A DNA stretch of 64,000 bases, from positions 1-64,000 of the forward strand of contig CACIXF010000001.1 of NCBI GenBank assembly GCA_902590535.1, in the 5' to 3' direction. The stretch's first letter is position 1. Every line of letters begins with the position of its first letter. The notes under the pieces are model-generated. The model searched no databases. It saw only the letters and a list, made by a program, of their open reading frames with translations, and was not told the DNA's origin. Source of the DNA: an uncultured Pelagibacteraceae bacterium (GTDB lineage Bacteria > Pseudomonadota > Alphaproteobacteria > Pelagibacterales > Pelagibacteraceae). Made by a program: the position numbers and the translations under genes. Shown in pieces: positions 1 through 64,000 of this stretch.

Positions 1-254
1 ACAATTCAACAAATTTAAATAATAATAAATTTTTTATTTTGAGTAAAAATTTTTTTCTTCAGCCAGAGGAAATAGTTTTTCGGTCTCTTACAGAAGTGTT
101 AAAAAGTGTTGGTAAAAAATACTATCCAGTAAGAGGAAAAAAAATTGATAAATTAATTTATCAAATTATAAATAATAACTCGTTTACTACTACTTTAGGA
201 AACTGTGTAATAAAGAAGATAAATAACTCAGTTATAGTATCAAAAGAGCGTTAA
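1..254 (+). CDS. tilS: TilS, tRNA(Ile)-lysidine synthase (3' end only)
   Basis: This is the C-terminal end of a gene that begins outside the window. The reading frame is open back to base 3, so the apparent TTG start near base 39 is only internal. TilS converts C34 of tRNA-Ile(CAU) to lysidine so that it reads AUA. The visible part matches the C-terminal substrate-binding domain of the family: a YPVRGKKIDKL stretch followed by TTLGNCVIKKINNSVIVSKE, close to the usual end of TilS. The position directly upstream of ftsH is the common tilS-ftsH arrangement. The identification rests on a short fragment plus synteny. Confidence 0.75.
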   Translation, partial: NSTNLNNNKFFILSKNFFLQPEEIVFRSLTEVLKSVGKKYYPVRGKKIDKLIYQIINNNSFTTTLGNCVIKKINNSVIVSKER

Positions 255-317
255 ATTTGGTGAAATAACTGATATTTTGTCACTTGTTAATTTAATAATA
301 ATTCTTATTTTAAACTA

Positions 318-2225
318 ATGAATTTAAAAAATCTAGCAATGTGGGGAATTATAGTTTTTTTAACTATAGGTCTTTATAATATGTTTAAAAATCCTCAATC
401 CAACATACGAGGAGGAAATCAAATAATATTTTCAGATTTTTTAAATTCAGTTGAAAATGGAGAAGTTTTAAAAGTTGAGATTCAAGGTAATAACATCAAA
501 GGCACTTATTCAAATGGAAATTCTTTTTCTACCTATGCACCCAATGATCCAAATCTTATCGAAAAATTATCAGAGAAAGGTGTAAGCATTTCGGCAGCAC
601 CTTTAGAAGAGAAAATGCCTTCTTTATTCGGGGTTCTACTTTCTTGGTTCCCAATGTTATTGCTTATTGCAGTTTGGATTTTCTTTATGAGACAAATGCA
701 GGGTGGAAAAGGTGGAGCTATGGGTTTTGGGAAATCAAAAGCAAAAATGATGAACGAACTTAAAGGCAAAGTTACTTTTAATGATGTCGCTGGTGTAGAG
801 GAAGCTAAGGAAGAGGTTGAGGAAATTGTAGAATTTTTAAAAGATCCAAAAAAATTTAGTAGATTGGGTGGAAAAATTCCAAGAGGGGCTTTACTTGTTG
901 GTCCCCCAGGAACAGGTAAAACTTTATTAGCTAGGGCAATTGCAGGTGAAGCAGGAGTTCCGTTCTTCACTATTTCAGGATCTGATTTTGTTGAGATGTT
1001 CGTTGGAGTAGGAGCATCTAGAGTTAGAGATATGTTTGAACAAGGTAAAAAAAATTCACCATGTATAATTTTTATCGATGAGATTGATGCTGTTGGAAGA
1101 AGTAGAGGGGCAGGTTTAGGAGGTGGAAATGATGAAAGAGAACAAACCTTAAATCAGTTGTTAGTTGAAATGGATGGTTTTGATACAAACGAAGGTGTCA
1201 TAATTATAGCTGCAACAAACAGACCAGATGTGCTTGATCCAGCTTTATTAAGACCAGGAAGATTTGATAGACAGGTAGTAGTTTCAAATCCAGATATTAT
1301 AGGAAGAGAAAAAATTTTAAAAGTCCATGTGAAAAAAATAAAAATGGCGCCAGATGTTAATTTAAGAACAATTGCAAGAGGCACGCCAGGATTCTCAGGA
1401 GCTGATCTTGCAAATATAGTTAATGAAGCAGCTTTGTTAGCGGCGAGAAAAAATAAAAGGATAGTCACATTACTAGAATTTGAAGAAGCAAAAGATAAAG
1501 TTATGATGGGTGCTGAAAGACGTTCAATGGTAATGACAGAAGATGAGAAAAAACTAACGGCATACCATGAAGGTGGACATGCTCTAGTGTCTTTTAATAT
1601 GCCAAGTTATGATCCAATTCATAAAGCTACAATTATTCCAAGAGGAAGAGCTCTTGGAATGGTTATGAACTTACCGGAAAAAGACAAACATGGTTATTCA
1701 ATAAAATATCTTAAAGCGAGATTAGCTGTTTGTTTTGGAGGAAGGGTGGCTGAAGAATTAATTTTTGGAAAAGATAATATATCTACAGGTGCAGGTGGAG
1801 GAAATGGATCTGATATTAACCAGGCTACGCAGTTAGCAAGAGCAATGGTAACAAAATATGGAATGAGTGAAGAAATGGGTCCAGTTGAATATGGGGAAAA
1901 TCAAGAGGAAGTGTTTTTGGGAAGATCAGTTACTCAAACTCAATCGGTGTCAGAGGAAGTTGCTCAGAAAATTGATAAAGAAATAAGAAAGCTCGTAGAT
2001 GAAGGATATAATAAAGCAAAGGAAATTTTAACAGAAAAAATAGACGATCTTCATAAAATTGCAAAAGCTCTAATAACTTATGAGACTTTAACTGGTGAAG
2101 AAATAGAGAATATAATTAATAAAAATTTATATCCTAAAGATAAAATTTTAGATAATCCAGAGTCGAAAGATGATCAAGATTCAGCTTTGGGCGCGATGGG
2201 TTTGAAACCAAAAATTGTTCATTAA
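318..2225 (+). CDS. ftsH: ATP-dependent zinc metalloprotease FtsH
   Basis: FtsH is a membrane-anchored AAA+ protease that degrades misassembled membrane proteins and regulators such as sigma-32. At 635 aa it has the usual length. Two N-terminal membrane segments (about residues 6-24 and 104-126) flank a periplasmic domain. The AAA module follows, with Walker A GPPGTGKT at about 195-202, Walker B IIFIDEID, and the second region of homology around RPGRFDRQ. The zinc site is HEGGH at 417-421, where most homologues have HEAGH; the metal ligands and the catalytic Glu are kept. Its inhibitor-protease partners HflK and HflC are encoded at about 40 kb and its likely substrate RpoH at about 7 kb. Confidence 0.97.
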
Positions 2226-2231
2226 TAAATA

Positions 2232-3284
2232 ATGCCGAGATATTACACAAGAGCGTGTAATTTCTATTTCGGCAAACAATCAAAAATTTTAGTAAATAAA
2301 AAACAATCTATCCCTTTACATCAGATTAAAGAAATATCTTTTGACCATATTGAGATAATTACAAGAAAAAAAATTAGAAAAATTTCAATAAATAAAATTA
2401 GAAATTTATCAAAAGAATTAAAAACAAAAATAAATTCAGATTTAAAAAAAATTAGGTCAAAAAAAACAAATTTTTCAAATTTAAATTTTAAAAAAATTCC
2501 AAATATTTTGGGAGTATTAAATCTTACACCTGACAGTTTTTCGGATGGAGGAAAATTTAATAAAAAAAATAAGGGTATTACTCATGCCATTAATTTATAC
2601 AAAAGTGGTGCATCTATAATAGATGTTGGTGGGGAATCTACAAGACCTGGGTCTAAGCCTGTAAATGAAAATAGAGAATGGAATAGAATTAAAAAGATAT
2701 TAAAATTAATTGTAAAAAAAATACCAATATCTTTAGACACAAGAAAGTCCATCATTATGGAAAATGGTATTAGAATGGGAGTTAAACTTATCAATGATGT
2801 TTCAGGATTAAGTTATGATCCCAAAACAATAAATATTTTAAAAAAGTATAAAATTCCATTTGTAATACAGCATTCAGTTGGGACACCAGAAAATATGCAA
2901 AAGAAAGCGAAATATAAGAATGAATTATTAGATATTTATGATTATTTTGAAGATAAGATTAAGTTAATAAGATCTAAGGGTATTAAACATAATAATATAA
3001 TTTTAGATCCTGGAATTGGATTTGGAAAAAATTTGAAACATAATATGAATCTTCTAAGAGGTATTTCTATTTTTCATTCATTAGGTTTTCCTGTACTAGT
3101 AGGAAATTCAAGAAAAAGATTTATTAAAGATATATCAAAAAAAAATGATAGCAAAACAAGGATCGGTGGAACCATGGCTTCTTCAATATATCTTTTAATG
3201 CAAGGAATTCAGATTTTAAGAATTCATGATGTTAATGAAGTTAAGCAAGGTATTAAAGTTTTTAACGAGATAGTCAAAAATTAA
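2232..3284 (+). CDS. folP: Dihydropteroate synthase with an N-terminal extension
   Basis: FolP condenses 6-hydroxymethyl-7,8-dihydropterin diphosphate with p-aminobenzoate in folate synthesis. The TIM-barrel signature GVLNLTPDSFSDGG lies at about residues 94-107, followed by IIDVGGESTRPGS, ISLDTRKS, LDPGIGFGK and the phosphate-binding GNSRKRF. The protein is 350 aa, against roughly 270-290 for the family. The extra part is an N-terminal block of about 85 residues, rich in Lys and Ile, that starts MPRYYTRACNFYFG and precedes the barrel. I do not recognise this block as a known domain. The gene starts 6 bp after ftsH and its stop overlaps the glmM start by one base, so it is cotranscribed. Confidence 0.93.
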   Translation: MPRYYTRACNFYFGKQSKILVNKKQSIPLHQIKEISFDHIEIITRKKIRKISINKIRNLSKELKTKINSDLKKIRSKKTNFSNLNFKKIPNILGVLNLTPDSFSDGGKFNKKNKGITHAINLYKSGASIIDVGGESTRPGSKPVNENREWNRIKKILKLIVKKIPISLDTRKSIIMENGIRMGVKLINDVSGLSYDPKTINILKKYKIPFVIQHSVGTPENMQKKAKYKNELLDIYDYFEDKIKLIRSKGIKHNNIILDPGIGFGKNLKHNMNLLRGISIFHSLGFPVLVGNSRKRFIKDISKKNDSKTRIGGTMASSIYLLMQGIQILRIHDVNEVKQGIKVFNEIVKN

Positions 3285-4615
3285 TGACAAAAAAATATTT
3301 TGGGACAGATGGAATAAGAGGAGCAGTTAATAGCAAATATATAAATGGAGATATGTTCTTTAAATTTGGACTTGCTAGCGGAACATACTTTAAATCTCAA
3401 AAAAAAAGAAAACAAACAGCAATAATTGCAAAAGATACGAGATTGTCAGGATATACACTTGAGCCAGCTCTTGTTTCAGGTTTGGCTTCAGCTGGTATGC
3501 ATGTTTATACCCTTGGACCCTTACCAACTAATGGGTTGGCTATGTTAACAAAAGAAATGAAGGCTAATATGGGTATAATGATTACCGCCTCTCACAATCC
3601 ACATTTTGATAATGGTTTAAAATTGTTTGGTCCTAATGGAATGAAATTATCAGATAAAATAGAAAAAAAAATTGAGGGACTTATAGATAAGAAAATCTCA
3701 AAAAACCTCTCGCATTCTGAAAAATTAGGAAGAGTTAAAAGATTAGAAACGGGTACAAAACAATATATTAAAATATTAAAAAAAAATTTCACAAAAGAAT
3801 TCAATTTAAGAGGGCTAAGAATAGTAATCGATTGTGCAAACGGTGCTGGTTATAAGGCAGGTCCTGAATTATTTAAATCATTAGGAGCTAAAGTCATAGC
3901 AATAGGAGTTAAACCAAATGGTTTAAACATTAATAAAAAATGTGGATCAACTTATCCAAGAAAAATTAGATCTGCTGTAAAAAAATATAAAGCACATATC
4001 GGTATATCTTTAGATGGAGATGCTGACAGAATTATAATGTGTGATGAAAAAAGCAATATAATAGACGGGGATCAAATTATAGCTGCTCTAGCAACAAGAT
4101 GGAAAAATAAAAAAATGTTAAAAGGTGGGGTTGTTGGAACATTAATGTCAAATTATGGCTTAGAAAAATATTTTAAATCAAAAAGAATAAAATTTTTAAG
4201 GGCAAATGTAGGAGATAGATATGTTAAAGAAAAAATGCAGAAATATAATTTTAATTTAGGTGGTGAACAATCGGGACATATTATTCTAGGTAAATTTGCA
4301 ACTACAGGAGATGGTTTGCTAGTAGCTTTAGAAGCTCTTTTTGCATTAAGAAAAGGAAAAAAGGCAAGTGAATTTTTTGATCAATTTAAGAAAACACCTC
4401 AGCTTTTAGAAAATATTGAAGTTAAAGATAAAAATATAATTAATAAACCAGAGATAAAAAAAATTATAAAAAATGCAGATAAATTAATTAAAGGTAATGG
4501 AAGAATTTTAGTAAGAAAATCAGGAACAGAATCTAAAATAAGAGTAATGGGAGAAAGTGAAAATAAAACTCTTTTATACGAATGTGTAAATATGATTATA
4601 AAAAAAATTAAATAA
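3284..4615 (+). CDS. glmM: Phosphoglucosamine mutase
   Basis: GlmM interconverts glucosamine-6-phosphate and glucosamine-1-phosphate on the way to UDP-GlcNAc for peptidoglycan and lipid A. All four family motifs are visible. The phosphoserine loop TASHNP places the catalytic Ser at residue 103. The metal loop DGDADR is at 244-249, the sugar-specificity loop is GGEQSGH, and the C-terminal phosphate-binding RKSGTESKIRVM is present. The length of 443 aa is normal. The ATG overlaps the folP stop in TAATG. The folP-glmM neighbourhood downstream of ftsH is common in proteobacteria. Confidence 0.96.
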   Translation: MTKKYFGTDGIRGAVNSKYINGDMFFKFGLASGTYFKSQKKRKQTAIIAKDTRLSGYTLEPALVSGLASAGMHVYTLGPLPTNGLAMLTKEMKANMGIMITASHNPHFDNGLKLFGPNGMKLSDKIEKKIEGLIDKKISKNLSHSEKLGRVKRLETGTKQYIKILKKNFTKEFNLRGLRIVIDCANGAGYKAGPELFKSLGAKVIAIGVKPNGLNINKKCGSTYPRKIRSAVKKYKAHIGISLDGDADRIIMCDEKSNIIDGDQIIAALATRWKNKKMLKGGVVGTLMSNYGLEKYFKSKRIKFLRANVGDRYVKEKMQKYNFNLGGEQSGHIILGKFATTGDGLLVALEALFALRKGKKASEFFDQFKKTPQLLENIEVKDKNIINKPEIKKIIKNADKLIKGNGRILVRKSGTESKIRVMGESENKTLLYECVNMIIKKIK

Positions 4616-4616
4616 A

Positions 4617-5429
4617 TTGAAACCAAAGTCCAAAATTTTAATTATTGCAGGATCTGATTCATCTGGTGGAGCAGGTATTCAAGCTGATATAAAAACTGTT
4701 ACTGCTCTAGGTTCTTATGCAATGACAGCAATAACAGCAGTGACTTCTCAAAATACAACAGGTGTAAAATCAATTGTTGGAATTAATCCAAAAGAAATTT
4801 TTAATCAAATTATTTATAGTTGCAAAGATATAAGACCTGATGCAATAAAAATTGGTATGCTACATTCTTCAGAGGTCATTAGGATAGCACTGAAAGCTCT
4901 GGATGTAATTAAAGTTAAAAAAATCGTATTAGATCCAGTTATGGTTGCTAAAGGTGGTGCTAAATTGATAGATGATAAAGCAATCAAATTATTAAAATTA
5001 AAATTAATTAAAAAAGTATCACTTATTACTCCAAATATTCCTGAGACAGAAATTTTGACTAACACAAAAATTATTACAAGAGAAGACATGATTAATGCTG
5101 CTAATAAACTTTTAGGTTTAGGAGCTAAAAATGTATTAATAAAAGGAGGCCATTTAAAACATAAAAATGTGATAGATATTTTAATAAACTCAAAAGATAC
5201 TAAAATTTTTAAAAGCAAGCGTTACAAAACTAAGAATACTCATGGCACAGGTTGTACTTTATCTAGCGCGGTTACAACTTTTATATCATGTGGAAAAACA
5301 GTAAAGAAATCTTGTGAGCTTGGAATTAAGTATGTAAATTCAGCAATTAAATCAAACCCGAAATATGGAAAAGGTCATGGCCCAATTAACCATCTCACTT
5401 CTTTAAAAATAAATAGAAAATTTAAATAA
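4617..5429 (+). CDS. thiD: Hydroxymethylpyrimidine/phosphomethylpyrimidine kinase ThiD
   Basis: ThiD phosphorylates HMP and then HMP-phosphate to give HMP diphosphate for thiamine synthesis. The ribokinase-fold motifs are clear: [17 protein letters not shown] at the N terminus and the anion-hole motif [11 protein letters not shown] with its catalytic region near residue 210. At 270 aa it is full length. The start is a TTG one base after the glmM stop; there is no ATG nearby that keeps the conserved beta-strand. It sits in the glmM-thiD-purA run, away from other thiamine genes, which fits salvage of an exogenous pyrimidine. That is known for cultured SAR11 but is not provable here. Confidence 0.93.
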
Positions 5430-6721
5430 TGAAAAATATAGTTGTTGTTGGATCTCAATGGGGTGACGAAGGTAAAGGTAAAATTGTCGATTGGCTGTCT
5501 GAACAGGCAGATGTGGTAATAAGATTTCAAGGAGGTCATAATGCTGGCCATACTTTAGTTATTGATGGTGTCACATATAAATTGAGGCTGCTTCCCTCTG
5601 GAATAGTTAGAAATGGCAAAATATCAATTATTGGCAACGGAGTTGTCGTAGATCCGTGGGCTTTATTAGAGGAAATAGAAGAAATAAAATCTAAAGGCGT
5701 AGAAGTAAATGTAAATAATTTTATTATTTCAGAATCTGCAAATTTAATTTTGCCTTTTCATAGAGAAATGGATGAGATTAGAGAAGATGCAGCAGGAAAA
5801 AGCAAAATAGGAACAACAAGACGTGGAATTGGACCAGCATATGAAGATAAAGTTGGAAGAAGATCTATAAGAGTTATGGATCTTAGGTCTGAAAAAAATT
5901 TAGATCAAAGACTCGACTCTGTATTAGTTCATCATAATGCGATTAGAAAAGGTCTAGGAAAAAAAATTTTTGAAAAAGATCAGCTTAAATCTGATTTGCT
6001 TAAAATAGCACCTAAAATATTAGAATTCTCCCAACCAGTTTGGTTAAAAATTGACCAATTTAAAAAACAAAAAAAGAAAATTTTATTTGAAGGTGCCCAA
6101 GGTATTTTACTTGATGTAGATCATGGAACTTATCCTTTTGTAACTTCATCTAATACTGTTGCTTCGAGCGCAGCGACAGGAACCGGTTGTGGCCCTAATT
6201 CTATAAATTATGTTCTTGGTATTACAAAAGCTTATACAACAAGAGTTGGTGAGGGTCCTTTTCCTACTGAGTTAATAGATGATATTGGTGAACTTTTAGG
6301 AACACGTGGAAAAGAATTTGGAACTGTTACAAGTAGAAAAAGAAGATGTGGGTGGTTTGATGGTGTTTTAGTGAGGCAAACTATTAAAGTTTCAGGGATT
6401 GATGGCATCGCTTTAACAAAATTAGATGTACTTGATGAATTAGATGAAATTAAAATGTGTGTTGCTTATGAGCTTGATGGTGAAAGATTAGATTATTTAC
6501 CTGCCGCTGTTGAAGACCAGATTAAAATAAAACCAATTTATGAAACTTTTCCAGGTTGGAAAGTTTCTACAAGTGGAGTCAAAAATATGGACTCTTTACC
6601 AGAAAATGCAAAAAAATATATTTTTGCTGTTGAAGATTTTATTGGTGCAAAAGTATCAAGTATCTCAACTAGTCCAGAAAGAGATGATACTATTTTAATT
6701 GAAAACCCTTTTGAAGTTTAG
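5429..6721 (+). CDS. purA: Adenylosuccinate synthetase
   Basis: PurA joins IMP and aspartate using GTP, the first committed step to AMP. The N-terminal GTP-binding signature [16 protein letters not shown] contains the catalytic Asp. Also present are HNAGHT with the catalytic His, the IMP-binding [14 protein letters not shown], and the aspartate/GTP loop [10 protein letters not shown] near residue 300. The length of 430 aa is standard. The gene overlaps the thiD stop by one base and ends convergently with rpoH, with a 4 bp tail-to-tail overlap. No obvious hairpin terminator separates the two. Confidence 0.97.
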
Positions 6722-7611
6722 TTTGCGGGTAAAAGATTCTTTGATTTAGCTAAAAGAAGCATATGCTTTTGGAGTTTTTCAAATGCTTTGTTTTCTATTT
6801 GTCTAACTCTTTCTCTGCTAATTTTATATTTTTTACTTAAATCCTCTAGTGTAGTTGGGTCATCGTTTAGTCTTCTTGAATATAAAATTTCTCTTTCTCT
6901 ATCGTTAAGAACTTTAATAGAGTCTTTTAATAAATCTTTTCTTTGTTCCATTTCCTCGTGGTGAGCAAATTTTAAGTCATGATCAAGTTCTTTATCAACC
7001 AACCAGTCTTGCCATTCATCGCCATCTTCCCCAACTTGGGCATTTAGGGAGAACTCCTTTCCAGAAAGTCTTCTATTCATAGAAACGACTTCTTCTTTAC
7101 TTACATCAAGCTTATTAGCGATATGATTAACGTGCTCATCTCTTAAGTCTCCTTCAGTTTCTGGAGAAATTTGATTTTTAATTTTCTTTAAATTAAAAAA
7201 TAATTTTTTTTGAGCAGTAGTAGTTCCAATTTTGACAAGACTCCAAGATCTTAAAATATATTCTTGAATAGAAGCCTTAATCCACCACATTGCATAAGTT
7301 GCCAATCTAAAACCTTTTTCTGGTTCAAATTTTTTAACAGCTTGCATAAGACCTACATTTCCCTCTGAAATCATTTCATTGATAGGCAAGCCATATCCTT
7401 TGTAGCCCATGGCAATCTTTGCAACTAATCTTAAATGACTAGTGACTAGTTTTTCTGCAGCTTTAATGTTACCAGTCGTTTTCCAATTTTTTGCAAGCAT
7501 ATATTCCTCTTCTGCAGCTAACATCGGAAATTTTTTAATCTGCTCTAAATATGCAGATAGCCCACCTTCATTAGAAAGGGTTGGTAGATTATTGCTCATT
7601 GTTGTGCTCAT
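6718..7611 (-). CDS. rpoH: RNA polymerase heat-shock sigma factor (sigma-32)
   Basis: This is a sigma-70 family factor directing heat-shock transcription. Region 2 is visible as [40 protein letters not shown] (split here as two adjacent motifs, [11 protein letters not shown] and [11 protein letters not shown]). Region 4 ends with the helix-turn-helix [20 protein letters not shown]. The RpoH box, which distinguishes it from RpoD, is present as [13 protein letters not shown]. The length of 297 aa fits RpoH and is far too short for RpoD. FtsH, which degrades sigma-32 in other proteobacteria, is encoded upstream in this window. Confidence 0.95.
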
Positions 7612-7652
7612 AGCAGTGTTTATTTAATTAATTATATCTAATTTTCAATAAT

Positions 7653-8633
7653 TTATTCTTTAGTGTTTCTAAGCATTTTTAGAATATTATTTAGATCTTG
7701 TGGCAAAAGTGAGGAAAAAATCACTTCTTTCTTAGTACGTGGATGTATAAATCCTAAAGTTTTTGCATGCAGGAATTGTCTATTTAATTTAGTAATTGAA
7801 TTTTGGATATCTAAATCAATATTTTTTAATTTTTTATATTTCTTTTTATATTTGTCATCTCCAACTAGACTATTACCTTTAAAGTTCATATGAACTCTAA
7901 TCTGATGTGTTCTCCCTGTTTCTAATTTACATTCAACTAAACTTAAAGTTGGTGTTTTTTGATTTTCAAAAATTTCAAGTGTTTTATAATTTGTTATAGC
8001 TTTCTTACCTTTAGAACTACTAACTTCCATAAGTTGTCTATTTTTTGAACTACGAGTAATAAATGTTTCAATCCTTCCTGAGGAGGGTCTTAATTTTCCC
8101 CATATTAAAAGTTGGTACTCTCTTATAATTGTATGATCACTAAATTGTTTTGATAAATTTTCATGAGTTTCATTGTTTTTCGCAATTACAACTAAACCAG
8201 ATGTGTTTTTATCAATTCTATGAACAATACCAGGTCTTAACTCGTCACCTATATTTGATAAAGAATCTTTATTATGATGCATCAATGCATTAACAATTGT
8301 TTTATCATAATTTCCAGCCCCTGGATGCATGATTATTCCGGCAGGTTTATTAATTATTAATAGATCATCATCTTCGTATATTATTTCTAATTTAAATTCG
8401 TAAGGTTTAAGGGATGCTATTTCAGGCTCTGGAATCTTAAGATTTATAGCATCACCAATTGAGACTTTTTTTGACGGACTTTTAATTATTTCATTATTTA
8501 GTGTTAACTTTTCTTTTAAAATTAAATTTTTAATTCTAGTTCTACTAATTAATTCCTCTCTTTTGTTAATTAAAACATCAACCCTTAAATTCTTCTCATC
8601 CTCTTTTACTATAAAATTAATGTTTTTTTCCAT
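7653..8633 (-). CDS. rluD: Ribosomal large-subunit pseudouridine synthase, RluD family
   Basis: The enzyme isomerises uridines in 23S rRNA helix 69 (RluD) or a related site. An N-terminal S4-like RNA-binding segment (SRTRIKNLILKEKLTLN, about residues 30-47) is followed by the RluA/RluC/RluD catalytic core. The core contains HRIDKNTSGLVVIAK, in which the Asp is the nucleophile, and GRTHQIRVHM. At 326 aa it matches RluD with its S4 domain. It lies 42 bp upstream of rpoH on the same strand. The RluD/RluC specificity is inferred from domain layout; other members of the RluA superfamily are possible. Confidence 0.88.
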   Translation of the reverse strand: MEKNINFIVKEDEKNLRVDVLINKREELISRTRIKNLILKEKLTLNNEIIKSPSKKVSIGDAINLKIPEPEIASLKPYEFKLEIIYEDDDLLIINKPAGIIMHPGAGNYDKTIVNALMHHNKDSLSNIGDELRPGIVHRIDKNTSGLVVIAKNNETHENLSKQFSDHTIIREYQLLIWGKLRPSSGRIETFITRSSKNRQLMEVSSSKGKKAITNYKTLEIFENQKTPTLSLVECKLETGRTHQIRVHMNFKGNSLVGDDKYKKKYKKLKNIDLDIQNSITKLNRQFLHAKTLGFIHPRTKKEVIFSSLLPQDLNNILKMLRNTKE

Positions 8634-8656
8634 AAAATATAATATTAATACTATAT

Positions 8657-8733
8657 GCGCTTGTAGCTCAACTGGATAGAGCGCCTGACTTCGGATCAGG
8701 AGGTTCTGGGTTCGACTCCTAGCAGGCGCACCA
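8657..8733 (+). tRNA. tRNA-Arg (anticodon TCG)
   Basis: A full cloverleaf can be folded. The acceptor stem pairs GCGCTTG with CAGGCGC, allowing one G-T pair. The D-arm contains TAGCTCAACTGGATAGAG. The anticodon arm is CCTGA / CTTCGGA / TCAGG with TCG at positions 34-36. The T-arm carries GTTCGACTC. The discriminator is A and CCA is encoded. It stands between rluD (opposite strand) and the ABC-2 permease gene, and is the only tRNA in the window. Confidence 0.97.
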
Positions 8734-8735
8734 GT

Positions 8736-9527
8736 TTATTCACCTATATTTATTAAAGTTCCTTTATCTCTTGCTTTGTCAAAAGAGTAATAAAATACTA
8801 ATATTGACAAAATTAAATAAAACCCGTTCAGATAGATTGCATTAATAATATTTTCATAATTTACAATTCCATTGACCAAGATATTTCTGGTCTCCTCAAA
8901 AATATAAACCAAAGGAAGTGCGAAAGCGATTGATTGGAAGATTTCAGGTAGTATTTCAACTGGATAGTAAATACAGCCAAAAGGTGCTAATAAAAACATT
9001 GTAGACCATGCAATATTCTCAAAAGATGGTCCAAATCTTAATAATCCCGCTGAAACAAACAGACCAAGTGTTATTCCGAATAAATACAGACTCAAGAAAA
9101 GAAACGCTAAAGGAAGACCAAGTTTTAGCAAAGATATACCAAACAATGGAGAAGTTAATAGTATAGCTGGGATTAAACCAATTAATGCTCTTATTAAAGC
9201 AGTAAAAACTAGCGAGACAATTATCTCGCTAATTTTCATCGGTGCAATAAATAGGTTTGTAAAATTTCTACTCCAAATTTCTTCTAAAAATAACATATTA
9301 AAGCCAATACTGGTTCTAAATAAAAAATCATAAAGAATTGCACATGAAAGAATAACTCCTACTGCACCACTGTAATAAGAGCTATGAGCTGCAAAAAAAT
9401 TAGAAATAAATCCCCAAAGAGTAATTTGAATTGAAGGCCAATAAATTAAATCTAATATTCTTGGAAATGACCTAGTTATTAAATAAAAGTGTCTTAAAAA
9501 AAGACCGTAAATTCTAATTAAATTCAT
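8736..9527 (-). CDS. ABC-2 type transporter permease
   Basis: This is a six-helix ABC-2 membrane subunit that would pair with the ATPase encoded just upstream. Hydrophobic segments run throughout the 263 aa, and the central part (residues about 90-190, ending in the LAPFGCIYYPVEILPEIF region) has the ABC2_membrane pattern with the conserved Pro-containing element before the last helices. The genes are 2 bp apart, so the pair works as one exporter. The substrate cannot be told from sequence. Relatives move polysaccharides, drugs or lipids. Its 3' end comes within 3 bp of the tRNA-Arg gene. Confidence 0.85.
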   Translation of the reverse strand: MNLIRIYGLFLRHFYLITRSFPRILDLIYWPSIQITLWGFISNFFAAHSSYYSGAVGVILSCAILYDFLFRTSIGFNMLFLEEIWSRNFTNLFIAPMKISEIIVSLVFTALIRALIGLIPAILLTSPLFGISLLKLGLPLAFLFLSLYLFGITLGLFVSAGLLRFGPSFENIAWSTMFLLAPFGCIYYPVEILPEIFQSIAFALPLVYIFEETRNILVNGIVNYENIINAIYLNGFYLILSILVFYYSFDKARDKGTLINIGE

Positions 9528-9529
9528 TT

Positions 9530-10252
9530 TTATTTTCTCGCAATTTCTAAAAATACTTCCTCTAAATTTCTTCTTCCATATTTTGTTATCAACTCTTCAG
9601 GAGTACCTCTATCCACTATTAAACCATCTTTCATCATTAAAACAGAACAGCATAATCTTTTTACTTCTTCCATATTATGAGAGGCAAGCAAAACTGATAT
9701 TTTTTTTTCCTTTTTGTAATCTTCTAAAAACGATCTTACAAAATCACCAGTTTCAGGATCTAATGAAGCAGTGGGTTCATCTAACAAAAGTACCGTTGGA
9801 TCATTTATTAAAGCTTTAGCAAGACTTACTCTGTTTTTTTGTCCAGAAGAAAGTTCTCCAGTAATTTTGTTTAAAAGGTCTTTTAATCTAAGTTTGTTTG
9901 CAAGGTGATCTATTCGATCGTTTAAATTTTGAACATTATATAATTTTCCATAAACAATTAAATTTTGTTTAACTTTAAGTTTTTTAGGTAATTCAATATA
10001 TGGTGAAATAAAATTCATTTTATGAAGAAGTGAGATTTTATTTTTTTCAATATTTTCTCCGTTGATTAAGACCTCACCACTACTTGGTTTTAATAACCCT
10101 AAAATCATTCCAATAGTTGTGGTTTTTCCACATCCATTAGGTCCCAATAAACCAACCATTTCATTTTCATTAATTTTAAAATTTATATTAGCTACTGCTT
10201 CTTTATCTTTATATTTTTTTGATAGATTGATTACTTCAATAGAATTTGTCAT
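9530..10252 (-). CDS. ABC-2 type transporter ATP-binding protein
   Basis: This is the nucleotide-binding subunit of the exporter formed with the adjacent permease. The 240 aa show Walker A GPNGCGKTT near residue 36, a signature motif LSSGQKN in place of the canonical LSGGQ, Walker B VLLLDEPTASLD and the switch His in LASHNMEE. The order of motifs and the short length match CcmA/NatA-type ATPases. Its 5' end abuts the start of the upstream sua5/tsaC-like gene, with the last base of one gene and the first of the other shared, which suggests one transcript. Confidence 0.93.
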   Translation of the reverse strand: MTNSIEVINLSKKYKDKEAVANINFKINENEMVGLLGPNGCGKTTTIGMILGLLKPSSGEVLINGENIEKNKISLLHKMNFISPYIELPKKLKVKQNLIVYGKLYNVQNLNDRIDHLANKLRLKDLLNKITGELSSGQKNRVSLAKALINDPTVLLLDEPTASLDPETGDFVRSFLEDYKKEKKISVLLASHNMEEVKRLCCSVLMMKDGLIVDRGTPEELITKYGRRNLEEVFLEIARK

Positions 10253-11184
10253 TAATATTTAGAGGCTCTCTTTAATCTATCATTAATTGTTTTGCCAAGA
10301 CCTCGGTTTGGTATCGTCTCGACTGCAATCTTTTTATAACCATCGTTTTTAATTTTTCTTAAAGTTGAATATAAATTCTTTGCAGCTTCATCTATATTTT
10401 TCGCTTTGGATAAATAATAATAATTTTTTAATTTTGATTTTCTTTTTTTTATTAATAAGTAAGCCTCATTTTTTTTTGGTCTTTTAACATTGACTCTTAA
10501 AGGTATCCCAGGCGAGTAATGTAAGGGAAATAAACCAGGAGCTAATTTTTTTTTTGAATCTGTATTAATTAATAATTTTTTTTTTAAAACATTTTCAATT
10601 TTTTTAGTATCTAGGCCTCCATATCTTAAGAGTGAGGGCTTTTCTAAAAGATTTAATATTGTCGATTCAACTCCAATTTTACTTTTTCCTCCATTTAAAA
10701 TATATTTAATTTTTGAACCAAATTCTTCTTTTACATCAGATGGTTTAACCGAACTTAATCTTGAGGATATATTTGCACTAGGTGCAGCTACTGGATAATC
10801 TAAATTTTTTAATAAATTTCTGAACAATTTATGTTTAGGAAAACGTACAGCAATACTTTTTTTATTATTAGTGACAAATTTTGATATTTTTGAGTTATTT
10901 TTTAATTTCAAAACATAAGTTATCGGACCTGGAGAAAATTTTTTGTAAAGTTTTACTAAATTATCATTTATATCACAGTCCTCTTTAAGTCTTTGAATAT
11001 TGTAATAATGGACAATAAGAGGATTGTTTAATGGTCTGTTTTTAAGACTAAATATTTTCTTAACTGCACTATTCGAGTAAGCGTTTGCAGCTAATCCATA
11101 AACAGTTTCTGTTGGTACCGCAATACAATGATTATTATCTAAATATTTTTTTGCTTTTTTGATATTTGATTGAATAGATTTCAT
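10252..11184 (-). CDS. L-threonylcarbamoyladenylate synthase (Sua5/YrdC family)
   Basis: The enzyme makes threonylcarbamoyl-AMP from threonine, bicarbonate and ATP for the t6A modification of tRNAs reading ANN codons. The YrdC fold is visible: VPTETVYGLAANA near residue 20, the KxR-type element SLKNRPLNNPLIVH, KKSIAVRFPKH, and PSANISSRLSS. At 310 aa it is longer than the minimal TsaC (about 190 aa) and agrees with the Sua5 type, which adds a C-terminal domain. The C-terminal part here is Lys-rich and diverged. It heads the leftward operon that includes the ABC-2 exporter. Confidence 0.9.
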   Translation of the reverse strand: MKSIQSNIKKAKKYLDNNHCIAVPTETVYGLAANAYSNSAVKKIFSLKNRPLNNPLIVHYYNIQRLKEDCDINDNLVKLYKKFSPGPITYVLKLKNNSKISKFVTNNKKSIAVRFPKHKLFRNLLKNLDYPVAAPSANISSRLSSVKPSDVKEEFGSKIKYILNGGKSKIGVESTILNLLEKPSLLRYGGLDTKKIENVLKKKLLINTDSKKKLAPGLFPLHYSPGIPLRVNVKRPKKNEAYLLIKKRKSKLKNYYYLSKAKNIDEAAKNLYSTLRKIKNDGYKKIAVETIPNRGLGKTINDRLKRASKY

Positions 11185-11201
11185 GTATTAATAATTATTA
11201 T

Positions 11202-11450
11202 ATGAAAGATAAAATATTACCACTTGATTATGATCAGTATTCAGTTGAGGAGCTTACAGAAAAAGCAAATAAGATTATAGAGTCCCTTGAGAAGGAAAAT
11301 GATTTAAACAATTCAGTTGACAGTTATCAAGAACTTCTAAAATTAAATAATATTATTGAAAAGAAATTTCATAAAAATTTTAAATCTATTGGGGAAGAGA
11401 CAAATAAAAAGATTAAAGAGATAACTAAAAAAAATGAAAAAACAGCTTAA
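11202..11450 (+). CDS. xseB: Exodeoxyribonuclease VII small subunit
   Basis: XseB wraps around the large subunit XseA in exonuclease VII, which degrades single-stranded DNA. The 82 aa consist of the family helical hairpin: SVEELTEKANKIIESLEKEN followed by a second charged helix with the KLNNIIEKKF element. This is the usual size. It is followed by ispA with a 17 bp overlap. The xseB-ispA-dxs order is a conserved proteobacterial block, which supports the call for this low-complexity protein. The large subunit is not in this window. Confidence 0.85.
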   Translation: MKDKILPLDYDQYSVEELTEKANKIIESLEKENDLNNSVDSYQELLKLNNIIEKKFHKNFKSIGEETNKKIKEITKKNEKTA

Positions 11451-12306
11451 TAAAATAGCTAAGGATACAAATATATTTCTTAAAAAATATATTAATTCAC
11501 AGAAATACTCTCAGTTAATGTCACCCATGAAGTATGGTTTGTTTCCAGGTGGAAAAAAAATAAGATCTAAAATCTTAATCGACTTAGGGTCATTATTTTC
11601 AATAGATTATAAAACATTGATAATAGTTGGGTCGGCCGTTGAATGTATTCATGCTTACTCTCTTATTCATGATGATCTACCCTGTATGGATGATGATGAT
11701 ATAAGAAGAGGAAAACCTTCAGCTCACATTAAATTTGGTGAGTCTACAGCAGTTCTAGCAGGAAATTCATTACTGACTTTAGCTTTTGAAATTTTATCAA
11801 GTCCTAAATTGAAATTAAATGAAAAGATAAAGATCAAGCTAATCAAAAAATTATCAGAATGTTCAGGACATTTAGGAATAGCTGGTGGGCAATATTTAGA
11901 TTTAAGTTATGAGAGAAAGAAAATATCAAGGAATAAAATATTAGAAATGGAAATAAAAAAAACTGGAATGTTATTTAGTTTTTGTTGTGCAGCTCCAGCA
12001 ATAATTAAGAAAAAAACAATCCAAGAAATTAAATTTTTTGAAAATATTGGATCAAAAATTGGTCTATTATTCCAAATAGCTGATGATTTAATTGATCTGA
12101 AAAGTAATTCTAAGGAAGCTGGGAAAAAAACAGGAAAAGATCAAAAAAAAGGCAAGGCAACACTTATAAATTTAATAGGCTATGATGACTCACTTAAGTA
12201 TTGTGATAAGATAATAAAAGATATTAATAAGAATTTAAGAAAATATGGTTCAAGATCTGAAAAAATAAATGAAACATTAGGCTATATATTGAATAGAAAA
12301 AAATGA
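11434..12306 (+). CDS. ispA: Farnesyl diphosphate synthase (short-chain polyprenyl synthase)
   Basis: IspA extends DMAPP with IPP to geranyl and farnesyl diphosphate. The first Asp-rich motif is [14 protein letters not shown] near residue 85, with the two-residue insertion typical of bacterial FPP synthases, and the second is QIADDLID near residue 210. Residues GGKKIRSKI bind IPP. The length is 290 aa. The start overlaps xseB, and the stop overlaps the dxs ATG in ATGA, so the two isoprenoid genes are translationally coupled. Confidence 0.93.
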
Positions 12307-14219
12307 AAAAAAATTATCAATTTTTAAATAATATCAACTTTCCATCTGATTTAAGAAAAGTTTCTGAAGATAATTTACAAAAAGTAGCAGATGAGGTGAG
12401 GGAGGAAATGATAAGTGCTGTTTCAGAAACAGGAGGTCACCTTGGTGCTGGTTTGGGAGTGGTTGAATTGACAGTCGCACTTCATTATGTTTTTGATACA
12501 CCAAATGATAAATTAATATGGGATGTAGGTCATCAATCTTACCCTCATAAAATTTTAACTGGAAGAAAAGATAAGATTAGAACTTTACGACAGGGTGATG
12601 GTTTATCAGGTTTTACAAAAAGATCTGAAAGTGAGTATGACCCATTTGGAGCAGCCCATAGTTCAACATCTATTTCATCAGCATTGGGAATTGCTGAGGC
12701 AAATAAATTAGAAAATAAGTCTTCCAATGTAATAGCTGTCATAGGTGATGGAGCAATTAGTGCAGGTATGGCTTATGAAGCTATGAATAATGCTGGAGCA
12801 TCTAAGACAAAAATGATTGTTATTTTAAATGATAACGACATGTCAATTGCAAAACCAGTTGGAGCAATGAGAACTTACTTGGCAAAATTATTTACTGGTA
12901 AAATATATTTTAGTCTTAGAGAAACTTTAAAATTAATTACATCTGCATTTTCAAAAAGATTTAGCGCCAAAGCAGGAAAAGCAGAGGATTTTTTCCGTTC
13001 AGCAGTTACTGGAGGTACATTGTTTAGTTCACTTGGTTTTTATTATGCGGGTCCTATAGATGGTCATGATTTATCGAGCCTAGTTCCAATTTTAAAAAAT
13101 GCAAAAGAATCAAGACATGAGGGTCCTATAATGATTCATATCAAAACTCAAAAAGGAAAAGGTTATTCATATGCAGAAAAAGCAAATGATCATTATCATG
13201 GAGTGTCAAAATTTAATGTTGAGACTGGCGAACAAGTAAAGAGCAAATCAAACCTTCCAGCTTATACAAAAGTATTTGCAAATACTTTAGTTAAACATGC
13301 TAAAAAAGATAGCAAAATAGTAGGAATAACAGCAGCTATGCCAGGAGGAACTGGCATGGATATTTTTGGCAAGGAGTTTCCAAATAGAATGTTTGATGTT
13401 GGAATAGCGGAACAACATGCTGTAACTTTCGCAGCTGGTCTAGCAACTGAAGGATACAAACCATATGCTGCAATTTATTCTACATTTTTACAGAGAGCAT
13501 ATGATCAAGTTGTCCACGATGTTGCCATCCAAAGCCTACCAGTTAGATTTGCTATAGATAGAGCAGGATTAGTTGGTGCTGATGGATCAACACATGCTGG
13601 TTCATTTGATATAACTTACTTATCAACTTTACCTAACTTTGTAGTAATGGCAGCAAGTGATGAAGCTGAACTAGTTAAAATGATTAATACTTCAGTAAAT
13701 ATAAATGACAAACCTTCTGCAATTAGATATCCAAGAGGAACTGGAGTAGGTGTTGATCTCCCATCAATTGATGAAAAAATTGAAATTGGTAAAGGGAGAG
13801 TCGTTCAACAAGGGACAAAAGTTTGTATTTTAAACCTCGGTACTCGACTTGAGGAGTGCAAGTTAGCTGTAGAGGAATTAAAAGTAAAAGGAGTTTCAGC
13901 AACTTTGATAGACGCTAGATTTGCAAAGCCTTTAGACGAAGAACTTATACTAAAATCTGCCAAGGAACATGAGCTTATGATAACTATTGAAGAGGGATCA
14001 ATAGGTGGTTTCGGTTCTCATGTTAAAAATTTATTAGCTGAAAGAGGAGTATTTGATAAAGGTTTAAAATTTAGATCAATGACTTTACCAGATGAATTCA
14101 TTGAACAAGATGATCCAAAAAAAATGTACGATAAAGCTGGATTAAACAGTTCTCAAATTTCTAAGAAAATTGCTGATATTTTGTTTCAAAAGGAGACAAT
14201 AAGAGTTGTGAAAAATTAA
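12303..14219 (+). CDS. dxs: 1-Deoxy-D-xylulose-5-phosphate synthase
   Basis: Dxs condenses pyruvate and glyceraldehyde-3-phosphate with thiamine diphosphate, the entry step of the MEP pathway. Visible elements are the N-terminal ThDP region with [20 protein letters not shown] and [13 protein letters not shown], the diphosphate/Mg motif [18 protein letters not shown], and the pyrimidine-domain [17 protein letters not shown] with its catalytic Glu. The C-terminal transketolase domain ends near residue 630. The length of 638 aa is normal. The substrate-supplying ispA lies immediately upstream. Confidence 0.97.
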
Positions 14220-14225
14220 TTTAAG

Positions 14226-15308
14226 CTAACTACATTGAGCTTTATTCATTAAGTAGTGGTCAAGTAAAATACAGTTCATCATAGCTTCACCAATTGGCAC
14301 AGCTCTAATTCCTACACAAGGATCATGTCTACCTTTAACAGATATTGAAGTATTTTTCCCAAATTTATTTATAGTTTTTCTACTAGTTAAAATTGATGAT
14401 GTTGGTTTGACAGCAAAAGATGCAATAATTTCTTGGCCCGTAGAAATTCCACCAAGAATTCCACCCGCTTTATTTGAATTGAATTTTAATTTATTTCTTT
14501 TTGAAGAAATTTCATCTGAATTTTGTTCTCCACTTAATTGTGCTGAGTTCATTCCTGCACCAATATTTACACCTTTAACAGCATTAATACTCATTAGACC
14601 TGAAGCTATGTCAGTATCCAATTTTGAATAAATTGGAGCACCTAAACCAACTGGGATACCTCTTACTCTTATTTCAATCACTGCTCCACATGAGGATCCT
14701 GACTTTCTAACACCAAGCAAATATTTTTCCCATAATTTAATCATTGATTTATCTGGACAAAAAAATGGATTTTTTGAAATTACTTTATCGTTCCATTGAT
14801 TTGTATCACATCCAAGAATTCCTAACTGAGTTACCGCACCAATGACTTTAAATTTTTTACCTAATTTTTTTTGAAGTACAACTTTTGCTATTGCACCGGC
14901 CGCAACTCGTGCTGCAGTTTCTCTAGCAGAAGATCTACCACCACCTCTATAGTCTCTAATTCCATATTTTTTAAAATAAGTAAAATCTGCATGACCTGGT
15001 CTGAACTTATCTTTAATATTACTATAATCTTTAGATCTCATATCTTTGTTGTAGATTATGAGAGAAATAGGTGTTCCTGTAGTTTTACCCTCAAATACTC
15101 CTGACAATATTTGAACTTTATCATCCTCTTTTCTCTGAGTTGTAAATTTAGATTGTCCTGGTTTTCTTTTGTCTAATTCTATTTGAATATCTTGTTCTTT
15201 AAGATTTATGTTTGGGGGACAACCATCAACAATACAACCAATTGCAGGTCCATGAGACTCTCCCCAAGTTGTGAAACGAAATAGCTTTCCAAAAGTATTA
15301 AATGACAT
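14226..15308 (-). CDS. aroC: Chorismate synthase
   Basis: AroC removes phosphate from EPSP to give chorismate using reduced FMN. The three family signatures are present: [17 protein letters not shown] at the N terminus, the [20 protein letters not shown]-type block (here [20 protein letters not shown]) near residue 125, and a C-terminal [18 protein letters not shown]. Its 360 aa are full length. The gene is convergent with dxs (6 bp between stops) and divergent from pdxH across 33 bp that must contain both promoters. Confidence 0.97.
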
Positions 15309-15341
15309 TATTTATATTATATAGATTATTTTGTTTAAATT

Positions 15342-15968
15342 ATGAATCAAAAAAACCTTTTAGGTCTTAATAGTTGCTTTCTTGATATAGATGATCCAAT
15401 TCATTTATTTCATGAATGGATGGAGGAAGCAAAGAAAACTGAGCCAAATGATCCAAACGCTGTTGCTCTGGCCACATCAGATAAAAACAACATTCCATCA
15501 GTTAGAATGGTTTTACTTAAAGATTTCAACAAAGATGGATTTGTATTTTATACAAATTTAAATAGTCAAAAGGGAAATGAATTAAAAGAAAATCCATATG
15601 CTGCGATGTGTTTCCATTGGAAAAGTCTCTTAAGACAAATAAGAATTAGTGGAAAGGTGTCATTAGTTTCTGATCAGGTTGCAGATGAATATTATTCATC
15701 TAGAGCGTATGAAAGTCGAATAGGAGCATGGGCTTCTAAGCAAAGTGAAGAATTAAATACTCGAGAACAATTGTTAAAATCTATACAAGATTACAAAAAA
15801 AAATATAGCAACAAATCAGATGTACCAAGACCAAGTCACTGGTCTGGATGGATTTTGTCTCCAAATAGTATTGAATTTTGGCTGGATGGTGAGAATAGAA
15901 TCCACGAGAGATTAAAATATAATAAAGATAACTCCGGGAAGTGGATAAAGTCTTTATTAAGTCCTTAA
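15342..15968 (+). CDS. pdxH: Pyridoxine/pyridoxamine 5'-phosphate oxidase
   Basis: PdxH oxidises pyridoxine- or pyridoxamine-phosphate to PLP with FMN. The FMN-binding region VRMVLLKDFNKDGFVFYTN and the C-terminal signature WILSPNSIEFWLDGENRIHER are characteristic. The length of 208 aa is typical. It reads away from aroC and ends in a 4 bp tail-to-tail overlap with the polyprenyl synthase gene on the opposite strand. Confidence 0.95.
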   Translation: MNQKNLLGLNSCFLDIDDPIHLFHEWMEEAKKTEPNDPNAVALATSDKNNIPSVRMVLLKDFNKDGFVFYTNLNSQKGNELKENPYAAMCFHWKSLLRQIRISGKVSLVSDQVADEYYSSRAYESRIGAWASKQSEELNTREQLLKSIQDYKKKYSNKSDVPRPSHWSGWILSPNSIEFWLDGENRIHERLKYNKDNSGKWIKSLLSP

Positions 15969-16978
15969 AAATTTCTTGATAAACTAAACGATGTTAATCT
16001 TTTAAAAATATTTTTTTCTTCAGAGTCTTTAAATACACTTAGAGAATTTGAGGCTAAATTTATATAGTGCTGTGCTTTTTGATAGCATTCCTGAATTATT
16101 TTATACTTATTTATAAGAGCAATAATTTCATTAAAGTCATCTTTTGTTCTTAACCCTTTTTTAAACATATTTGATAAAATTTTCTTTTCATCATTTCCTA
16201 ATTTTTGAAAAAGTAAAATAATTGGTAAGGTAATTTTACCTTCAAAAAAATCTTGACCAATTTTTTTACCAAATAGTTTTAGCTCAGCATTATAGTCTAG
16301 TGTGTCGTCTGCTATTTGAAAAGTTAATCCCAAGTTTCTTCCATAAAATTCTAAAGCATCTTTTTCTTTATTTTCTGCATCAGATAAAATTGCACCAACT
16401 TTAGTTGCTGCTGCAAATAATTCAGCAGTTTTAGCTGAGATGATTTTTAAATATGTTTCTTCCAGCATATCAACTTCACCTTTGTGTTGAAGTTGTAGAA
16501 CTTCTCCTTGAGCAATTTTAGATGAAGTGGACGATAATAATTTTAAAACTTCAAGGTTTCCGTCTTCTACCATCATTTCAAAACATCTACTCAATAGATA
16601 ATCTCCTATTAAAACTGACGAATGATTATCCCAAACTTTATTTAAAGTTTCTTTACCTCTTCTAACAGTGCCTTCATCAATTACATCATCATGCATTAAC
16701 GTAGCGCTGTGAATTAATTCAACACACGCAGCTAAGTTTATATCTCTAGAGCCTTTAGAGTAACCGCATAATTTTGCACTACCCAATGTTAATAAAGCTC
16801 TTAGTCTTTTTCCTCCAGTTTCTATATGATAATCTGTCATTTTTTGAACCAGCTGTACGTCACTAGATAATTTTGATTTTATTTTTTCTTCCGTTAAAAC
16901 CAGTTTTTCTTCAACCGCGTCTTTAAGCAGAAAATAAGAATCATTTATCTGATTTTTAAGCTGTACAACAGTTCCCAT
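15965..16978 (-). CDS. ispB: Long-chain polyprenyl (octaprenyl-type) diphosphate synthase
   Basis: This prenyltransferase is likely to make the ubiquinone side chain. The first Asp-rich motif lacks the insertion seen in IspA (LMHDDVIDEGTVRRG, about residues 95-109), as expected for long-chain all-trans synthases. The second is FQIADDTLDY. GGKRLRALL binds IPP. Its 337 aa match the IspB length. Chain length cannot be fixed from sequence, so octaprenyl versus decaprenyl stays open. FPP from IspA (encoded at 11.4 kb) would be the primer. Confidence 0.9.
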   Translation of the reverse strand: MGTVVQLKNQINDSYFLLKDAVEEKLVLTEEKIKSKLSSDVQLVQKMTDYHIETGGKRLRALLTLGSAKLCGYSKGSRDINLAACVELIHSATLMHDDVIDEGTVRRGKETLNKVWDNHSSVLIGDYLLSRCFEMMVEDGNLEVLKLLSSTSSKIAQGEVLQLQHKGEVDMLEETYLKIISAKTAELFAAATKVGAILSDAENKEKDALEFYGRNLGLTFQIADDTLDYNAELKLFGKKIGQDFFEGKITLPIILLFQKLGNDEKKILSNMFKKGLRTKDDFNEIIALINKYKIIQECYQKAQHYINLASNSLSVFKDSEEKNIFKRLTSFSLSRNF

Positions 16979-17092
16979 AACATTTTTAAATTAGTATAAT
17001 TTGTTTATATATATTACTTATCAATTGACGCACCAGTTTCTTCAATTATAAGTAGTCTTTATATTCAATAAATAATTCTATAAGACTTACCT

Positions 17093-17899
17093 ATGTTCTC
17101 TTTTTTTAAAAAGAAAAAAATTGTTGCTCACTTAAAATTAAGCGGGGTTATTGGTAATGCAGGTAAATTTAAACAAGGTATTGATTTTGCAGGGCAAGAA
17201 GAACAAATTAAAAAGGCTTTTTCTCTGAAAAAAGCGGCATGTGTCGCTATATCAATCAATTCACCAGGAGGATCACCAGTTCAATCTCATTTAATCTACA
17301 GTTTTATTAGACAACAAGCAAAAAAACACAAAAAAAAAGTTATTGTATTCGCTGAAGACGTAGCAGCTTCTGGAGGTTATTTGATTTCTTGTGCTGGGGA
17401 TGAAATTTATGCAAATTCAAGTTCAATTATTGGATCTATAGGAGTGATATATTCTTCTTTTGGATTTACTGAGTTGATAAAAAAAATTGGGGTTGAAAGA
17501 AGAGTTCATACTGCTGGTAAAAACAAAAGCACACTTGATCCATTTTTAGAGGAAAAAAACGAAGATATTGAAAGATTAAAAAATATTCAATTGGATCTTC
17601 ATAAAGACTTTATAGATGTTGTTGAAAAAAGTAGAGGATCAAAATTAAACAAATCTGATGTAGAACTTTTTTCAGGTGAGTTTTGGTCAGGTAGTAAAGC
17701 AAAAAATTTAGGATTGATTGACGGAATAGGTAACGCACATGAAATATTAAAAGATAAATTTGGTGAAGATGTAATTATTAAAAAATTTGAAAAATCAAAA
17801 GGATGGTTAAGTCAAAAACTTTCTTCATCCAGCAATCAAGTAGATCAAATAGCAAGTATTTTAGATGAAAGATCAATTTGGCAAAGATATGGTTTCTAA
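17093..17899 (+). CDS. S49-family serine peptidase (SppA/SohB-like)
   Basis: This is a signal-peptide-peptidase-type enzyme of the short, single-domain class (268 aa). Substrate-strand and oxyanion motifs [13 protein letters not shown] are followed by the nucleophile in AASGGYLIS (Ser93). The candidate general-base Lys is K145 in [11 protein letters not shown]. Unlike E. coli SppA or SohB, no convincing N-terminal membrane segment is visible. The protein begins [10 protein letters not shown] and may be cytoplasmic or only peripherally attached. It overlaps the start of glyQ. Confidence 0.87.
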
Positions 17900-18770
17900 A
17901 GCAAAAAAAGAAAAAAAAAAAATTCAAACATTCCAAGATACAATTTTAAATCTTCAGAAATTTTGGAGTAAAAAAGGATGCATTATTCTTCAGCCTTATG
18001 ATATGGAGGTTGGTGCAGGAACTTTTCATCCAGCTACTACCCTAAGATCACTTGGAAATAAACCGTGGAAAGCAGCTTACGTACAACCATCAAGAAGACC
18101 TACAGATGGAAGATATGGAGATAATCCAAACAGGTTGCAACACTATTATCAATTTCAAGTTTTAATTAAACCTTCCCCTGAAAATATAAAAAAACTTTAT
18201 TTAAATAGTTTATCTACTATAGGAATAAATCATAATGATCATGATATAAGGTTTGTTGAAGATGATTGGGAAAGTCCAACATTAGGTGCTGCAGGATTGG
18301 GATGGGAAGTATGGTGTGATGGAATGGAAATTACTCAATTCACTTATTTTCAACAAATGGCTGGATTTGATTGTAAACCTGTATCAGTTGAAATCACTTA
18401 TGGTTTAGAAAGAATTTGTATGTTCACTCAAAAAGAAAAAAACGTTTATGATTTGTTGTGGAATGATGAAGGTGTAAAATATCACGAAGTATTTCATCAA
18501 GCCGAAAAAGAATTTTCAGCATACAATTTTGAACACGCGAATGTAGAAACACTTTTGAAAATGTTTGAAATGCATGAGTCCGAGGCAAAAGATTTAGTAG
18601 AAAAAAAAATTTCTTTACCAGCATATGACCAATGTTTAAAAGCCAGTCATGTGTTTAATATTTTAGATGCAAGAGGTGCAATCAGTGTTGCACAAAGAGC
18701 AGGTTATATTGCAAGAATAAGAGATATTACAAAATCTGCAGCAGGCGTTTGGTTAGATAGTCAAAAATAA
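17889..18770 (+). CDS. glyQ: Glycyl-tRNA synthetase alpha subunit
   Basis: GlyQ holds the class II catalytic core of the alpha2-beta2 glycyl-tRNA synthetase. Motifs include [20 protein letters not shown], the [11 protein letters not shown] strand, [19 protein letters not shown] and [19 protein letters not shown] place the start at the ATG at 17889 ([11 protein letters not shown]), which overlaps the upstream peptidase gene by 11 bp. An in-frame start at 17865 would add eight residues and a 35 bp overlap. The stop shares a base with the glyS start. Confidence 0.95.
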
Positions 18771-20836
18771 TGTCAGAGTTTTTTTTAGAATTATTTAGTG
18801 AAGAAATACCCTCAAATCTTCAACAAAATTTAAGGGAAAACTTACTTAAAAGTTTTAATGATTTTTTTTTAGAAAAATCAATTTTATTTAAAAAAAGTTC
18901 ATCATACTCAACACCAAACAGACTAGTGGTATTGTTTGAAGGAATTCAAAAAAATGTTGTACTAAAATCTGAGGAGATTAAAGGTCCAAATATCAAGTCA
19001 CCAGAGGTAGCACTAGAGGGTTTTGTTAGGTCAAATAAAATCGTAAAAAAGGATCTCTACCAAAAGAAAACCGACAAAGGAGAATTTTATTTTTTCAAGA
19101 CAAAATCAAAAAAATTGTACACACATGAATTATTAGAGGAATTTATCCCAATATTGTTAAGTAAAATTCAATGGAAAAAATCAATGTATTGGGGAACTTT
19201 TGACCTAAATTGGGGGAGACCGTTAAAATCAATTCTAGCTGTATTTGATAAAAAAAAATTAAATTTTAATTTTCATCACCTAACATCTTCTAACTCAACT
19301 TTTATTGATAAAGAATTTGAGGAAAATAAAAAGTCATTCTTAGAATTTAAAAATTATAAAAGTTTTTTTAAAAAAATGGACATTATCGTCGATCACAATG
19401 AAAGAAAAAAGTTAATAGAAAAAAAATTCAATAACATATTAAAAAATAAAAATATTAAGATTCAACATAATCCTAGATTACTTAATGAGGTTGTAGATTT
19501 AACAGATCAACCAAATATCCTTCTTTGTGAATTTGATAAGAAATTTTTAAATATTCCAAGAGAAATATTAATTATTACCATGCAATACCATCAAAAATAT
19601 TTCCCTATATTTGATAATAAAGAAAATATTACCAATGAGTTTTTAGTGGTTGCAAACAAAAAAGATAAAAAAGGATTAATTAAATTAGGAAATGAAAGAG
19701 TAGTTGAAGCAAGATTAAGTGATGCAGAATTTTTTTGGAAAAAAGATAAATCTCAAAATATGGTCAAAAAAGTTACTGATTTAAAATCAATGAATTATTT
19801 TAGAGGATTAGGAAGTTATTTTGATAAAGCTCAAAGAATGAGAAAATTGGGTGGAATGATATCTGATGAACTTTTAATCAGTAAAGAAAAAGTTGAATTA
19901 TCAGCATCAATTTGCAAAGTTGATTTATTATCAGAGCTAGTGGGTGAATTCCCAGAACTCCAAGGAGTAATGGGAGGTTATTTTGCTATTGCACAAGGTT
20001 TTGATAAAGATTTGGCTTTGGCCATAAGTGAACAATATTTACCTACAGGTTCAGGCTCAAGAGTCCCAAAAAAACCATTTAGTATTGCCCTTTCTTTAGC
20101 TGATAAGATAGATACTTTGGTTGGTTTTTTTGGTTTAAATCAAAAACCAACAAGTTCTAAAGACCCATATGCTTTAAGAAGATTAGCATTAGGAGTAATA
20201 AGAATAATAGTTGAAAATAAAAAAGATTTTAAAATAAAAGATCTAATTAATTATTCTTCAAGCCTTTATCTAGATCAAGGTTTTGAAATTGACAACCGAT
20301 CTTTACAAAATGAGTTATCAGATTTTTTAATGGATAGATTAAAATATCACATGAAGGAAGAAAATATTAGAAATGATATAATTCAAGCATCAAGTAGTTC
20401 TTTTAATTTAGATCAATCCGTTATTATTTTTAATAAAGCTAAACATTTAAATAAAATTATTAACAAACCAGATGGTTTAGATATTATTGCAAGCTATAAA
20501 AGAGCCTCAAACATTTTAGACGGTGAATTAAAAAATGATAAAATAGAATTATCAAATACAACTGACCCTGGTATTTTTAAAACTGAGTTAGAAAAAAAAC
20601 TGTTTAAAAAAATTAGCGAACTAAAGAAATATTTTTCAAGTATAGATAAAGATGAAAATTATGTTCAAACATTGGACAATCTTGCTAGCATTAAAAGAGA
20701 GGTTTTTGAATTTTTTGATAATGTAATTGTGAACGAAGATGATCCAGTAATAAAGAAAAATAGGCTGGAACTAATTCAAATGATGTGTAAAACGTTCAAC
20801 AATTATGTTAATTTTTCTCTAATCGACTCCAATTAA
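18770..20836 (+). CDS. glyS: Glycyl-tRNA synthetase beta subunit
   Basis: GlyS provides tRNA recognition for the tetrameric glycyl-tRNA synthetase. The N terminus is the conserved FFLELFSEEIPSNLQ. The HD-like central part includes LLSELVGEFPELQGVMGGYFA, and the segment KDPYALRRLALGVIRI is diagnostic. At 688 aa it is full length. It lies in the order glyQ-glyS-ppdK with single-base overlaps at both ends, the standard alphaproteobacterial arrangement. Confidence 0.96.
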   Translation: MSEFFLELFSEEIPSNLQQNLRENLLKSFNDFFLEKSILFKKSSSYSTPNRLVVLFEGIQKNVVLKSEEIKGPNIKSPEVALEGFVRSNKIVKKDLYQKKTDKGEFYFFKTKSKKLYTHELLEEFIPILLSKIQWKKSMYWGTFDLNWGRPLKSILAVFDKKKLNFNFHHLTSSNSTFIDKEFEENKKSFLEFKNYKSFFKKMDIIVDHNERKKLIEKKFNNILKNKNIKIQHNPRLLNEVVDLTDQPNILLCEFDKKFLNIPREILIITMQYHQKYFPIFDNKENITNEFLVVANKKDKKGLIKLGNERVVEARLSDAEFFWKKDKSQNMVKKVTDLKSMNYFRGLGSYFDKAQRMRKLGGMISDELLISKEKVELSASICKVDLLSELVGEFPELQGVMGGYFAIAQGFDKDLALAISEQYLPTGSGSRVPKKPFSIALSLADKIDTLVGFFGLNQKPTSSKDPYALRRLALGVIRIIVENKKDFKIKDLINYSSSLYLDQGFEIDNRSLQNELSDFLMDRLKYHMKEENIRNDIIQASSSSFNLDQSVIIFNKAKHLNKIINKPDGLDIIASYKRASNILDGELKNDKIELSNTTDPGIFKTELEKKLFKKISELKKYFSSIDKDENYVQTLDNLASIKREVFEFFDNVIVNEDDPVIKKNRLELIQMMCKTFNNYVNFSLIDSN

Positions 20837-23502
20837 TGAAAAAACTTATATTAAACTTTAATTCTAAGGATAGTAAAAAAATAAAAATCCCTAAAAACTT
20901 CTTAGGTGGTAAGGGTGCTAATCTTTCTGAAATGGGAAGAATGGGTCTTCCAGTGCCTCCTGGTTTTACAATATCAACAGAAGTTTGCAAAATTTTTTAT
21001 AATGATAAAAAAAAATTAAATAAAAATTTAATCTCTCAAATTAAAAAAGAATTAAAATCAATTGAAAAAGATGTTTCTAAAAAATTTGGGGACTTGAAAA
21101 ATCCACTTTTGTTATCTGTACGTTCAGGCGCAAGAGTATCAATGCCAGGCATGATGGATACTATTCTAAATCTAGGTCTGAACGATAAAACAGTGAAAGC
21201 TTTAGCAATTAAAACCTCAAATGGAAGATTTGCTAAAGACAGTTATAGAAGATTCATTCAAATGTATGGAAATGTTGTAATGGGTGTTGAAGGTTATCAT
21301 TTTGAGGAATTAATTGAAAATTATAAGCTTACAAAAGGAGTTTTGCTAGATACAGATCTAGATGAAAGTGATTGGGATGGATTAATTGAAGATTTTAAAA
21401 GAACAGTAAGAGAAAAGGCAAAAAAAGATTTTCCTCAAGATGTTCATGAACAATTGCTAGGAGCAATAAGTGCAGTATTTTTATCGTGGGAAAGTAATAG
21501 AGCAAAAGTTTATAGAAAACTAAATCAAATCCCGGCTGAATGGGGAACGGCTGTAAATGTTCAATCAATGGTTTTTGGAAATATGGGTGATGATTGTGCA
21601 ACAGGAGTTGTGTTTACAAGAAACCCATCAGATGGATCAAATGAAATATATGGTGAGTATTTAATTAATGCGCAAGGCGAAGATGTTGTAGCAGGCACAA
21701 GGACTCCTCAATACATAACAAAAAAAGCTAGGAGAGATGCTAAAGCAAGAGAATTATCAATGGAAGAATCTATGCCTAAAGTCTTTAAAGAACTTAAAAA
21801 AATTTTGAAAAAATTAGAAATGCATTACAAAGATATGCAAGACGTAGAGTTTACAGTTGAAAATAGTAAACTATGGATGCTTCAAACAAGATCAGGAAAA
21901 AGAACAGCAAAATCAGCAGTCAAGATAGCAGTTGATATGGTTAAAGAAAAATTAATTTCTAAAAAGGAAGCTGTATTAAGAATTGACCCAAACTCTTTGG
22001 ACACACTTTTGCACCCTACTTTGGATGAAAAAAGCTCAATAAATGTAATTGCAAATGGATTACCAGCATCACCAGGTGCAGCCAGTGGTAAAGTTGTATT
22101 TACATCAGAAGAGGCTGAAAGATTAACTGCAATGATGCAAGATACAATTTTGGTCAGAGTAGAGACCTCTCCAGAAGATATACAAGGAATGCATGCTGCT
22201 AAAGGAATTTTGACAGCTAGAGGTGGAATGACGAGTCATGCGGCTGTCGTTGCAAGAGGAATGGGTAGACCATGTGTGTCAGGATCAAGTGAAATTGACA
22301 TAAACTATGAAAATAAATCTTTTAAAACTTCTTCAATGGAAATTAAAGAAGGAGATGTAATCACTATTGATGGTTCAACTGGAAGAATTATTGCTGGAAG
22401 TGTTACAACTGTGAAACCAGAAATATCTGGTGATTTTTCCAAGTTAATGTCTTGGGCTGATAGTTTTAGAAAATTAAAAGTAAGAACAAATTCAGAGACT
22501 CCAAAAGATACTAAAACAGCAAAAGATTTTGGTGCAGAAGGTATTGGACTATGTAGAACAGAACACATGTTTTTTGATGAAGAACGAATTTTGTCTGTAA
22601 GAGAAATGATATTATCTAAAACAAAAGAAGACAGAGCAATAGCATTACAAAAACTGTTACCGCATCAAAGAAAAGATTTTATAGATATTTTTAAAATCAT
22701 GAAAGGATTACCAGTCACAGTTAGATTATTGGATCCACCATTACATGAATTTTTACCACGTACACACAAGGAAATTAATGAAGTTGCTAGTATAGTTAAT
22801 CTCCCAACTAAAGAGGTAGAGTCAAGAATTGAAGAGCTCCATGAGCAAAATCCGATGTTAGGCCATAGAGGATGCCGTCTAGGAATATCTTTTCCTGAAA
22901 TTTATGAAATGCAATGCAAAGCAATATTTGAGGCTTTAGCACACCTCAAAAAAAGTAAAATTAAATCTGCATTTCCTGAAATAATGATACCTTTAGTATC
23001 CACAGAGGCTGAGATTAAAATAATGAAAGAATTAGTAATTAGGACTGCTAGACAAGTTCAACAGGAAAATAAATTGAAAATAGAATTTTTAGTAGGAACG
23101 ATGATTGAATTACCAAGAGCGGCAATAAAAGCAAAGGAGATTGCTAAGCATGCAGAATTCTTTAGTTTTGGAACAAATGATTTAACTCAGACTACTTTTG
23201 GGATCAGTAGAGATGATAGTGGTAAATTTTTAAATGATTATTTAGAAAATAAAATATTTTCTATTGATCCTTTTGTTTCAATAGATGAAGGAGTTTCTGA
23301 TTTAATTGAAATAGCAGTAGAAAAAGGACGAAAACAAAACAAAAATCTCAAGTTAGGTATTTGTGGAGAGCATGGAGGAGATCCACATAGTATATCTTTT
23401 TGTTCTAATGCAGGATTGAATTATGTTTCTTGTTCACCTTATAGAGTTCCTATTGCAAGGTTGGCTGCCGCTCAAGCTGAAATTAAAAAAAAATTAATTT
23501 AA
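20836..23502 (+). CDS. ppdK: Pyruvate, phosphate dikinase
   Basis: PPDK interconverts pyruvate, ATP and Pi with PEP, AMP and PPi. In SAR11-like cells this may support both glycolysis and gluconeogenesis. Domains in order are an N-terminal ATP-grasp (GGKGANLSEMGRMGLPVPPG, VRSGARVSMPGMMDT), the swivelling phosphohistidine domain (LTARGGMTSHAAVVARGMG near residue 460), and a PEP-binding TIM barrel (GLCRTEHMFF, FSFGTNDLTQTTFG, GICGEHGGDP). The 888 aa are complete. Convergent with the methyltransferase gene downstream. Confidence 0.97.
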   Translation: MKKLILNFNSKDSKKIKIPKNFLGGKGANLSEMGRMGLPVPPGFTISTEVCKIFYNDKKKLNKNLISQIKKELKSIEKDVSKKFGDLKNPLLLSVRSGARVSMPGMMDTILNLGLNDKTVKALAIKTSNGRFAKDSYRRFIQMYGNVVMGVEGYHFEELIENYKLTKGVLLDTDLDESDWDGLIEDFKRTVREKAKKDFPQDVHEQLLGAISAVFLSWESNRAKVYRKLNQIPAEWGTAVNVQSMVFGNMGDDCATGVVFTRNPSDGSNEIYGEYLINAQGEDVVAGTRTPQYITKKARRDAKARELSMEESMPKVFKELKKILKKLEMHYKDMQDVEFTVENSKLWMLQTRSGKRTAKSAVKIAVDMVKEKLISKKEAVLRIDPNSLDTLLHPTLDEKSSINVIANGLPASPGAASGKVVFTSEEAERLTAMMQDTILVRVETSPEDIQGMHAAKGILTARGGMTSHAAVVARGMGRPCVSGSSEIDINYENKSFKTSSMEIKEGDVITIDGSTGRIIAGSVTTVKPEISGDFSKLMSWADSFRKLKVRTNSETPKDTKTAKDFGAEGIGLCRTEHMFFDEERILSVREMILSKTKEDRAIALQKLLPHQRKDFIDIFKIMKGLPVTVRLLDPPLHEFLPRTHKEINEVASIVNLPTKEVESRIEELHEQNPMLGHRGCRLGISFPEIYEMQCKAIFEALAHLKKSKIKSAFPEIMIPLVSTEAEIKIMKELVIRTARQVQQENKLKIEFLVGTMIELPRAAIKAKEIAKHAEFFSFGTNDLTQTTFGISRDDSGKFLNDYLENKIFSIDPFVSIDEGVSDLIEIAVEKGRKQNKNLKLGICGEHGGDPHSISFCSNAGLNYVSCSPYRVPIARLAAAQAEIKKKLI

Positions 23503-23505
23503 GTA

Positions 23506-23524
23506 AGGGGAGGTCTGTTTCCCT
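23506..23524. terminator. Possible weak bidirectional terminator
   Basis: Between the convergent stops of ppdK and the methyltransferase gene there is an imperfect hairpin, AGGGGA...TTCCCT with a 7-nt loop and wobble pairs. A short T-rich run follows on one side. This G-rich patch stands out in the local AT-rich DNA, but its predicted stability is modest. Confidence 0.35.
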
Positions 23525-23531
23525 CTATAGT

Positions 23532-24374
23532 TTAATTTTCATTTTTATATGCAATTGCCCTAATTTCATATTGGTCATAAATTGTTTTTACTGACTCAAT
23601 GTGAATTTTTTCAAAATTATTATCCATCAATAATTTTTTTAAAGATTCTTTAGAAAATAAAATATGATGACCAATACCAAAAACATCATGAGTAATATTT
23701 TTAATATATTGAAAATTTTCACTCGAAGGAACGATAAGATAAATACATCCTCCATTTTTGAGATTAAAATATGCATCTTTTAAAAATTTTTTTGGAAAAT
23801 CTGTATGTTCAAGTACATCTGATGAAACGATTAAATTAAACTTGATGCTATTAAATGTATTTTTATCATAAAAATCATTTATTATTTGTATCGCTCCACT
23901 TTTTCTAGAGGACAAATTTGCAAACAATTCATTAGGCTCAACCCCATAGCACTTTGTATTAGGAAGCATTTCTTTAATTTTTTTAATTAATACTCCACCA
24001 CCACATCCAATATCGAGAATGTTTATCTCTTCGACTGAGTAGTTTCTTTTTTTATTTTTTAAAAAATAATCAACTTTTTCAAAATTAAGTGATTTATCAT
24101 TACTGTAATTACTTATTCTGTCAAAATATGCATCTGGTGTCTCTTTGCGAAAAGCAAAACTTCTATAATTTTTTTTATAAAATGTTTCTTGTTCTTTTTC
24201 ATCTAATTTTGGTGATCTATAAGCAATGTAACAATTTTTACATTGGTACCAAATTCTTTCAATTTCATTTAATTTTGGATTTATAATATTTAAAACTTCA
24301 CAAATATATTTTTGTATTTGAAGAATTAAAGTTTCTTTAGACTTGCAAATTGGGCATTCATCAACTTTGATCAT
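23532..24374 (-). CDS. Zinc-finger class I SAM-dependent methyltransferase
   Basis: The 280 aa protein starts with a treble-clef-like zinc element (CPICKSKE near residue 8 and CKNC near residue 46). A Rossmann methyltransferase domain follows, with motif I ILDIGCGGGVLIKKI near residue 122 and a post-I acidic strand YGVEPN. The LIVSSDVLEHTDFPKKFL segment is typical of Methyltransf_11/23 families. Such Cys-bearing methyltransferases are common in surface-glycan clusters. It stands alone between ppdK and the tmRNA, at the edge of the accessory island. Substrate unknown. Confidence 0.8.
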   Translation of the reverse strand: MIKVDECPICKSKETLILQIQKYICEVLNIINPKLNEIERIWYQCKNCYIAYRSPKLDEKEQETFYKKNYRSFAFRKETPDAYFDRISNYSNDKSLNFEKVDYFLKNKKRNYSVEEINILDIGCGGGVLIKKIKEMLPNTKCYGVEPNELFANLSSRKSGAIQIINDFYDKNTFNSIKFNLIVSSDVLEHTDFPKKFLKDAYFNLKNGGCIYLIVPSSENFQYIKNITHDVFGIGHHILFSKESLKKLLMDNNFEKIHIESVKTIYDQYEIRAIAYKNEN

Positions 24375-24440
24375 TTAATAAACTACTTTATTTTTATATT
24401 AGATATATTTAATTTGTTGATAATACAATTTTAAACAAAG

Positions 24441-24479
24441 TTCATAAAAATAGTGAAGTGGCATAACGGATTATGCCAC
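24441..24479 (-). terminator. Intrinsic terminator of the tmRNA gene
   Basis: On the minus strand a perfect 9-bp hairpin, GTGGCATAA-TCCG-TTATGCCAC, occupies 24458-24479. It is followed by an A/T stretch containing five consecutive T (TTCACTATTTTTATG). It lies immediately downstream of the coding half of the tmRNA, so it is well placed to end that transcript. Confidence 0.75.
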
Positions 24480-24480
24480 T

Positions 24481-24740
24481 CCTGAAGCGTTCTGTTGCCA
24501 GGTGCCCAGACCCCGTTTGCTTAATTAACTAGGTTAATTAGGCAGCAAGTGCGTAACTTTCGTTAGCAATTATAAAATAGCCCGTTACGGTGGAACAATC
24601 CCGAACGAAAGAATAGCCTTTAGTCACCCGTCGAATCTAGTTCACCCCCATAAGTCTTGATGGTGGAGGTGGTGGGTACCGCCCCCACGTCCGCAATGGT
24701 TATTCCGAAATTCATTTATCGTCATAGTTGGAAAACCAAC
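24481..24740 (-). ncRNA. ssrA: tmRNA (ssrA), circularly permuted two-piece form
   Basis: tmRNA rescues stalled ribosomes by adding a degradation tag. On the minus strand the 3' half comes first. The acceptor piece runs from about 24722-24740 to 24661 and ends CACCTCC-A-CCA after a T-arm GTGGG/CCCAC. An 11-nt spacer follows (24660-24650). The coding piece then starts at 24649 with GGGGGTGAACTAGATTCGAC, the conserved tmRNA 5' end. GGGGGTG pairs with CACCTCC to rebuild the acceptor stem, and GGCTATTC pairs with GAATAACC as helix P2. The 5' boundary and the 3' end of the coding piece (about 24481) are estimates. Permuted two-piece tmRNA is known in alphaproteobacteria. Confidence 0.92.
24538..24567 (-). 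other. tmRNA tag reading frame (ANESYALAA-stop)
   Basis: Within the coding piece, codons GCT AAC GAA AGT TAC GCA CTT GCT GCC are followed by TAA. They give the encoded tag ANESYALAA. The terminal YALAA matches the E. coli tag (ANDENYALAA), but the tag is one residue shorter. The first GCT is taken as the resume codon by analogy. A hairpin TTAACCTAGTTAA follows the stop codon, as in other tmRNAs. Confidence 0.88.
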
Positions 24741-24746
24741 ATCATT

Positions 24747-24775
24747 AATATAATAATATTATCCTTAACAAACAA
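24747..24775 (-). promoter_or_regulatory. Candidate sigma-70 promoter for ssrA
   Basis: Reading leftwards, TTGTTT (24775-24770) and TATATT (24752-24747) are separated by exactly 17 bp. A start about 7 bp downstream falls near 24740. That is the first base of a small hairpin (GTTGG-AAAA-CCAAC, 24727-24740) preceding the acceptor piece. The position and spacing are good. The AT-rich background makes chance matches common. Confidence 0.45.
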
Positions 24776-25045
24776 TATTTTTATTAAAAAAAACATTTTT
24801 AATACTAGAGATTTTTTCTGGTTTATTTGAAATAAATTTACTTAGTTCTTAGTATAAAAGTTTATTAAATAATTACTCATAAGAGGAATTAAATATCAGT
24901 TTATCTTTTAGACACCTAACAATGGAGAAAATTGTTTTAATTTTTTTATGGAAAAAGCTAATTATATAGAATGATAGCGTTTAACTATAAAAAATAATTT
25001 GTAAAACTTAATTTAAATTCTATTATTTTTGTGTATTAATCATAC
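24776..25045. other. Non-coding AT-rich stretch
   Basis: About 270 bp lie between the ssrA promoter and the DUF4956 gene. I see no open reading frame with coding character, no RNA fold that I recognise and no strong inverted repeat. It presumably carries the promoter for the three-gene rightward operon beginning at 25046, but no single -10/-35 pair stands out. Confidence 0.5.
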
Positions 25046-25717
25046 ATGGAAAATTTATTAAATAATTATCAAAATTTAGGAGAGATAAATTATTTAACTA
25101 CTTTATTAAGTTTTATATTATGTATATTATCTGCATTAGTTCTTAGGCATATCTATAAAATTAAAAGTAATTCTCTTACAGGAAAATACCACATAGGTTC
25201 TATAATACCTCTTTTAGCTTTAACAACATTTTTAGTAATTTCTGTAGTTAAATCATCGTTAGCTTTATCTTTAGGTCTGGTTGGCGCCCTATCAGTTATA
25301 AGATTTAGAACACCAATTAAGGAACCAGAAGAATTAGTTTATCTTTTTTTATCAATTTCTATAGGGCTTGGTTATGGATCAGGACAATTTTTATTAACAT
25401 TACTCTGTTTTATCATTATAATTTTCTGTATCTATTTTATTTTTAACAAAGAAAGAAAATCCAAAACAAATGATTTTAATTTATCTTTTGTTTGGAAAGA
25501 CAAATCAATTAAAAGTACACAAATAATTAATGATCTGAAGGAAGTTATACAGGAAATAGATTTAATTAAGTTTGATCATGAAGAAAATGGGACATACACA
25601 CTATTTTTAAATATAGTAATAACAGATATAGCACAAATTGAGCAGATCGAAAAAAAGTTTAGCAACTATCCAGATAATTTAAGCTTTAGTTTTTATGAGG
25701 CAAAAATTTTATCTTAA
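25046..25717 (+). CDS. DUF4956 family membrane protein
   Basis: This 223 aa protein has about four hydrophobic helices in residues 15-135 and a soluble C-terminal domain of about 80 residues. The family hallmark GLVGALSVIRFRTPIKEPEE is present (about residues 76-95), followed by YLFLSISIGLGYGSGQ. The biochemical function of DUF4956 is not established. It regularly travels with CotH-kinase and VTC-domain genes, exactly as here: the next gene starts 4 bp after its stop and the VTC gene follows. It is probably the membrane partner of that module. Confidence 0.88.
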   Translation: MENLLNNYQNLGEINYLTTLLSFILCILSALVLRHIYKIKSNSLTGKYHIGSIIPLLALTTFLVISVVKSSLALSLGLVGALSVIRFRTPIKEPEELVYLFLSISIGLGYGSGQFLLTLLCFIIIIFCIYFIFNKERKSKTNDFNLSFVWKDKSIKSTQIINDLKEVIQEIDLIKFDHEENGTYTLFLNIVITDIAQIEQIEKKFSNYPDNLSFSFYEAKILS

Positions 25718-25721
25718 TTAA

Positions 25722-28448
25722 ATGAAAATTAAGAGAAAAATAGATAGTAAATTATTTTTTTTATTAATTGTAATTTTTTTTTTTTTTACATTCTTTTTTA
25801 TAAGTTATTCAAATTTTTTAACCAATTCTAAACAAACAATTTTAATTTTTTCCAAAGAACCATTTTTAGATAAAGAAAATTCTTTTGAAGAAATAAAATA
25901 TATGCCAAATTTAGTTTTCAATAAATTTAATAAAAATAAGAAATTTAATAAATTATTTATCCAAGTAGATTTTGAAGATTTATTAAAATTAAAAAAAGAT
26001 AGGTCAGAAGCAATAAAAAGAAAAGTTTTGTTAAATAATATACAATATGTTAATGCAAAAATTATTTTTAAAGATGAAGAATATGATGCAAAAATAAAAC
26101 TTAAAGGAAGTTTATCTACACATTGGGAAAATTCTAAACAGTGGAGTTTTAAAATCACTTTAGAAAATGGTTATACTATTTTAGGTATGAGAGAATTTTC
26201 TTTAACCAAACATTCAGAAAGAGCATATCCAGCAAATCAAATTATGTCAGATTTTTTAAGAAAGCTAAAAATATATACTCCAGAATATTTTACTTTTGCA
26301 GTAGATTTTAATGGTTTGGATTGGGGTATAATGCTTGCGGAAGAGCAAATTTCAAGCACTTATCATGAAAAGAGAAAATTAAAAGACTCTGTCGTTTTAA
26401 GACTACAAACTCAAGACAGATTTTTAAGCGATCAAATTAACTTTTATAATTTAAATATTTCAGAAAAAGAAAATAGGGCTCTCAATTATTTTTTTGATAA
26501 GAGAGTGAGATTGTATAATCAAAGAAAATATCTCTTTAACTCATTCAATTCAAATTTTAATCACAATAAAAATCTAGAATCATTATTAAATCAGATAAAA
26601 TCTGAAAAACCGCTTGAAGACTATATAGATATAAAAAAAATTATAACTACTTTTACGTTATCTCTAGTTTGGCAAGAGTATCATTCGATGCATAGTTTTC
26701 AATCAAGATACTATTTAAACCCTTTCACTTCTAAATTGGAAATAATACCTTTAGATTTTGGATATGGTTCAAATAATGAGAACGAAAACTATCTTAACAA
26801 TTATGAAATTTTTTATAATCATATAAAAGATAATCATTTTTTAAAAGAATCAATATTACATGATGATTTTGAAAAATATTTTTACGAAAATCTTGTTTAT
26901 ATTAAAAATAACTTTGATGAATTTCATTTTCTTTTAAAAAAATATTGCAAAGGCTTTTCGAACCATTGTGGTGAAAAAATTAAACTAAATCATTATTATA
27001 CACATTTAGATTTTTTAATAAAAAATTATAAAAAAGTTGTTATTCACTTGAAAGAAAATTTATCAAAGGAGGAAATAATAAATTTTGAAGCAATTAATAA
27101 TGTAAATGAAGATAAATTATTTAAATTTATTAATTTTAATAATTCTTTTATTGATGCAAAAAATTACAATAACGAATATTTAGAAATAATAAATTTATCT
27201 CCTTTTGAGTTAAATATTGTGGATCTTGATTTAATAGAAAGGCATGAGGATAAAATAGTTAAATTTAAACTTTCTAAAAATATAAAAATAGAAAGCAGTG
27301 ATTTAAATGAAGTTAAAAAATTTAAAATTAAAATTAATGAATTTGATAATAACGAAAATTTTAAATTAAATAATTACAAGCAATATCAATTATTAATTAA
27401 ATATAAAATTAAAAATATTGAAAAAAAATATTTAAAAAATATTTATCCTATATTTAACAAAAATTTTATTGAATTTTCAAATAACCACAATTTTATTAAA
27501 AAAAAGGATGAGAATTTTATTATTGAGTCTGGGGAATGGGTCGTTAATTATCCAATTATAATTTCAAATGATAAAAATTTAATTATTGAAAAAAATACAA
27601 AACTTAAATTTTCAGATAATAGCTATTTACTTATAGATGGTGGTTCTCTAATTACTAAAGGAGAAAAAAATAATGAGGTTCTTCTTACTTCTAAAAATAA
27701 AATTTGGAAGGGTATTTATATTAATAATTATAATAATTCAGATAATTTAACTAAACTTAGCTATACAACAATTCAAAACGCTGGATATTTCGAGAATAAC
27801 AAAACATCATTAACAGGGTCTGTTAATTTTTATAGATCTAATATTGTAATTGAAAATTCACAATTTATAGAAAATCAGTCAGAAGATGCATTGAATATAA
27901 CAGAGAGCAATTTAAAAATGACAAATACTGAATTTAAAAATATTTCTTCAGATGCTTTTGACTCTGATTTTTCTAAGGTGGTTATCAACAATGTAAGATT
28001 TGCTGGTATTAATGGAGATGCAATTGATACATCAGGATCTAATGTTAAAATAAGAAATGTAATTACATATAATGTAGGTGATAAATCATTATCTGCAGGT
28101 GAAGGAAGTATTGTAGAGGCGCAGAAATTAGAATTCACTAATTCTAGAATTGGTATAGCTACCAAAGATAGTAGCGAGGTGATTATAAATGAATGTAAGA
28201 TATTAAACTCCTCTGTTGCTGATATAATAAGTTATAGAAAAAAACACTTATATTCCTACGGTAAAATTTTTTTAAAAAATTCAGAAATTGATTCTGAGAA
28301 AGTTTTTTATGAAAATCAAAATGCAATTAAATTTGAAGATGAAAAATTTATTTTCCAGAAATTAAAAAATTTTAAACTTATTAAAAAAAAAAAATATCCT
28401 AATTTTTTTGATAATTATATACAAAGTATGAAAAAAAATGAGATATGA
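25722..28448 (+). CDS. CotH-kinase domain protein fused to a right-handed beta-helix
   Basis: A 908 aa envelope protein anchored by an N-terminal hydrophobic segment (about residues 11-30). Residues about 85-370 look like a CotH domain, an atypical kinase fold. Visible are KLKGSLSTHWENSKQWSFK, a MREFSLTKHSERAYPANQI core, FNGLDWGIMLAEEQIS, and the metal-binding PLDFGYG element. A Lys/Asn-rich middle is followed at about 600-860 by repeated short rungs (for example IENSQFIENQSEDALNI, VVINNVRFAGINGDAID) typical of a parallel beta-helix. It overlaps the VTC gene by 11 bp. Substrate unknown; CotH phosphorylates spore-coat protein in Bacillus, but this is not evidence for the role here. Confidence 0.85.
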   Translation: MKIKRKIDSKLFFLLIVIFFFFTFFFISYSNFLTNSKQTILIFSKEPFLDKENSFEEIKYMPNLVFNKFNKNKKFNKLFIQVDFEDLLKLKKDRSEAIKRKVLLNNIQYVNAKIIFKDEEYDAKIKLKGSLSTHWENSKQWSFKITLENGYTILGMREFSLTKHSERAYPANQIMSDFLRKLKIYTPEYFTFAVDFNGLDWGIMLAEEQISSTYHEKRKLKDSVVLRLQTQDRFLSDQINFYNLNISEKENRALNYFFDKRVRLYNQRKYLFNSFNSNFNHNKNLESLLNQIKSEKPLEDYIDIKKIITTFTLSLVWQEYHSMHSFQSRYYLNPFTSKLEIIPLDFGYGSNNENENYLNNYEIFYNHIKDNHFLKESILHDDFEKYFYENLVYIKNNFDEFHFLLKKYCKGFSNHCGEKIKLNHYYTHLDFLIKNYKKVVIHLKENLSKEEIINFEAINNVNEDKLFKFINFNNSFIDAKNYNNEYLEIINLSPFELNIVDLDLIERHEDKIVKFKLSKNIKIESSDLNEVKKFKIKINEFDNNENFKLNNYKQYQLLIKYKIKNIEKKYLKNIYPIFNKNFIEFSNNHNFIKKKDENFIIESGEWVVNYPIIISNDKNLIIEKNTKLKFSDNSYLLIDGGSLITKGEKNNEVLLTSKNKIWKGIYINNYNNSDNLTKLSYTTIQNAGYFENNKTSLTGSVNFYRSNIVIENSQFIENQSEDALNITESNLKMTNTEFKNISSDAFDSDFSKVVINNVRFAGINGDAIDTSGSNVKIRNVITYNVGDKSLSAGEGSIVEAQKLEFTNSRIGIATKDSSEVIINECKILNSSVADIISYRKKHLYSYGKIFLKNSEIDSEKVFYENQNAIKFEDEKFIFQKLKNFKLIKKKKYPNFFDNYIQSMKKNEI

Positions 28449-29109
28449 GTTAAAATTTAAGTTTAATGAACTTGATTTGTCCAAATTTAAAATTTGGTCA
28501 AGTTCTAAAAAAAATTTAAAAAAAATATATTATAAAAGAATTATTCATAATATTTATTATGATGATGCTAATTTTAATTCAGCTATGGATAATATTATTG
28601 GTTTACCCAACAGGGAAAAATATAGATTGAGGTGGTATGAGGATTTTAATCATAATCTTTCTAAGCCTTTATTTGAGATAAAAATTAAAAAAAATCGTCT
28701 CAATTTTAAAGAAACATTTTATACAAATGATGACTTTAAATACTCGAATTTTAACGATGTTTTTAGTAAAAAATATTCTTTTAAAGTTAAAAACAATGAA
28801 AAAAAATCAATTAATTTAAATAAATTTCACAGAGTATTAAATCCAGTATTAAAAAATAATTATACAAGAGAATATTTTTCGTATAAAAATAAAGTCAGAC
28901 TTACTTTAGATCAGCCTTGTGTATACACTGAAATTTCAAAAAATAATTTCATTAAGTATTTTTTGAAATTTTATATATTAGAATTAAAATTTGAACCTGA
29001 AATGCTAAATTATGCTAAAGAACTAACATGTGATATGCCATTTAATTTTTCTAGATTTAGCAAATATATTCATGGTTTATATATTTTAAAAAAATTAAGT
29101 TTCTATTGA
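28438..29109 (+). CDS. VTC-domain protein (polyphosphate polymerase-like tunnel enzyme)
   Basis: The 223 aa make up one VTC/CYTH-like triphosphate tunnel domain, related to the catalytic domain of the yeast polyphosphate polymerase Vtc4. The tunnel residues come in the expected order: YELKF at the N terminus, YYDD, KYRLRWYED, LFEIKIKKNR, YTREYF, RLTLDQP and a C-terminal LELKFE. All basic and acidic positions seem intact, so it may be active. The overlap with the CotH gene shows they are translated together. Whether it makes polyphosphate or another phosphorylated polymer is not known for bacterial members in this context. Confidence 0.87.
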   Translation: MRYELKFKFNELDLSKFKIWSSSKKNLKKIYYKRIIHNIYYDDANFNSAMDNIIGLPNREKYRLRWYEDFNHNLSKPLFEIKIKKNRLNFKETFYTNDDFKYSNFNDVFSKKYSFKVKNNEKKSINLNKFHRVLNPVLKNNYTREYFSYKNKVRLTLDQPCVYTEISKNNFIKYFLKFYILELKFEPEMLNYAKELTCDMPFNFSRFSKYIHGLYILKKLSFY

Positions 29110-30008
29110 TTTAAATTATAAATCTTTGAAAAATTACCAAAAATTTTTTCTGATATAATTTTAGAACCCTTTACATTTAAATGAACTTTTTTATTAAATA
29201 AATAATAACTATCATCTAAACTAAGATTACTTAAGTCAATAATATGCAAGTATTCATAATTAAATTCATTTAATAATTTTCTCAATTTTTGTTTTTGAAA
29301 ATTAAAAAGAGAATTTTTATTATCAGGTTGTATTATTACAAAAATTTCAACATCCTCAGAAATTAAAAAGTTTAGTGTTTTTTTAAATTCATTGATATAA
29401 TATTTATCAAGCTTTGCCTCAAATTTTTCAAAATCAATTTTTTTGTTTTTAATTTTCTTGTCAAAACATGATTTATTATCTTTTGCATTAAGTAATCTTA
29501 GATTAATATCGGTGACAGACTCAAATTTATCAATAATATAATCATCTATACTCGGTAAATAATTAAAATATTTAAATAATATACTCTGGCCTCGTTTAGA
29601 ATGTTTATATTCGTTTAATAGATTGCAATCAGTATAACCACTTGAAATAACTGCAATATCATAATTAAGATACTGATATTTTTTTACATCTGATTTAACT
29701 CCATTAATCCCATTTCCTTGTAAAGCTAAGTTCACAACATCGAAATTAAATTTTTTTATTTTTTTTTCAAATAAATATGGGATACTTTCATAATACTTCA
29801 ATCCCCAACCCATTAGAGCACTACTTCCAAGAAATACTATTCTTCTTTGATTATCTATTTTATTTGTTTTGATTTCACCCCTGTATCCCTTGTGATTCCA
29901 ACCATTATAAAGCTTGTTCATTTTTTTACCTACCAAGTAATCAGCCAAAAAAAGCAAAATAAGAAAAATAAAGAATGAAATAATTAATTGCTTTAAAATA
30001 TTAATCAT
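29103..30008 (-). CDS. SGNH/GDSL-type membrane-anchored protein (DltD/AlgX-like role)
   Basis: The 301 aa protein has one N-terminal membrane helix (about residues 7-27) and then an SGNH-hydrolase-like domain presumably in the periplasm. Block I is VFLGSSALMGWG (about 58-69), with the nucleophile in GSS. A block III-like SSGYTDCN follows, and a C-terminal KKVHLNVKGSK supplies the catalytic-His context. It is the last gene of a leftward ligase-carrier-MBOAT operon and overlaps the MBOAT gene by 8 bp. That is the place and type of DltD in Dlt systems, where it takes part in the final acyl transfer. Family assignment is by motif and context only. Confidence 0.75.
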   Translation of the reverse strand: MINILKQLIISFFIFLILLFLADYLVGKKMNKLYNGWNHKGYRGEIKTNKIDNQRRIVFLGSSALMGWGLKYYESIPYLFEKKIKKFNFDVVNLALQGNGINGVKSDVKKYQYLNYDIAVISSGYTDCNLLNEYKHSKRGQSILFKYFNYLPSIDDYIIDKFESVTDINLRLLNAKDNKSCFDKKIKNKKIDFEKFEAKLDKYYINEFKKTLNFLISEDVEIFVIIQPDNKNSLFNFQKQKLRKLLNEFNYEYLHIIDLSNLSLDDSYYLFNKKVHLNVKGSKIISEKIFGNFSKIYNLNQ

Positions 30009-31317
30009 TTTTTTTAAATTTTGTAATTAAGTAGTTGGTATTATTAAAACCGAAAATTATCAAAAGTGATATAACTAAAATTAAGATTGAAAAATGATAT
30101 TCTAAAGAAATTAATTGAATAGTATTAATTTTAGTTAAGTCAAACATTGAATTTATCATAAATATCGCATCTTTAATACTTTCGCTTCTAAAAAAAATGA
30201 AACTTAAATTTACAAAATTAAAAGTAATGAAAATTAAAAAAATTTTATTTAATTTAAATTTAATATACTTTCTATATATATGATTTAGGATTAAACCAAA
30301 TCCATGCAAAGCACCAAAAATTATATAATTCCATGAGGGACCATGCCAAAGACCTGCGATTAAAAAGGTTACTAAGATTAAAAACATAGATTTAAAAAAA
30401 GTAATTTTTTTTAAAGCTCTTAACATTGGAAAATATACAAAATTCATAAGGAAATTTGATAATGTAATATGCCATCTCTGCCAAAATTCTATAATTGATC
30501 TTGATTTATAAGGGCTATCAAAATTCACAGGTAAATTTATACCAAACAATAAAGCAATACCTGTTGCCATATCTATATATCCACTAAAATCAAAATAAAT
30601 TTGTATTGTAAAAGCTATTGAACCTATCCAGGCATCTAGCGGATTTAATGAATTGTTACTATTAAATATGGGTTCTACTAAAATTGATAAATTATCTCCT
30701 ATAAAAACTTTTTTAAACATACCAATCAAAAATATTACTAATCCGATTAAAATATATTTTTTTAAGGTATCAATTTTTTTATCTTCTGAAAATTGAGGCA
30801 TCATTTTATCGTATTGAACTATTGGTCCTGCAATAAGTTGAGGGAAAAAAATTATAAATAAGAAATAATTTTTAAATTTAATTTTATCAATTACACCATC
30901 GTAACAATTGACTAGAAAATTAATACTTTGAAAAGTTACAAAACTTAAAGCCAAAGGAAATGGAAAATTAGTCATTGGAATTCCTAGAGTAAAGATAGAA
31001 TTTAAATTTAAAATTATAAAATCGGTATACTTTAAAAATATTAAATAGATTGTATTAAACAATATAGAATATATAAGATTTATCTTCTTACTCTTTGTCG
31101 AAACGCTATTTAATATTTGTGTAGAAAAATAGAAATTAACTAAAATTGATATTATAATTATTGGCGTTAAGATAAAATTCCAATATGAATAAAAAATAAT
31201 ACCTGATAAAATTAACACATATTTAGTTGATATTTTGGTAAATTTTTTAATTAAAAAAAATATTAGTAATACCATAGGAAGAAAAATAAAAATAAATTCC
31301 TGACTATGGAAAAGCAT
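30001..31317 (-). CDS. MBOAT-family O-acyltransferase (DltB/AlgI-like)
   Basis: A 438 aa polytopic membrane protein with roughly ten hydrophobic segments. MBOAT landmarks are visible: FPQLIAGPIVQYDKMMPQF (about residues 155-173), the FDFSGYIDMATGIALLFGI block, SIIEFWQRWHITLSNFL, and the invariant His in AGLWHGPSWNYIIFGALHG (His325). This arrangement matches the DltB/AlgI branch, which passes acyl groups across the membrane to envelope polymers. It sits between the carrier-protein gene (3 bp away) and the SGNH gene. The acceptor polymer is unknown. Confidence 0.93.
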   Translation of the reverse strand: MLFHSQEFIFIFLPMVLLIFFLIKKFTKISTKYVLILSGIIFYSYWNFILTPIIIISILVNFYFSTQILNSVSTKSKKINLIYSILFNTIYLIFLKYTDFIILNLNSIFTLGIPMTNFPFPLALSFVTFQSINFLVNCYDGVIDKIKFKNYFLFIIFFPQLIAGPIVQYDKMMPQFSEDKKIDTLKKYILIGLVIFLIGMFKKVFIGDNLSILVEPIFNSNNSLNPLDAWIGSIAFTIQIYFDFSGYIDMATGIALLFGINLPVNFDSPYKSRSIIEFWQRWHITLSNFLMNFVYFPMLRALKKITFFKSMFLILVTFLIAGLWHGPSWNYIIFGALHGFGLILNHIYRKYIKFKLNKIFLIFITFNFVNLSFIFFRSESIKDAIFMINSMFDLTKINTIQLISLEYHFSILILVISLLIIFGFNNTNYLITKFKKND

Positions 31318-31320
31318 TTA

Positions 31321-31542
31321 TTAAAAATATTTAATCAAATTTTTGATTGATTTGAGGTTATTAATTTCACTTGTCTTTACTTTTTTATTAAAAATTTTTT
31401 CTAAAGAAATAATAATATTAATTTGAGCTAGACTATCCCATTTTAAACAGTTATCTGAGTTTGTGTTAAGATCTATCTCATTAGTTTGTAAACTCAAAAC
31501 CTTAGAAACTGCATCTATAATTTTTTTTTCTTTAACATCCAT
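31321..31542 (-). CDS. Acyl carrier protein (DltC-like)
   Basis: A 73 aa four-helix carrier. The phosphopantetheine attachment site is WDSLAQ with Ser37, and the helix pattern LEKIFNKKVKTSEI follows. It is not the housekeeping AcpP, whose motif is usually DSLD and which lies with fab genes. Here the gene lies between the AMP-ligase (no gap) and the MBOAT gene. This position suggests that the ligase loads it and that the MBOAT discharges it, the role of DltC in teichoic-acid D-alanylation. Confidence 0.9.
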   Translation of the reverse strand: MDVKEKKIIDAVSKVLSLQTNEIDLNTNSDNCLKWDSLAQINIIISLEKIFNKKVKTSEINNLKSIKNLIKYF

Positions 31543-33252
31543 CTAAGAACCTTTTAAAAAATCATCTATTAAATGTCTATTTTTTAGTGTAGATAAATCT
31601 CCATAATTGGACCTGTGAGTTCCATCTATGATATTTCTTAACAATCTTCTCATAATTTTTCCACTTTTAGTTTTTGGTAATTCCCTTACGTAATGAATTT
31701 TTTTGGGAAGTGCATATGTACCAAAGTTTTTAAAAATTTGTTTATTTATCTGCTTATCCATTTTTTTCATAGATACAACAAATAGATGAATTTCTGATCC
31801 TTCAATATCATTATCTTTAGCTACTGCAGAGCATTCATTTACATTGTTTAATTGAAGTATGATTGACTCAATTTCTTCACATCCAATTCTCTTTCCTCTC
31901 AAGTTTATAACATCATCGTTTCTTCCATGAATGAAAATATTTTCATTTTTGATGGTAGCTAAATCGAACATTCGAAAATATCCTTTTTTATCCCAATAAT
32001 TACTCCACATTTTATTTCCATTTAGTAATCTTTTCATACATCCTGGCCAAATATTTTTGATTTTAAATTCCTTTTTTTTTAATTTGTCTAGTTTTAGTAT
32101 TTTAATATGCTTATTTACAGGTCTACCAGCTGATCCATGAGGTATTTTTTTTGTTTTATCATCAAATTTTGGTGAAGATATTATTCCTCCATTTTCTGTT
32201 TGATAATATGCATTCACTATACAATTGTTTTCACTCGTAAAAATTGAAGAAAACCATCTTGCTATTGATGGTGCAATATGTTCTCCCATTGATCCTAATG
32301 TTTTTAAGTGTTTGGTTTGAAATTTTGATTTTTTGTTAAATAAGCTTTTCATAACTCTAATTAGCGTAACTGGTAAATATAAAATTGATACTTTCATGTT
32401 TAAAATTTTTTTTAAGAATTTTTCATCTAATAAAACCATTGGATCCTCTACTAAAATAGTCGTTGCTCCAAAAGAAAGTGGCCCAAACAATGCATAGTTA
32501 TGGCCGTTTAGCCATCCAGCATCACTAGCAGTTAGTACAATTGAATTTTTATTCATACCAAATTGGCTTTTAGAAGTATATTTTGTATAGAACAAAAACC
32601 CACCTATAGAATGAACTACTCCTTTAGGAGCCCCAGTAGATCCCGAAGTAAAAAGTGCAAAAAAGTCTTTATTTGCTTCATAGATATAATCATTATGATA
32701 TTTAATTTTTGTTTTTTTTCTTAAGTTTATATTTTCGAATAACAAAATATCTTTCTTATTAAAATTTGTTTTAAAAATTTTATTTCTGTCTGTAGAGAGA
32801 ATTAAGTTAGGTTTAAATAATTTAATTCTTTTATTGATGGCTTCTGCTTCTAAATCTTTGTAGATAACACAAAAAAAAATACCTAATTTTAAACAAGTTA
32901 GCATAGAAATTGCACTTTCAATTCCAGATGAAGCATGAATTAATATTTTTGAGTTAAATGGTTTTTGCTTTAATTTTGAAATTAATCTTAAAGATAAAAA
33001 ATTAACCATTTCATCTATCTCTTTATAACTATAAGAACTTATTTCTTTGTTTTTTTTTATTACGATAATACTTTTCTTGCTTGGGAAACTTTTAAGGTTT
33101 TTTCCAATAATATTTTCATAGGCATTAATTTTTGCGCCAGGGAATATCTTGAAGTAATTATTTTTTAATTTTTTGTAGAATTTTTTTGGTTTAATTCTCC
33201 AACTTAATATCTTTGAATTTTCAATCCAGTATTTATCTGTATTTTTGTTCAT
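31543..33252 (-). CDS. AMP-forming acyl ligase, acetyl/acetoacetyl-CoA synthetase-like (DltA-like role)
   Basis: ANL-superfamily adenylating enzyme of 569 aa. An N-terminal FPGAKINAYEN (about 37-47) is typical of the acetyl-/acetoacetyl-CoA synthetase branch. The P-loop LFTSGSTGAPKG ends at 211. Later come the Asp-hinge region GRNDDVINLRGKRIG and the catalytic Lys532 in LPKTKSGKIMRR. Next to a dedicated carrier protein, it probably charges that carrier with a small carboxylic acid instead of making free acyl-CoA. The sequence class argues against D-alanine as substrate. A plain acyl-CoA synthetase role cannot be excluded. Confidence 0.8.
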   Translation of the reverse strand: MNKNTDKYWIENSKILSWRIKPKKFYKKLKNNYFKIFPGAKINAYENIIGKNLKSFPSKKSIIVIKKNKEISSYSYKEIDEMVNFLSLRLISKLKQKPFNSKILIHASSGIESAISMLTCLKLGIFFCVIYKDLEAEAINKRIKLFKPNLILSTDRNKIFKTNFNKKDILLFENINLRKKTKIKYHNDYIYEANKDFFALFTSGSTGAPKGVVHSIGGFLFYTKYTSKSQFGMNKNSIVLTASDAGWLNGHNYALFGPLSFGATTILVEDPMVLLDEKFLKKILNMKVSILYLPVTLIRVMKSLFNKKSKFQTKHLKTLGSMGEHIAPSIARWFSSIFTSENNCIVNAYYQTENGGIISSPKFDDKTKKIPHGSAGRPVNKHIKILKLDKLKKKEFKIKNIWPGCMKRLLNGNKMWSNYWDKKGYFRMFDLATIKNENIFIHGRNDDVINLRGKRIGCEEIESIILQLNNVNECSAVAKDNDIEGSEIHLFVVSMKKMDKQINKQIFKNFGTYALPKKIHYVRELPKTKSGKIMRRLLRNIIDGTHRSNYGDLSTLKNRHLIDDFLKGS

Positions 33253-33307
33253 TTAAACTTTATAATTGCAATATATTTAAAAGTATAATATTCAAAAAAA
33301 AATTGTC

Positions 33308-33457
33308 ATGAAATTTCTATTATATTTATTAAATTTTGTAAAAACTAAAGGAATTTTGAATTATGCAATAATTATATTGGTTTTTTTTATAATTTTTGTA
33401 TCCATAATTTTTTTTACTATTTTTTTTGGAAACCCTTTTATTTATTTTGACTTCTAA
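33308..33457 (+). CDS. DltX/DUF5989-like membrane microprotein
   Basis: A 49-codon ORF, ATG to TAA. It begins MKFLLYLLNFVKTKG and has one membrane helix at about residues 18-40. It ends FFGNPFIYFDF, with Tyr46 and a terminal Phe49. Basic residues before the helix predict an N-in topology with the C terminus in the periplasm. The ending resembles the C-terminal FIYxxF signature of DltX, the microprotein at the head of Gram-positive dlt operons. It also resembles DUF5989 proteins found with other surface-glycan genes. It lies 55 bp from the ligase start, divergently. No clear Shine-Dalgarno is visible. Such a short AT-rich ORF could be chance; the motif and location argue otherwise. Confidence 0.6.
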   Translation: MKFLLYLLNFVKTKGILNYAIIILVFFIIFVSIIFFTIFFGNPFIYFDF

Positions 33458-33485
33458 TCTTACTTATTTATTTGAAAATGGAATA

Positions 33486-33517
33486 ACTTACATGTAAGTG
33501 TAATAATGAAATATATA
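33486..33517 (+). promoter_or_regulatory. Palindrome overlapping a candidate thyX promoter
   Basis: ACTTACATGTAAGT at 33486-33499 is a perfect 14-bp palindrome. It overlaps a possible -35 element TTACAT (33488-33493). Eighteen bp further on is TATATA (33512-33517), whose predicted start point coincides with the thyX ATG at 33524. The layout suggests an operator over the -35 region. Confidence 0.4.
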
Positions 33518-33523
33518 TAAACA

Positions 33524-34471
33524 ATGAAACTTACTAAAGAACAATCAGAAGAAATAAAAAATCAGCAATCTCAAAAAAATTATACAAAAAGAGCTATAGC
33601 ACCAGAGCTTGAAAAAATACTTTATGAGGCAATACCTGCATTAGACCATGGTTTTGTTAGAGTGGTGGATTATATGGGAGATGACACTTCTATAGTTCAA
33701 TCAGCAAGAGTTTCTTATGGCAAAGGTACCAAACAGGTTTCAACTGACAAAGGTTTAATTAGATATTTAATGAGGCATTGGCACAGCACTCCATTTGAAA
33801 TGTGTGAAATAAAATATCACATAAAACTTCCTATATTTATAGCAAGGCAATGGATTAGACATAGAACTGCTAATGTAAATGAATATTCTGCTAGATATTC
33901 AATTTTAGATAAAGAGTTTTATTTGCCATCAACTAAAAATTTAGCAGCACAATCTACTAGCAATAGACAAGGTAGAGGAGAAGTTTTAGAGGGATCACAG
34001 GCTGAAGAAGTTCTAAAACTTCTAAAAAATGATGCTGAAAGAACCTATAAAAATTACGAGACAATGTTGAATGAGAAATATGATGGATCTACAATCGATA
34101 AAAATAGAAAAGGCTTAGCAAGGGAACTTGCAAGAATGAATTTGACTCTTAATACCTATACTCAATGGTATTGGAAAACTGACCTTTTAAATTTGATGAA
34201 TTTTTTGAGATTAAGAGCTGATACCCATGCACAATATGAGATAAGAGTTTATGCAGATATAATGTTAGATACTTTAAAAAAATGGGTTCCAACTACTTTT
34301 GATGCATTTATGGATTATAGAGTTGGTGGTACTGAAGTTTCTTCTAAGGGAAAAATTATTATTCAAAAATTAATTAATGGTGAGAGAATATCTCTTGAGG
34401 AGTCGGGGCTTTCAAAAAGAGAATGGAATGAATTAATGTTTTCTTTTAATTTAAAAGACTATTTACAGTAA
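33524..34471 (+). CDS. thyX: FAD-dependent thymidylate synthase ThyX
   Basis: ThyX methylates dUMP using methylenetetrahydrofolate, with FAD and NADPH. The signature [15 protein letters not shown] (about residues 109-123) is the ThyX motif RHRxxSxNxxSxR with Ala in place of the first Ser. [10 protein letters not shown] and the C-terminal [17 protein letters not shown] are also typical. At 315 aa it is longer than many ThyX (about 220-250), through an N-terminal extension of about 30 residues and C-terminal additions. It is a housekeeping gene embedded in the surface-glycan island. Confidence 0.95.
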
Positions 34472-34487
34472 TTTTCTAATAAAATTC

Positions 34488-35060
34488 ATGAAAAAAATAT
34501 TAATACTTGGTGCTAATGGAGATTTAGCACAAGCTTTAATTAAAAATTTAAACAAATCTATATTTAAAATTTATAAATTAAAAAAAAAAAATATAAATTT
34601 TTTTAATATTAATTCAAAAACAAAATTATTTTATTACCTTCAAAAAAATAAACCAGATATAATTATAAACTGCATTGGTTTATTGGAAGATAATAAAGGA
34701 GATTTTACAAAAATTTTCAAAGCTAATTTGTATCCTTCATGGCTTTTGGTAAACTATTTTATTAAAAATAAAAATTTAAAGGTAAAAATAATATTAGTTG
34801 GTTCAAGCTCATTTAATAAACCTAGGAAAAATTATATATTATATACTGCAGCCAAAACTGCACTTAATAATTTATACAAAAGTGCAAAAGATTTTTTTAA
34901 AGAAACAAAAGTAAATTTTTATATCATCAATCCTCCTGCAATGAATAGTAGAATGAGGTTAAAATCTCAAAAATTTTCTAGTATTAAAAAGAATTTTGAT
35001 TTAGGTATTAATGTTGAAATAATTGCAAAAGAGATTTTAGATAAGTTTAAAATTCGTTAA
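34488..35060 (+). CDS. Short-chain dehydrogenase/reductase-like protein
   Basis: A 190 aa SDR with an N-terminal cofactor loop ILILGANGDLAQALI (GxxGxxx type), NCIGLLEDNKG in the strand-4 region, and the catalytic pair in YTAAKTALNNL (YxxxK, Tyr near residue 122). It is shorter than usual for either extended or classical SDRs (about 250 or more). It may be a compact ketoreductase acting on a sugar nucleotide, given the following cupin and methyltransferase genes. The exact reaction is unknown. Confidence 0.72.
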   Translation: MKKILILGANGDLAQALIKNLNKSIFKIYKLKKKNINFFNINSKTKLFYYLQKNKPDIIINCIGLLEDNKGDFTKIFKANLYPSWLLVNYFIKNKNLKVKIILVGSSSFNKPRKNYILYTAAKTALNNLYKSAKDFFKETKVNFYIINPPAMNSRMRLKSQKFSSIKKNFDLGINVEIIAKEILDKFKIR

Positions 35061-35084
35061 TATATTAATTTAAAATTTATTATT

Positions 35085-35489
35085 ATGAATAAAATATTTT
35101 CAAAAATAAAAAAAAAAACACTTCTTCATATAATTTCAAGATCAATACCAAAAAACTCTAAAAGACTTGATTTAACTGAACATGAGATGAGTTTACAAGT
35201 AAGTAGAATTAATTTAAAGAATAGTTTTGTAAAACCACATTTTAATAATAAAATAAAGCTAAATTCAGGATTAAATATTCAAAATGAATGTTGGATAGTT
35301 CTTAGTGGCAAAATAAGTGTTACTCTTTTTGATATTGATAAATCAAAAATAAAAAACTTAACACTTTCTAAAGGTGAAATTTTAATAACATATAGCGGAG
35401 GTCATTCTATTAATGAAGCCACAAATAGTTCAGAGATAATAGAATTAAAATTAGGCCCATACAAAAAAAAAAGTTTATCTTATTTCTAA
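35085..35489 (+). CDS. Cupin-like protein
   Basis: A 134 aa protein whose C-terminal half (about residues 45-125) reads as one cupin barrel: ECWIVLSGKISVTLFDID, then LTLSKGEILITYSGGHS with a possible metal or substrate His. The first 40 residues are Lys-rich and unrecognised. The context of sugar genes suggests a role in sugar-nucleotide handling or regulation. The metal-binding HxH pattern of the next cupin is not seen here. Function not assigned. Confidence 0.55.
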   Translation: MNKIFSKIKKKTLLHIISRSIPKNSKRLDLTEHEMSLQVSRINLKNSFVKPHFNNKIKLNSGLNIQNECWIVLSGKISVTLFDIDKSKIKNLTLSKGEILITYSGGHSINEATNSSEIIELKLGPYKKKSLSYF

Positions 35490-35495
35490 CGAAAC

Positions 35496-36704
35496 ATGAT
35501 TAGAAAAAAATGTTTAATATGTGACTCTTTAAATTTAAATGATATTATTGACTTAGGTATACATCCCTTTGCAGATACGTTTATTTCAAAATCAAAACTT
35601 CATTTAACAGAAAAAACTTACCCTTTAATTGTTCAGCTTTGCGACGAGTGTGGAGCCACCCAACTTAAATATGTAACTGAGCCTGAAGACAGATATCAAG
35701 ATTACGAATATTCCTATACTTCCTCAAATTCTGATTATTCTAAAAGTTACTGGTTAAAATACGCAAACTATATTTTAAAAAATTTTTCAATTAAAGAAAA
35801 ATTGAAAATACTCGAGATTGGTTCAAATGATGGTTATTTGTTGAGTATATTAAAAAAATATAACCACGAGGTTCTTGGTGTAGACGCTTCACCAAAAATG
35901 AATGAATTATCTATGAAAAATAATATTAATTCTAAGCTTGGAGTATTCAATGAAAAAATCAGCCAAGAAATTTTAAATGAGTTTGGTAAATTTGATCTAA
36001 TAATTGCAAATAATGTACTTAATCATTCAGATGATCCTAAAATTTTTTTTAAAGGTGTTTCTAAATTAATGAAAAATTCTGGGAAATTTATTTTTGAAAG
36101 TCCATATTGGCTTACTTCTATTCAATCAGGAAAATTTGATCAAATTTATCATGAGCATGTGACTTACTTGAATGCAAAATGGGTAAAAAAAATTTCTCAT
36201 ATATTCGAATTATTTATTACAAAAATTGAACTGACAGAGTATCACGGTGGATCAATCAGATTTATTTTATCAAAAACAGAGGATAAAGATGACAATAATA
36301 GAATAGATAAATTTATCTATAATGAAAATAAGATTGGATTATATTCACACTTATTTTATAAAAAATTTGTTAATAATTTATATAAAAATAGAAGTGTTTT
36401 TATGGAGAAATTGATTGATAATAATTCACCTTTAATATGTATTGGCGCAGCAGCTAAAGCTAATACATTTTTAAATTTTTATGGCTTAAACAATAAAATG
36501 GTAAACTTTGTGACAGATGCTTCACCATTAAAAATAGGCAAATTTACTCCTTTAACACGTATAGAGATTGTTAAAGACGAAATAATAAAGAATTATAAAA
36601 AACCAAAGATTATTTTTACAGCCTGGAATGTATCTGATAATTTAAAAAAATTAATTTTTAAACTAAATAATAATTATGAAGAGTTGAAGCCGTATGGAAA
36701 TTAA
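35496..36704 (+). CDS. Zinc-finger sugar C-methyltransferase (TylC3/Methyltransf_13-11-14 type)
   Basis: A 402 aa three-domain methyltransferase. It has an N-terminal zinc site (CLICDSLNLNDIIDLG, then CDECGATQL with four Cys in all), a SAM-binding core with motif I ILEIGSNDGYLLSIL near residue 112, and a C-terminal substrate domain with GAAAKANTFLNFYGL and the late VTDASPLKIGKF element. This matches NDP-hexose C-methyltransferases and related enzymes of deoxysugar pathways. It overlaps the downstream cupin by 11 bp, so both probably act on the same sugar nucleotide. Confidence 0.87.
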   Translation: MIRKKCLICDSLNLNDIIDLGIHPFADTFISKSKLHLTEKTYPLIVQLCDECGATQLKYVTEPEDRYQDYEYSYTSSNSDYSKSYWLKYANYILKNFSIKEKLKILEIGSNDGYLLSILKKYNHEVLGVDASPKMNELSMKNNINSKLGVFNEKISQEILNEFGKFDLIIANNVLNHSDDPKIFFKGVSKLMKNSGKFIFESPYWLTSIQSGKFDQIYHEHVTYLNAKWVKKISHIFELFITKIELTEYHGGSIRFILSKTEDKDDNNRIDKFIYNENKIGLYSHLFYKKFVNNLYKNRSVFMEKLIDNNSPLICIGAAAKANTFLNFYGLNNKMVNFVTDASPLKIGKFTPLTRIEIVKDEIIKNYKKPKIIFTAWNVSDNLKKLIFKLNNNYEELKPYGN

Positions 36705-37080
36705 AAAAATTAATGTTGCATTTTCTGATGATAGAGGAACAATTTCTGATATTTTTTATAAATCAAATATCGAGCATGTTGCAATAATTAAAACTAATGA
36801 TAATGGAAGAATAATTAGAGGCAATCATTATCATAAACAAACTACTCAACATATTTTTATGACAAAGGGAAGTTTAATTTATTGGTATCGAAATCAAGAT
36901 GATAATTCTCCAGTAAAAAATATTAAAGTAGAGGAGGGATATATGGTTTCGACACCGCCTCTAGAAATACATGCACTTGAGTGTTTGGAGTATAGCGAAT
37001 TTATTGTTTTTTCAACGGGTTTGAGAGGTGGTATTGATTACGAGGCTGATACTTTTAGAGATAAAATTATTTTAAAATAA
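36694..37080 (+). CDS. WxcM/RmlC-like cupin, probable sugar-nucleotide isomerase or epimerase
   Basis: A 128 aa single cupin. Conserved elements are DDRGTISDIF at the N terminus, the IIRGNHYHKQTTQHIFM strand with the metal/catalytic His pair, and STPPLEIHALECLEYSEFIVFS. It resembles WxcM-like and FdtA-type domains that act on NDP-4-keto-6-deoxyhexoses. Coupled to the methyltransferase by overlapping genes. The exact stereochemical reaction is not predictable. Confidence 0.75.
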   Translation: MEIKKINVAFSDDRGTISDIFYKSNIEHVAIIKTNDNGRIIRGNHYHKQTTQHIFMTKGSLIYWYRNQDDNSPVKNIKVEEGYMVSTPPLEIHALECLEYSEFIVFSTGLRGGIDYEADTFRDKIILK

Positions 37081-37088
37081 TTATTGAT

Positions 37089-38057
37089 TTAAAGAGATTT
37101 TAAAAAGTGCTCTAAGATTTCATCAACCATACTTTCAAATGTATATTCAGGTTTCCATCCCAAAATTTTTCTTGCTTTAGATGAGTCTCCACATAAAAAA
37201 GATAATTCTTCAGGTCTTATAAACTTTTTGTTTACTTTAACATAATCCCTATAATTCATATCCAGTTTAGAAAATATTAATTTACAGAAATCTCTAATAG
37301 AATGAGTTTTTCCGGTTGAAATTATAAAATCGTCCGGCTTTTCATGATTTAAGATTAAATGCATTGCTTTTACGTAATCTTTTGAGTGCCCCCAATCTCT
37401 TTGTGAGTCCAAATTACCTAATTCTAAATGACTCATTTCACCCCTTTTTATTTGAACTGCAGTTTTAATTATTTTTGTAGTTACAAAGTTCGTTGCTCTC
37501 CTAGGTGATTCATGATTAAATAGAATTCCATTGGATGCGAATAATTTGAATGCATTTCTATAATTTCTTATTAAGCTATATGAAAATAATTTTGCACAAC
37601 CGTAAGGGCTTACTGGATGCATTGGAGTTGTTTCTCTTTGCATACCATCATCGTCACACGAATTTCCAAACATCTCAGATGAGCTTGCTTGATAAATTTT
37701 TGCATTTGGACAATGCATTTTTACTGCCTCTAAAAGATTCACTACTCCCAAAGCATTAGTCTGAACTGTAAATTGAGGTATTTCATAACTTACTCTCACA
37801 TGACTTTGAGCTGCTAAATTATATATTTCATCAGGGTTGCTATTTTTTAAAATTTTATCAATTGAACTAGTGTCTAATAAGTCTCCATAAGTAAGATTAA
37901 TTTTTCCTCTTAGTTTTTCAATTCTAGATTCCTGATTTTCGGTAACAGAATTTCTTCTAACAATGCCATATACTTCATAACCTAAATTTAATAAATGCTC
38001 AGCCAAATAAGACCCATCTTGACCTGTTATACCTGTTATTAAAGCTCTTTTAGTCAT
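37089..38057 (-). CDS. gmd: GDP-mannose 4,6-dehydratase
   Basis: Gmd makes GDP-4-keto-6-deoxymannose, the precursor of GDP-fucose, GDP-rhamnose and GDP-perosamine. The cofactor loop is TGITGQDGSYLAEHLL at the N terminus, with YGIVRRNS for NADP. SSSEMFGNS and the catalytic YGCAKLFSYSL (YxxxK) follow, and later NFVTTKIIK and DSQRDWGHSKDYVKAM complete the Gmd pattern. At 322 aa it is a little short but contains all the motifs. It faces the cupin gene convergently and lies 53 bp from the fucosyltransferase-like gene, same strand. Confidence 0.93.
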   Translation of the reverse strand: MTKRALITGITGQDGSYLAEHLLNLGYEVYGIVRRNSVTENQESRIEKLRGKINLTYGDLLDTSSIDKILKNSNPDEIYNLAAQSHVRVSYEIPQFTVQTNALGVVNLLEAVKMHCPNAKIYQASSSEMFGNSCDDDGMQRETTPMHPVSPYGCAKLFSYSLIRNYRNAFKLFASNGILFNHESPRRATNFVTTKIIKTAVQIKRGEMSHLELGNLDSQRDWGHSKDYVKAMHLILNHEKPDDFIISTGKTHSIRDFCKLIFSKLDMNYRDYVKVNKKFIRPEELSFLCGDSSKARKILGWKPEYTFESMVDEILEHFLKSL

Positions 38058-38110
38058 TGTTTATGTTTGATTACACCAATTAAAATAAAATTTCTACAAG
38101 TTGTAACAAT

Positions 38111-39016
38111 TTAAATAAATTTTAACCTGTTGAAACTTTTAGTAAATTTGAAATTTTTTTCATTTTTAGCCCATTTTTTTGGTGCAATATTTAAAATTCT
38201 TTTTTTTGAAAGAAATGATGATGTTAGACTAAAGGTACTGTTTGCAATTATTGAAAATTTGTACTCAGTGAACAAACAGTATTCTTCAATATCAGAAAAT
38301 TCAGAGTATTTTATAAATTTGAAATGATTTCTTTTAGTATGTCTATTTAGAATTTTTTTTGCAAAAACAATATCATTTGTGAATACATGAAAAGTAGGAT
38401 TTGTAATTATTTTTTTTATATAGTGAATAGAATCATCATAATATTTTTTATCCAAAACATTGTGAGAGTTTAATTTAATATAATCTCCTCCTCTGATATG
38501 AATACATACAGTATTATTCTTTAAATTTTTTTTTATAAAACTTTTAATTTTTTTTCTTTTATTAATTTGAAATATCAAATTCTTGTTCAAGTTTTTTTGC
38601 ATCAATTTGAGATATTTCATATTTTGCCAATATCCAAAATAGTATGAATTCACAAGTGGCTTAATTCTTTCATTTTTTTTCCAAAACTCATAAATAAAAG
38701 AATAAATATAACTTTTAAAAAAAAATTTCTGAAATAAAGGAAACAAAAAATTAATTTTGAAAATACTAAAAAATTTTAAATATGAAATATATTTATAATC
38801 AAATCTAGAAACGTTTTTTACAATTAAAAAATTATTACTAATTGCTAAATCTTTTAAATGGAATTTAAATTTATTAAAATTTGATATACTGTTAAAATAA
38901 CTTATATCTAAATAAACATCACATTTAAATTTTTTTTTAAGAAAATAAGCAAATGAGAATTGATATATCTGATTTCCAATTCCTCCCATTATACTCAAAT
39001 AAATTTTTTTTTTCAT
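38111..39016 (-). CDS. GT11-family alpha-1,2-fucosyltransferase-like glycosyltransferase
   Basis: A 301 aa glycosyltransferase. The N-terminal SIMGGIGNQIYQFSFAY corresponds to the GGLGNQMFQYA motif of family GT11, and TVCIHIRGGDYIKL is the HxRxGDY nucleotide-sugar motif. Later ILNRHTKRNHFKFI and EEYCLFTEYKFSIIANSTFS complete the family pattern. GT11 enzymes use GDP-fucose, which agrees with the neighbouring gmd. No GDP-fucose synthase (fcl) is visible, so the donor may be GDP-fucose made elsewhere or another GDP-6-deoxyhexose. Confidence 0.85.
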   Translation of the reverse strand: MKKKIYLSIMGGIGNQIYQFSFAYFLKKKFKCDVYLDISYFNSISNFNKFKFHLKDLAISNNFLIVKNVSRFDYKYISYLKFFSIFKINFLFPLFQKFFFKSYIYSFIYEFWKKNERIKPLVNSYYFGYWQNMKYLKLMQKNLNKNLIFQINKRKKIKSFIKKNLKNNTVCIHIRGGDYIKLNSHNVLDKKYYDDSIHYIKKIITNPTFHVFTNDIVFAKKILNRHTKRNHFKFIKYSEFSDIEEYCLFTEYKFSIIANSTFSLTSSFLSKKRILNIAPKKWAKNEKNFKFTKSFNRLKFI

Positions 39017-39023
39017 TTAAGAT

Positions 39024-39848
39024 TTAAAAATAATTTGATCTAATTTTTAAAGCAAAATCTAAATATATTTTTGAAATTTCGTGGTCTGGGTTTGATTCAA
39101 CTATAGGATTTCCTTCATCACCACGTTTTCCAACTTCAGGATTTAACGGTATTTCCCCTAAAAAATCTTTTTGAAACTCTTCAGCAGTTCTTCTTACTCC
39201 ACCTTCTCCAAATATTTTATACTTCTTACCATCATCTCCAACAAAAAAACTCATGTTATCGACTAAACCTAAAATTTTAACTCCAAGTTTATCAAACATT
39301 TTAATTCCTCTTTTTACATCTAAAAGAGCAACTTCTTGTGGAGTTGATACTATGATTGCACCATCCATTTTAATTTCTTGTGAAAAAGTTAATTGAGTGT
39401 CACCAGTTCCAGGCGGCATATCAACAATAATAAAATCCAAATCTTTCCAATTCACTTTTTGAGTGAAGGTTTTAATTGCACTTGTTACCATAGGACCACG
39501 CCATATCATTGGAGTTTGTTGATCAGCTAAAAAACCAATCGACATACATTGAATGTCATATTTTGTAATTGGATCTAATTTTTGACCATCGCTTTTTGGT
39601 TTTTCATTAATATCAAACATTTTAGGAATTGATGGACCATAAATATCTGCATCTAAAAGACCAACTTTGCATCCAATTTTTTTTAAAGCTAAAGCAAGAT
39701 TCGTTGCAAATGTAGATTTTCCAACACCACCTTTTGCGCTAGAGATTGCAATTGTAAACTTGGTTCCAAGAATAGGATTTTTAGTGAATTTTTTAGGCTC
39801 TAGCTTACTTTTCATTGCGGCACTAAGTTCAGGTTTTTTATCAGTCAT
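39024..39848 (-). CDS. mrp: Mrp/NBP35-family P-loop ATPase (iron-sulfur carrier homologue)
   Basis: A MinD-like ATPase with AISSAKGGVGKSTFATNLAL (deviant Walker A), DADIYGPSIPKMFD, DFIIVDMPPGTGDTQL and GLVDNMSFFVGDD. Most Mrp proteins are about 350-370 aa with an N-terminal MIP18-type domain; this one lacks that domain. The C-terminal CxxC, which normally follows NMSxF and binds the Fe-S cluster, is absent (VGDDGKKY instead). I use the ATG at 39848, giving 274 aa. An upstream in-frame GTG at 39884 would add 12 residues but sit only 15 bp from hflK. It is divergent from hflK. Confidence 0.88.
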   Translation of the reverse strand: MTDKKPELSAAMKSKLEPKKFTKNPILGTKFTIAISSAKGGVGKSTFATNLALALKKIGCKVGLLDADIYGPSIPKMFDINEKPKSDGQKLDPITKYDIQCMSIGFLADQQTPMIWRGPMVTSAIKTFTQKVNWKDLDFIIVDMPPGTGDTQLTFSQEIKMDGAIIVSTPQEVALLDVKRGIKMFDKLGVKILGLVDNMSFFVGDDGKKYKIFGEGGVRRTAEEFQKDFLGEIPLNPEVGKRGDEGNPIVESNPDHEISKIYLDFALKIRSNYF

Positions 39849-39862
39849 AAAAGTATCATTAC

Positions 39863-39892
39863 TTGTTTTTTGTAATAAAGACACTATATACT
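39863..39892 (+). promoter_or_regulatory. Candidate hflK promoter
   Basis: TTGTTT (39863-39868) and TATACT (39887-39892) are spaced by 18 bp. The predicted transcript start is at or one base before the hflK ATG at 39900, which would make the mRNA leaderless. It overlaps the 5' end of the divergent mrp gene. Confidence 0.4.
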
Positions 39893-39899
39893 TTGGCGT

Positions 39900-41000
39900 A
39901 TGTCAGACGATTTTAAAGGTCAAAGTCCTTGGGGAGCACCTCCTGGTGGAGGTGGTAGTGGTAATGGATCAGGTAGAGGTCCCACACCACCAAATGTCGA
40001 CGAATTAATTAGAGACCTTCAAGATAAAATTAAAAGATTTTTACCTGGTGGAAAATCTTCAGGAGGTAAATCAATAAGTCTAATTTTATTAGTTTTAGTT
40101 TTTGTATGGTTAGCGAGCGGACTTTATAGAGTATTACCCGATGAACAAGGTGTTGTATTAAGATTTGGTAAGTTTGTAAAAACTACACAGCCTGGTTTGA
40201 ACTATCACATACCTTTTCCAGTTGAAACTGTTCAAACACCAAAAGTTACTAAGGTTAATCGAATGGATATAGGATTTAGATCAGAAAGAGACAGTGGTTT
40301 TTCTACAGGTGGTGGGGTTGCTGATGTACCACAAGAAAGTTTGATGTTAACTGGAGACGAGAATATAGTAAATATAGACTTTTCAGTTTTTTGGGTAATT
40401 AAAGATGCTGGTAATTTTTTATTTAAAATTCAAGACCCAGAAGGCACAGTTAAAGCAGCTGCTGAAACTGCGATGAGGGAAGTAATTGCAAAAAGTGATA
40501 TTCAGCCAATTTTAACAGAAGGTAGATCTAAAATTGAGGTTGAGACACAAAATATAATACAAAGTATATTAGATGATTATGAAAGTGGAATTCAAATTAC
40601 ACAAGTTCAAACGCAAAAGGCTGACCCACCTGATCAAGTAATTGACGCATTTAGAGATGTACAGGCTGCAAGAGCAGATATGGAAAGATCTAAAAACGAA
40701 GCTGAAGCTTACGCAAATGATGTAATTCCAAGAGCACGAGGGGAAGCGCAAAAAATTTTACAAGCAGCAGAAGCGTACAAGAAAGAGGTTGTTGCTAAAG
40801 CTGAGGGTGAAGCAAGTAGATTCATAGCAATCTATAACGAGTATAAAAATGCTAAAGTAGTTACTCAAGAAAGAATGTATTTAGAAACTATGGAGAAAGT
40901 TTTAGCTGATATAGATAAAGTAATTATAGAAAAAAATGCAGGTTCAGGGGTAGTTCCATACTTACCTTTGCCTGAATTAAAAAAGAAAGCGACAAATTAA
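39900..41000 (+). CDS. hflK: FtsH-modulator membrane protein HflK
   Basis: HflK and HflC form a cage around FtsH and control its access to membrane substrates. The 366 aa have a Gly-rich N terminus (PWGAPPGGGGSGNGSGRG), one membrane helix (about residues 60-79), then the SPFH/band-7 domain with DEQGVVLRFGKF and QPGLNYHIPFP. A long coiled-coil region with repeated GEA motifs (RGEAQKILQAAEAYKKEVV) follows. hflC follows after 1 bp. Confidence 0.95.
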   Translation: MSDDFKGQSPWGAPPGGGGSGNGSGRGPTPPNVDELIRDLQDKIKRFLPGGKSSGGKSISLILLVLVFVWLASGLYRVLPDEQGVVLRFGKFVKTTQPGLNYHIPFPVETVQTPKVTKVNRMDIGFRSERDSGFSTGGGVADVPQESLMLTGDENIVNIDFSVFWVIKDAGNFLFKIQDPEGTVKAAAETAMREVIAKSDIQPILTEGRSKIEVETQNIIQSILDDYESGIQITQVQTQKADPPDQVIDAFRDVQAARADMERSKNEAEAYANDVIPRARGEAQKILQAAEAYKKEVVAKAEGEASRFIAIYNEYKNAKVVTQERMYLETMEKVLADIDKVIIEKNAGSGVVPYLPLPELKKKATN

Positions 41001-41001
41001 A

Positions 41002-41874
41002 ATGAAAGCTGGAAAAATTTTAGCAGGAGTATTAGTTGCAATTGGTGTAGTAGCTTTTTTATCAATAATTATTGTAAAAGAGGTTAATCAAGCAATTATT
41101 CTTCAATTTGGTGATCCAAAAAGAATTATAATGAAACCAGGATTAAACTTTAAAATTCCTTTCATTCAAAACGTTGTTTATTTAGATAAAAGAATTTTAA
41201 ACTTAGATGCTCCACCAGAAGAGGTTATTGCATCAGATCAAAAACGATTAATTGTGGATGCATTTGCAAGATTTAAGATAGTTGATCCACTTAAGTTTTA
41301 TATTTCAGTTGGAAATGAAAGAGTTGCAAGGTCAAGATTATCAACAATTATAAATTCAAGAATTAGAAATGTACTAGGTCAAGAAGAATTACAAACATTA
41401 TTATCTAAAGATAGATCTAAGCAAATGGCTTTAATTAAAGAGGGTGTTAATAACGAAGCACAAAACTTTGGAATTAATATTGTTGATGTTAGAATTAAAA
41501 GAGCAGATCTACCTCAGGCTAACAGTGATGCAATTTATAGAAGAATGCAAACTGAAAGAGAGAGAGAAGCAAAAGAATTTAGAGCAAAAGGAGCAGAGAT
41601 GGCAGTTACGATTACATCAACTGCGGACAAAGAAGTTACTGTAATTTTAGCAGATGCTCAAAAACAATCTGAGATTATGAAAGGGGAAGGTGATGGAGAA
41701 AGAAATAAAATATTTGCTGACGCCTTTGGTCAAGATCCAGAATTTTTTGCTTTCTATAGAGCTATGCAAGCATATGAAAAAGCTCTTATTGGTGGTGAAA
41801 CTTCTTTAATTTTATCACCTGATAGTGAATTTTTTAAATTTTTTGGAAATATTAAACCTGAAATCCAACAATAA
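41002..41874 (+). CDS. hflC: FtsH-modulator membrane protein HflC
   Basis: The partner of HflK in the periplasmic SPFH cage. The 290 aa begin with a membrane helix (residues about 5-25). The SPFH domain follows with EVNQAIILQFGDPKRIIMKPGLNFKIPF (seen as QAIILQFGDPKR plus PGLNFKIPF), DKRILNLDAPPEEV, and VDVRIKRADLPQAN. The C-terminal helical part contains the ERNKIFADAFGQDPEFFAFY element found in HflC. Translated directly after hflK. Confidence 0.96.
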   Translation: MKAGKILAGVLVAIGVVAFLSIIIVKEVNQAIILQFGDPKRIIMKPGLNFKIPFIQNVVYLDKRILNLDAPPEEVIASDQKRLIVDAFARFKIVDPLKFYISVGNERVARSRLSTIINSRIRNVLGQEELQTLLSKDRSKQMALIKEGVNNEAQNFGINIVDVRIKRADLPQANSDAIYRRMQTEREREAKEFRAKGAEMAVTITSTADKEVTVILADAQKQSEIMKGEGDGERNKIFADAFGQDPEFFAFYRAMQAYEKALIGGETSLILSPDSEFFKFFGNIKPEIQQ

Positions 41875-41881
41875 TTCTTAA

Positions 41882-42067
41882 ATGCGTGAGCTAGTTATAG
41901 CTTTTGGTCTTTTCTTATTTATTGAAGGAATTTTGTACGCCTTATTTCCAGCAAAAATGAAAAGTATGTTGAAAAAATTAGAACTTGTTAAAGATAGTCA
42001 GCTTAGATCAGGTGGACTTATTTTTGCACTAATAGGTTTTATAATTATTTATTTTATTAAGAGCTAA
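41882..42067 (+). CDS. DUF2065 small membrane protein
   Basis: A 61 aa protein with two predicted membrane helices (about residues 4-20 and 42-59) joined by a basic loop AKMKSMLKKLELVKDSQLR. The pattern ALFPAKMKSML...LRSGGLIFALIGFIIIYFI is that of DUF2065, which is commonly located next to hflC. Its position between hflC and degP suggests a role in membrane protein quality control, but no biochemical function is known to me. Confidence 0.87.
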   Translation: MRELVIAFGLFLFIEGILYALFPAKMKSMLKKLELVKDSQLRSGGLIFALIGFIIIYFIKS

Positions 42068-42068
42068 T

Positions 42069-43484
42069 ATGAATAAGATTAAACTTATATTCTTAACGCT
42101 AGTTATTTCATTTACTTTTTCATTGAATGTAAATTCTAAACCAGTTCCTGCATCATTTGCAGATCTGGCTGAAAAATTAATGCCATCTGTTGTAAACATT
42201 TCTACAACAACCACTATCACAACAAATGCCAATCCTTTTCCTTTTCAATTCCCTCCAGGGTCTCCTTTTGAGGATATGTTTAAAGAATTTGGGACACCAC
42301 AGGAAAGACAATCAGCTGCTTTGGGTTCTGGGTTTATAATAGACGAGAAAGGAATTGTGGTTACGAATAATCACGTTATCCAAGATGCCGACGATATTAT
42401 TGTTAGGGTAAATGGTGATCAAGAATTTAAAGCAAAGGTTTTAGGTGCTGACCCATTAATGGATATTGCTGTTTTAAAATTAGAAACAGATGAAAAGTTT
42501 ATCCCTGTAGCATTTGGTGACTCTGATAAAGCAAGAATTGGAGATTGGGTAATTGCAATTGGAAATCCATTTGGCTTAGGCGGAACTGTTACTGCTGGAA
42601 TTATTTCAGCAAGAAATCGATCAATTGGTTTATCAAGATATGAAGATTTTATACAAACAGATGCATCTATAAATTCTGGAAATTCTGGAGGGCCTTTGTT
42701 TGATATGAAAGGAAATGTAATTGGAATTAATACAGCAATTCTCGGACGTAATGGTTCTATTGGAATTGGATTTTCCATACCATCTAACAGTGCTCAAATT
42801 GTAATTAAACAATTAATTGAATTTGGCGAAACAAAAAGAGGCTGGCTGGGTGTTAGAATTCAAGATGTTACAAAAGAAATTGCTGAAGTTGAAAAATTAG
42901 ATAAAGCTAGAGGAGCACTTGTTGCAAGCGTTGCTGAAAATAGCCCTTCAGAAAAAGCAGGAATACAAGCTGGTGATATTATTTTAGAATTTAATGGTGA
43001 AAAAATTAACCAAATGAAAGAACTTCCAGCTATTGTTGCAAGAACAGAAGTTGGAAAAAAAGTTGAAGTTAAAGTTTGGAGAGATAAAAAAGAGATTATC
43101 AAAAATGTTATTTTAGGAAGGTTAGAAACTTCGGATGATTTTAAAATAAGTAAAAATCAAGAAACTCAAAAACAAAATAATGAAGAAATAATTGAAAGCC
43201 TAAGAATTGTAGTAAGACCATTAACTAAAGAAGATATTAAAAATAGAAATTTACCAAATCAGACAACAGGACTTGTGATAACAAAAATTGCAAACAACAG
43301 CCCTCTAGCAAATTCAATAGAGCTCAATAGCATTATTGTTGAAGCCCAGAAGAAAAAAATCAGATCAGCTGAAGACTTAAGAAATATTACTAAAGAAGTT
43401 CTTAATTCAAATCAAAAGACAGTTTTACTTGCAATCTATAATAATCAAAATCAAAGACGATACATTGGTGTTAAGCTAGACTAA
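42069..43484 (+). CDS. degP: Periplasmic serine protease DegP/Do
   Basis: HtrA-family periplasmic protease and chaperone, 471 aa. A signal peptide (about residues 1-23) is followed by the trypsin-like domain. The catalytic triad is His102 (VTNNHVI), Asp132 (DIAVLKL) and Ser206 (GNSGGPL). Two PDZ domains follow: the first at about 255-345 with RGALVASVAENSPSEKAGI, the second at about 375-470 with TGLVITKIANNSPLA, more diverged. It follows DUF2065 by 1 bp. The cluster hflK-hflC-DUF2065-degP couples inner-membrane and periplasmic quality control. Confidence 0.95.
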   Translation: MNKIKLIFLTLVISFTFSLNVNSKPVPASFADLAEKLMPSVVNISTTTTITTNANPFPFQFPPGSPFEDMFKEFGTPQERQSAALGSGFIIDEKGIVVTNNHVIQDADDIIVRVNGDQEFKAKVLGADPLMDIAVLKLETDEKFIPVAFGDSDKARIGDWVIAIGNPFGLGGTVTAGIISARNRSIGLSRYEDFIQTDASINSGNSGGPLFDMKGNVIGINTAILGRNGSIGIGFSIPSNSAQIVIKQLIEFGETKRGWLGVRIQDVTKEIAEVEKLDKARGALVASVAENSPSEKAGIQAGDIILEFNGEKINQMKELPAIVARTEVGKKVEVKVWRDKKEIIKNVILGRLETSDDFKISKNQETQKQNNEEIIESLRIVVRPLTKEDIKNRNLPNQTTGLVITKIANNSPLANSIELNSIIVEAQKKKIRSAEDLRNITKEVLNSNQKTVLLAIYNNQNQRRYIGVKLD

Positions 43485-43486
43485 TA

Positions 43487-44395
43487 ATGGATTTAAAATC
43501 CAAGATTATATTAATCTCAGGTCCTACAGCTTCAGGAAAATCAAGTTTTGCAATTAAGTTTGCAAAAAAAGTTAATGGAGAAATTATTAATGCAGACAGT
43601 ATGCAAGTATACAAACAACTTAAAGTTTTATCGGCTAGACCAGATCCAAAAAAATACCAGAAAATAAAACATCATTTGTATGGTTTTCATAATGTTACAA
43701 AAAACTTCTCTACAGGTGATTGGCTTAAGCTAGTAATTAAAAAAATTAGCGAAGTTCAAAAAAGAAAAAAAACCCCAATTCTTGTTGGAGGCACAGGTTT
43801 ATACTTTAAAGCTTTAACTGATGGTTTGGTTAAAATACCAAATATTTCATTAAAATTAAGAACTCAAATTAGAGATTTGCAAAAAAAACTTGGGCAAAAG
43901 AAATTTTATCAAAAACTATTAAAATTAGATCCATCCTCAATAGGAAAAATAAACCCTACAGACACGCAAAGATCTATCAGAGCTTATGAAGTTAAAAAGT
44001 TTACAAAAAAATCTCTACATGAATGGTTTAAAAACACAAAATCAAACTTCATAGAAGATGATTTTTTTAAAGTTTATATTGATTACCCTAGACAAGAATT
44101 AATTGAGCGAATTAATATAAGAACAAGTGAGATGATGGAAAATGGAGCAATAAAAGAAGTAAAAGATTTCATAAAGCTTAGGATTAGAAAAGATAAAAGC
44201 GCCAACAAAGCTATTGGAGTAAATGAAATTAGAGAATATTTAAAAAAACAAAAAAATTTGAAGGATACTAAAGAAAAAATAGCCATAAAAACTAGACAAT
44301 ACGCCAAAAGACAAAGCACTTGGGCCAGAGGCAATATGATGAGCTGGATAAAACTAAAGCCACAAGACTTAAATAGCTTTTTGAAAAAAATTTAA
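43487..44395 (+). CDS. miaA: tRNA dimethylallyltransferase
   Basis: MiaA transfers dimethylallyl to A37 of tRNAs reading UNN codons, the first step to ms2i6A. The P-loop is SGPTASGKSSFAI (about residues 9-21). ADSMQVYKQLKVLSARP and GGTGLYFKALTDGL are family motifs, and the C-terminal RQYAKRQSTWAR is typical. The 302 aa length is normal. It starts 2 bp after degP. The DMAPP substrate comes from the MEP pathway represented by dxs in this window. Confidence 0.96.
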   Translation: MDLKSKIILISGPTASGKSSFAIKFAKKVNGEIINADSMQVYKQLKVLSARPDPKKYQKIKHHLYGFHNVTKNFSTGDWLKLVIKKISEVQKRKKTPILVGGTGLYFKALTDGLVKIPNISLKLRTQIRDLQKKLGQKKFYQKLLKLDPSSIGKINPTDTQRSIRAYEVKKFTKKSLHEWFKNTKSNFIEDDFFKVYIDYPRQELIERINIRTSEMMENGAIKEVKDFIKLRIRKDKSANKAIGVNEIREYLKKQKNLKDTKEKIAIKTRQYAKRQSTWARGNMMSWIKLKPQDLNSFLKKI

Positions 44396-44412
44396 AATTT
44401 TCATTCTTAAAC

Positions 44413-44442
44413 TTGACCAATGAGCACAACTTCAGCTAGATT
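44413..44442 (+). promoter_or_regulatory. Candidate ilvB promoter
   Basis: TTGACC (44413-44418), 18 bp spacer, TAGATT (44437-44442). The predicted start point falls on or next to the ilvB ATG at 44448, so the transcript would be leaderless. No attenuator-like leader peptide or terminator is visible in this 52 bp gap. Confidence 0.4.
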
Positions 44443-44447
44443 GCCTA

Positions 44448-46214
44448 ATGCCAAAATTATTAACTGGAGCAGAAATTGTATTCAAATGTCTTGAAGACCA
44501 AAAGGTAGAACATATCTTTGGTTATCCAGGTGGAGCAGTATTACCAATTTATGATGAATTAAAAAATCACCCTTCTATAAAACATATTCTAGTTAGACAC
44601 GAGCAAGGTGCTGGTCACGCAGCTGAAGGTTATGCAAGATCATCAGGAAAACCAGGTGTAGTTCTAGTTACATCAGGCCCTGGAGCTACTAATGTTGTTA
44701 CAGCTTTAACAGATGCTTATATGGACTCAGTACCATTAGTTTGTATTTCTGGTCAAGTTCCAACACATTTAATTGGAACAGATGCATTTCAAGAATGTGA
44801 CACTACGGGAATAACAAGACCTTGTACGAAACATAATTGGTTAGTTAAAGATATAAATGATCTTTCAAAAGTTATGCATGAAGCTTTTAGAGTTGCAACA
44901 ACTGGAAGACCTGGACCAGTTTTGATTGATATTCCAAAAGATATTCAGTTTGCAAAAGCAAAATATAAAAAACCAAATAAAGAAAAAAAATTAAATGGAA
45001 AATCACATAATAAATTTTCTCAAGATCAAATTGATGAATTAGTAAAATTATTAAGCAAAGCTAAAAAACCAATAATTTATAGTGGTGGAGGAGTAATTAA
45101 TTCAGGACCAAAGGCAAGTCAGGCTTTAAGAGAATTTGTTGAGCTAACTGGTTTTCCTATAACTTCAACACTTCAAGGATTGGGTGCATACCCTGGTGAT
45201 GATAATCAATTTTTAGGAATGCTTGGTATGCATGGTACTTATGAAGCAAATAATGCTATGCATGATTGTGATCTATTAATTAACATTGGCGCAAGATTTG
45301 ACGATCGTATTACTGGTAAAATTGATGAGTTTTCACCAAATTCAACAAAGGTTCATATTGATATAGATCCATCATCAATTAACAAAATTATCAAAGTAGA
45401 TCTTGCAATAGTTGGAGACGTTACGAGTGTAATAAGTAAAATTAATAAAACAATTGCTAAAAGAAAAAATGGTCACAGTAAGTCAAATAAATCAAATATA
45501 GCTAAATGGTGGGAACAAATTGAAAAATGGAGAGAAAAAGATTCTCTTAATTTTATAAATAGTGATGAAAGTATAAAACCTCAACATGCTGTTCAAAGAC
45601 TTTATGAATTAACTAAGAACAAAGATACTTATGTTACTACCGAGGTTGGACAACATCAAATGTGGGCTGCTCAGCATTATAAATTTAATAAACCAAATAG
45701 ATGGATGACATCTGGTGGGTTAGGAACCATGGGTTATGGATTGCCAGCAGCAGTTGGTGTTCAAATTGCTCATCCTAAAAAATTAGTAATTGATATTGCT
45801 GGAGAAGCCTCAGTTTTAATGACTATGCAAGAAATGTCTACTGCAGTTCAATATAATCTTCCTATAAAAATATTTATTTTAAATAATCAATATATGGGAA
45901 TGGTTAGACAATGGCAGGAATTACTGCATGAAAAAAATTATTCTGAAAGTTATTCTGAAGCATTGCCTGATTTTATGAAAATGGCAGAAGCTTATGGATG
46001 CAAAGGAATTAAAGCAGACAGTCCAGCTGAGCTTGATGATAAAATTCAAGAAATGATTGATTATGATGGACCAGTTATATTTGATTGTCATGTAGATCCT
46101 AACGAGAATTGTTTCCCAATGATACCATCTGGAAAACCTCATAACCAAATGATCTTAGGTCCAAATGATCAAGAGGAAAATAAAATTAAAGGAAAAGGCA
46201 AAGCCCTAGTATAA
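44448..46214 (+). CDS. ilvB: Acetolactate synthase large (catalytic) subunit
   Basis: The enzyme condenses two pyruvates, or pyruvate and 2-oxobutyrate, with ThDP for Val, Leu and Ile synthesis. Motifs include GYPGGAVLPIYDEL, HEQGAGHAAEGYARSSGKPG with the catalytic Glu near residue 47, the FAD-binding middle domain LGMLGMHGTYEANNAM, and the ThDP/Mg motif starting GEASVLMTMQEMSTAVQY and ending NNQYMGMVRQWQ. The 588 aa are full length. It heads the ilvB-ilvH-ilvC operon; leuA is 7 kb downstream. Confidence 0.97.
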   Translation: MPKLLTGAEIVFKCLEDQKVEHIFGYPGGAVLPIYDELKNHPSIKHILVRHEQGAGHAAEGYARSSGKPGVVLVTSGPGATNVVTALTDAYMDSVPLVCISGQVPTHLIGTDAFQECDTTGITRPCTKHNWLVKDINDLSKVMHEAFRVATTGRPGPVLIDIPKDIQFAKAKYKKPNKEKKLNGKSHNKFSQDQIDELVKLLSKAKKPIIYSGGGVINSGPKASQALREFVELTGFPITSTLQGLGAYPGDDNQFLGMLGMHGTYEANNAMHDCDLLINIGARFDDRITGKIDEFSPNSTKVHIDIDPSSINKIIKVDLAIVGDVTSVISKINKTIAKRKNGHSKSNKSNIAKWWEQIEKWREKDSLNFINSDESIKPQHAVQRLYELTKNKDTYVTTEVGQHQMWAAQHYKFNKPNRWMTSGGLGTMGYGLPAAVGVQIAHPKKLVIDIAGEASVLMTMQEMSTAVQYNLPIKIFILNNQYMGMVRQWQELLHEKNYSESYSEALPDFMKMAEAYGCKGIKADSPAELDDKIQEMIDYDGPVIFDCHVDPNENCFPMIPSGKPHNQMILGPNDQEENKIKGKGKALV

Positions 46215-46219
46215 TCATA

Positions 46220-46768
46220 ATGCCGAAATCAAAATCAGCTTATAGCATTCCTAGTAAGAAACAAAAATCAGATACATATATATTTGTTGTTTGGGTAGAT
46301 AATGAGGCCGGAGTTCTTGCAAGAGTAGTCGGTTTATTTTCTGGTAGAGGTTATAACATCGAATCGTTAGCTGTTGCAGAAGTTGATGCGGTTAAAAATA
46401 TTTCAAGAATAACAATTGTTACTACCGGAACACCTCAAGTAATTGATCAAATAAGACTTCAATTAACTAAATTAGTGCCTGTTCATAAAGTTGCTGAGTT
46501 TAAAAGAGAAGACAAAGACGTAATATTTAAGGAAATGGCTTTATTTAAAGTTGTAGGAAAAAGAAATAAAATTGAAAAATGCTTAAATGCTTGTAAAAAA
46601 TTTAATCCCGTAATATTAGATGAAACAAAATCTTCAGCAGTAATTCAAATAACTGCTTTAAGAAGAGAAATTGATGTAATGAATAAAAAATTAAAGCCTT
46701 TGGGACTTATAAGCACTTCGAGAACAGGGGCAGTAGCTATGACTAGAGGTGCTAAAATATTTAATTAA
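46220..46768 (+). CDS. ilvH: Acetolactate synthase small (regulatory) subunit
   Basis: A 182 aa regulatory partner of the upstream large subunit. It carries an N-terminal ACT domain with VDNEAGVLARVVGLFSGRGY and NIESLAV, where valine binds in homologues, and the C-terminal small-subunit domain RTGAVAMTRGAK. An N-terminal tail of about 20 polar residues precedes the ACT domain. The 5 bp spacing from ilvB indicates coupled expression. Confidence 0.96.
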   Translation: MPKSKSAYSIPSKKQKSDTYIFVVWVDNEAGVLARVVGLFSGRGYNIESLAVAEVDAVKNISRITIVTTGTPQVIDQIRLQLTKLVPVHKVAEFKREDKDVIFKEMALFKVVGKRNKIEKCLNACKKFNPVILDETKSSAVIQITALRREIDVMNKKLKPLGLISTSRTGAVAMTRGAKIFN

Positions 46769-47809
<1,041 letters not shown>

Positions 47810-47833
47810 ATTTTATCAGTAAATTATTGCTAC

Positions 47834-47887
47834 TATAATTCAATTATTTCACTTATACTTTTTTAAATAAATTTAAAAAACGAGGGG
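47834..47887 (+). promoter_or_regulatory. Promoter element and strong ribosome-binding site of the peptide-binding protein gene
   Basis: A consensus -10 box TATAAT lies at 47834-47839, with only a poor -35 (TTTTAT at 17 bp, or TTATCA at 15 bp). A strong Shine-Dalgarno GAGGGG at 47882-47887 sits 4 nt before the ATG. Most genes here lack such a site, which suggests high translation of this periplasmic protein. Confidence 0.45.
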
Positions 47888-47891
47888 AATA

Positions 47892-49454
47892 ATGAAGACT
47901 AAAAATATAGTAAGAATACTACTGTCATTAGTTCTAGTATTCGGATTTTCTTCAGCATGGGCAAAAACTATTAAATGGTCTATGCAAGGAGACAGTTTAA
48001 CACTAGATCCACATGCACAAAATGAGGGTCCAACTACACAAGTATCTAGACAAGTTTATGAAGCTCTAGTTCAAAGAGGTTTGGACATGAAAATAGGACC
48101 TGCTTTAGCAACAAAATGGAAAGCTACTGATCCAAATACTTGGATTTTTACTTTAAGAGAAGATGCTAAGTTTTCTGACGGTTCTGGAATGACATCTGCA
48201 GATGTTGTGTTCAGTATATTGAGAGCTAAGCAAAGAACATCTGATTTTAAAGAATACATCAGCACAGTTTCAAATGTTGAGGCAGTTGGAGATTACTCAG
48301 TTAAAATAACTACAAGTAAACCTAACCCTATTCTTTTGAACCAATTGTCTAACATTTTTATAATGTCTAAAGCTTGGTCAGAGAAGAACTTTGCTATGTC
48401 TCCACAAAATTGGGATGCAGGACAAGAAACTTTCTCTGCTACCAATTCATTAGGAACTGGTCCTTTTAAAATAACTTTAAGAGAACCAAATACTAAAACA
48501 GTGTTTAAAAGAAATAAACATTGGTGGGGTGAGATGAAGGACAAAAAAGTAACTCAAATTGAATTAATGCCTATAAAAAATGCAGCTACAAGAGTTGCAG
48601 CTTTATTGTCAGGTGAAATTGATATAGTTACTGATGCTCCAGTTCAAGATTTAAAAAGAATTGGATCTTCTTCAGGTCACAAAGTTGAAAGTACAGCTCA
48701 AATGAGAACAATTTTCTTAGGTATGGATCAAGCGGCTGACAAATTAAGAACTGGTAATACAGGCGATAATCCATTTAAGAAAAAAGAAGTAAGACAAGCT
48801 CTCTATCAAGCAATTGATATTCAAGCGATCAAGAAAAAAGTTATGAGAGGTTTAAGTGAACCAGCAGGAATTATAACTTTCCCAGGTGTAAATGGATATA
48901 CAGCTGATCTTGATAAAAGATTACCTTACGATGTTAATGCTGCAAAAAAACTTTTAGCTGATGCGGGTTATCCTAATGGTTTTGACGTTGAACTTAGATG
49001 TCCTAATGACAGATATGTAAACGATGAGGCAATATGTACTGCTGTTGTTGGAATGTTGGGTAAAATTGGAGTTAACGTTAACTTATTTGCTCAAACTAAA
49101 AGTAAACACTTCAAAGAGCTTAAAGATGATCAAGGTGATTTTTATATGCTAGGATGGGGTGTTCCAACTTTAGATAGTCACTATGTTTTCCATTACTTAT
49201 ATGAGTCTGGTGCTAGCTGGAACAAAGTTAACTTTAGTAATGCAGATGTTGATGCTGCAATTAGAGTTATGGAAGGTGAAGTTGATTTAGATAAGAGAAA
49301 TGCAGCAATTGCAAAAGCTTGGAAAATAGTAAAAGATGATATTTCTTATCTTCCTTTACATCACCAAGTAATTTCTTGGGCATCTAAAAGCAATGTTAAT
49401 GTTCCTATCAGACCGAATAACGAACCGTTATTCAGAACTGCTAGTTTTAACTAA
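47892..49454 (+). CDS. ABC transporter substrate-binding protein, peptide/nickel family (SBP_bac_5)
   Basis: A periplasmic binding protein of 520 aa. The signal peptide is about 24 residues, with a cleavage site after SSAWA. The family-5 hallmarks are WSMQGDSLTLDPHAQNEGP, VYEALVQRGLDM, FTLREDAKFSDGSGMTSADVV, GTGPFKI and KKVRQA-like KKEVRQALYQAID. It is followed, after a strong stem-loop, by its permease and ATPase genes in the dpp/opp order. Ligands could be oligopeptides or other small molecules; the sequence does not decide. Confidence 0.94.
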   Translation: MKTKNIVRILLSLVLVFGFSSAWAKTIKWSMQGDSLTLDPHAQNEGPTTQVSRQVYEALVQRGLDMKIGPALATKWKATDPNTWIFTLREDAKFSDGSGMTSADVVFSILRAKQRTSDFKEYISTVSNVEAVGDYSVKITTSKPNPILLNQLSNIFIMSKAWSEKNFAMSPQNWDAGQETFSATNSLGTGPFKITLREPNTKTVFKRNKHWWGEMKDKKVTQIELMPIKNAATRVAALLSGEIDIVTDAPVQDLKRIGSSSGHKVESTAQMRTIFLGMDQAADKLRTGNTGDNPFKKKEVRQALYQAIDIQAIKKKVMRGLSEPAGIITFPGVNGYTADLDKRLPYDVNAAKKLLADAGYPNGFDVELRCPNDRYVNDEAICTAVVGMLGKIGVNVNLFAQTKSKHFKELKDDQGDFYMLGWGVPTLDSHYVFHYLYESGASWNKVNFSNADVDAAIRVMEGEVDLDKRNAAIAKAWKIVKDDISYLPLHHQVISWASKSNVNVPIRPNNEPLFRTASFN

Positions 49455-49464
49455 TTAAAAATTA

Positions 49465-49498
49465 TTACAAGCCCTTTAAATTTTTAAAGGGCTTGTAA
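49465..49498 (+). promoter_or_regulatory. Perfect 16-bp stem-loop between binding-protein and permease genes
   Basis: TTACAAGCCCTTTAAA and its exact complement are separated by two T residues, followed by a short T-containing run (AGTTTAAAC). Located 11 bp after the binding-protein stop and 17 bp before the permease start. In many ABC operons such a hairpin partly terminates transcription or protects the upstream mRNA, giving more binding protein than permease. Confidence 0.75.
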
Positions 49499-49515
49499 GT
49501 TTAAACCTTCACAAA

Positions 49516-50499
49516 TTGATAAAATATTTTTTTAAAAGGCTGTTTCAATCTGCTTTGGTGATGTTGGTTGTCGCTTTTGTTTCTTTCTCTTTATTTAATT
49601 TTGTTGGAGATCCAATTAATAACATGGTTGGAGAAGAGACTTCTGATGAGGAAAGAGCAGAATTAAGAGAAACATTAGGTTTAATGGATCCAATTCATGT
49701 ACAGTTTTCAAGATTTATAGTTAATGCTTCTAAAGGTGAGTTTGGAATTTCATATCAATTAAGAAGACCTGTTTCAGAATTAATAGTGGAAAGATTACCT
49801 GCAACTATTGAACTTGTGGTTATTTCAGCACTAATTGCACTAATAACCGGTACATTGTTAGGTGTTTATACAGGCATAAATCGAAAAGGTTTTTTAAGTG
49901 ATTTTGTCTTAGCCATCTCCTTGCTAGGAGTTTCACTTCCCACATTTGTAATTGGTATATTATTTATATATTTATTTGCAGTAATCTTAGGAATATTACC
50001 CTCTTTTGGAAGAGGAGAAGTTGTTGATTTAGGTTTTTGGACTACAGGTTTTTTAACAGTTTCAGGGCTAAAAGCAATTATACTTCCTTCAGTAACATTA
50101 AGCCTTTTCCAAATGACTTATATCATCAGACTTGTGCGAGCAGAGATGATGGAAATATTACAAACAGATTATATTAAATTTGCACGCGCTCGAGGTATCA
50201 GCGAAAATAGTATTAAATATAAACATGCATTAAAAAATGGATTGATACCTGTAATAACTATAGCAGGAATAAATATTGGAACTTTAATTGCGTTTTCAAT
50301 TATTACCGAAACTGTTTTTCAATGGCCTGGAATGGGCTTTTTATTTATTCAAGCAGTTCAATTTGTAGATATACCAATCATGTCAGCTTATTTAGTATTT
50401 ATAGCTTTTGTTTTCGTAATGATAAATTTTATAGTTGATATTCTTTATTATTTAATTGATCCAAGAATAAGAGTTAAAGGAGATGCAGCAAGTGGATAA
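49516..50499 (+). CDS. ABC transporter permease, DppB/OppB type
   Basis: A 327 aa inner-membrane subunit with about six helices. The N terminus is the family pattern YFFKRLFQSALVMLVVAFVSF, with ADETSDEERAELRETLGL-like VGEETSDEERAELRETLGLM after helix 1. The ATPase-coupling EAA loop is near residue 215 (DYIKFARARGISENSIKYKH). The start is TTG at 49516, supported by alignment with this N-terminal pattern and by the absence of an earlier ATG. Overlaps the next permease gene by 17 bp. Confidence 0.92.
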   Translation: MIKYFFKRLFQSALVMLVVAFVSFSLFNFVGDPINNMVGEETSDEERAELRETLGLMDPIHVQFSRFIVNASKGEFGISYQLRRPVSELIVERLPATIELVVISALIALITGTLLGVYTGINRKGFLSDFVLAISLLGVSLPTFVIGILFIYLFAVILGILPSFGRGEVVDLGFWTTGFLTVSGLKAIILPSVTLSLFQMTYIIRLVRAEMMEILQTDYIKFARARGISENSIKYKHALKNGLIPVITIAGINIGTLIAFSIITETVFQWPGMGFLFIQAVQFVDIPIMSAYLVFIAFVFVMINFIVDILYYLIDPRIRVKGDAASG

Positions 50500-51421
50500 C
50501 AAAACTTTAAGTACTTGGGAAAGAGTAAAAGATAGTGATATTTATCATAGCTTTATTAAATCGCCAACTGCCATTGTATCATCTACTATCTTGTTTATAA
50601 TTTTTTTCTGTTCTTTTTTTGTTGAGCTCGTAACACCTCACAATCCCTTTGACCCATCCTCTCTATCATTGATGGATGCATTCACACCACCTTCATGGAC
50701 AGAAGATGGCCTTGCTAAATTTATTTTAGGTACTGATGGACAAGGAAGAGATATGTTATCAACAATTTTGTATGGATGTAGAATTTCTTTAATAGTAGGT
50801 TTTTCTGCGATAATTTTTAGCTTAATTCTTGGAGTTGGATTGGGATTAACAGCGGGATTTTTTGGGGGAAAATATGAAATGATAGTAATGAGGTTAACTG
50901 ATGTTCAGTTAACAGTACCAAGTATTTTAATGGCATTGTTGGTTGACGGAATAGCAAGAGGATTAATCTCGAGAGAAATGCATGATGAAATGGCAATCTA
51001 TGTTTTAATATTTGCAATCGGGATTTCAGAGTGGCCACAATTTGCTAGAGTTTCAAGAGCTGCAACTTTGGTGGAAAAAAATAAAGATTATGTTTCAGCA
51101 TCAACAATAATTGGGGTTTCAAATATAATTATTATGTTTAAACATATCTTACCAAATATTTTAAGACCAATTTTGGTAATCGGAACTATTGGTTTAGCTC
51201 TCGCTATTTTAGCTGAGTCTACTTTAAGTTTTTTAGGAGTTGGTGTACCACCAACAACACCTTCTTTAGGAACATTGATACGACTTGGTAATGACTTTTT
51301 ATTTTCAGGAGAATGGTGGATTACTTTTTTTCCAGCAATTTTCTTGGTTATTTTAGCATTTTCAATAAATTTATTAGGGGATTGGATGAGAGATACTTTA
51401 AATCCAAAATTAAAAAAATGA
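50483..51421 (+). CDS. ABC transporter permease, DppC/OppC type
   Basis: The second membrane subunit, 312 aa. Features are a first helix near residues 28-50, the family hallmark LGTDGQGRDMLSTILYGCRISL, and the EAA loop KDYVSASTIIGVSNIIIMFKH. The extra LTDVQLTVPSILMALL segment is typical of OppC-type proteins. It forms the heterodimeric channel with the preceding subunit. Its stop overlaps the ATPase start (ATGA at 51418-51421). Confidence 0.93.
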   Translation: MQQVDNKTLSTWERVKDSDIYHSFIKSPTAIVSSTILFIIFFCSFFVELVTPHNPFDPSSLSLMDAFTPPSWTEDGLAKFILGTDGQGRDMLSTILYGCRISLIVGFSAIIFSLILGVGLGLTAGFFGGKYEMIVMRLTDVQLTVPSILMALLVDGIARGLISREMHDEMAIYVLIFAIGISEWPQFARVSRAATLVEKNKDYVSASTIIGVSNIIIMFKHILPNILRPILVIGTIGLALAILAESTLSFLGVGVPPTTPSLGTLIRLGNDFLFSGEWWITFFPAIFLVILAFSINLLGDWMRDTLNPKLKK

Positions 51422-53100
51422 CATTTTTAAAAATAAATAATCTTAGTGTTGATTATCAAATGAGAAAAGAAACAGTTTACGCTGCTAAAAATGTAAATAT
51501 CGACGTTAACAAAGGAGAAATTTTAGGACTAGTTGGAGAGTCTGGCTCAGGAAAAAGCACCGTAGGAAATGCTATTATAAATTTAATTGATGAACCGGGC
51601 AAAGTATCTAGTGGCTCAGTTATTTTAGGTGATCTTAACATTCACGAAAATTCTGAAAGTATTGTTAAATATAGGGGAAATAAAATTGGATTGATATTTC
51701 AAGATCCACAAACTTCACTAAACCCAATTCTTACTGTGGGTGAACAGTTAATTGAAACAATTCAAACTCATCTTAAATTAAGCAAAGAAGAAGCAAAAAA
51801 TAAATCCATAAACTTATTAAAAGAGGTTGGTATAAAAGATGCAGAGGCAAGATTTGATAATTATCCTCATCAATTTTCAGGTGGAATGAGACAAAGAGTA
51901 GTAATTTCTTTAGCTCTATGTTGCGAGCCAGAATTATTAATTGCAGATGAGCCAACAACAGCTTTAGATGTATCAATTCAATCTCAGATTTTAGAACTTA
52001 TTAAAAAATTAACAAAAGAAAGAAATCTTGCTGTTATCTTAATTACTCATGACATGGGGGTTATAGCTGAAACTGCAGATCGAGTTGCAGTTATGAAAAG
52101 TGGCAATTTAGTTGAAATTGGTGAAACCAAAAAAATATTAACCAAACCACAAGAAAATTATACTAAAAGCTTAGTAAGTTCAGTTCCACCAACTAACAAA
52201 AAAATTTCAAGATTTGTAATAGTTGAAAAAGAAAACAGTGACAAAAAAGAAAATAATATCAAAATATTAAATAGATGGACAAAAAAAGTAATAATAGATC
52301 AGGATTTAGTACAGATAAAAAATTTGAGTAAAAGTTTTGACGATAATTTTTTTACAGAAAGTTCTAAGAATTCTGTGATGGCTGTTAATGATGTTTCTTT
52401 TGACATAAAAGAAGGTGAGTCTTTTGGCTTAGTGGGAGAAAGTGGAAGTGGAAAATCTACAATTGCAAAAATGATTGTAAATTTATTTAAACCTTCTTCT
52501 GGAAATATCTACTTTGACAACGTTTGTGTTACAAAAATAAAACAAAGATCAGAATTAATGAAATTTAGAAAACAAATTCAAATGATATTTCAAGATCCTT
52601 ATTCTTCACTAAATGGAAGATTAAAAGTGAAAGATATAATTGCAGAACCAATCACACTTCACAACCCATCCATATCAAATATAGATTTAAATAATTATAT
52701 TTATGACTTACTTGAGTCTGTAGAATTAACTCAAAAATCTGCAGATCGATATCCACATGAATTTTCAGGAGGACAGAGACAGAGAATATCAATTGCAAGA
52801 GCACTTGCCACACAACCAAGACTTTTGGTTTGTGACGAACCTACCTCTGCTTTGGATGTAAGTATACAAGCCCAAATATTAAATTTACTTAAAGATCTAC
52901 AAGAACAATTAAATTTAACAATTTTATTTATTAGCCATGACCTACCGGTTGTTAGACAAATGTGCGATAGAATTGGAGTCTTAAAAGATGGCAAATTGTG
53001 TGAGGTTTCAAACACTGAGGATTTATTTTTAAAACCCGACCATGAATACACAAAAGAGCTTTTACGGTTAATGCCTAAAATTGAGTCTATTTATAATTAA
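51418..53100 (+). CDS. ABC transporter ATP-binding protein, fused DppD-DppF
   Basis: One 560 aa polypeptide with two complete ATPase domains. Domain 1 has GESGSGKST near residue 42, FSGGMRQRV and LLIADEPTTALDVS. Domain 2 begins near residue 300 with a second GESGSGKST, FSGGQRQRI and LLVCDEPTSALDVS. Between them lies a diverged oligopeptide_trans linker with the SVPP element. Earlier in-frame starts exist (51313) but lie inside the permease gene; the ATG at 51418 gives the conserved N terminus MTFLKINNLSV and a 4 bp overlap. It energises the importer encoded upstream. Confidence 0.94.
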   Translation: MTFLKINNLSVDYQMRKETVYAAKNVNIDVNKGEILGLVGESGSGKSTVGNAIINLIDEPGKVSSGSVILGDLNIHENSESIVKYRGNKIGLIFQDPQTSLNPILTVGEQLIETIQTHLKLSKEEAKNKSINLLKEVGIKDAEARFDNYPHQFSGGMRQRVVISLALCCEPELLIADEPTTALDVSIQSQILELIKKLTKERNLAVILITHDMGVIAETADRVAVMKSGNLVEIGETKKILTKPQENYTKSLVSSVPPTNKKISRFVIVEKENSDKKENNIKILNRWTKKVIIDQDLVQIKNLSKSFDDNFFTESSKNSVMAVNDVSFDIKEGESFGLVGESGSGKSTIAKMIVNLFKPSSGNIYFDNVCVTKIKQRSELMKFRKQIQMIFQDPYSSLNGRLKVKDIIAEPITLHNPSISNIDLNNYIYDLLESVELTQKSADRYPHEFSGGQRQRISIARALATQPRLLVCDEPTSALDVSIQAQILNLLKDLQEQLNLTILFISHDLPVVRQMCDRIGVLKDGKLCEVSNTEDLFLKPDHEYTKELLRLMPKIESIYN

Positions 53101-53152
53101 TTTTTCGTAAGCCTAAAATGGTCGATTAAAATTGATTATTTAACTAATTATT

Positions 53153-53180
53153 TTGCAATCTCTCTCATAGATTGTATTAT
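53153..53180 (+). promoter_or_regulatory. Candidate promoter for leuA and the mre operon
   Basis: TTGCAA (53153-53158), 16 bp spacer, TATTAT (53175-53180). The predicted start is about 16 nt before the leuA ATG. It lies in a 102 bp gap after the ABC operon where no terminator hairpin is evident. Confidence 0.4.
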
Positions 53181-53202
53181 AGATTTTCTAAAAATTTTAG
53201 TT

Positions 53203-55808
<2,606 letters not shown>

Positions 55809-55813
55809 GAAAA

Positions 55814-56662
55814 ATGGCTACTGGCAGAGATGATTTTGTAATTGCCATTAGGTCAGCTTTTTTAAAAAAAAAAGATAAGCAAAAATTTTCTTTACTAACT
55901 TTAATTGTTTTATCAATTTTTGTAATTGTTCTAAGTAATTTAAATTTTAAAGCAATACAATTTGTTAAATTAGGAATTAATGAAGTAATTTATAGATCAT
56001 CTCATATTGTATCAATCCCAGAAAATAAATTAAAAGAAGTAACATCAAAATTCAAATCACATATGGATTTGTATGAAAGTCATCAGAAAGAATTAATTAA
56101 AATAGAAAATTCTGACCAACTTAAATTACAAAATGAGTTTTTAACTGCAGAAAATGAAAAACTTAGAGAGTTACTTGATGAAAGTATAAATTCACAAGAA
56201 ATATTTGCCAGAGTTTTAATTGATAAAGACAGTCCATATTTAAAATCAGTAGTATTAAATAAAGGCACAAAAGATAAAGTAAAAATTGGAATGGCTGTTA
56301 TTGATGATGTTTATCTAGTTGGCCAAATAATTGAAGTTAATTATACTAATTCAAGGGCATTACTTTTGTCTGATCTTAATAGTAAAATACCATCTGTATT
56401 AGAGCCAGATGATATACAAGCTGTAATTTCTGGTACAGGAAGTGATTTTGGAAAAATTGAACATACTCAAGAAGAATTTAGAGAAGATTTTAAAAATAAA
56501 GAAATTTTTGCTTACACCTCAGGTCTTGGTGGTTTATTCAAACCTGGTATACCAATTGGAAAAATTAACAACATATCAGAGGGAAAAATTAATTTTTTTT
56601 CTGATTTTACACAACTCAACTATGTAAAAATAGTTTCTTATAAAATAGGTGGAGAAGAATAA
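55814..56662 (+). CDS. mreC: Rod-shape determining protein MreC
   Basis: A bitopic membrane protein linking MreB to periplasmic wall enzymes. An N-terminal basic stretch (KKKDKQKF) precedes one membrane helix at about residues 26-45. A coiled coil follows (about 75-118, LQNEFLTAENEKLRELLDE), then the beta-rich MreC domain with VVLNKGTKDKVKIGMAVI and GLVGQII-like VYLVGQIIEV. The length is 282 aa. It is one base from mreD. Confidence 0.93.
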   Translation: MATGRDDFVIAIRSAFLKKKDKQKFSLLTLIVLSIFVIVLSNLNFKAIQFVKLGINEVIYRSSHIVSIPENKLKEVTSKFKSHMDLYESHQKELIKIENSDQLKLQNEFLTAENEKLRELLDESINSQEIFARVLIDKDSPYLKSVVLNKGTKDKVKIGMAVIDDVYLVGQIIEVNYTNSRALLLSDLNSKIPSVLEPDDIQAVISGTGSDFGKIEHTQEEFREDFKNKEIFAYTSGLGGLFKPGIPIGKINNISEGKINFFSDFTQLNYVKIVSYKIGGEE

Positions 56663-57180
56663 TGTCATCACTTAATAAAAGTCCTTTTTTAAAAATATTC
56701 TTATCCTACGTACCATTTATAATGTTATTTTTTTCTGTATTTAATGAATTTGATTTTAATTACTTAAAACTTGATTATTTTGCTTTTAATTTCGTTCATC
56801 TATTAATTTTCTTTTGGACTTTAAGAAATCCTGATCAATTAGGTTATCTAGCAATTTTCTTTGCAGGAATAATTAATGATGTTGTAATTGGTATACCAAT
56901 AGGAATTAGTAGTTTTTGTTACCTTATTCTTTGCTCTGTAACAGCCTATATAAGAAATATTACCTTATCACCAAACTTTATGAAGGACTGGATATCATTA
57001 TTATTCACAATTTTACTAATAAATTCAATTCAAGTAATTATTTTGGATTTAATCTTTTTAATAAAAGTTGATTACACTAATTATTTAATTAACTCAGGTT
57101 TTACTTTTTTATTTTATCCAATATTTTTTTTATTTTTTAACTTTTTAAACGAAAGAATTTTATATCAAACAAATGATTAA
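56662..57180 (+). CDS. mreD: Rod-shape determining protein MreD
   Basis: A 172 aa integral membrane protein with about five hydrophobic segments. It has few charged residues and the GIINDVVIGIPIGISSFCYL element corresponding to the conserved MreD GLLxDxLxxxPLG pattern. The position between mreC and PBP2 confirms the assignment of this poorly conserved family. It overlaps the PBP2 start by 8 bp. Confidence 0.88.
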   Translation: MSSLNKSPFLKIFLSYVPFIMLFFSVFNEFDFNYLKLDYFAFNFVHLLIFFWTLRNPDQLGYLAIFFAGIINDVVIGIPIGISSFCYLILCSVTAYIRNITLSPNFMKDWISLLFTILLINSIQVIILDLIFLIKVDYTNYLINSGFTFLFYPIFFLFFNFLNERILYQTND

Positions 57181-59095
57181 ATCTAATTCAGGAATAAGAA
57201 AAACTGATGTAATTAATAGACGGATGTTCATAATCGGAGCAGCAAAAGTAGTAGTATTTCTTGGAATCGTTGCTCGTTTATTTTCTCTTCAAATAAACGA
57301 AAATAAAAAATATCTTACTCTTTCAGACAAGAATAGAATTAGAGAATGGAAACTCCCACCTACAAGAGGAAATATAGTTGATTATTTTGGAAATGTAATT
57401 GCAGGAAATTTAAAAGTTTATCAATTACACATAATTCCAGAGCAAGTTGAGAATTTTAATTATTTATTAGTTAGATTGAAAAATCTTTTAAATCTAAGTG
57501 ACAAAAGAATTGCAAGAATAAATAAATTAAAAGCAGAGTTAAAACCGTGGGATAGCATTATTGTTTCTGAAAATTTAAGTTGGAGTCAATTTGTAAAAAT
57601 TAATAATTATTTATACGATCTTGTAGGTGTTAAACCCGTAATGACAATCTCCAGAAACTATCCATTTAACGATATATACACACATGTTCTTGGATATGTA
57701 AGTCAACCAAATGAACAAGAAATTTTAGAAAATGAAACCATCCAAGAAAGATTTGTACCAGGAATGAAAATTGGAAAATTGGGCTTAGAGAAAAGACTTG
57801 AAAATCATTTAATTGGGACAAATGCTATTCAAAGATATGAAGTCAATGCTTATGGTAAAAGAATTAATCAACTTGAGCATCAAAAAGGACAGCAAGGATC
57901 AAAAATACGTTTAACTGTTGATACAGAAATACAAAAAGCTTGTGGAGAACTGTTAAATGAAAAAGCAGGATCAATTAGTGTAATGGATATTTACACTGGA
58001 GATATTATTGCGATGTATTCATCTCCATCTTATGATCCAAATTTATTTTTATTCGGCATAAGCCAAGATGAATGGCAATTAATTAGAAATAACCCCTTAA
58101 AACCATTAATTAATAAAACTCTTTCAGGCCTCTACTCCCCAGGTTCAACTATAAAACCAATTGTTGCTCTTTCAGCTTTAGAAAACAAGGTAATAGACAC
58201 AAAGTTTAAAGTTAAATGCACAGGAAAAATGGAGCTGTATGGACAAACATTTCACTGTTGGAAGGAAAAAGGACATGGTTGGGTAAGTTTAAAAAATGCA
58301 ATGAAACAATCGTGTGATACATATTTTTATGAGGTTGCAAGATTGTTAGGTGTAGATCGATTAAATAAAACAGCTGAAAAATTTGGTTTAGGAAAAAAAG
58401 TATTAGGTGAATATTTTGATAATGAAAAAAAAGGATTATTCCCAAATACAGTATGGAAAAAAAATAATCTTGGCAAAGGCTGGGTATTAGGTGAGACCTT
58501 AATAACAGGTATTGGGCAAGGCTATACACAAACAACTCCTTTACAACTTTGTATGATGACTGCTCAAATTGCAAATGGAGGATATGCTATAAAACCAAAA
58601 ATAATTGTGGACAGTAATCCAGTTTCTTACGAAGATGCAAAACAATCAATGGAAAGTGGGTTATTATTTGATGCTGATTCTCAGGAATTGTTAGATAAAA
58701 AGTTATTTATAGACAAAAAAAATATTAAGATTGTTCAAGAAGCAATGTTTGCTTCAACAAATGAGAGATTTGGAACCTCATATAAATCAAGAATTGATAA
58801 CCCTAAATATCAATTTGCAGGAAAAACTGGAACAGCTCAGGTAAAGAGAATTAGTAAAAGAGAGAGGGAATTGGATTTAGAATTAGAGCAAATACCATAC
58901 AAAGATAGAGATCATGCTTTGTATGTTGCCTATGGCCCATATGTCAACCCGAGATATGCGCTTAGTATAATTGTTGAGCATGGTGGTTCAGGAAGTAAAG
59001 CGGCAGCACCAATTGCAAAAAAATTATTTAAATTAATTATCGATAGACATGATTTAAGAAATAAACAATCAAATTTTGAGAGGATTACTGTTTAA
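57173..59095 (+). CDS. mrdA: Penicillin-binding protein 2 (elongasome transpeptidase)
   Basis: A class B PBP that crosslinks lateral-wall peptidoglycan. One N-terminal membrane helix (about residues 22-42), the pedestal motif LPPTRGNIVDYFGNVIAGN, then the transpeptidase domain. The active-site motifs are SPGSTIKP (SxxK), KQSCDTYFY (SxN variant SCD, as in PBP2 proteins) and GKTGTAQ (KTG). It is 640 aa. It overlaps mreD and is followed by rodA with no gap, forming the elongasome synthase pair. Confidence 0.96.
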   Translation: MIKSNSGIRKTDVINRRMFIIGAAKVVVFLGIVARLFSLQINENKKYLTLSDKNRIREWKLPPTRGNIVDYFGNVIAGNLKVYQLHIIPEQVENFNYLLVRLKNLLNLSDKRIARINKLKAELKPWDSIIVSENLSWSQFVKINNYLYDLVGVKPVMTISRNYPFNDIYTHVLGYVSQPNEQEILENETIQERFVPGMKIGKLGLEKRLENHLIGTNAIQRYEVNAYGKRINQLEHQKGQQGSKIRLTVDTEIQKACGELLNEKAGSISVMDIYTGDIIAMYSSPSYDPNLFLFGISQDEWQLIRNNPLKPLINKTLSGLYSPGSTIKPIVALSALENKVIDTKFKVKCTGKMELYGQTFHCWKEKGHGWVSLKNAMKQSCDTYFYEVARLLGVDRLNKTAEKFGLGKKVLGEYFDNEKKGLFPNTVWKKNNLGKGWVLGETLITGIGQGYTQTTPLQLCMMTAQIANGGYAIKPKIIVDSNPVSYEDAKQSMESGLLFDADSQELLDKKLFIDKKNIKIVQEAMFASTNERFGTSYKSRIDNPKYQFAGKTGTAQVKRISKRERELDLELEQIPYKDRDHALYVAYGPYVNPRYALSIIVEHGGSGSKAAAPIAKKLFKLIIDRHDLRNKQSNFERITV

Positions 59096-60220
59096 ATGTT
59101 TCAGCACGATAGATTGAATAATGAGATTACATTATTTCAAAAAATAAAAAACCTAGACTATATATTATTGATTTCTGTTATTCTTCTTTCTGTATTAAGT
59201 GTTTTTGTTATGTATTCTACAGATGGTGGTGAAATACTTTTTCATACAAAAAATCATTTTGTAAAACTTGCAGTTTTTTTTCCTCTAATGATTTTTGTAG
59301 CTTTCTTCAATATAAAATTTTGGCATAATTTTTCTTATATAATTTACGTTATAGTAATACTATTATTAATTTATGTCTCATTTTTTGGAATAAAGTCCTC
59401 TGGTTCACAAAGATGGATGGACCTTTATTTATTTGTTCTGCAACCGTCGGAACTTATGAAAGTAGCAATCATAATGTGCCTTGCAAAATATTTTCATAGA
59501 TTAAAAATAGAAAATGTTAATTCATTTACGAGTATAACTATTGTGTTATCGATTATAATAACTCCAATAATTTTTGTAATTTCTCAACCTGATCTTGGTA
59601 CATCTATATTAATTGCTTTAAGTGGATTAATTATTTTGTGGTTAGCAGGAATGAAAATTAAATATTTTATATACTCATTTATTACTTTCTTAATTTCGCT
59701 TCCATTTATAATCTCATTTCTTAAACCATATCAAAAACTAAGAATATTAACCTTTTTAGATCCAGATAGAGATCCATTGGGTGCTGGATATCAAATTATA
59801 CAGTCAAAAATAGCTATTGGTTCAGGTGGCCTTAACGGAAAAGGTTTCTTAAAAGGAACCCAGAGCTATTTAGATTTTCTTCCTGAAAAACATACAGATT
59901 TTATATTTACTTTATTTTCGGAAGAGTTTGGTTTTATAGGCTCAGTTGGTCTTTTGATATTATACACAATAATAATTTTTAGAATTGTAAGAATAGGAGC
60001 TATTTCGAGAAGTAATTTTGCTAGACTTTTTTGTTTTGGTTATGCTTTTGCAATTTTTATTTATATTGTGGTAAATTTATCTATGGTTTTGGGTCTGCTA
60101 CCTATAGTTGGTTCTCCATTACCTATCATGTCGTATGGAGGTTCTTCGATGTTAGCCACCATGATTGGTTTTGGCATAGTATTGAGTGCAAAAATTAATC
60201 ATAAACAAATGATTGCATAA
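59096..60220 (+). CDS. rodA: Rod-shape SEDS glycosyltransferase RodA
   Basis: RodA polymerises lipid II into glycan strands together with PBP2. The 374 aa are strongly hydrophobic with about ten helices. SEDS hallmarks are SGSQRWMDLYLFVLQPSELMK, FVISQPDLGTSILIAL, the catalytic-loop region QSKIAIGSGGLNGKGFLKGTQ (two adjacent motifs), FLPEKHTDFIFTLFSEEFGF, and the C-terminal LPIVGSPLPIMSYGGSS. It closes the shape operon. Confidence 0.96.
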   Translation: MFQHDRLNNEITLFQKIKNLDYILLISVILLSVLSVFVMYSTDGGEILFHTKNHFVKLAVFFPLMIFVAFFNIKFWHNFSYIIYVIVILLLIYVSFFGIKSSGSQRWMDLYLFVLQPSELMKVAIIMCLAKYFHRLKIENVNSFTSITIVLSIIITPIIFVISQPDLGTSILIALSGLIILWLAGMKIKYFIYSFITFLISLPFIISFLKPYQKLRILTFLDPDRDPLGAGYQIIQSKIAIGSGGLNGKGFLKGTQSYLDFLPEKHTDFIFTLFSEEFGFIGSVGLLILYTIIIFRIVRIGAISRSNFARLFCFGYAFAIFIYIVVNLSMVLGLLPIVGSPLPIMSYGGSSMLATMIGFGIVLSAKINHKQMIA

Positions 60221-60263
60221 TTTGTCACCCTGATAATTTAATATTTACTTGTATAACAATTTT

Positions 60264-61505
60264 ATGAACAAAAATCTTAAAGTAGGAATAGTTGGAGCAG
60301 GAATTCAAGGTGTATCTAACGCTTTGTTTCTTCAAAAAAAAGGATTCAATGTAACTATCTTTGACAGAGACAACCCAGGTAGCCAAGCCGCCTCTTATGG
60401 TAATGCAGGTCACTTTTCACCTTATGCATCTCTCTCTTTAAACAGGACTGATGTTCTAGCAGATGTGCCTGCAATGCTGCTTAGTTCTTCAGGTCCACTT
60501 GCTTTAAAATGGAATTATGTTCCTAAAATGATTCCATGGTTTATAAAATTTATAATGAATACTACTAAAACCAAAATGATGCATACTGCTAAAAATATGC
60601 ATCAAATTTTAGATCTAGCTTTACCTGCATATGATGAATTATTTGAAGAGTTAGACTTGGAAGGTTTAGTAGAAAACAAAGGAATTCTTTATATATGGAA
60701 CGATAAAGATTTAAAAAGTAGAGAATTAGAAATTAAAGTAAGAGAAGAATTGGGTGTTGAACAACAATTAGTTACCAAAGCTGAAATACACGATCTTGAA
60801 CCACACATTAAACCATTTTATCATGCTGGCGTATATTATCCTTATGCAAGACATGCAAGAAATCCAAAAAGAATTCTATTAAAACTATTTGATTTATTTT
60901 TGAAAAAAGGTGGAAAATTTAACAAAGTAAATATTAAAAATATAAGTTTTGATGAAGAAAAACCAGTTTTTAAAACCGAAACTCAAAGTTATGTTTTTGA
61001 TAAAGCAGTAATAGCTTGTGGAGCTTTTTCAAAAAAACTTACAGACAATCTTGGCGAAAAAATACCTTTAGATACAGAGCGTGGATATCATGTTCATTTC
61101 AAAAATTGTGATCATTTATTAAGTAGACCTGTAATATTTTCCAACCGTGGATTTGGAATTACACCGATGGAACAAGGTTTAAGAGTTGTTGGAACTGTAG
61201 AATTTGGCGGATTAGACAATCCATTATCTAAATCAAGAGTAAAAAATTTGATAAATAATGCAAAATATATGCTTGGTGATTTACCTGAACATGATGATGA
61301 GTGGCTAGGATTTAGACCAACTTTACCAGATTTTTTACCTGTTATGGGGCCATCAAAAAATTACAAAAATATTTATTATTGTTTTGGGCATCATCATTTA
61401 GGATGGACTTTAGGTCCAATTTCTGGAAAGATTGTTTCAGGGATGATAGCGAACGAAAATACAAATTTAGATTTAAAACCTTATAGTTCGCTTAGATTTA
61501 GTTAA
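60264..61505 (+). CDS. FAD-dependent D-amino acid dehydrogenase-like oxidoreductase (DadA family)
   Basis: A DAO-superfamily enzyme of 413 aa. The dinucleotide site is VGIVGAGIQGVSNALFLQKKG at the N terminus (GAGIQG core). GNAGHFSPYASLSL corresponds to the DadA pattern after it. A late LGFRPTLPDFLPVMGPS and HHHLGWTLGPISGKIV complete the family. I choose the ATG at 60264; an upstream TTG at 60249 would add five residues. Probable substrates are D-amino acids, but proline or other secondary amines are possible. Followed without gap by a transporter and a dehydrogenase gene. Confidence 0.87.
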   Translation: MNKNLKVGIVGAGIQGVSNALFLQKKGFNVTIFDRDNPGSQAASYGNAGHFSPYASLSLNRTDVLADVPAMLLSSSGPLALKWNYVPKMIPWFIKFIMNTTKTKMMHTAKNMHQILDLALPAYDELFEELDLEGLVENKGILYIWNDKDLKSRELEIKVREELGVEQQLVTKAEIHDLEPHIKPFYHAGVYYPYARHARNPKRILLKLFDLFLKKGGKFNKVNIKNISFDEEKPVFKTETQSYVFDKAVIACGAFSKKLTDNLGEKIPLDTERGYHVHFKNCDHLLSRPVIFSNRGFGITPMEQGLRVVGTVEFGGLDNPLSKSRVKNLINNAKYMLGDLPEHDDEWLGFRPTLPDFLPVMGPSKNYKNIYYCFGHHHLGWTLGPISGKIVSGMIANENTNLDLKPYSSLRFS

Positions 61506-62408
61506 GTGACTAAAGATAATAATTTTTTAGCTTATTTATATCTATTTTTAACCGTAACTTTCTGGGCAGGAAATTTTGTAGTAGGTAAATTTGCAAGTTT
61601 CTATGAAGTTCCACCTTTTTCACTAAATTTTTACCGATGGTTTTTTGCTTGGTTAATTTTAGCACCTTTTACAATTCCTGAAATATTAAAAAAAAGAAAC
61701 TATATAATTAAAAACTATAAGCTTTTCATTGTTTTGGGAGTTACGAGTATTACAGTATTTAATTCAATTGTTTACTATTCATTAAATTTTACTCAGGTGA
61801 TTAGCGGAGTTTTAATGATTTCAACGATACCTGTGATGATAATGTTGTTTTCTTCAATTTTAAAAATTGAAAAGACAAATGTTTTTCAAATTATAGGTGT
61901 AGTGTTTTCTTTTGTCGGTGTAATTATGATTATAACAAAAGCAAATATAGAGATATTAAAAAATTTGGATTTTAATAAAGGGGATATTACAATGGTTATA
62001 GCAATGTTCTCATGGGCTTTATATTCCACATTGCTAAAAGGAAAAAAATATGAATTAACTCAAATATCATTACTTCAAGTAGTAATTACTTTTGGTTTAG
62101 TATTTTTGATACCAATTTATTTTATTGAATATCAAATTGGATTTAGAATTAATTTAGAATTACCATTTATTTTAATTCTATCTTATGTGGTTTTATTTCC
62201 AGGTTTGGCATCTTTTCTTTTATGGATAAAAGGAATATCTATGATTGGTGCAAATCGATCTGGTGTTTTTTTACATTTAATGCCTATTTTAAGTGCAATT
62301 ATGGCGATGATTTTTTTTAGTGAAAAATTTATGTTTTATCATATTTTAGGCGCTTGTTTTATTATTACAGGAATACTGTTATCAAATAAGAAAGTCAAAA
62401 ATGCTTAA
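61506..62408 (+). CDS. EamA/DMT-family transporter
   Basis: A 300 aa drug/metabolite transporter with ten predicted helices arranged as two EamA repeats. The first repeat contains FYRWFFAWLILAPF and SLNFTQVISGVLMISTIPVMI; the second contains YVVLFPGLASFLLWIKGISMIG and the NRSGVFLHLMPILSAI motif. The start is GTG at 61506, immediately after the DadA-like stop. It probably moves a substrate or product of the neighbouring oxidase and dehydrogenase. Direction and ligand unknown. Confidence 0.88.
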   Translation: MTKDNNFLAYLYLFLTVTFWAGNFVVGKFASFYEVPPFSLNFYRWFFAWLILAPFTIPEILKKRNYIIKNYKLFIVLGVTSITVFNSIVYYSLNFTQVISGVLMISTIPVMIMLFSSILKIEKTNVFQIIGVVFSFVGVIMIITKANIEILKNLDFNKGDITMVIAMFSWALYSTLLKGKKYELTQISLLQVVITFGLVFLIPIYFIEYQIGFRINLELPFILILSYVVLFPGLASFLLWIKGISMIGANRSGVFLHLMPILSAIMAMIFFSEKFMFYHILGACFIITGILLSNKKVKNA

Positions 62409-63351
62409 AGTTGCTATATTAGATGATTACCAAAACGTTGCTCAACAGTTTGTAGATTTAGAAAAACTGTCAGGAAAGTATGAGTTTAAGATTTTTAGCG
62501 AACCTTTTTTAGATGAGGCTGATGCAATTGATCAGTTAGCTGATTTTGAAGCTTTATTAATAATGAGAGAAAGAACTCCAATTACAAAAAATTTAATTGA
62601 TAATTTAAATGATTTAAAGTTTGTAATCACAAGTGGATTACGTAATAGATCTATTGATTTAGAAGCTGCCAAGAAAAGAAAAATCATAGTTTGTGGTACA
62701 GATATAAATGTTAATCCAACTCCAGAATTAACATGGGCATTAATTCTTGGCTTGGCTAGAAATTTTAAAGAAGAGATTGATAATATGTACCAAGGTTATT
62801 GGCAAACAACCATTGGGATCGAGTTAAAGGGAAAAATTTTAGGTTTAATTGGTTTGGGTAGAGTGGGAACTGAAGTTGCAAAAATTGGAAAAGCTTTTGG
62901 AATGCAGGTGATGGCTTGGAGTGAAAATCTTAACTTAGATAAGTGTAAAGAATTAGACGTATTACCTTGCAGTAAAGAAGATTTAATTACAAATTCTGAT
63001 GTACTTTCAATTCATGTTCAAGGAGGGGAAAGATACAAAGATTGCATTACTTTAAAAGAATTGGATAAAATGAAAAAAACAGCTTTTTTGATAAACACAT
63101 CTCGTGGACCTATTGTAAATGAGGATGATTTAATTATAGCTTTATCAACTAATGTGATCGCAGGTGCAGGAATCGATGTTTACGATAAAGAGCCTTTGCC
63201 AGAAAATAATAAGCTCAGATTTTTACCTAATGCATTGCTTACGCCACATATAGGTTATGTAACAGCTGAAAATTATAGTATTTTTTACAATCAAATGATT
63301 GAAGGATTAGAGGCTTGTGTTAATGGAAAGCCAATTCGAGTTCTAGAATAA
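62401..63351 (+). CDS. D-2-hydroxyacid dehydrogenase (NAD-dependent)
   Basis: A 316 aa member of the D-isomer-specific 2-hydroxyacid dehydrogenases. The NAD loop is GLIGLGRVGTEVAKIGKAFG (about residues 145-164). The catalytic residues are Arg in NTSRGPIV, Glu in DVYDKEPLP and His in TPHIGYV. It resembles the phosphoglycerate/glyoxylate reductase group, but lacks the ACT domain of long SerA proteins. It overlaps the transporter gene by 8 bp. The substrate could be the 2-oxoacid made by the upstream D-amino acid oxidase-like enzyme. Confidence 0.9.
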   Translation: MLKVAILDDYQNVAQQFVDLEKLSGKYEFKIFSEPFLDEADAIDQLADFEALLIMRERTPITKNLIDNLNDLKFVITSGLRNRSIDLEAAKKRKIIVCGTDINVNPTPELTWALILGLARNFKEEIDNMYQGYWQTTIGIELKGKILGLIGLGRVGTEVAKIGKAFGMQVMAWSENLNLDKCKELDVLPCSKEDLITNSDVLSIHVQGGERYKDCITLKELDKMKKTAFLINTSRGPIVNEDDLIIALSTNVIAGAGIDVYDKEPLPENNKLRFLPNALLTPHIGYVTAENYSIFYNQMIEGLEACVNGKPIRVLE

Positions 63352-63353
63352 AA

Positions 63354-64000
63354 ATGGAGCTACCTGTTGTTAATCACGAAGATTATTTTGCTAAAATTGG
63401 TGATGATCATAAATTTCCAATTAATAAATTTGGAGAATTAGCTAATTACTTAATTAAAAATAAAATTGTAAATAAATTTCATAAGCCATCAGCTTGTTCG
63501 CTTGAAACATTAAGCTACGCACATTCAAAAAATTATATTTTAGATATTAAAAATAAAACCTTAAGTAAAGAGGAAGTAAAAAAAATTGGATTTCCACTTG
63601 TAGATAGTGTTGTACAAAGATCTTTAGTTGCTACTGGTGGAACTGTGCTAGCATCTAAACTTGCAATAAATTATGGTATATCTTGTAACACTGCAGGTGG
63701 TAGTCACCATGCAAGTTATGATGGAGGCGCAGGTTATTGTGTATTTAACGATGTAGCCGTTGCATCACATTATTTACTTAATAGAGGCCTTGCCAATAAA
63801 ATTTTAATTGTTGATTTAGATGTTCATCAAGGAAATGGAAATTCAGAAATTTTTAAAGACAATAAAAGTGTCTTTACATTTAGCATGCATTCTAAAACTA
63901 ATTATCCTGCTAAAAAATCAAATAGTGATTTAGATGTGGAGCTTGAGGACAATTTAGAGGATACCGCTTATATCAAAACACTTAAATATTATTTAAATGA
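63354..64000 (+). CDS. Histone deacetylase-family amidohydrolase (5' part, truncated by window)
   Basis: The frame opens at ATG 63354, 2 bp after the preceding stop, and remains open to the window end (about 215 codons seen). The arginase-like deacetylase core is recognisable: NTAGGSHHASYDGGAGYCVF contains the catalytic His pair, FNDVAVASHYLL follows, and VDLDVHQGNGNSEIF holds zinc ligands. Bacterial relatives deacetylate small acetylated amines such as acetylpolyamines or acetoin-linked targets. The C-terminal zinc ligand and Tyr lie outside the window. Confidence 0.87.
   Translation, partial: MELPVVNHEDYFAKIGDDHKFPINKFGELANYLIKNKIVNKFHKPSACSLETLSYAHSKNYILDIKNKTLSKEEVKKIGFPLVDSVVQRSLVATGGTVLASKLAINYGISCNTAGGSHHASYDGGAGYCVFNDVAVASHYLLNRGLANKILIVDLDVHQGNGNSEIFKDNKSVFTFSMHSKTNYPAKKSNSDLDVELEDNLEDTAYIKTLKYYLN

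Follow-up and report, generated by a model that had tools for sequence, protein, structure and literature searches.

The window, meaning the whole 64,000-nucleotide stretch of DNA analysed here, belongs to a SAR11 ocean bacterium, which is Gram-negative. It harbors a compact cassette of five open reading frames, each found exactly where the initial annotation had placed it:

29103-30008, minus strand: membrane-anchored SGNH-fold protein, 301 aa, 'D' role (predicted fold and motifs)
30001-31317, minus strand: short MBOAT, 438 aa, 'B' role (Pfam MBOAT, 3.7e-26)
31321-31542, minus strand: carrier protein (ACP), 73 aa, 'C' role (Pfam PP-binding, 3.6e-07)
31543-33252, minus strand: AMP-forming ligase, 569 aa, acetyl-CoA synthetase branch, 'A' role (Pfam AMP-binding, 1.3e-40)
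33308-33457, plus strand: microprotein, 49 aa, single helix ending in FIYFDF, 'X' role, divergent from the ligase

The four leftward genes run in the order A-C-B-D that had been read from their functional classes. They are separated by 0 bp (ligase/ACP) and 3 bp (ACP/MBOAT), with an overlap of 8 bp between the MBOAT and SGNH genes. All five frames are open, and the key residues of the SGNH protein (Ser63 and His276), the MBOAT (His325) and the carrier (Ser37), in addition to the hexapeptide of the microprotein, are intact. Promoter-like sites showed no excess over chance (71 versus 82.1). The cassette and a group of sugar genes (34.5-39.0 kb) flank thyX on opposite sides, and both are missing from the corresponding place in two other SAR11 stretches, G082 and G156; the cassette region is a variable insertion. 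The link once suggested between the cassette and these sugar genes found no support in this synteny search.

Structural features of the five proteins

The ligase keeps the catalytic TSGSTG motif and the C-terminal lysine (PKTKSGK). Its matches to the NCBIfam acetate-CoA ligase models reach 5.7e-99 and 2.2e-98, both under the curated cut-offs; the ACS model scores 330 bits, compared to 97-112 bits for the DltA models (cut-offs 476-560). Phylogenetic analysis separated two DltAs (100/100) from the clade of the window ligase, the ACSs and the other host ligases, and the Asp of the DltA 'SFDLSVM' motif is an Asn in the clade, within an ACS-like GWxNGH. The earlier assignment of the ligase to the ACS branch is supported. 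A search against phage and plasmid sequences gave identities of at most 31% among the matches listed; where annotated, these are acetate-CoA ligases or acetyl-CoA synthetases. Another 14 and 1194 records lay outside the listings.

Acs enzymes are the nearest sequence relatives of the ligase and have the catalytic residues in common with it; however, the CoA-contact pattern, the 186-250 stretch and the pocket differ. According to PMC10455477, Arg191 and Arg584 of Acs touch the CoA phosphates, and other CoA ligases bind CoA through different residues. We compared the contact residues F163-G164-G165, Arg191 and Arg584, which are present in Salmonella Acs. All nine clade ligases lack G164, G165, Arg191 and Arg584: they carry charged residues at G164-G165, Arg at neither 191 nor 584, Pro at 357 and Arg at 523, and they keep all the catalytic positions checked. 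The closest ACS homologue in the host, C6, retains F-G-G, Arg191, Ala357, Ser523 and Arg584. Two of four host homologues other than the ligase, C7 and C13, likewise have neither F-G-G nor Arg191, with Arg584 kept in C7, and the contact residues are absent in part from C2, C7 and C13; therefore, a missing Acs pattern is by itself compatible with CoA use. The distance from position 186 to 250 is 64 residues in Acs, compared to 34 in the window ligase and 34-58 across the clade, and the pocket is altered by T311N, V386M and W414Y or F.

The carrier possesses a predicted phosphopantetheine serine, Ser37, in a WDSL motif, and the MBOAT a predicted catalytic histidine, His325, in GLWHG. Both residues, singled out in the initial annotation, occupy conserved positions in the alignments, where their numbers are one lower (the first Met is omitted). 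The carrier matches the NCBIfam DltC model at only 0.041. Contacts between DltC and DltB appear to be partly kept, as judged from alignments read by hand: DltC Met36/Val39 correspond to Leu/Ile in the window carrier, but the match breaks down at Glu40, which is Asn there, and at DltB Ile306/Met309, which are Arg/Lys in the window MBOAT.

DltB is the best NCBIfam match of the MBOAT (2.4e-52; 178 bits against a cut-off of 375), and structural similarity search with the predicted structure also put DltB at the top, with a Z score of 32.2 over 369 residues, compared to 25.8 for the next family. Among the matches listed, sequence identity is up to 41% to non-Dlt bacterial MBOATs and 29-31%, over 58-59% of the query, to annotated DltBs. 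A clade that unites the three short MBOATs and three rows of DltB type was not rejected (p-AU 0.484).

The SGNH protein has no Pfam match. Its predicted model, of modest confidence (pLDDT 64.7), adopts an SGNH fold with an N-terminal helix; Foldseek ranked PatB first (3.0e-06), and the Z score against PatB is 13.2, with SGNH esterases reaching 15.3, in line with the fold proposed for this membrane-anchored protein. DltD is not among the matches listed, which excludes nothing. The protein has Ser63 in a GxS motif and His276, but the Asp of DxxH is replaced (NKKVH). This Asp is found in 9 of 11 aligned rows and as DxH in one more, several of the rows being SGNH proteins by motif and position only. 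The initial annotation did not mention its loss.

The microprotein has one strongly hydrophobic stretch and ends in FIYFDF, an exact instance of the FXYXXF acyl-shuttle motif of DltX. Eight SAR11 stretches, one of them the window, contain 713 ORFs of 30-90 aa; only two of these have an exact FxYxxF end, namely the microproteins of the window and of the G434 locus. When the 271-bp intergenic stretch was resampled with a Markov model, an ORF of at least 30 aa with such an end arose in 3 of 3000 replicates. These two counts indicate that the end is more than chance. The Pfam DltX model (PF12459) matched two annotated DltX proteins (7e-16 and 1.8e-20) but missed the microproteins of the window and of G434 at E<=1. 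NCBIfam gave no DltX-type match even for true DltX and is powerless for the microprotein.

Recurrence of the cassette and placement of the hexapeptide

The run of ligase, ACP and MBOAT with a divergent 49-aa microprotein occurs in three loci, those of the window, G001 and G434, with near-zero gaps between the ligase, carrier and MBOAT genes in each. Identity to the window ligase is 56% for the ligase of G001 and 50% for that of G434, and the three microproteins end in FIYFDF (window), WIYSIF (G001) and FLYFNF (G434). The presence of equally divergent counterparts at G001 and G434, together with the exact FXYXXF end, bears out the description of the microprotein as DltX-like. The SGNH partner is inconstant, being a same-strand neighbor in the window, a convergent gene in G001 and an AT3-SGNH fusion in G434. 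At G042, a ligase-carrier pair sits beside a diverged MBOAT with a fused motif (FIYFNF). Overall, a carrier gene adjoins the clade ligase in seven of nine loci. No MBOAT was found at five of the nine (G355, G259, G322, G1218 and G1201), of which G1201, cut by the contig end, and G355, where the stretch is partly N, are weak negatives; G355, G259 and G1218 have ligase-carrier pairs. A profile scan of genome contigs with the ligase alignment returned two loci only, on the same contigs as G001 and G042. These pairs, at SAR11 loci that yielded no MBOAT, partly agree with one of the outcomes that the initial annotation had named as refuting its reading.

The G001 microprotein is a member of the DUF5989 family (PF19451, 1.6e-11), and its hexapeptide starts with W; the window microprotein has no DUF5989 match. 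The family shares a similar hexapeptide end, but its other members in this comparison lie beside carbamoyltransferases: within flanks of up to 1.5 kb, none of 30 other DUF5989 loci has an MBOAT, and a carbamoyltransferase starts in 25. An independent origin of the separate microprotein was also considered, and tree comparison gave it no support.

The window MBOAT ends in KFKKND and has no C-terminal extension with a fused hexapeptide. Comparison of 21 MBOAT ends revealed F[IL]YxxF in 14, SIYGRF in one and no such end in six. Five of these six are accompanied by a separate microprotein: the window, G001, G434 and two Lactobacillaceae operons, whose annotated dltX products both end in FIYNEF. 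The end-pattern search found no microprotein at L070, an unannotated dlt-like plasmid locus. Around the fused MBOATs, the loci examined first revealed no separate microprotein. Wider stretches around them contain three small ORFs with loosely similar ends, among them a 35-aa ORF whose end is an exact FxYxxF and which lies 3.3 kb from the MBOAT of G181; we take all three as chance.

A loop of sequence LGG[NS] is present in nine of the 21 MBOATs, none of which has a carrier gene in the stretch read, and is absent from all eight MBOATs with a carrier gene. Four further MBOATs have neither the loop nor a visible carrier, and on these (G156, G173, G181 and G275b) loop loss fails as a two-way mark of a carrier-fed MBOAT. 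The first three are close kin and show no carrier gene in 19.5-kb stretches; G275b shows none in 14.6 kb, with an FkbH gene 1.2 kb past its SGNH-size neighbor, at the contig end.

A putative carrier-fed acyl relay

Gene layout and recurrence, the motif, its fused or separate placement across the MBOATs, the carrier genes beside the ligases, predicted folds, residue changes and the acetylated PatA tyrosine suggest that the cassette is probably an envelope acylation machine of the MBOAT/SGNH type, fed by a carrier, with a relay via the microprotein tyrosine. As the residue changes and gene adjacency suggest, the ligase would adenylate a small carboxylic acid at the expense of ATP and load it onto the phosphopantetheine of its own carrier rather than onto CoA. 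From its family and fold, the short MBOAT may use His325 to accept the carrier-bound acyl group on the cytoplasmic side and pass it to Tyr46 in FIYFDF. If the last step resembles those of DltX/DltD and PatA/PatB, the acylated tyrosine could in turn donate to Ser63 of the periplasmic SGNH protein, and from there to a hydroxyl of an envelope polymer. The location of the microprotein gene on the strand opposite to the other four counts against this relay with respect to co-expression. Also counting against it are the five ligase loci at which no MBOAT was found, the CoA pattern missing from C7 and C13 as well, the changing SGNH partner, the replaced DxxH Asp, the DltC-DltB contacts that are only partly kept, the W-initial hexapeptide and DUF5989 membership of the G001 microprotein, and the modest confidence of the SGNH model. 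For the acyl group, a small non-amino acid of C2-C4 size is the likeliest choice, perhaps a 2-hydroxy acid (glycolate or lactate, for example), with acetate as the null alternative.

Alternatively, the MBOAT, microprotein and SGNH protein may form a CoA-fed O-acetylation machine of the PatAB/AlgI type, with a ligase-carrier neighbor that serves another pathway or makes acyl-CoA. We consider this unlikely. It is opposed by the near-zero gaps at three loci, by the G042 pair beside a diverged MBOAT and by the missing LGG[NS] loop in all eight carrier-linked MBOATs, although four others lack loop and carrier alike. The ligase-carrier pairs at G355, G259 and G1218, where no MBOAT was found, the closer identity of the MBOAT to non-Dlt MBOATs than to annotated DltBs among the matches listed, and the two other host ligases without the Acs CoA pattern fit the CoA-fed scheme. 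It is more improbable still that the cassette is partly decayed cargo whose module lost acyl transfer with the SGNH catalytic Asp: NKKVH in place of DxxH and the variable insertion, absent in G082 and G156, are compatible with decay, but the five open frames, the intact catalytic residues and hexapeptide and the tight packing of the genes are not what it predicts. D-alanylation of an envelope polymer by a true Dlt system is very improbable. Such a system would come from Gram-positives or be common to the cassette and the dlt genes that PMC5541007 reports in a few Gram-negatives (e.g. Dickeya and Pectobacterium; not mentioned in the initial annotation). The DltA scores, the split of the two DltAs, the Asn in place of the DltA Asp and the missing Pfam DltX match all oppose it, despite the DltB-like profile and fold of the MBOAT, the unrejected grouping with DltB-type rows, the DltX hexapeptide and the existence of Gram-negative dlt genes.

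Beyond the carrier-fed relay at this locus, we tentatively raise a broader idea that we hold to be possible rather than probable. Carrier-fed MBOAT/SGNH acylation might constitute a modular Gram-negative class beyond Dlt: in SAR11, an acetyl-CoA synthetase would have turned into the carrier-loading enzyme for a small 2-hydroxy acid, with a separate microprotein as the shuttle (its origin independent of DltX or not), and elsewhere FkbH would do the loading; SAR11 surface glycans would bear glycolyl or lactyl esters as the products. With the cassette, the cargo of the tyrosine relay could widen past acetate and D-alanine. G042, set against the window, G001 and G434, offers a natural contrast between a fused shuttle peptide and separate ones next to the same donor module. 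The cassette also points to a strain-variable surface modification in abundant marine bacteria, which might affect recognition by phages or predators.

Comparison with Dlt and PatA/PatB

A literature search of titles and abstract openings, mostly outside subscription papers, found no description of this combination. The mechanism of Dlt is reportedly the subject of a 2023 paper, which PMC12148441 cites as its reference 25. The cassette and Dlt share five functional classes, including a carrier, an SGNH protein, an MBOAT that lacks a fused hexapeptide and is closest in fold to DltB, and a separate microprotein of ~50 aa with an FXYXXF end. By contrast, the cassette ligase is ACS-derived and not a DltA, the microprotein is encoded on the opposite strand and has no match to the Pfam DltX model, and no teichoic acid is expected in a Gram-negative host. 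The SGNH protein has the Ser and His of the DltD-type Ser-His-Asp triad without the DxxH Asp. The initial annotation is supported on classes, order, ligase branch, microprotein and SGNH fold. Its sugar-gene link is not supported, and neither is membership of the cassette in Dlt: the DltA models score far under cut-off, and the Pfam model that recognizes two true DltX proteins misses the microprotein. We infer that the cassette works like Dlt yet falls outside it, because its ligase is not a DltA and the DltX model has no match.

PatA/PatB and relatives (AlgI, WssH) likewise pair an MBOAT with an SGNH protein in Gram-negatives and possess an acyl-tyrosine hexapeptide; in PatA, the hexapeptide Tyr is acetylated, with DltX cited as the precedent, according to a 2025 account (PMC12148441). 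However, the PatA hexapeptide is fused and acetyl-CoA is used, whereas the cassette has a separate protein and a contiguous ligase and carrier; at three loci, the fused hexapeptide is absent and both a carrier and a separate microprotein are present. According to that account (PMC12148441), MBOAT/SGNH pathways other than Dlt have neither a carrier protein nor a DltX-like microprotein. The cassette contrasts with them in combining the two in a Gram-negative host, and its putative loading enzyme has a different ancestry from that of Dlt.

Gene content and genomic setting

The cassette (window 29103-33457) comprises five ORFs, all of which lie where the initial annotation had placed them; the first four are packed leftward and nearly gapless.

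Ligase, leftward, 569 aa; Pfam AMP-binding; best NCBIfam model acetate-CoA ligase, below the curated cut-off
Carrier, leftward, 73 aa; Pfam PP-binding
MBOAT, leftward, 438 aa; Pfam MBOAT; best NCBIfam model DltB, below the curated cut-off
SGNH-fold protein, leftward, 301 aa; fold from a predicted model
Microprotein ORF, opposite strand to the ligase, 49 aa; start 55 bp upstream of the ligase

Across Pelagibacterales, the tmRNA/thyX region (window 23502-39024) is a spot of variable insertion: two compared relatives (genomes G082 and G156) have nothing there, and three (G012, G001 and G1218) have other cargo. In the former, tmRNA, thyX and a NUBPL/ParA-type gene (window 39024-39884) adjoin with nothing large between them. 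In the window, 8.7 kb separates tmRNA from thyX and holds a DUF4956 gene, a 908-aa gene without a Pfam match and a VTC gene, followed by the cassette; another 4.5 kb, between thyX and position 39024, carries sugar genes. The DUF4956, 908-aa and VTC-domain proteins form a rightward trio (window 25046-29109) that shares its insertion with the cassette. Of the genomes with other cargo, G012 carries a 607-aa gene between tmRNA and thyX; in G001 an AT3-SGNH gene comes after thyX, and in G1218 a ligase-carrier pair lies in the same neighbourhood, but across tmRNA. The cassette is variable cargo.

Membrane acyltransferase, SGNH protein and microprotein

Structural similarity search agrees with the proposed SGNH fold. 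The MBOAT model (pLDDT 86.8) has DltB as its best fold, with a Z of 32.2 over 369 residues compared to 25.8 for the next family. The SGNH model (pLDDT 64.7, built on an alignment of 10 distant rows) has PatB as its top Foldseek match (3.0e-06), with a Z of up to 15.3 against SGNH esterases and 13.2 against PatB. Its Ser63 and His276 are conserved, with NKKVH in place of the DxxH found in 9 of 11 aligned rows (DxH in one), several of which were assigned to SGNH by motif and position without a Pfam match. The DltC-DltB contact residues reported in PMC11035591 are only partly kept in the cassette carrier and MBOAT. All eight MBOATs whose stretch, as far as read, contains a carrier gene are without an LGG[NS] loop. 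Nine others have the loop, and a further four have neither the loop nor an observed carrier gene.

A Rhodobacteraceae SC52 plasmid (stretch L064:2781-7634) encodes a carrier protein and FkbH beside an MBOAT with a fused hexapeptide, and SAR11 genome G275 (stretch L083:8974-14550) has an FkbH gene near an MBOAT; both are possible further carrier-fed MBOAT systems. The G275 MBOAT at C1:310231 (L059; L083:8974-10462) looks broken, as its matched stretch contains three stop codons.

According to PMC12148441, an acyl-shuttle hexapeptide, FXYXXF, forms the C-terminus of DltX in Dlt; PatA and other MBOATs carry it fused, and in PatA its Tyr is acetylated. The microproteins of the window, G434 and G001, each 49 aa, on the opposite strand and starting 54-85 bp from the ligase start, end in FIYFDF, FLYFNF and WIYSIF, respectively. 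Of 713 ORFs of 30-90 aa, only the window and G434 microproteins have an exact FxYxxF end. The MBOATs of these three loci lack the C-terminal extension of seven other SAR11 MBOATs, and F[IL]YxxF also ends seven non-Dlt MBOATs from plasmids. In two annotated Lactobacillaceae operons, DltB has no fused hexapeptide and DltX ends in FIYNEF. Among 21 MBOATs compared, 14 have the hexapeptide fused, one ends in SIYGRF and six have neither; a separate microprotein is present for five of these six. The G042 locus, whose MBOAT has the hexapeptide fused, is cut by the contig start within the ligase N-terminus and could still have a separate microprotein.

The Pfam DltX model matches both true DltX proteins and neither the window nor the G434 microprotein, and the G001 microprotein is a DUF5989 member. 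Therefore, the proposed likeness to DltX holds for motif, size and context, not for sequence family.

DUF5989 (PF19451) microproteins have FIYTLF-type hexapeptide ends in 29 of 30 loci by pattern (stretches L010:10342-10491 and L023-L052). A carbamoyltransferase lies beside them in 25 of the 30 by N-terminal pattern and in one more by Pfam, as does an SxtJ protein where checked; flanks of up to 1.5 kb contained no MBOAT. They may serve as shuttle peptides in the transfer of carbamoyl or some other group; a literature search for the word DUF5989 found no paper containing it.

The ligase-carrier pair

Searches for ligase relatives gave 3 of 150 relatives (E<=1e-80), 5 of 397 genomes of the order, 1 of 385 of the class and 1 of 398 of the phylum (each at 1e-70) and, with the G001 ligase as query, 5 of 201 genomes of the genus (1e-100), in overlapping draws that all take in the window's own genome and include many incomplete ones. 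These give nine distinct genomes with a clade ligase. The carrier gene adjoins the ligase in seven (window, G001, G042, G434, G355, G1218 and, divergent, G259); G322 has none next to the ligase and one weak carrier-like ORF 8.4 kb off, and the G1201 locus is cut by the contig end. An MBOAT stands beside the pair in the window, G001, G042 and G434, and none was found in the stretches of the other five loci, that of G355 being partly N. An AT3-SGNH protein directly follows the MBOAT in G434 and lies beyond thyX, seen from the pair, in G1218. The G259 locus includes a 225-aa gene, whose GDSL match is weak (0.018), and an ABC transporter, and that of G322 a KAS III gene. In G355 (stretch L020:9065-15642), the pair has a different setting, next to radical SAM/B12 and TPP-enzyme genes. 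Judging by these differing neighbours, the pair seems to be a donor module that is combined with several partners.

The nine clade ligases were aligned with Salmonella Acs and with four host homologues (C2, C6, C7 and C13). In Acs, Arg191 and Arg584 contact the CoA phosphates (PMC10455477). In all nine clade ligases, G164/G165 are replaced by charged residues, Pro occupies 357 and Arg 523 (Acs numbering), and the catalytic positions checked are kept. Arg584 is absent from all nine (Lys in two), as is Arg191 (Lys in two others), around which the alignment is gap-rich and the exact residue pairing differs between two alignments. Among the host homologues, C6 keeps the Acs CoA pattern, C2 keeps FGG and Arg584, and C7 and C13 have neither FGG nor Arg191. 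The lost CoA-contact pattern, together with the adjoining carrier gene, argues for, without proving, the carrier as the acyl acceptor. In the clade, the residues at the acetate pocket V310-T311-V386-W413-W414 are Ile/Leu/Met, Asn, Met, Tyr and Tyr/Phe, and the Asn aligns with the Asp of DltA SFDLSVM, which we take to bind the substrate amino group. As Asn at the equivalent place in DhbE presumably binds a 2-hydroxyl, our guess at the substrate is a small hydroxy acid.

Relation to Dlt systems

In the MBOAT tree, the three short MBOATs come out together (100/99) and sit, with moderate support, inside the SAR11 MBOATs; a clade that joins them with DltB is nevertheless not rejected (p-AU 0.484). 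By HMM, the ligase scores with ACS (330 bits), far from DltA, the Dlt ligase (97-112 bits). In the ligase tree, the seven clade members included form a clade (100/100) apart from two DltAs (100/100), with the order of other rows unresolved. The cassette is a real, recurrent carrier-MBOAT unit of a Gram-negative host; its shuttle-type microprotein is a separate protein, its ligase is derived from ACS, and its acyl-transfer mechanism is one that we infer. The cassette would work like Dlt but falls outside it, as the ligase is not a DltA and the microprotein lies outside the DltX family.
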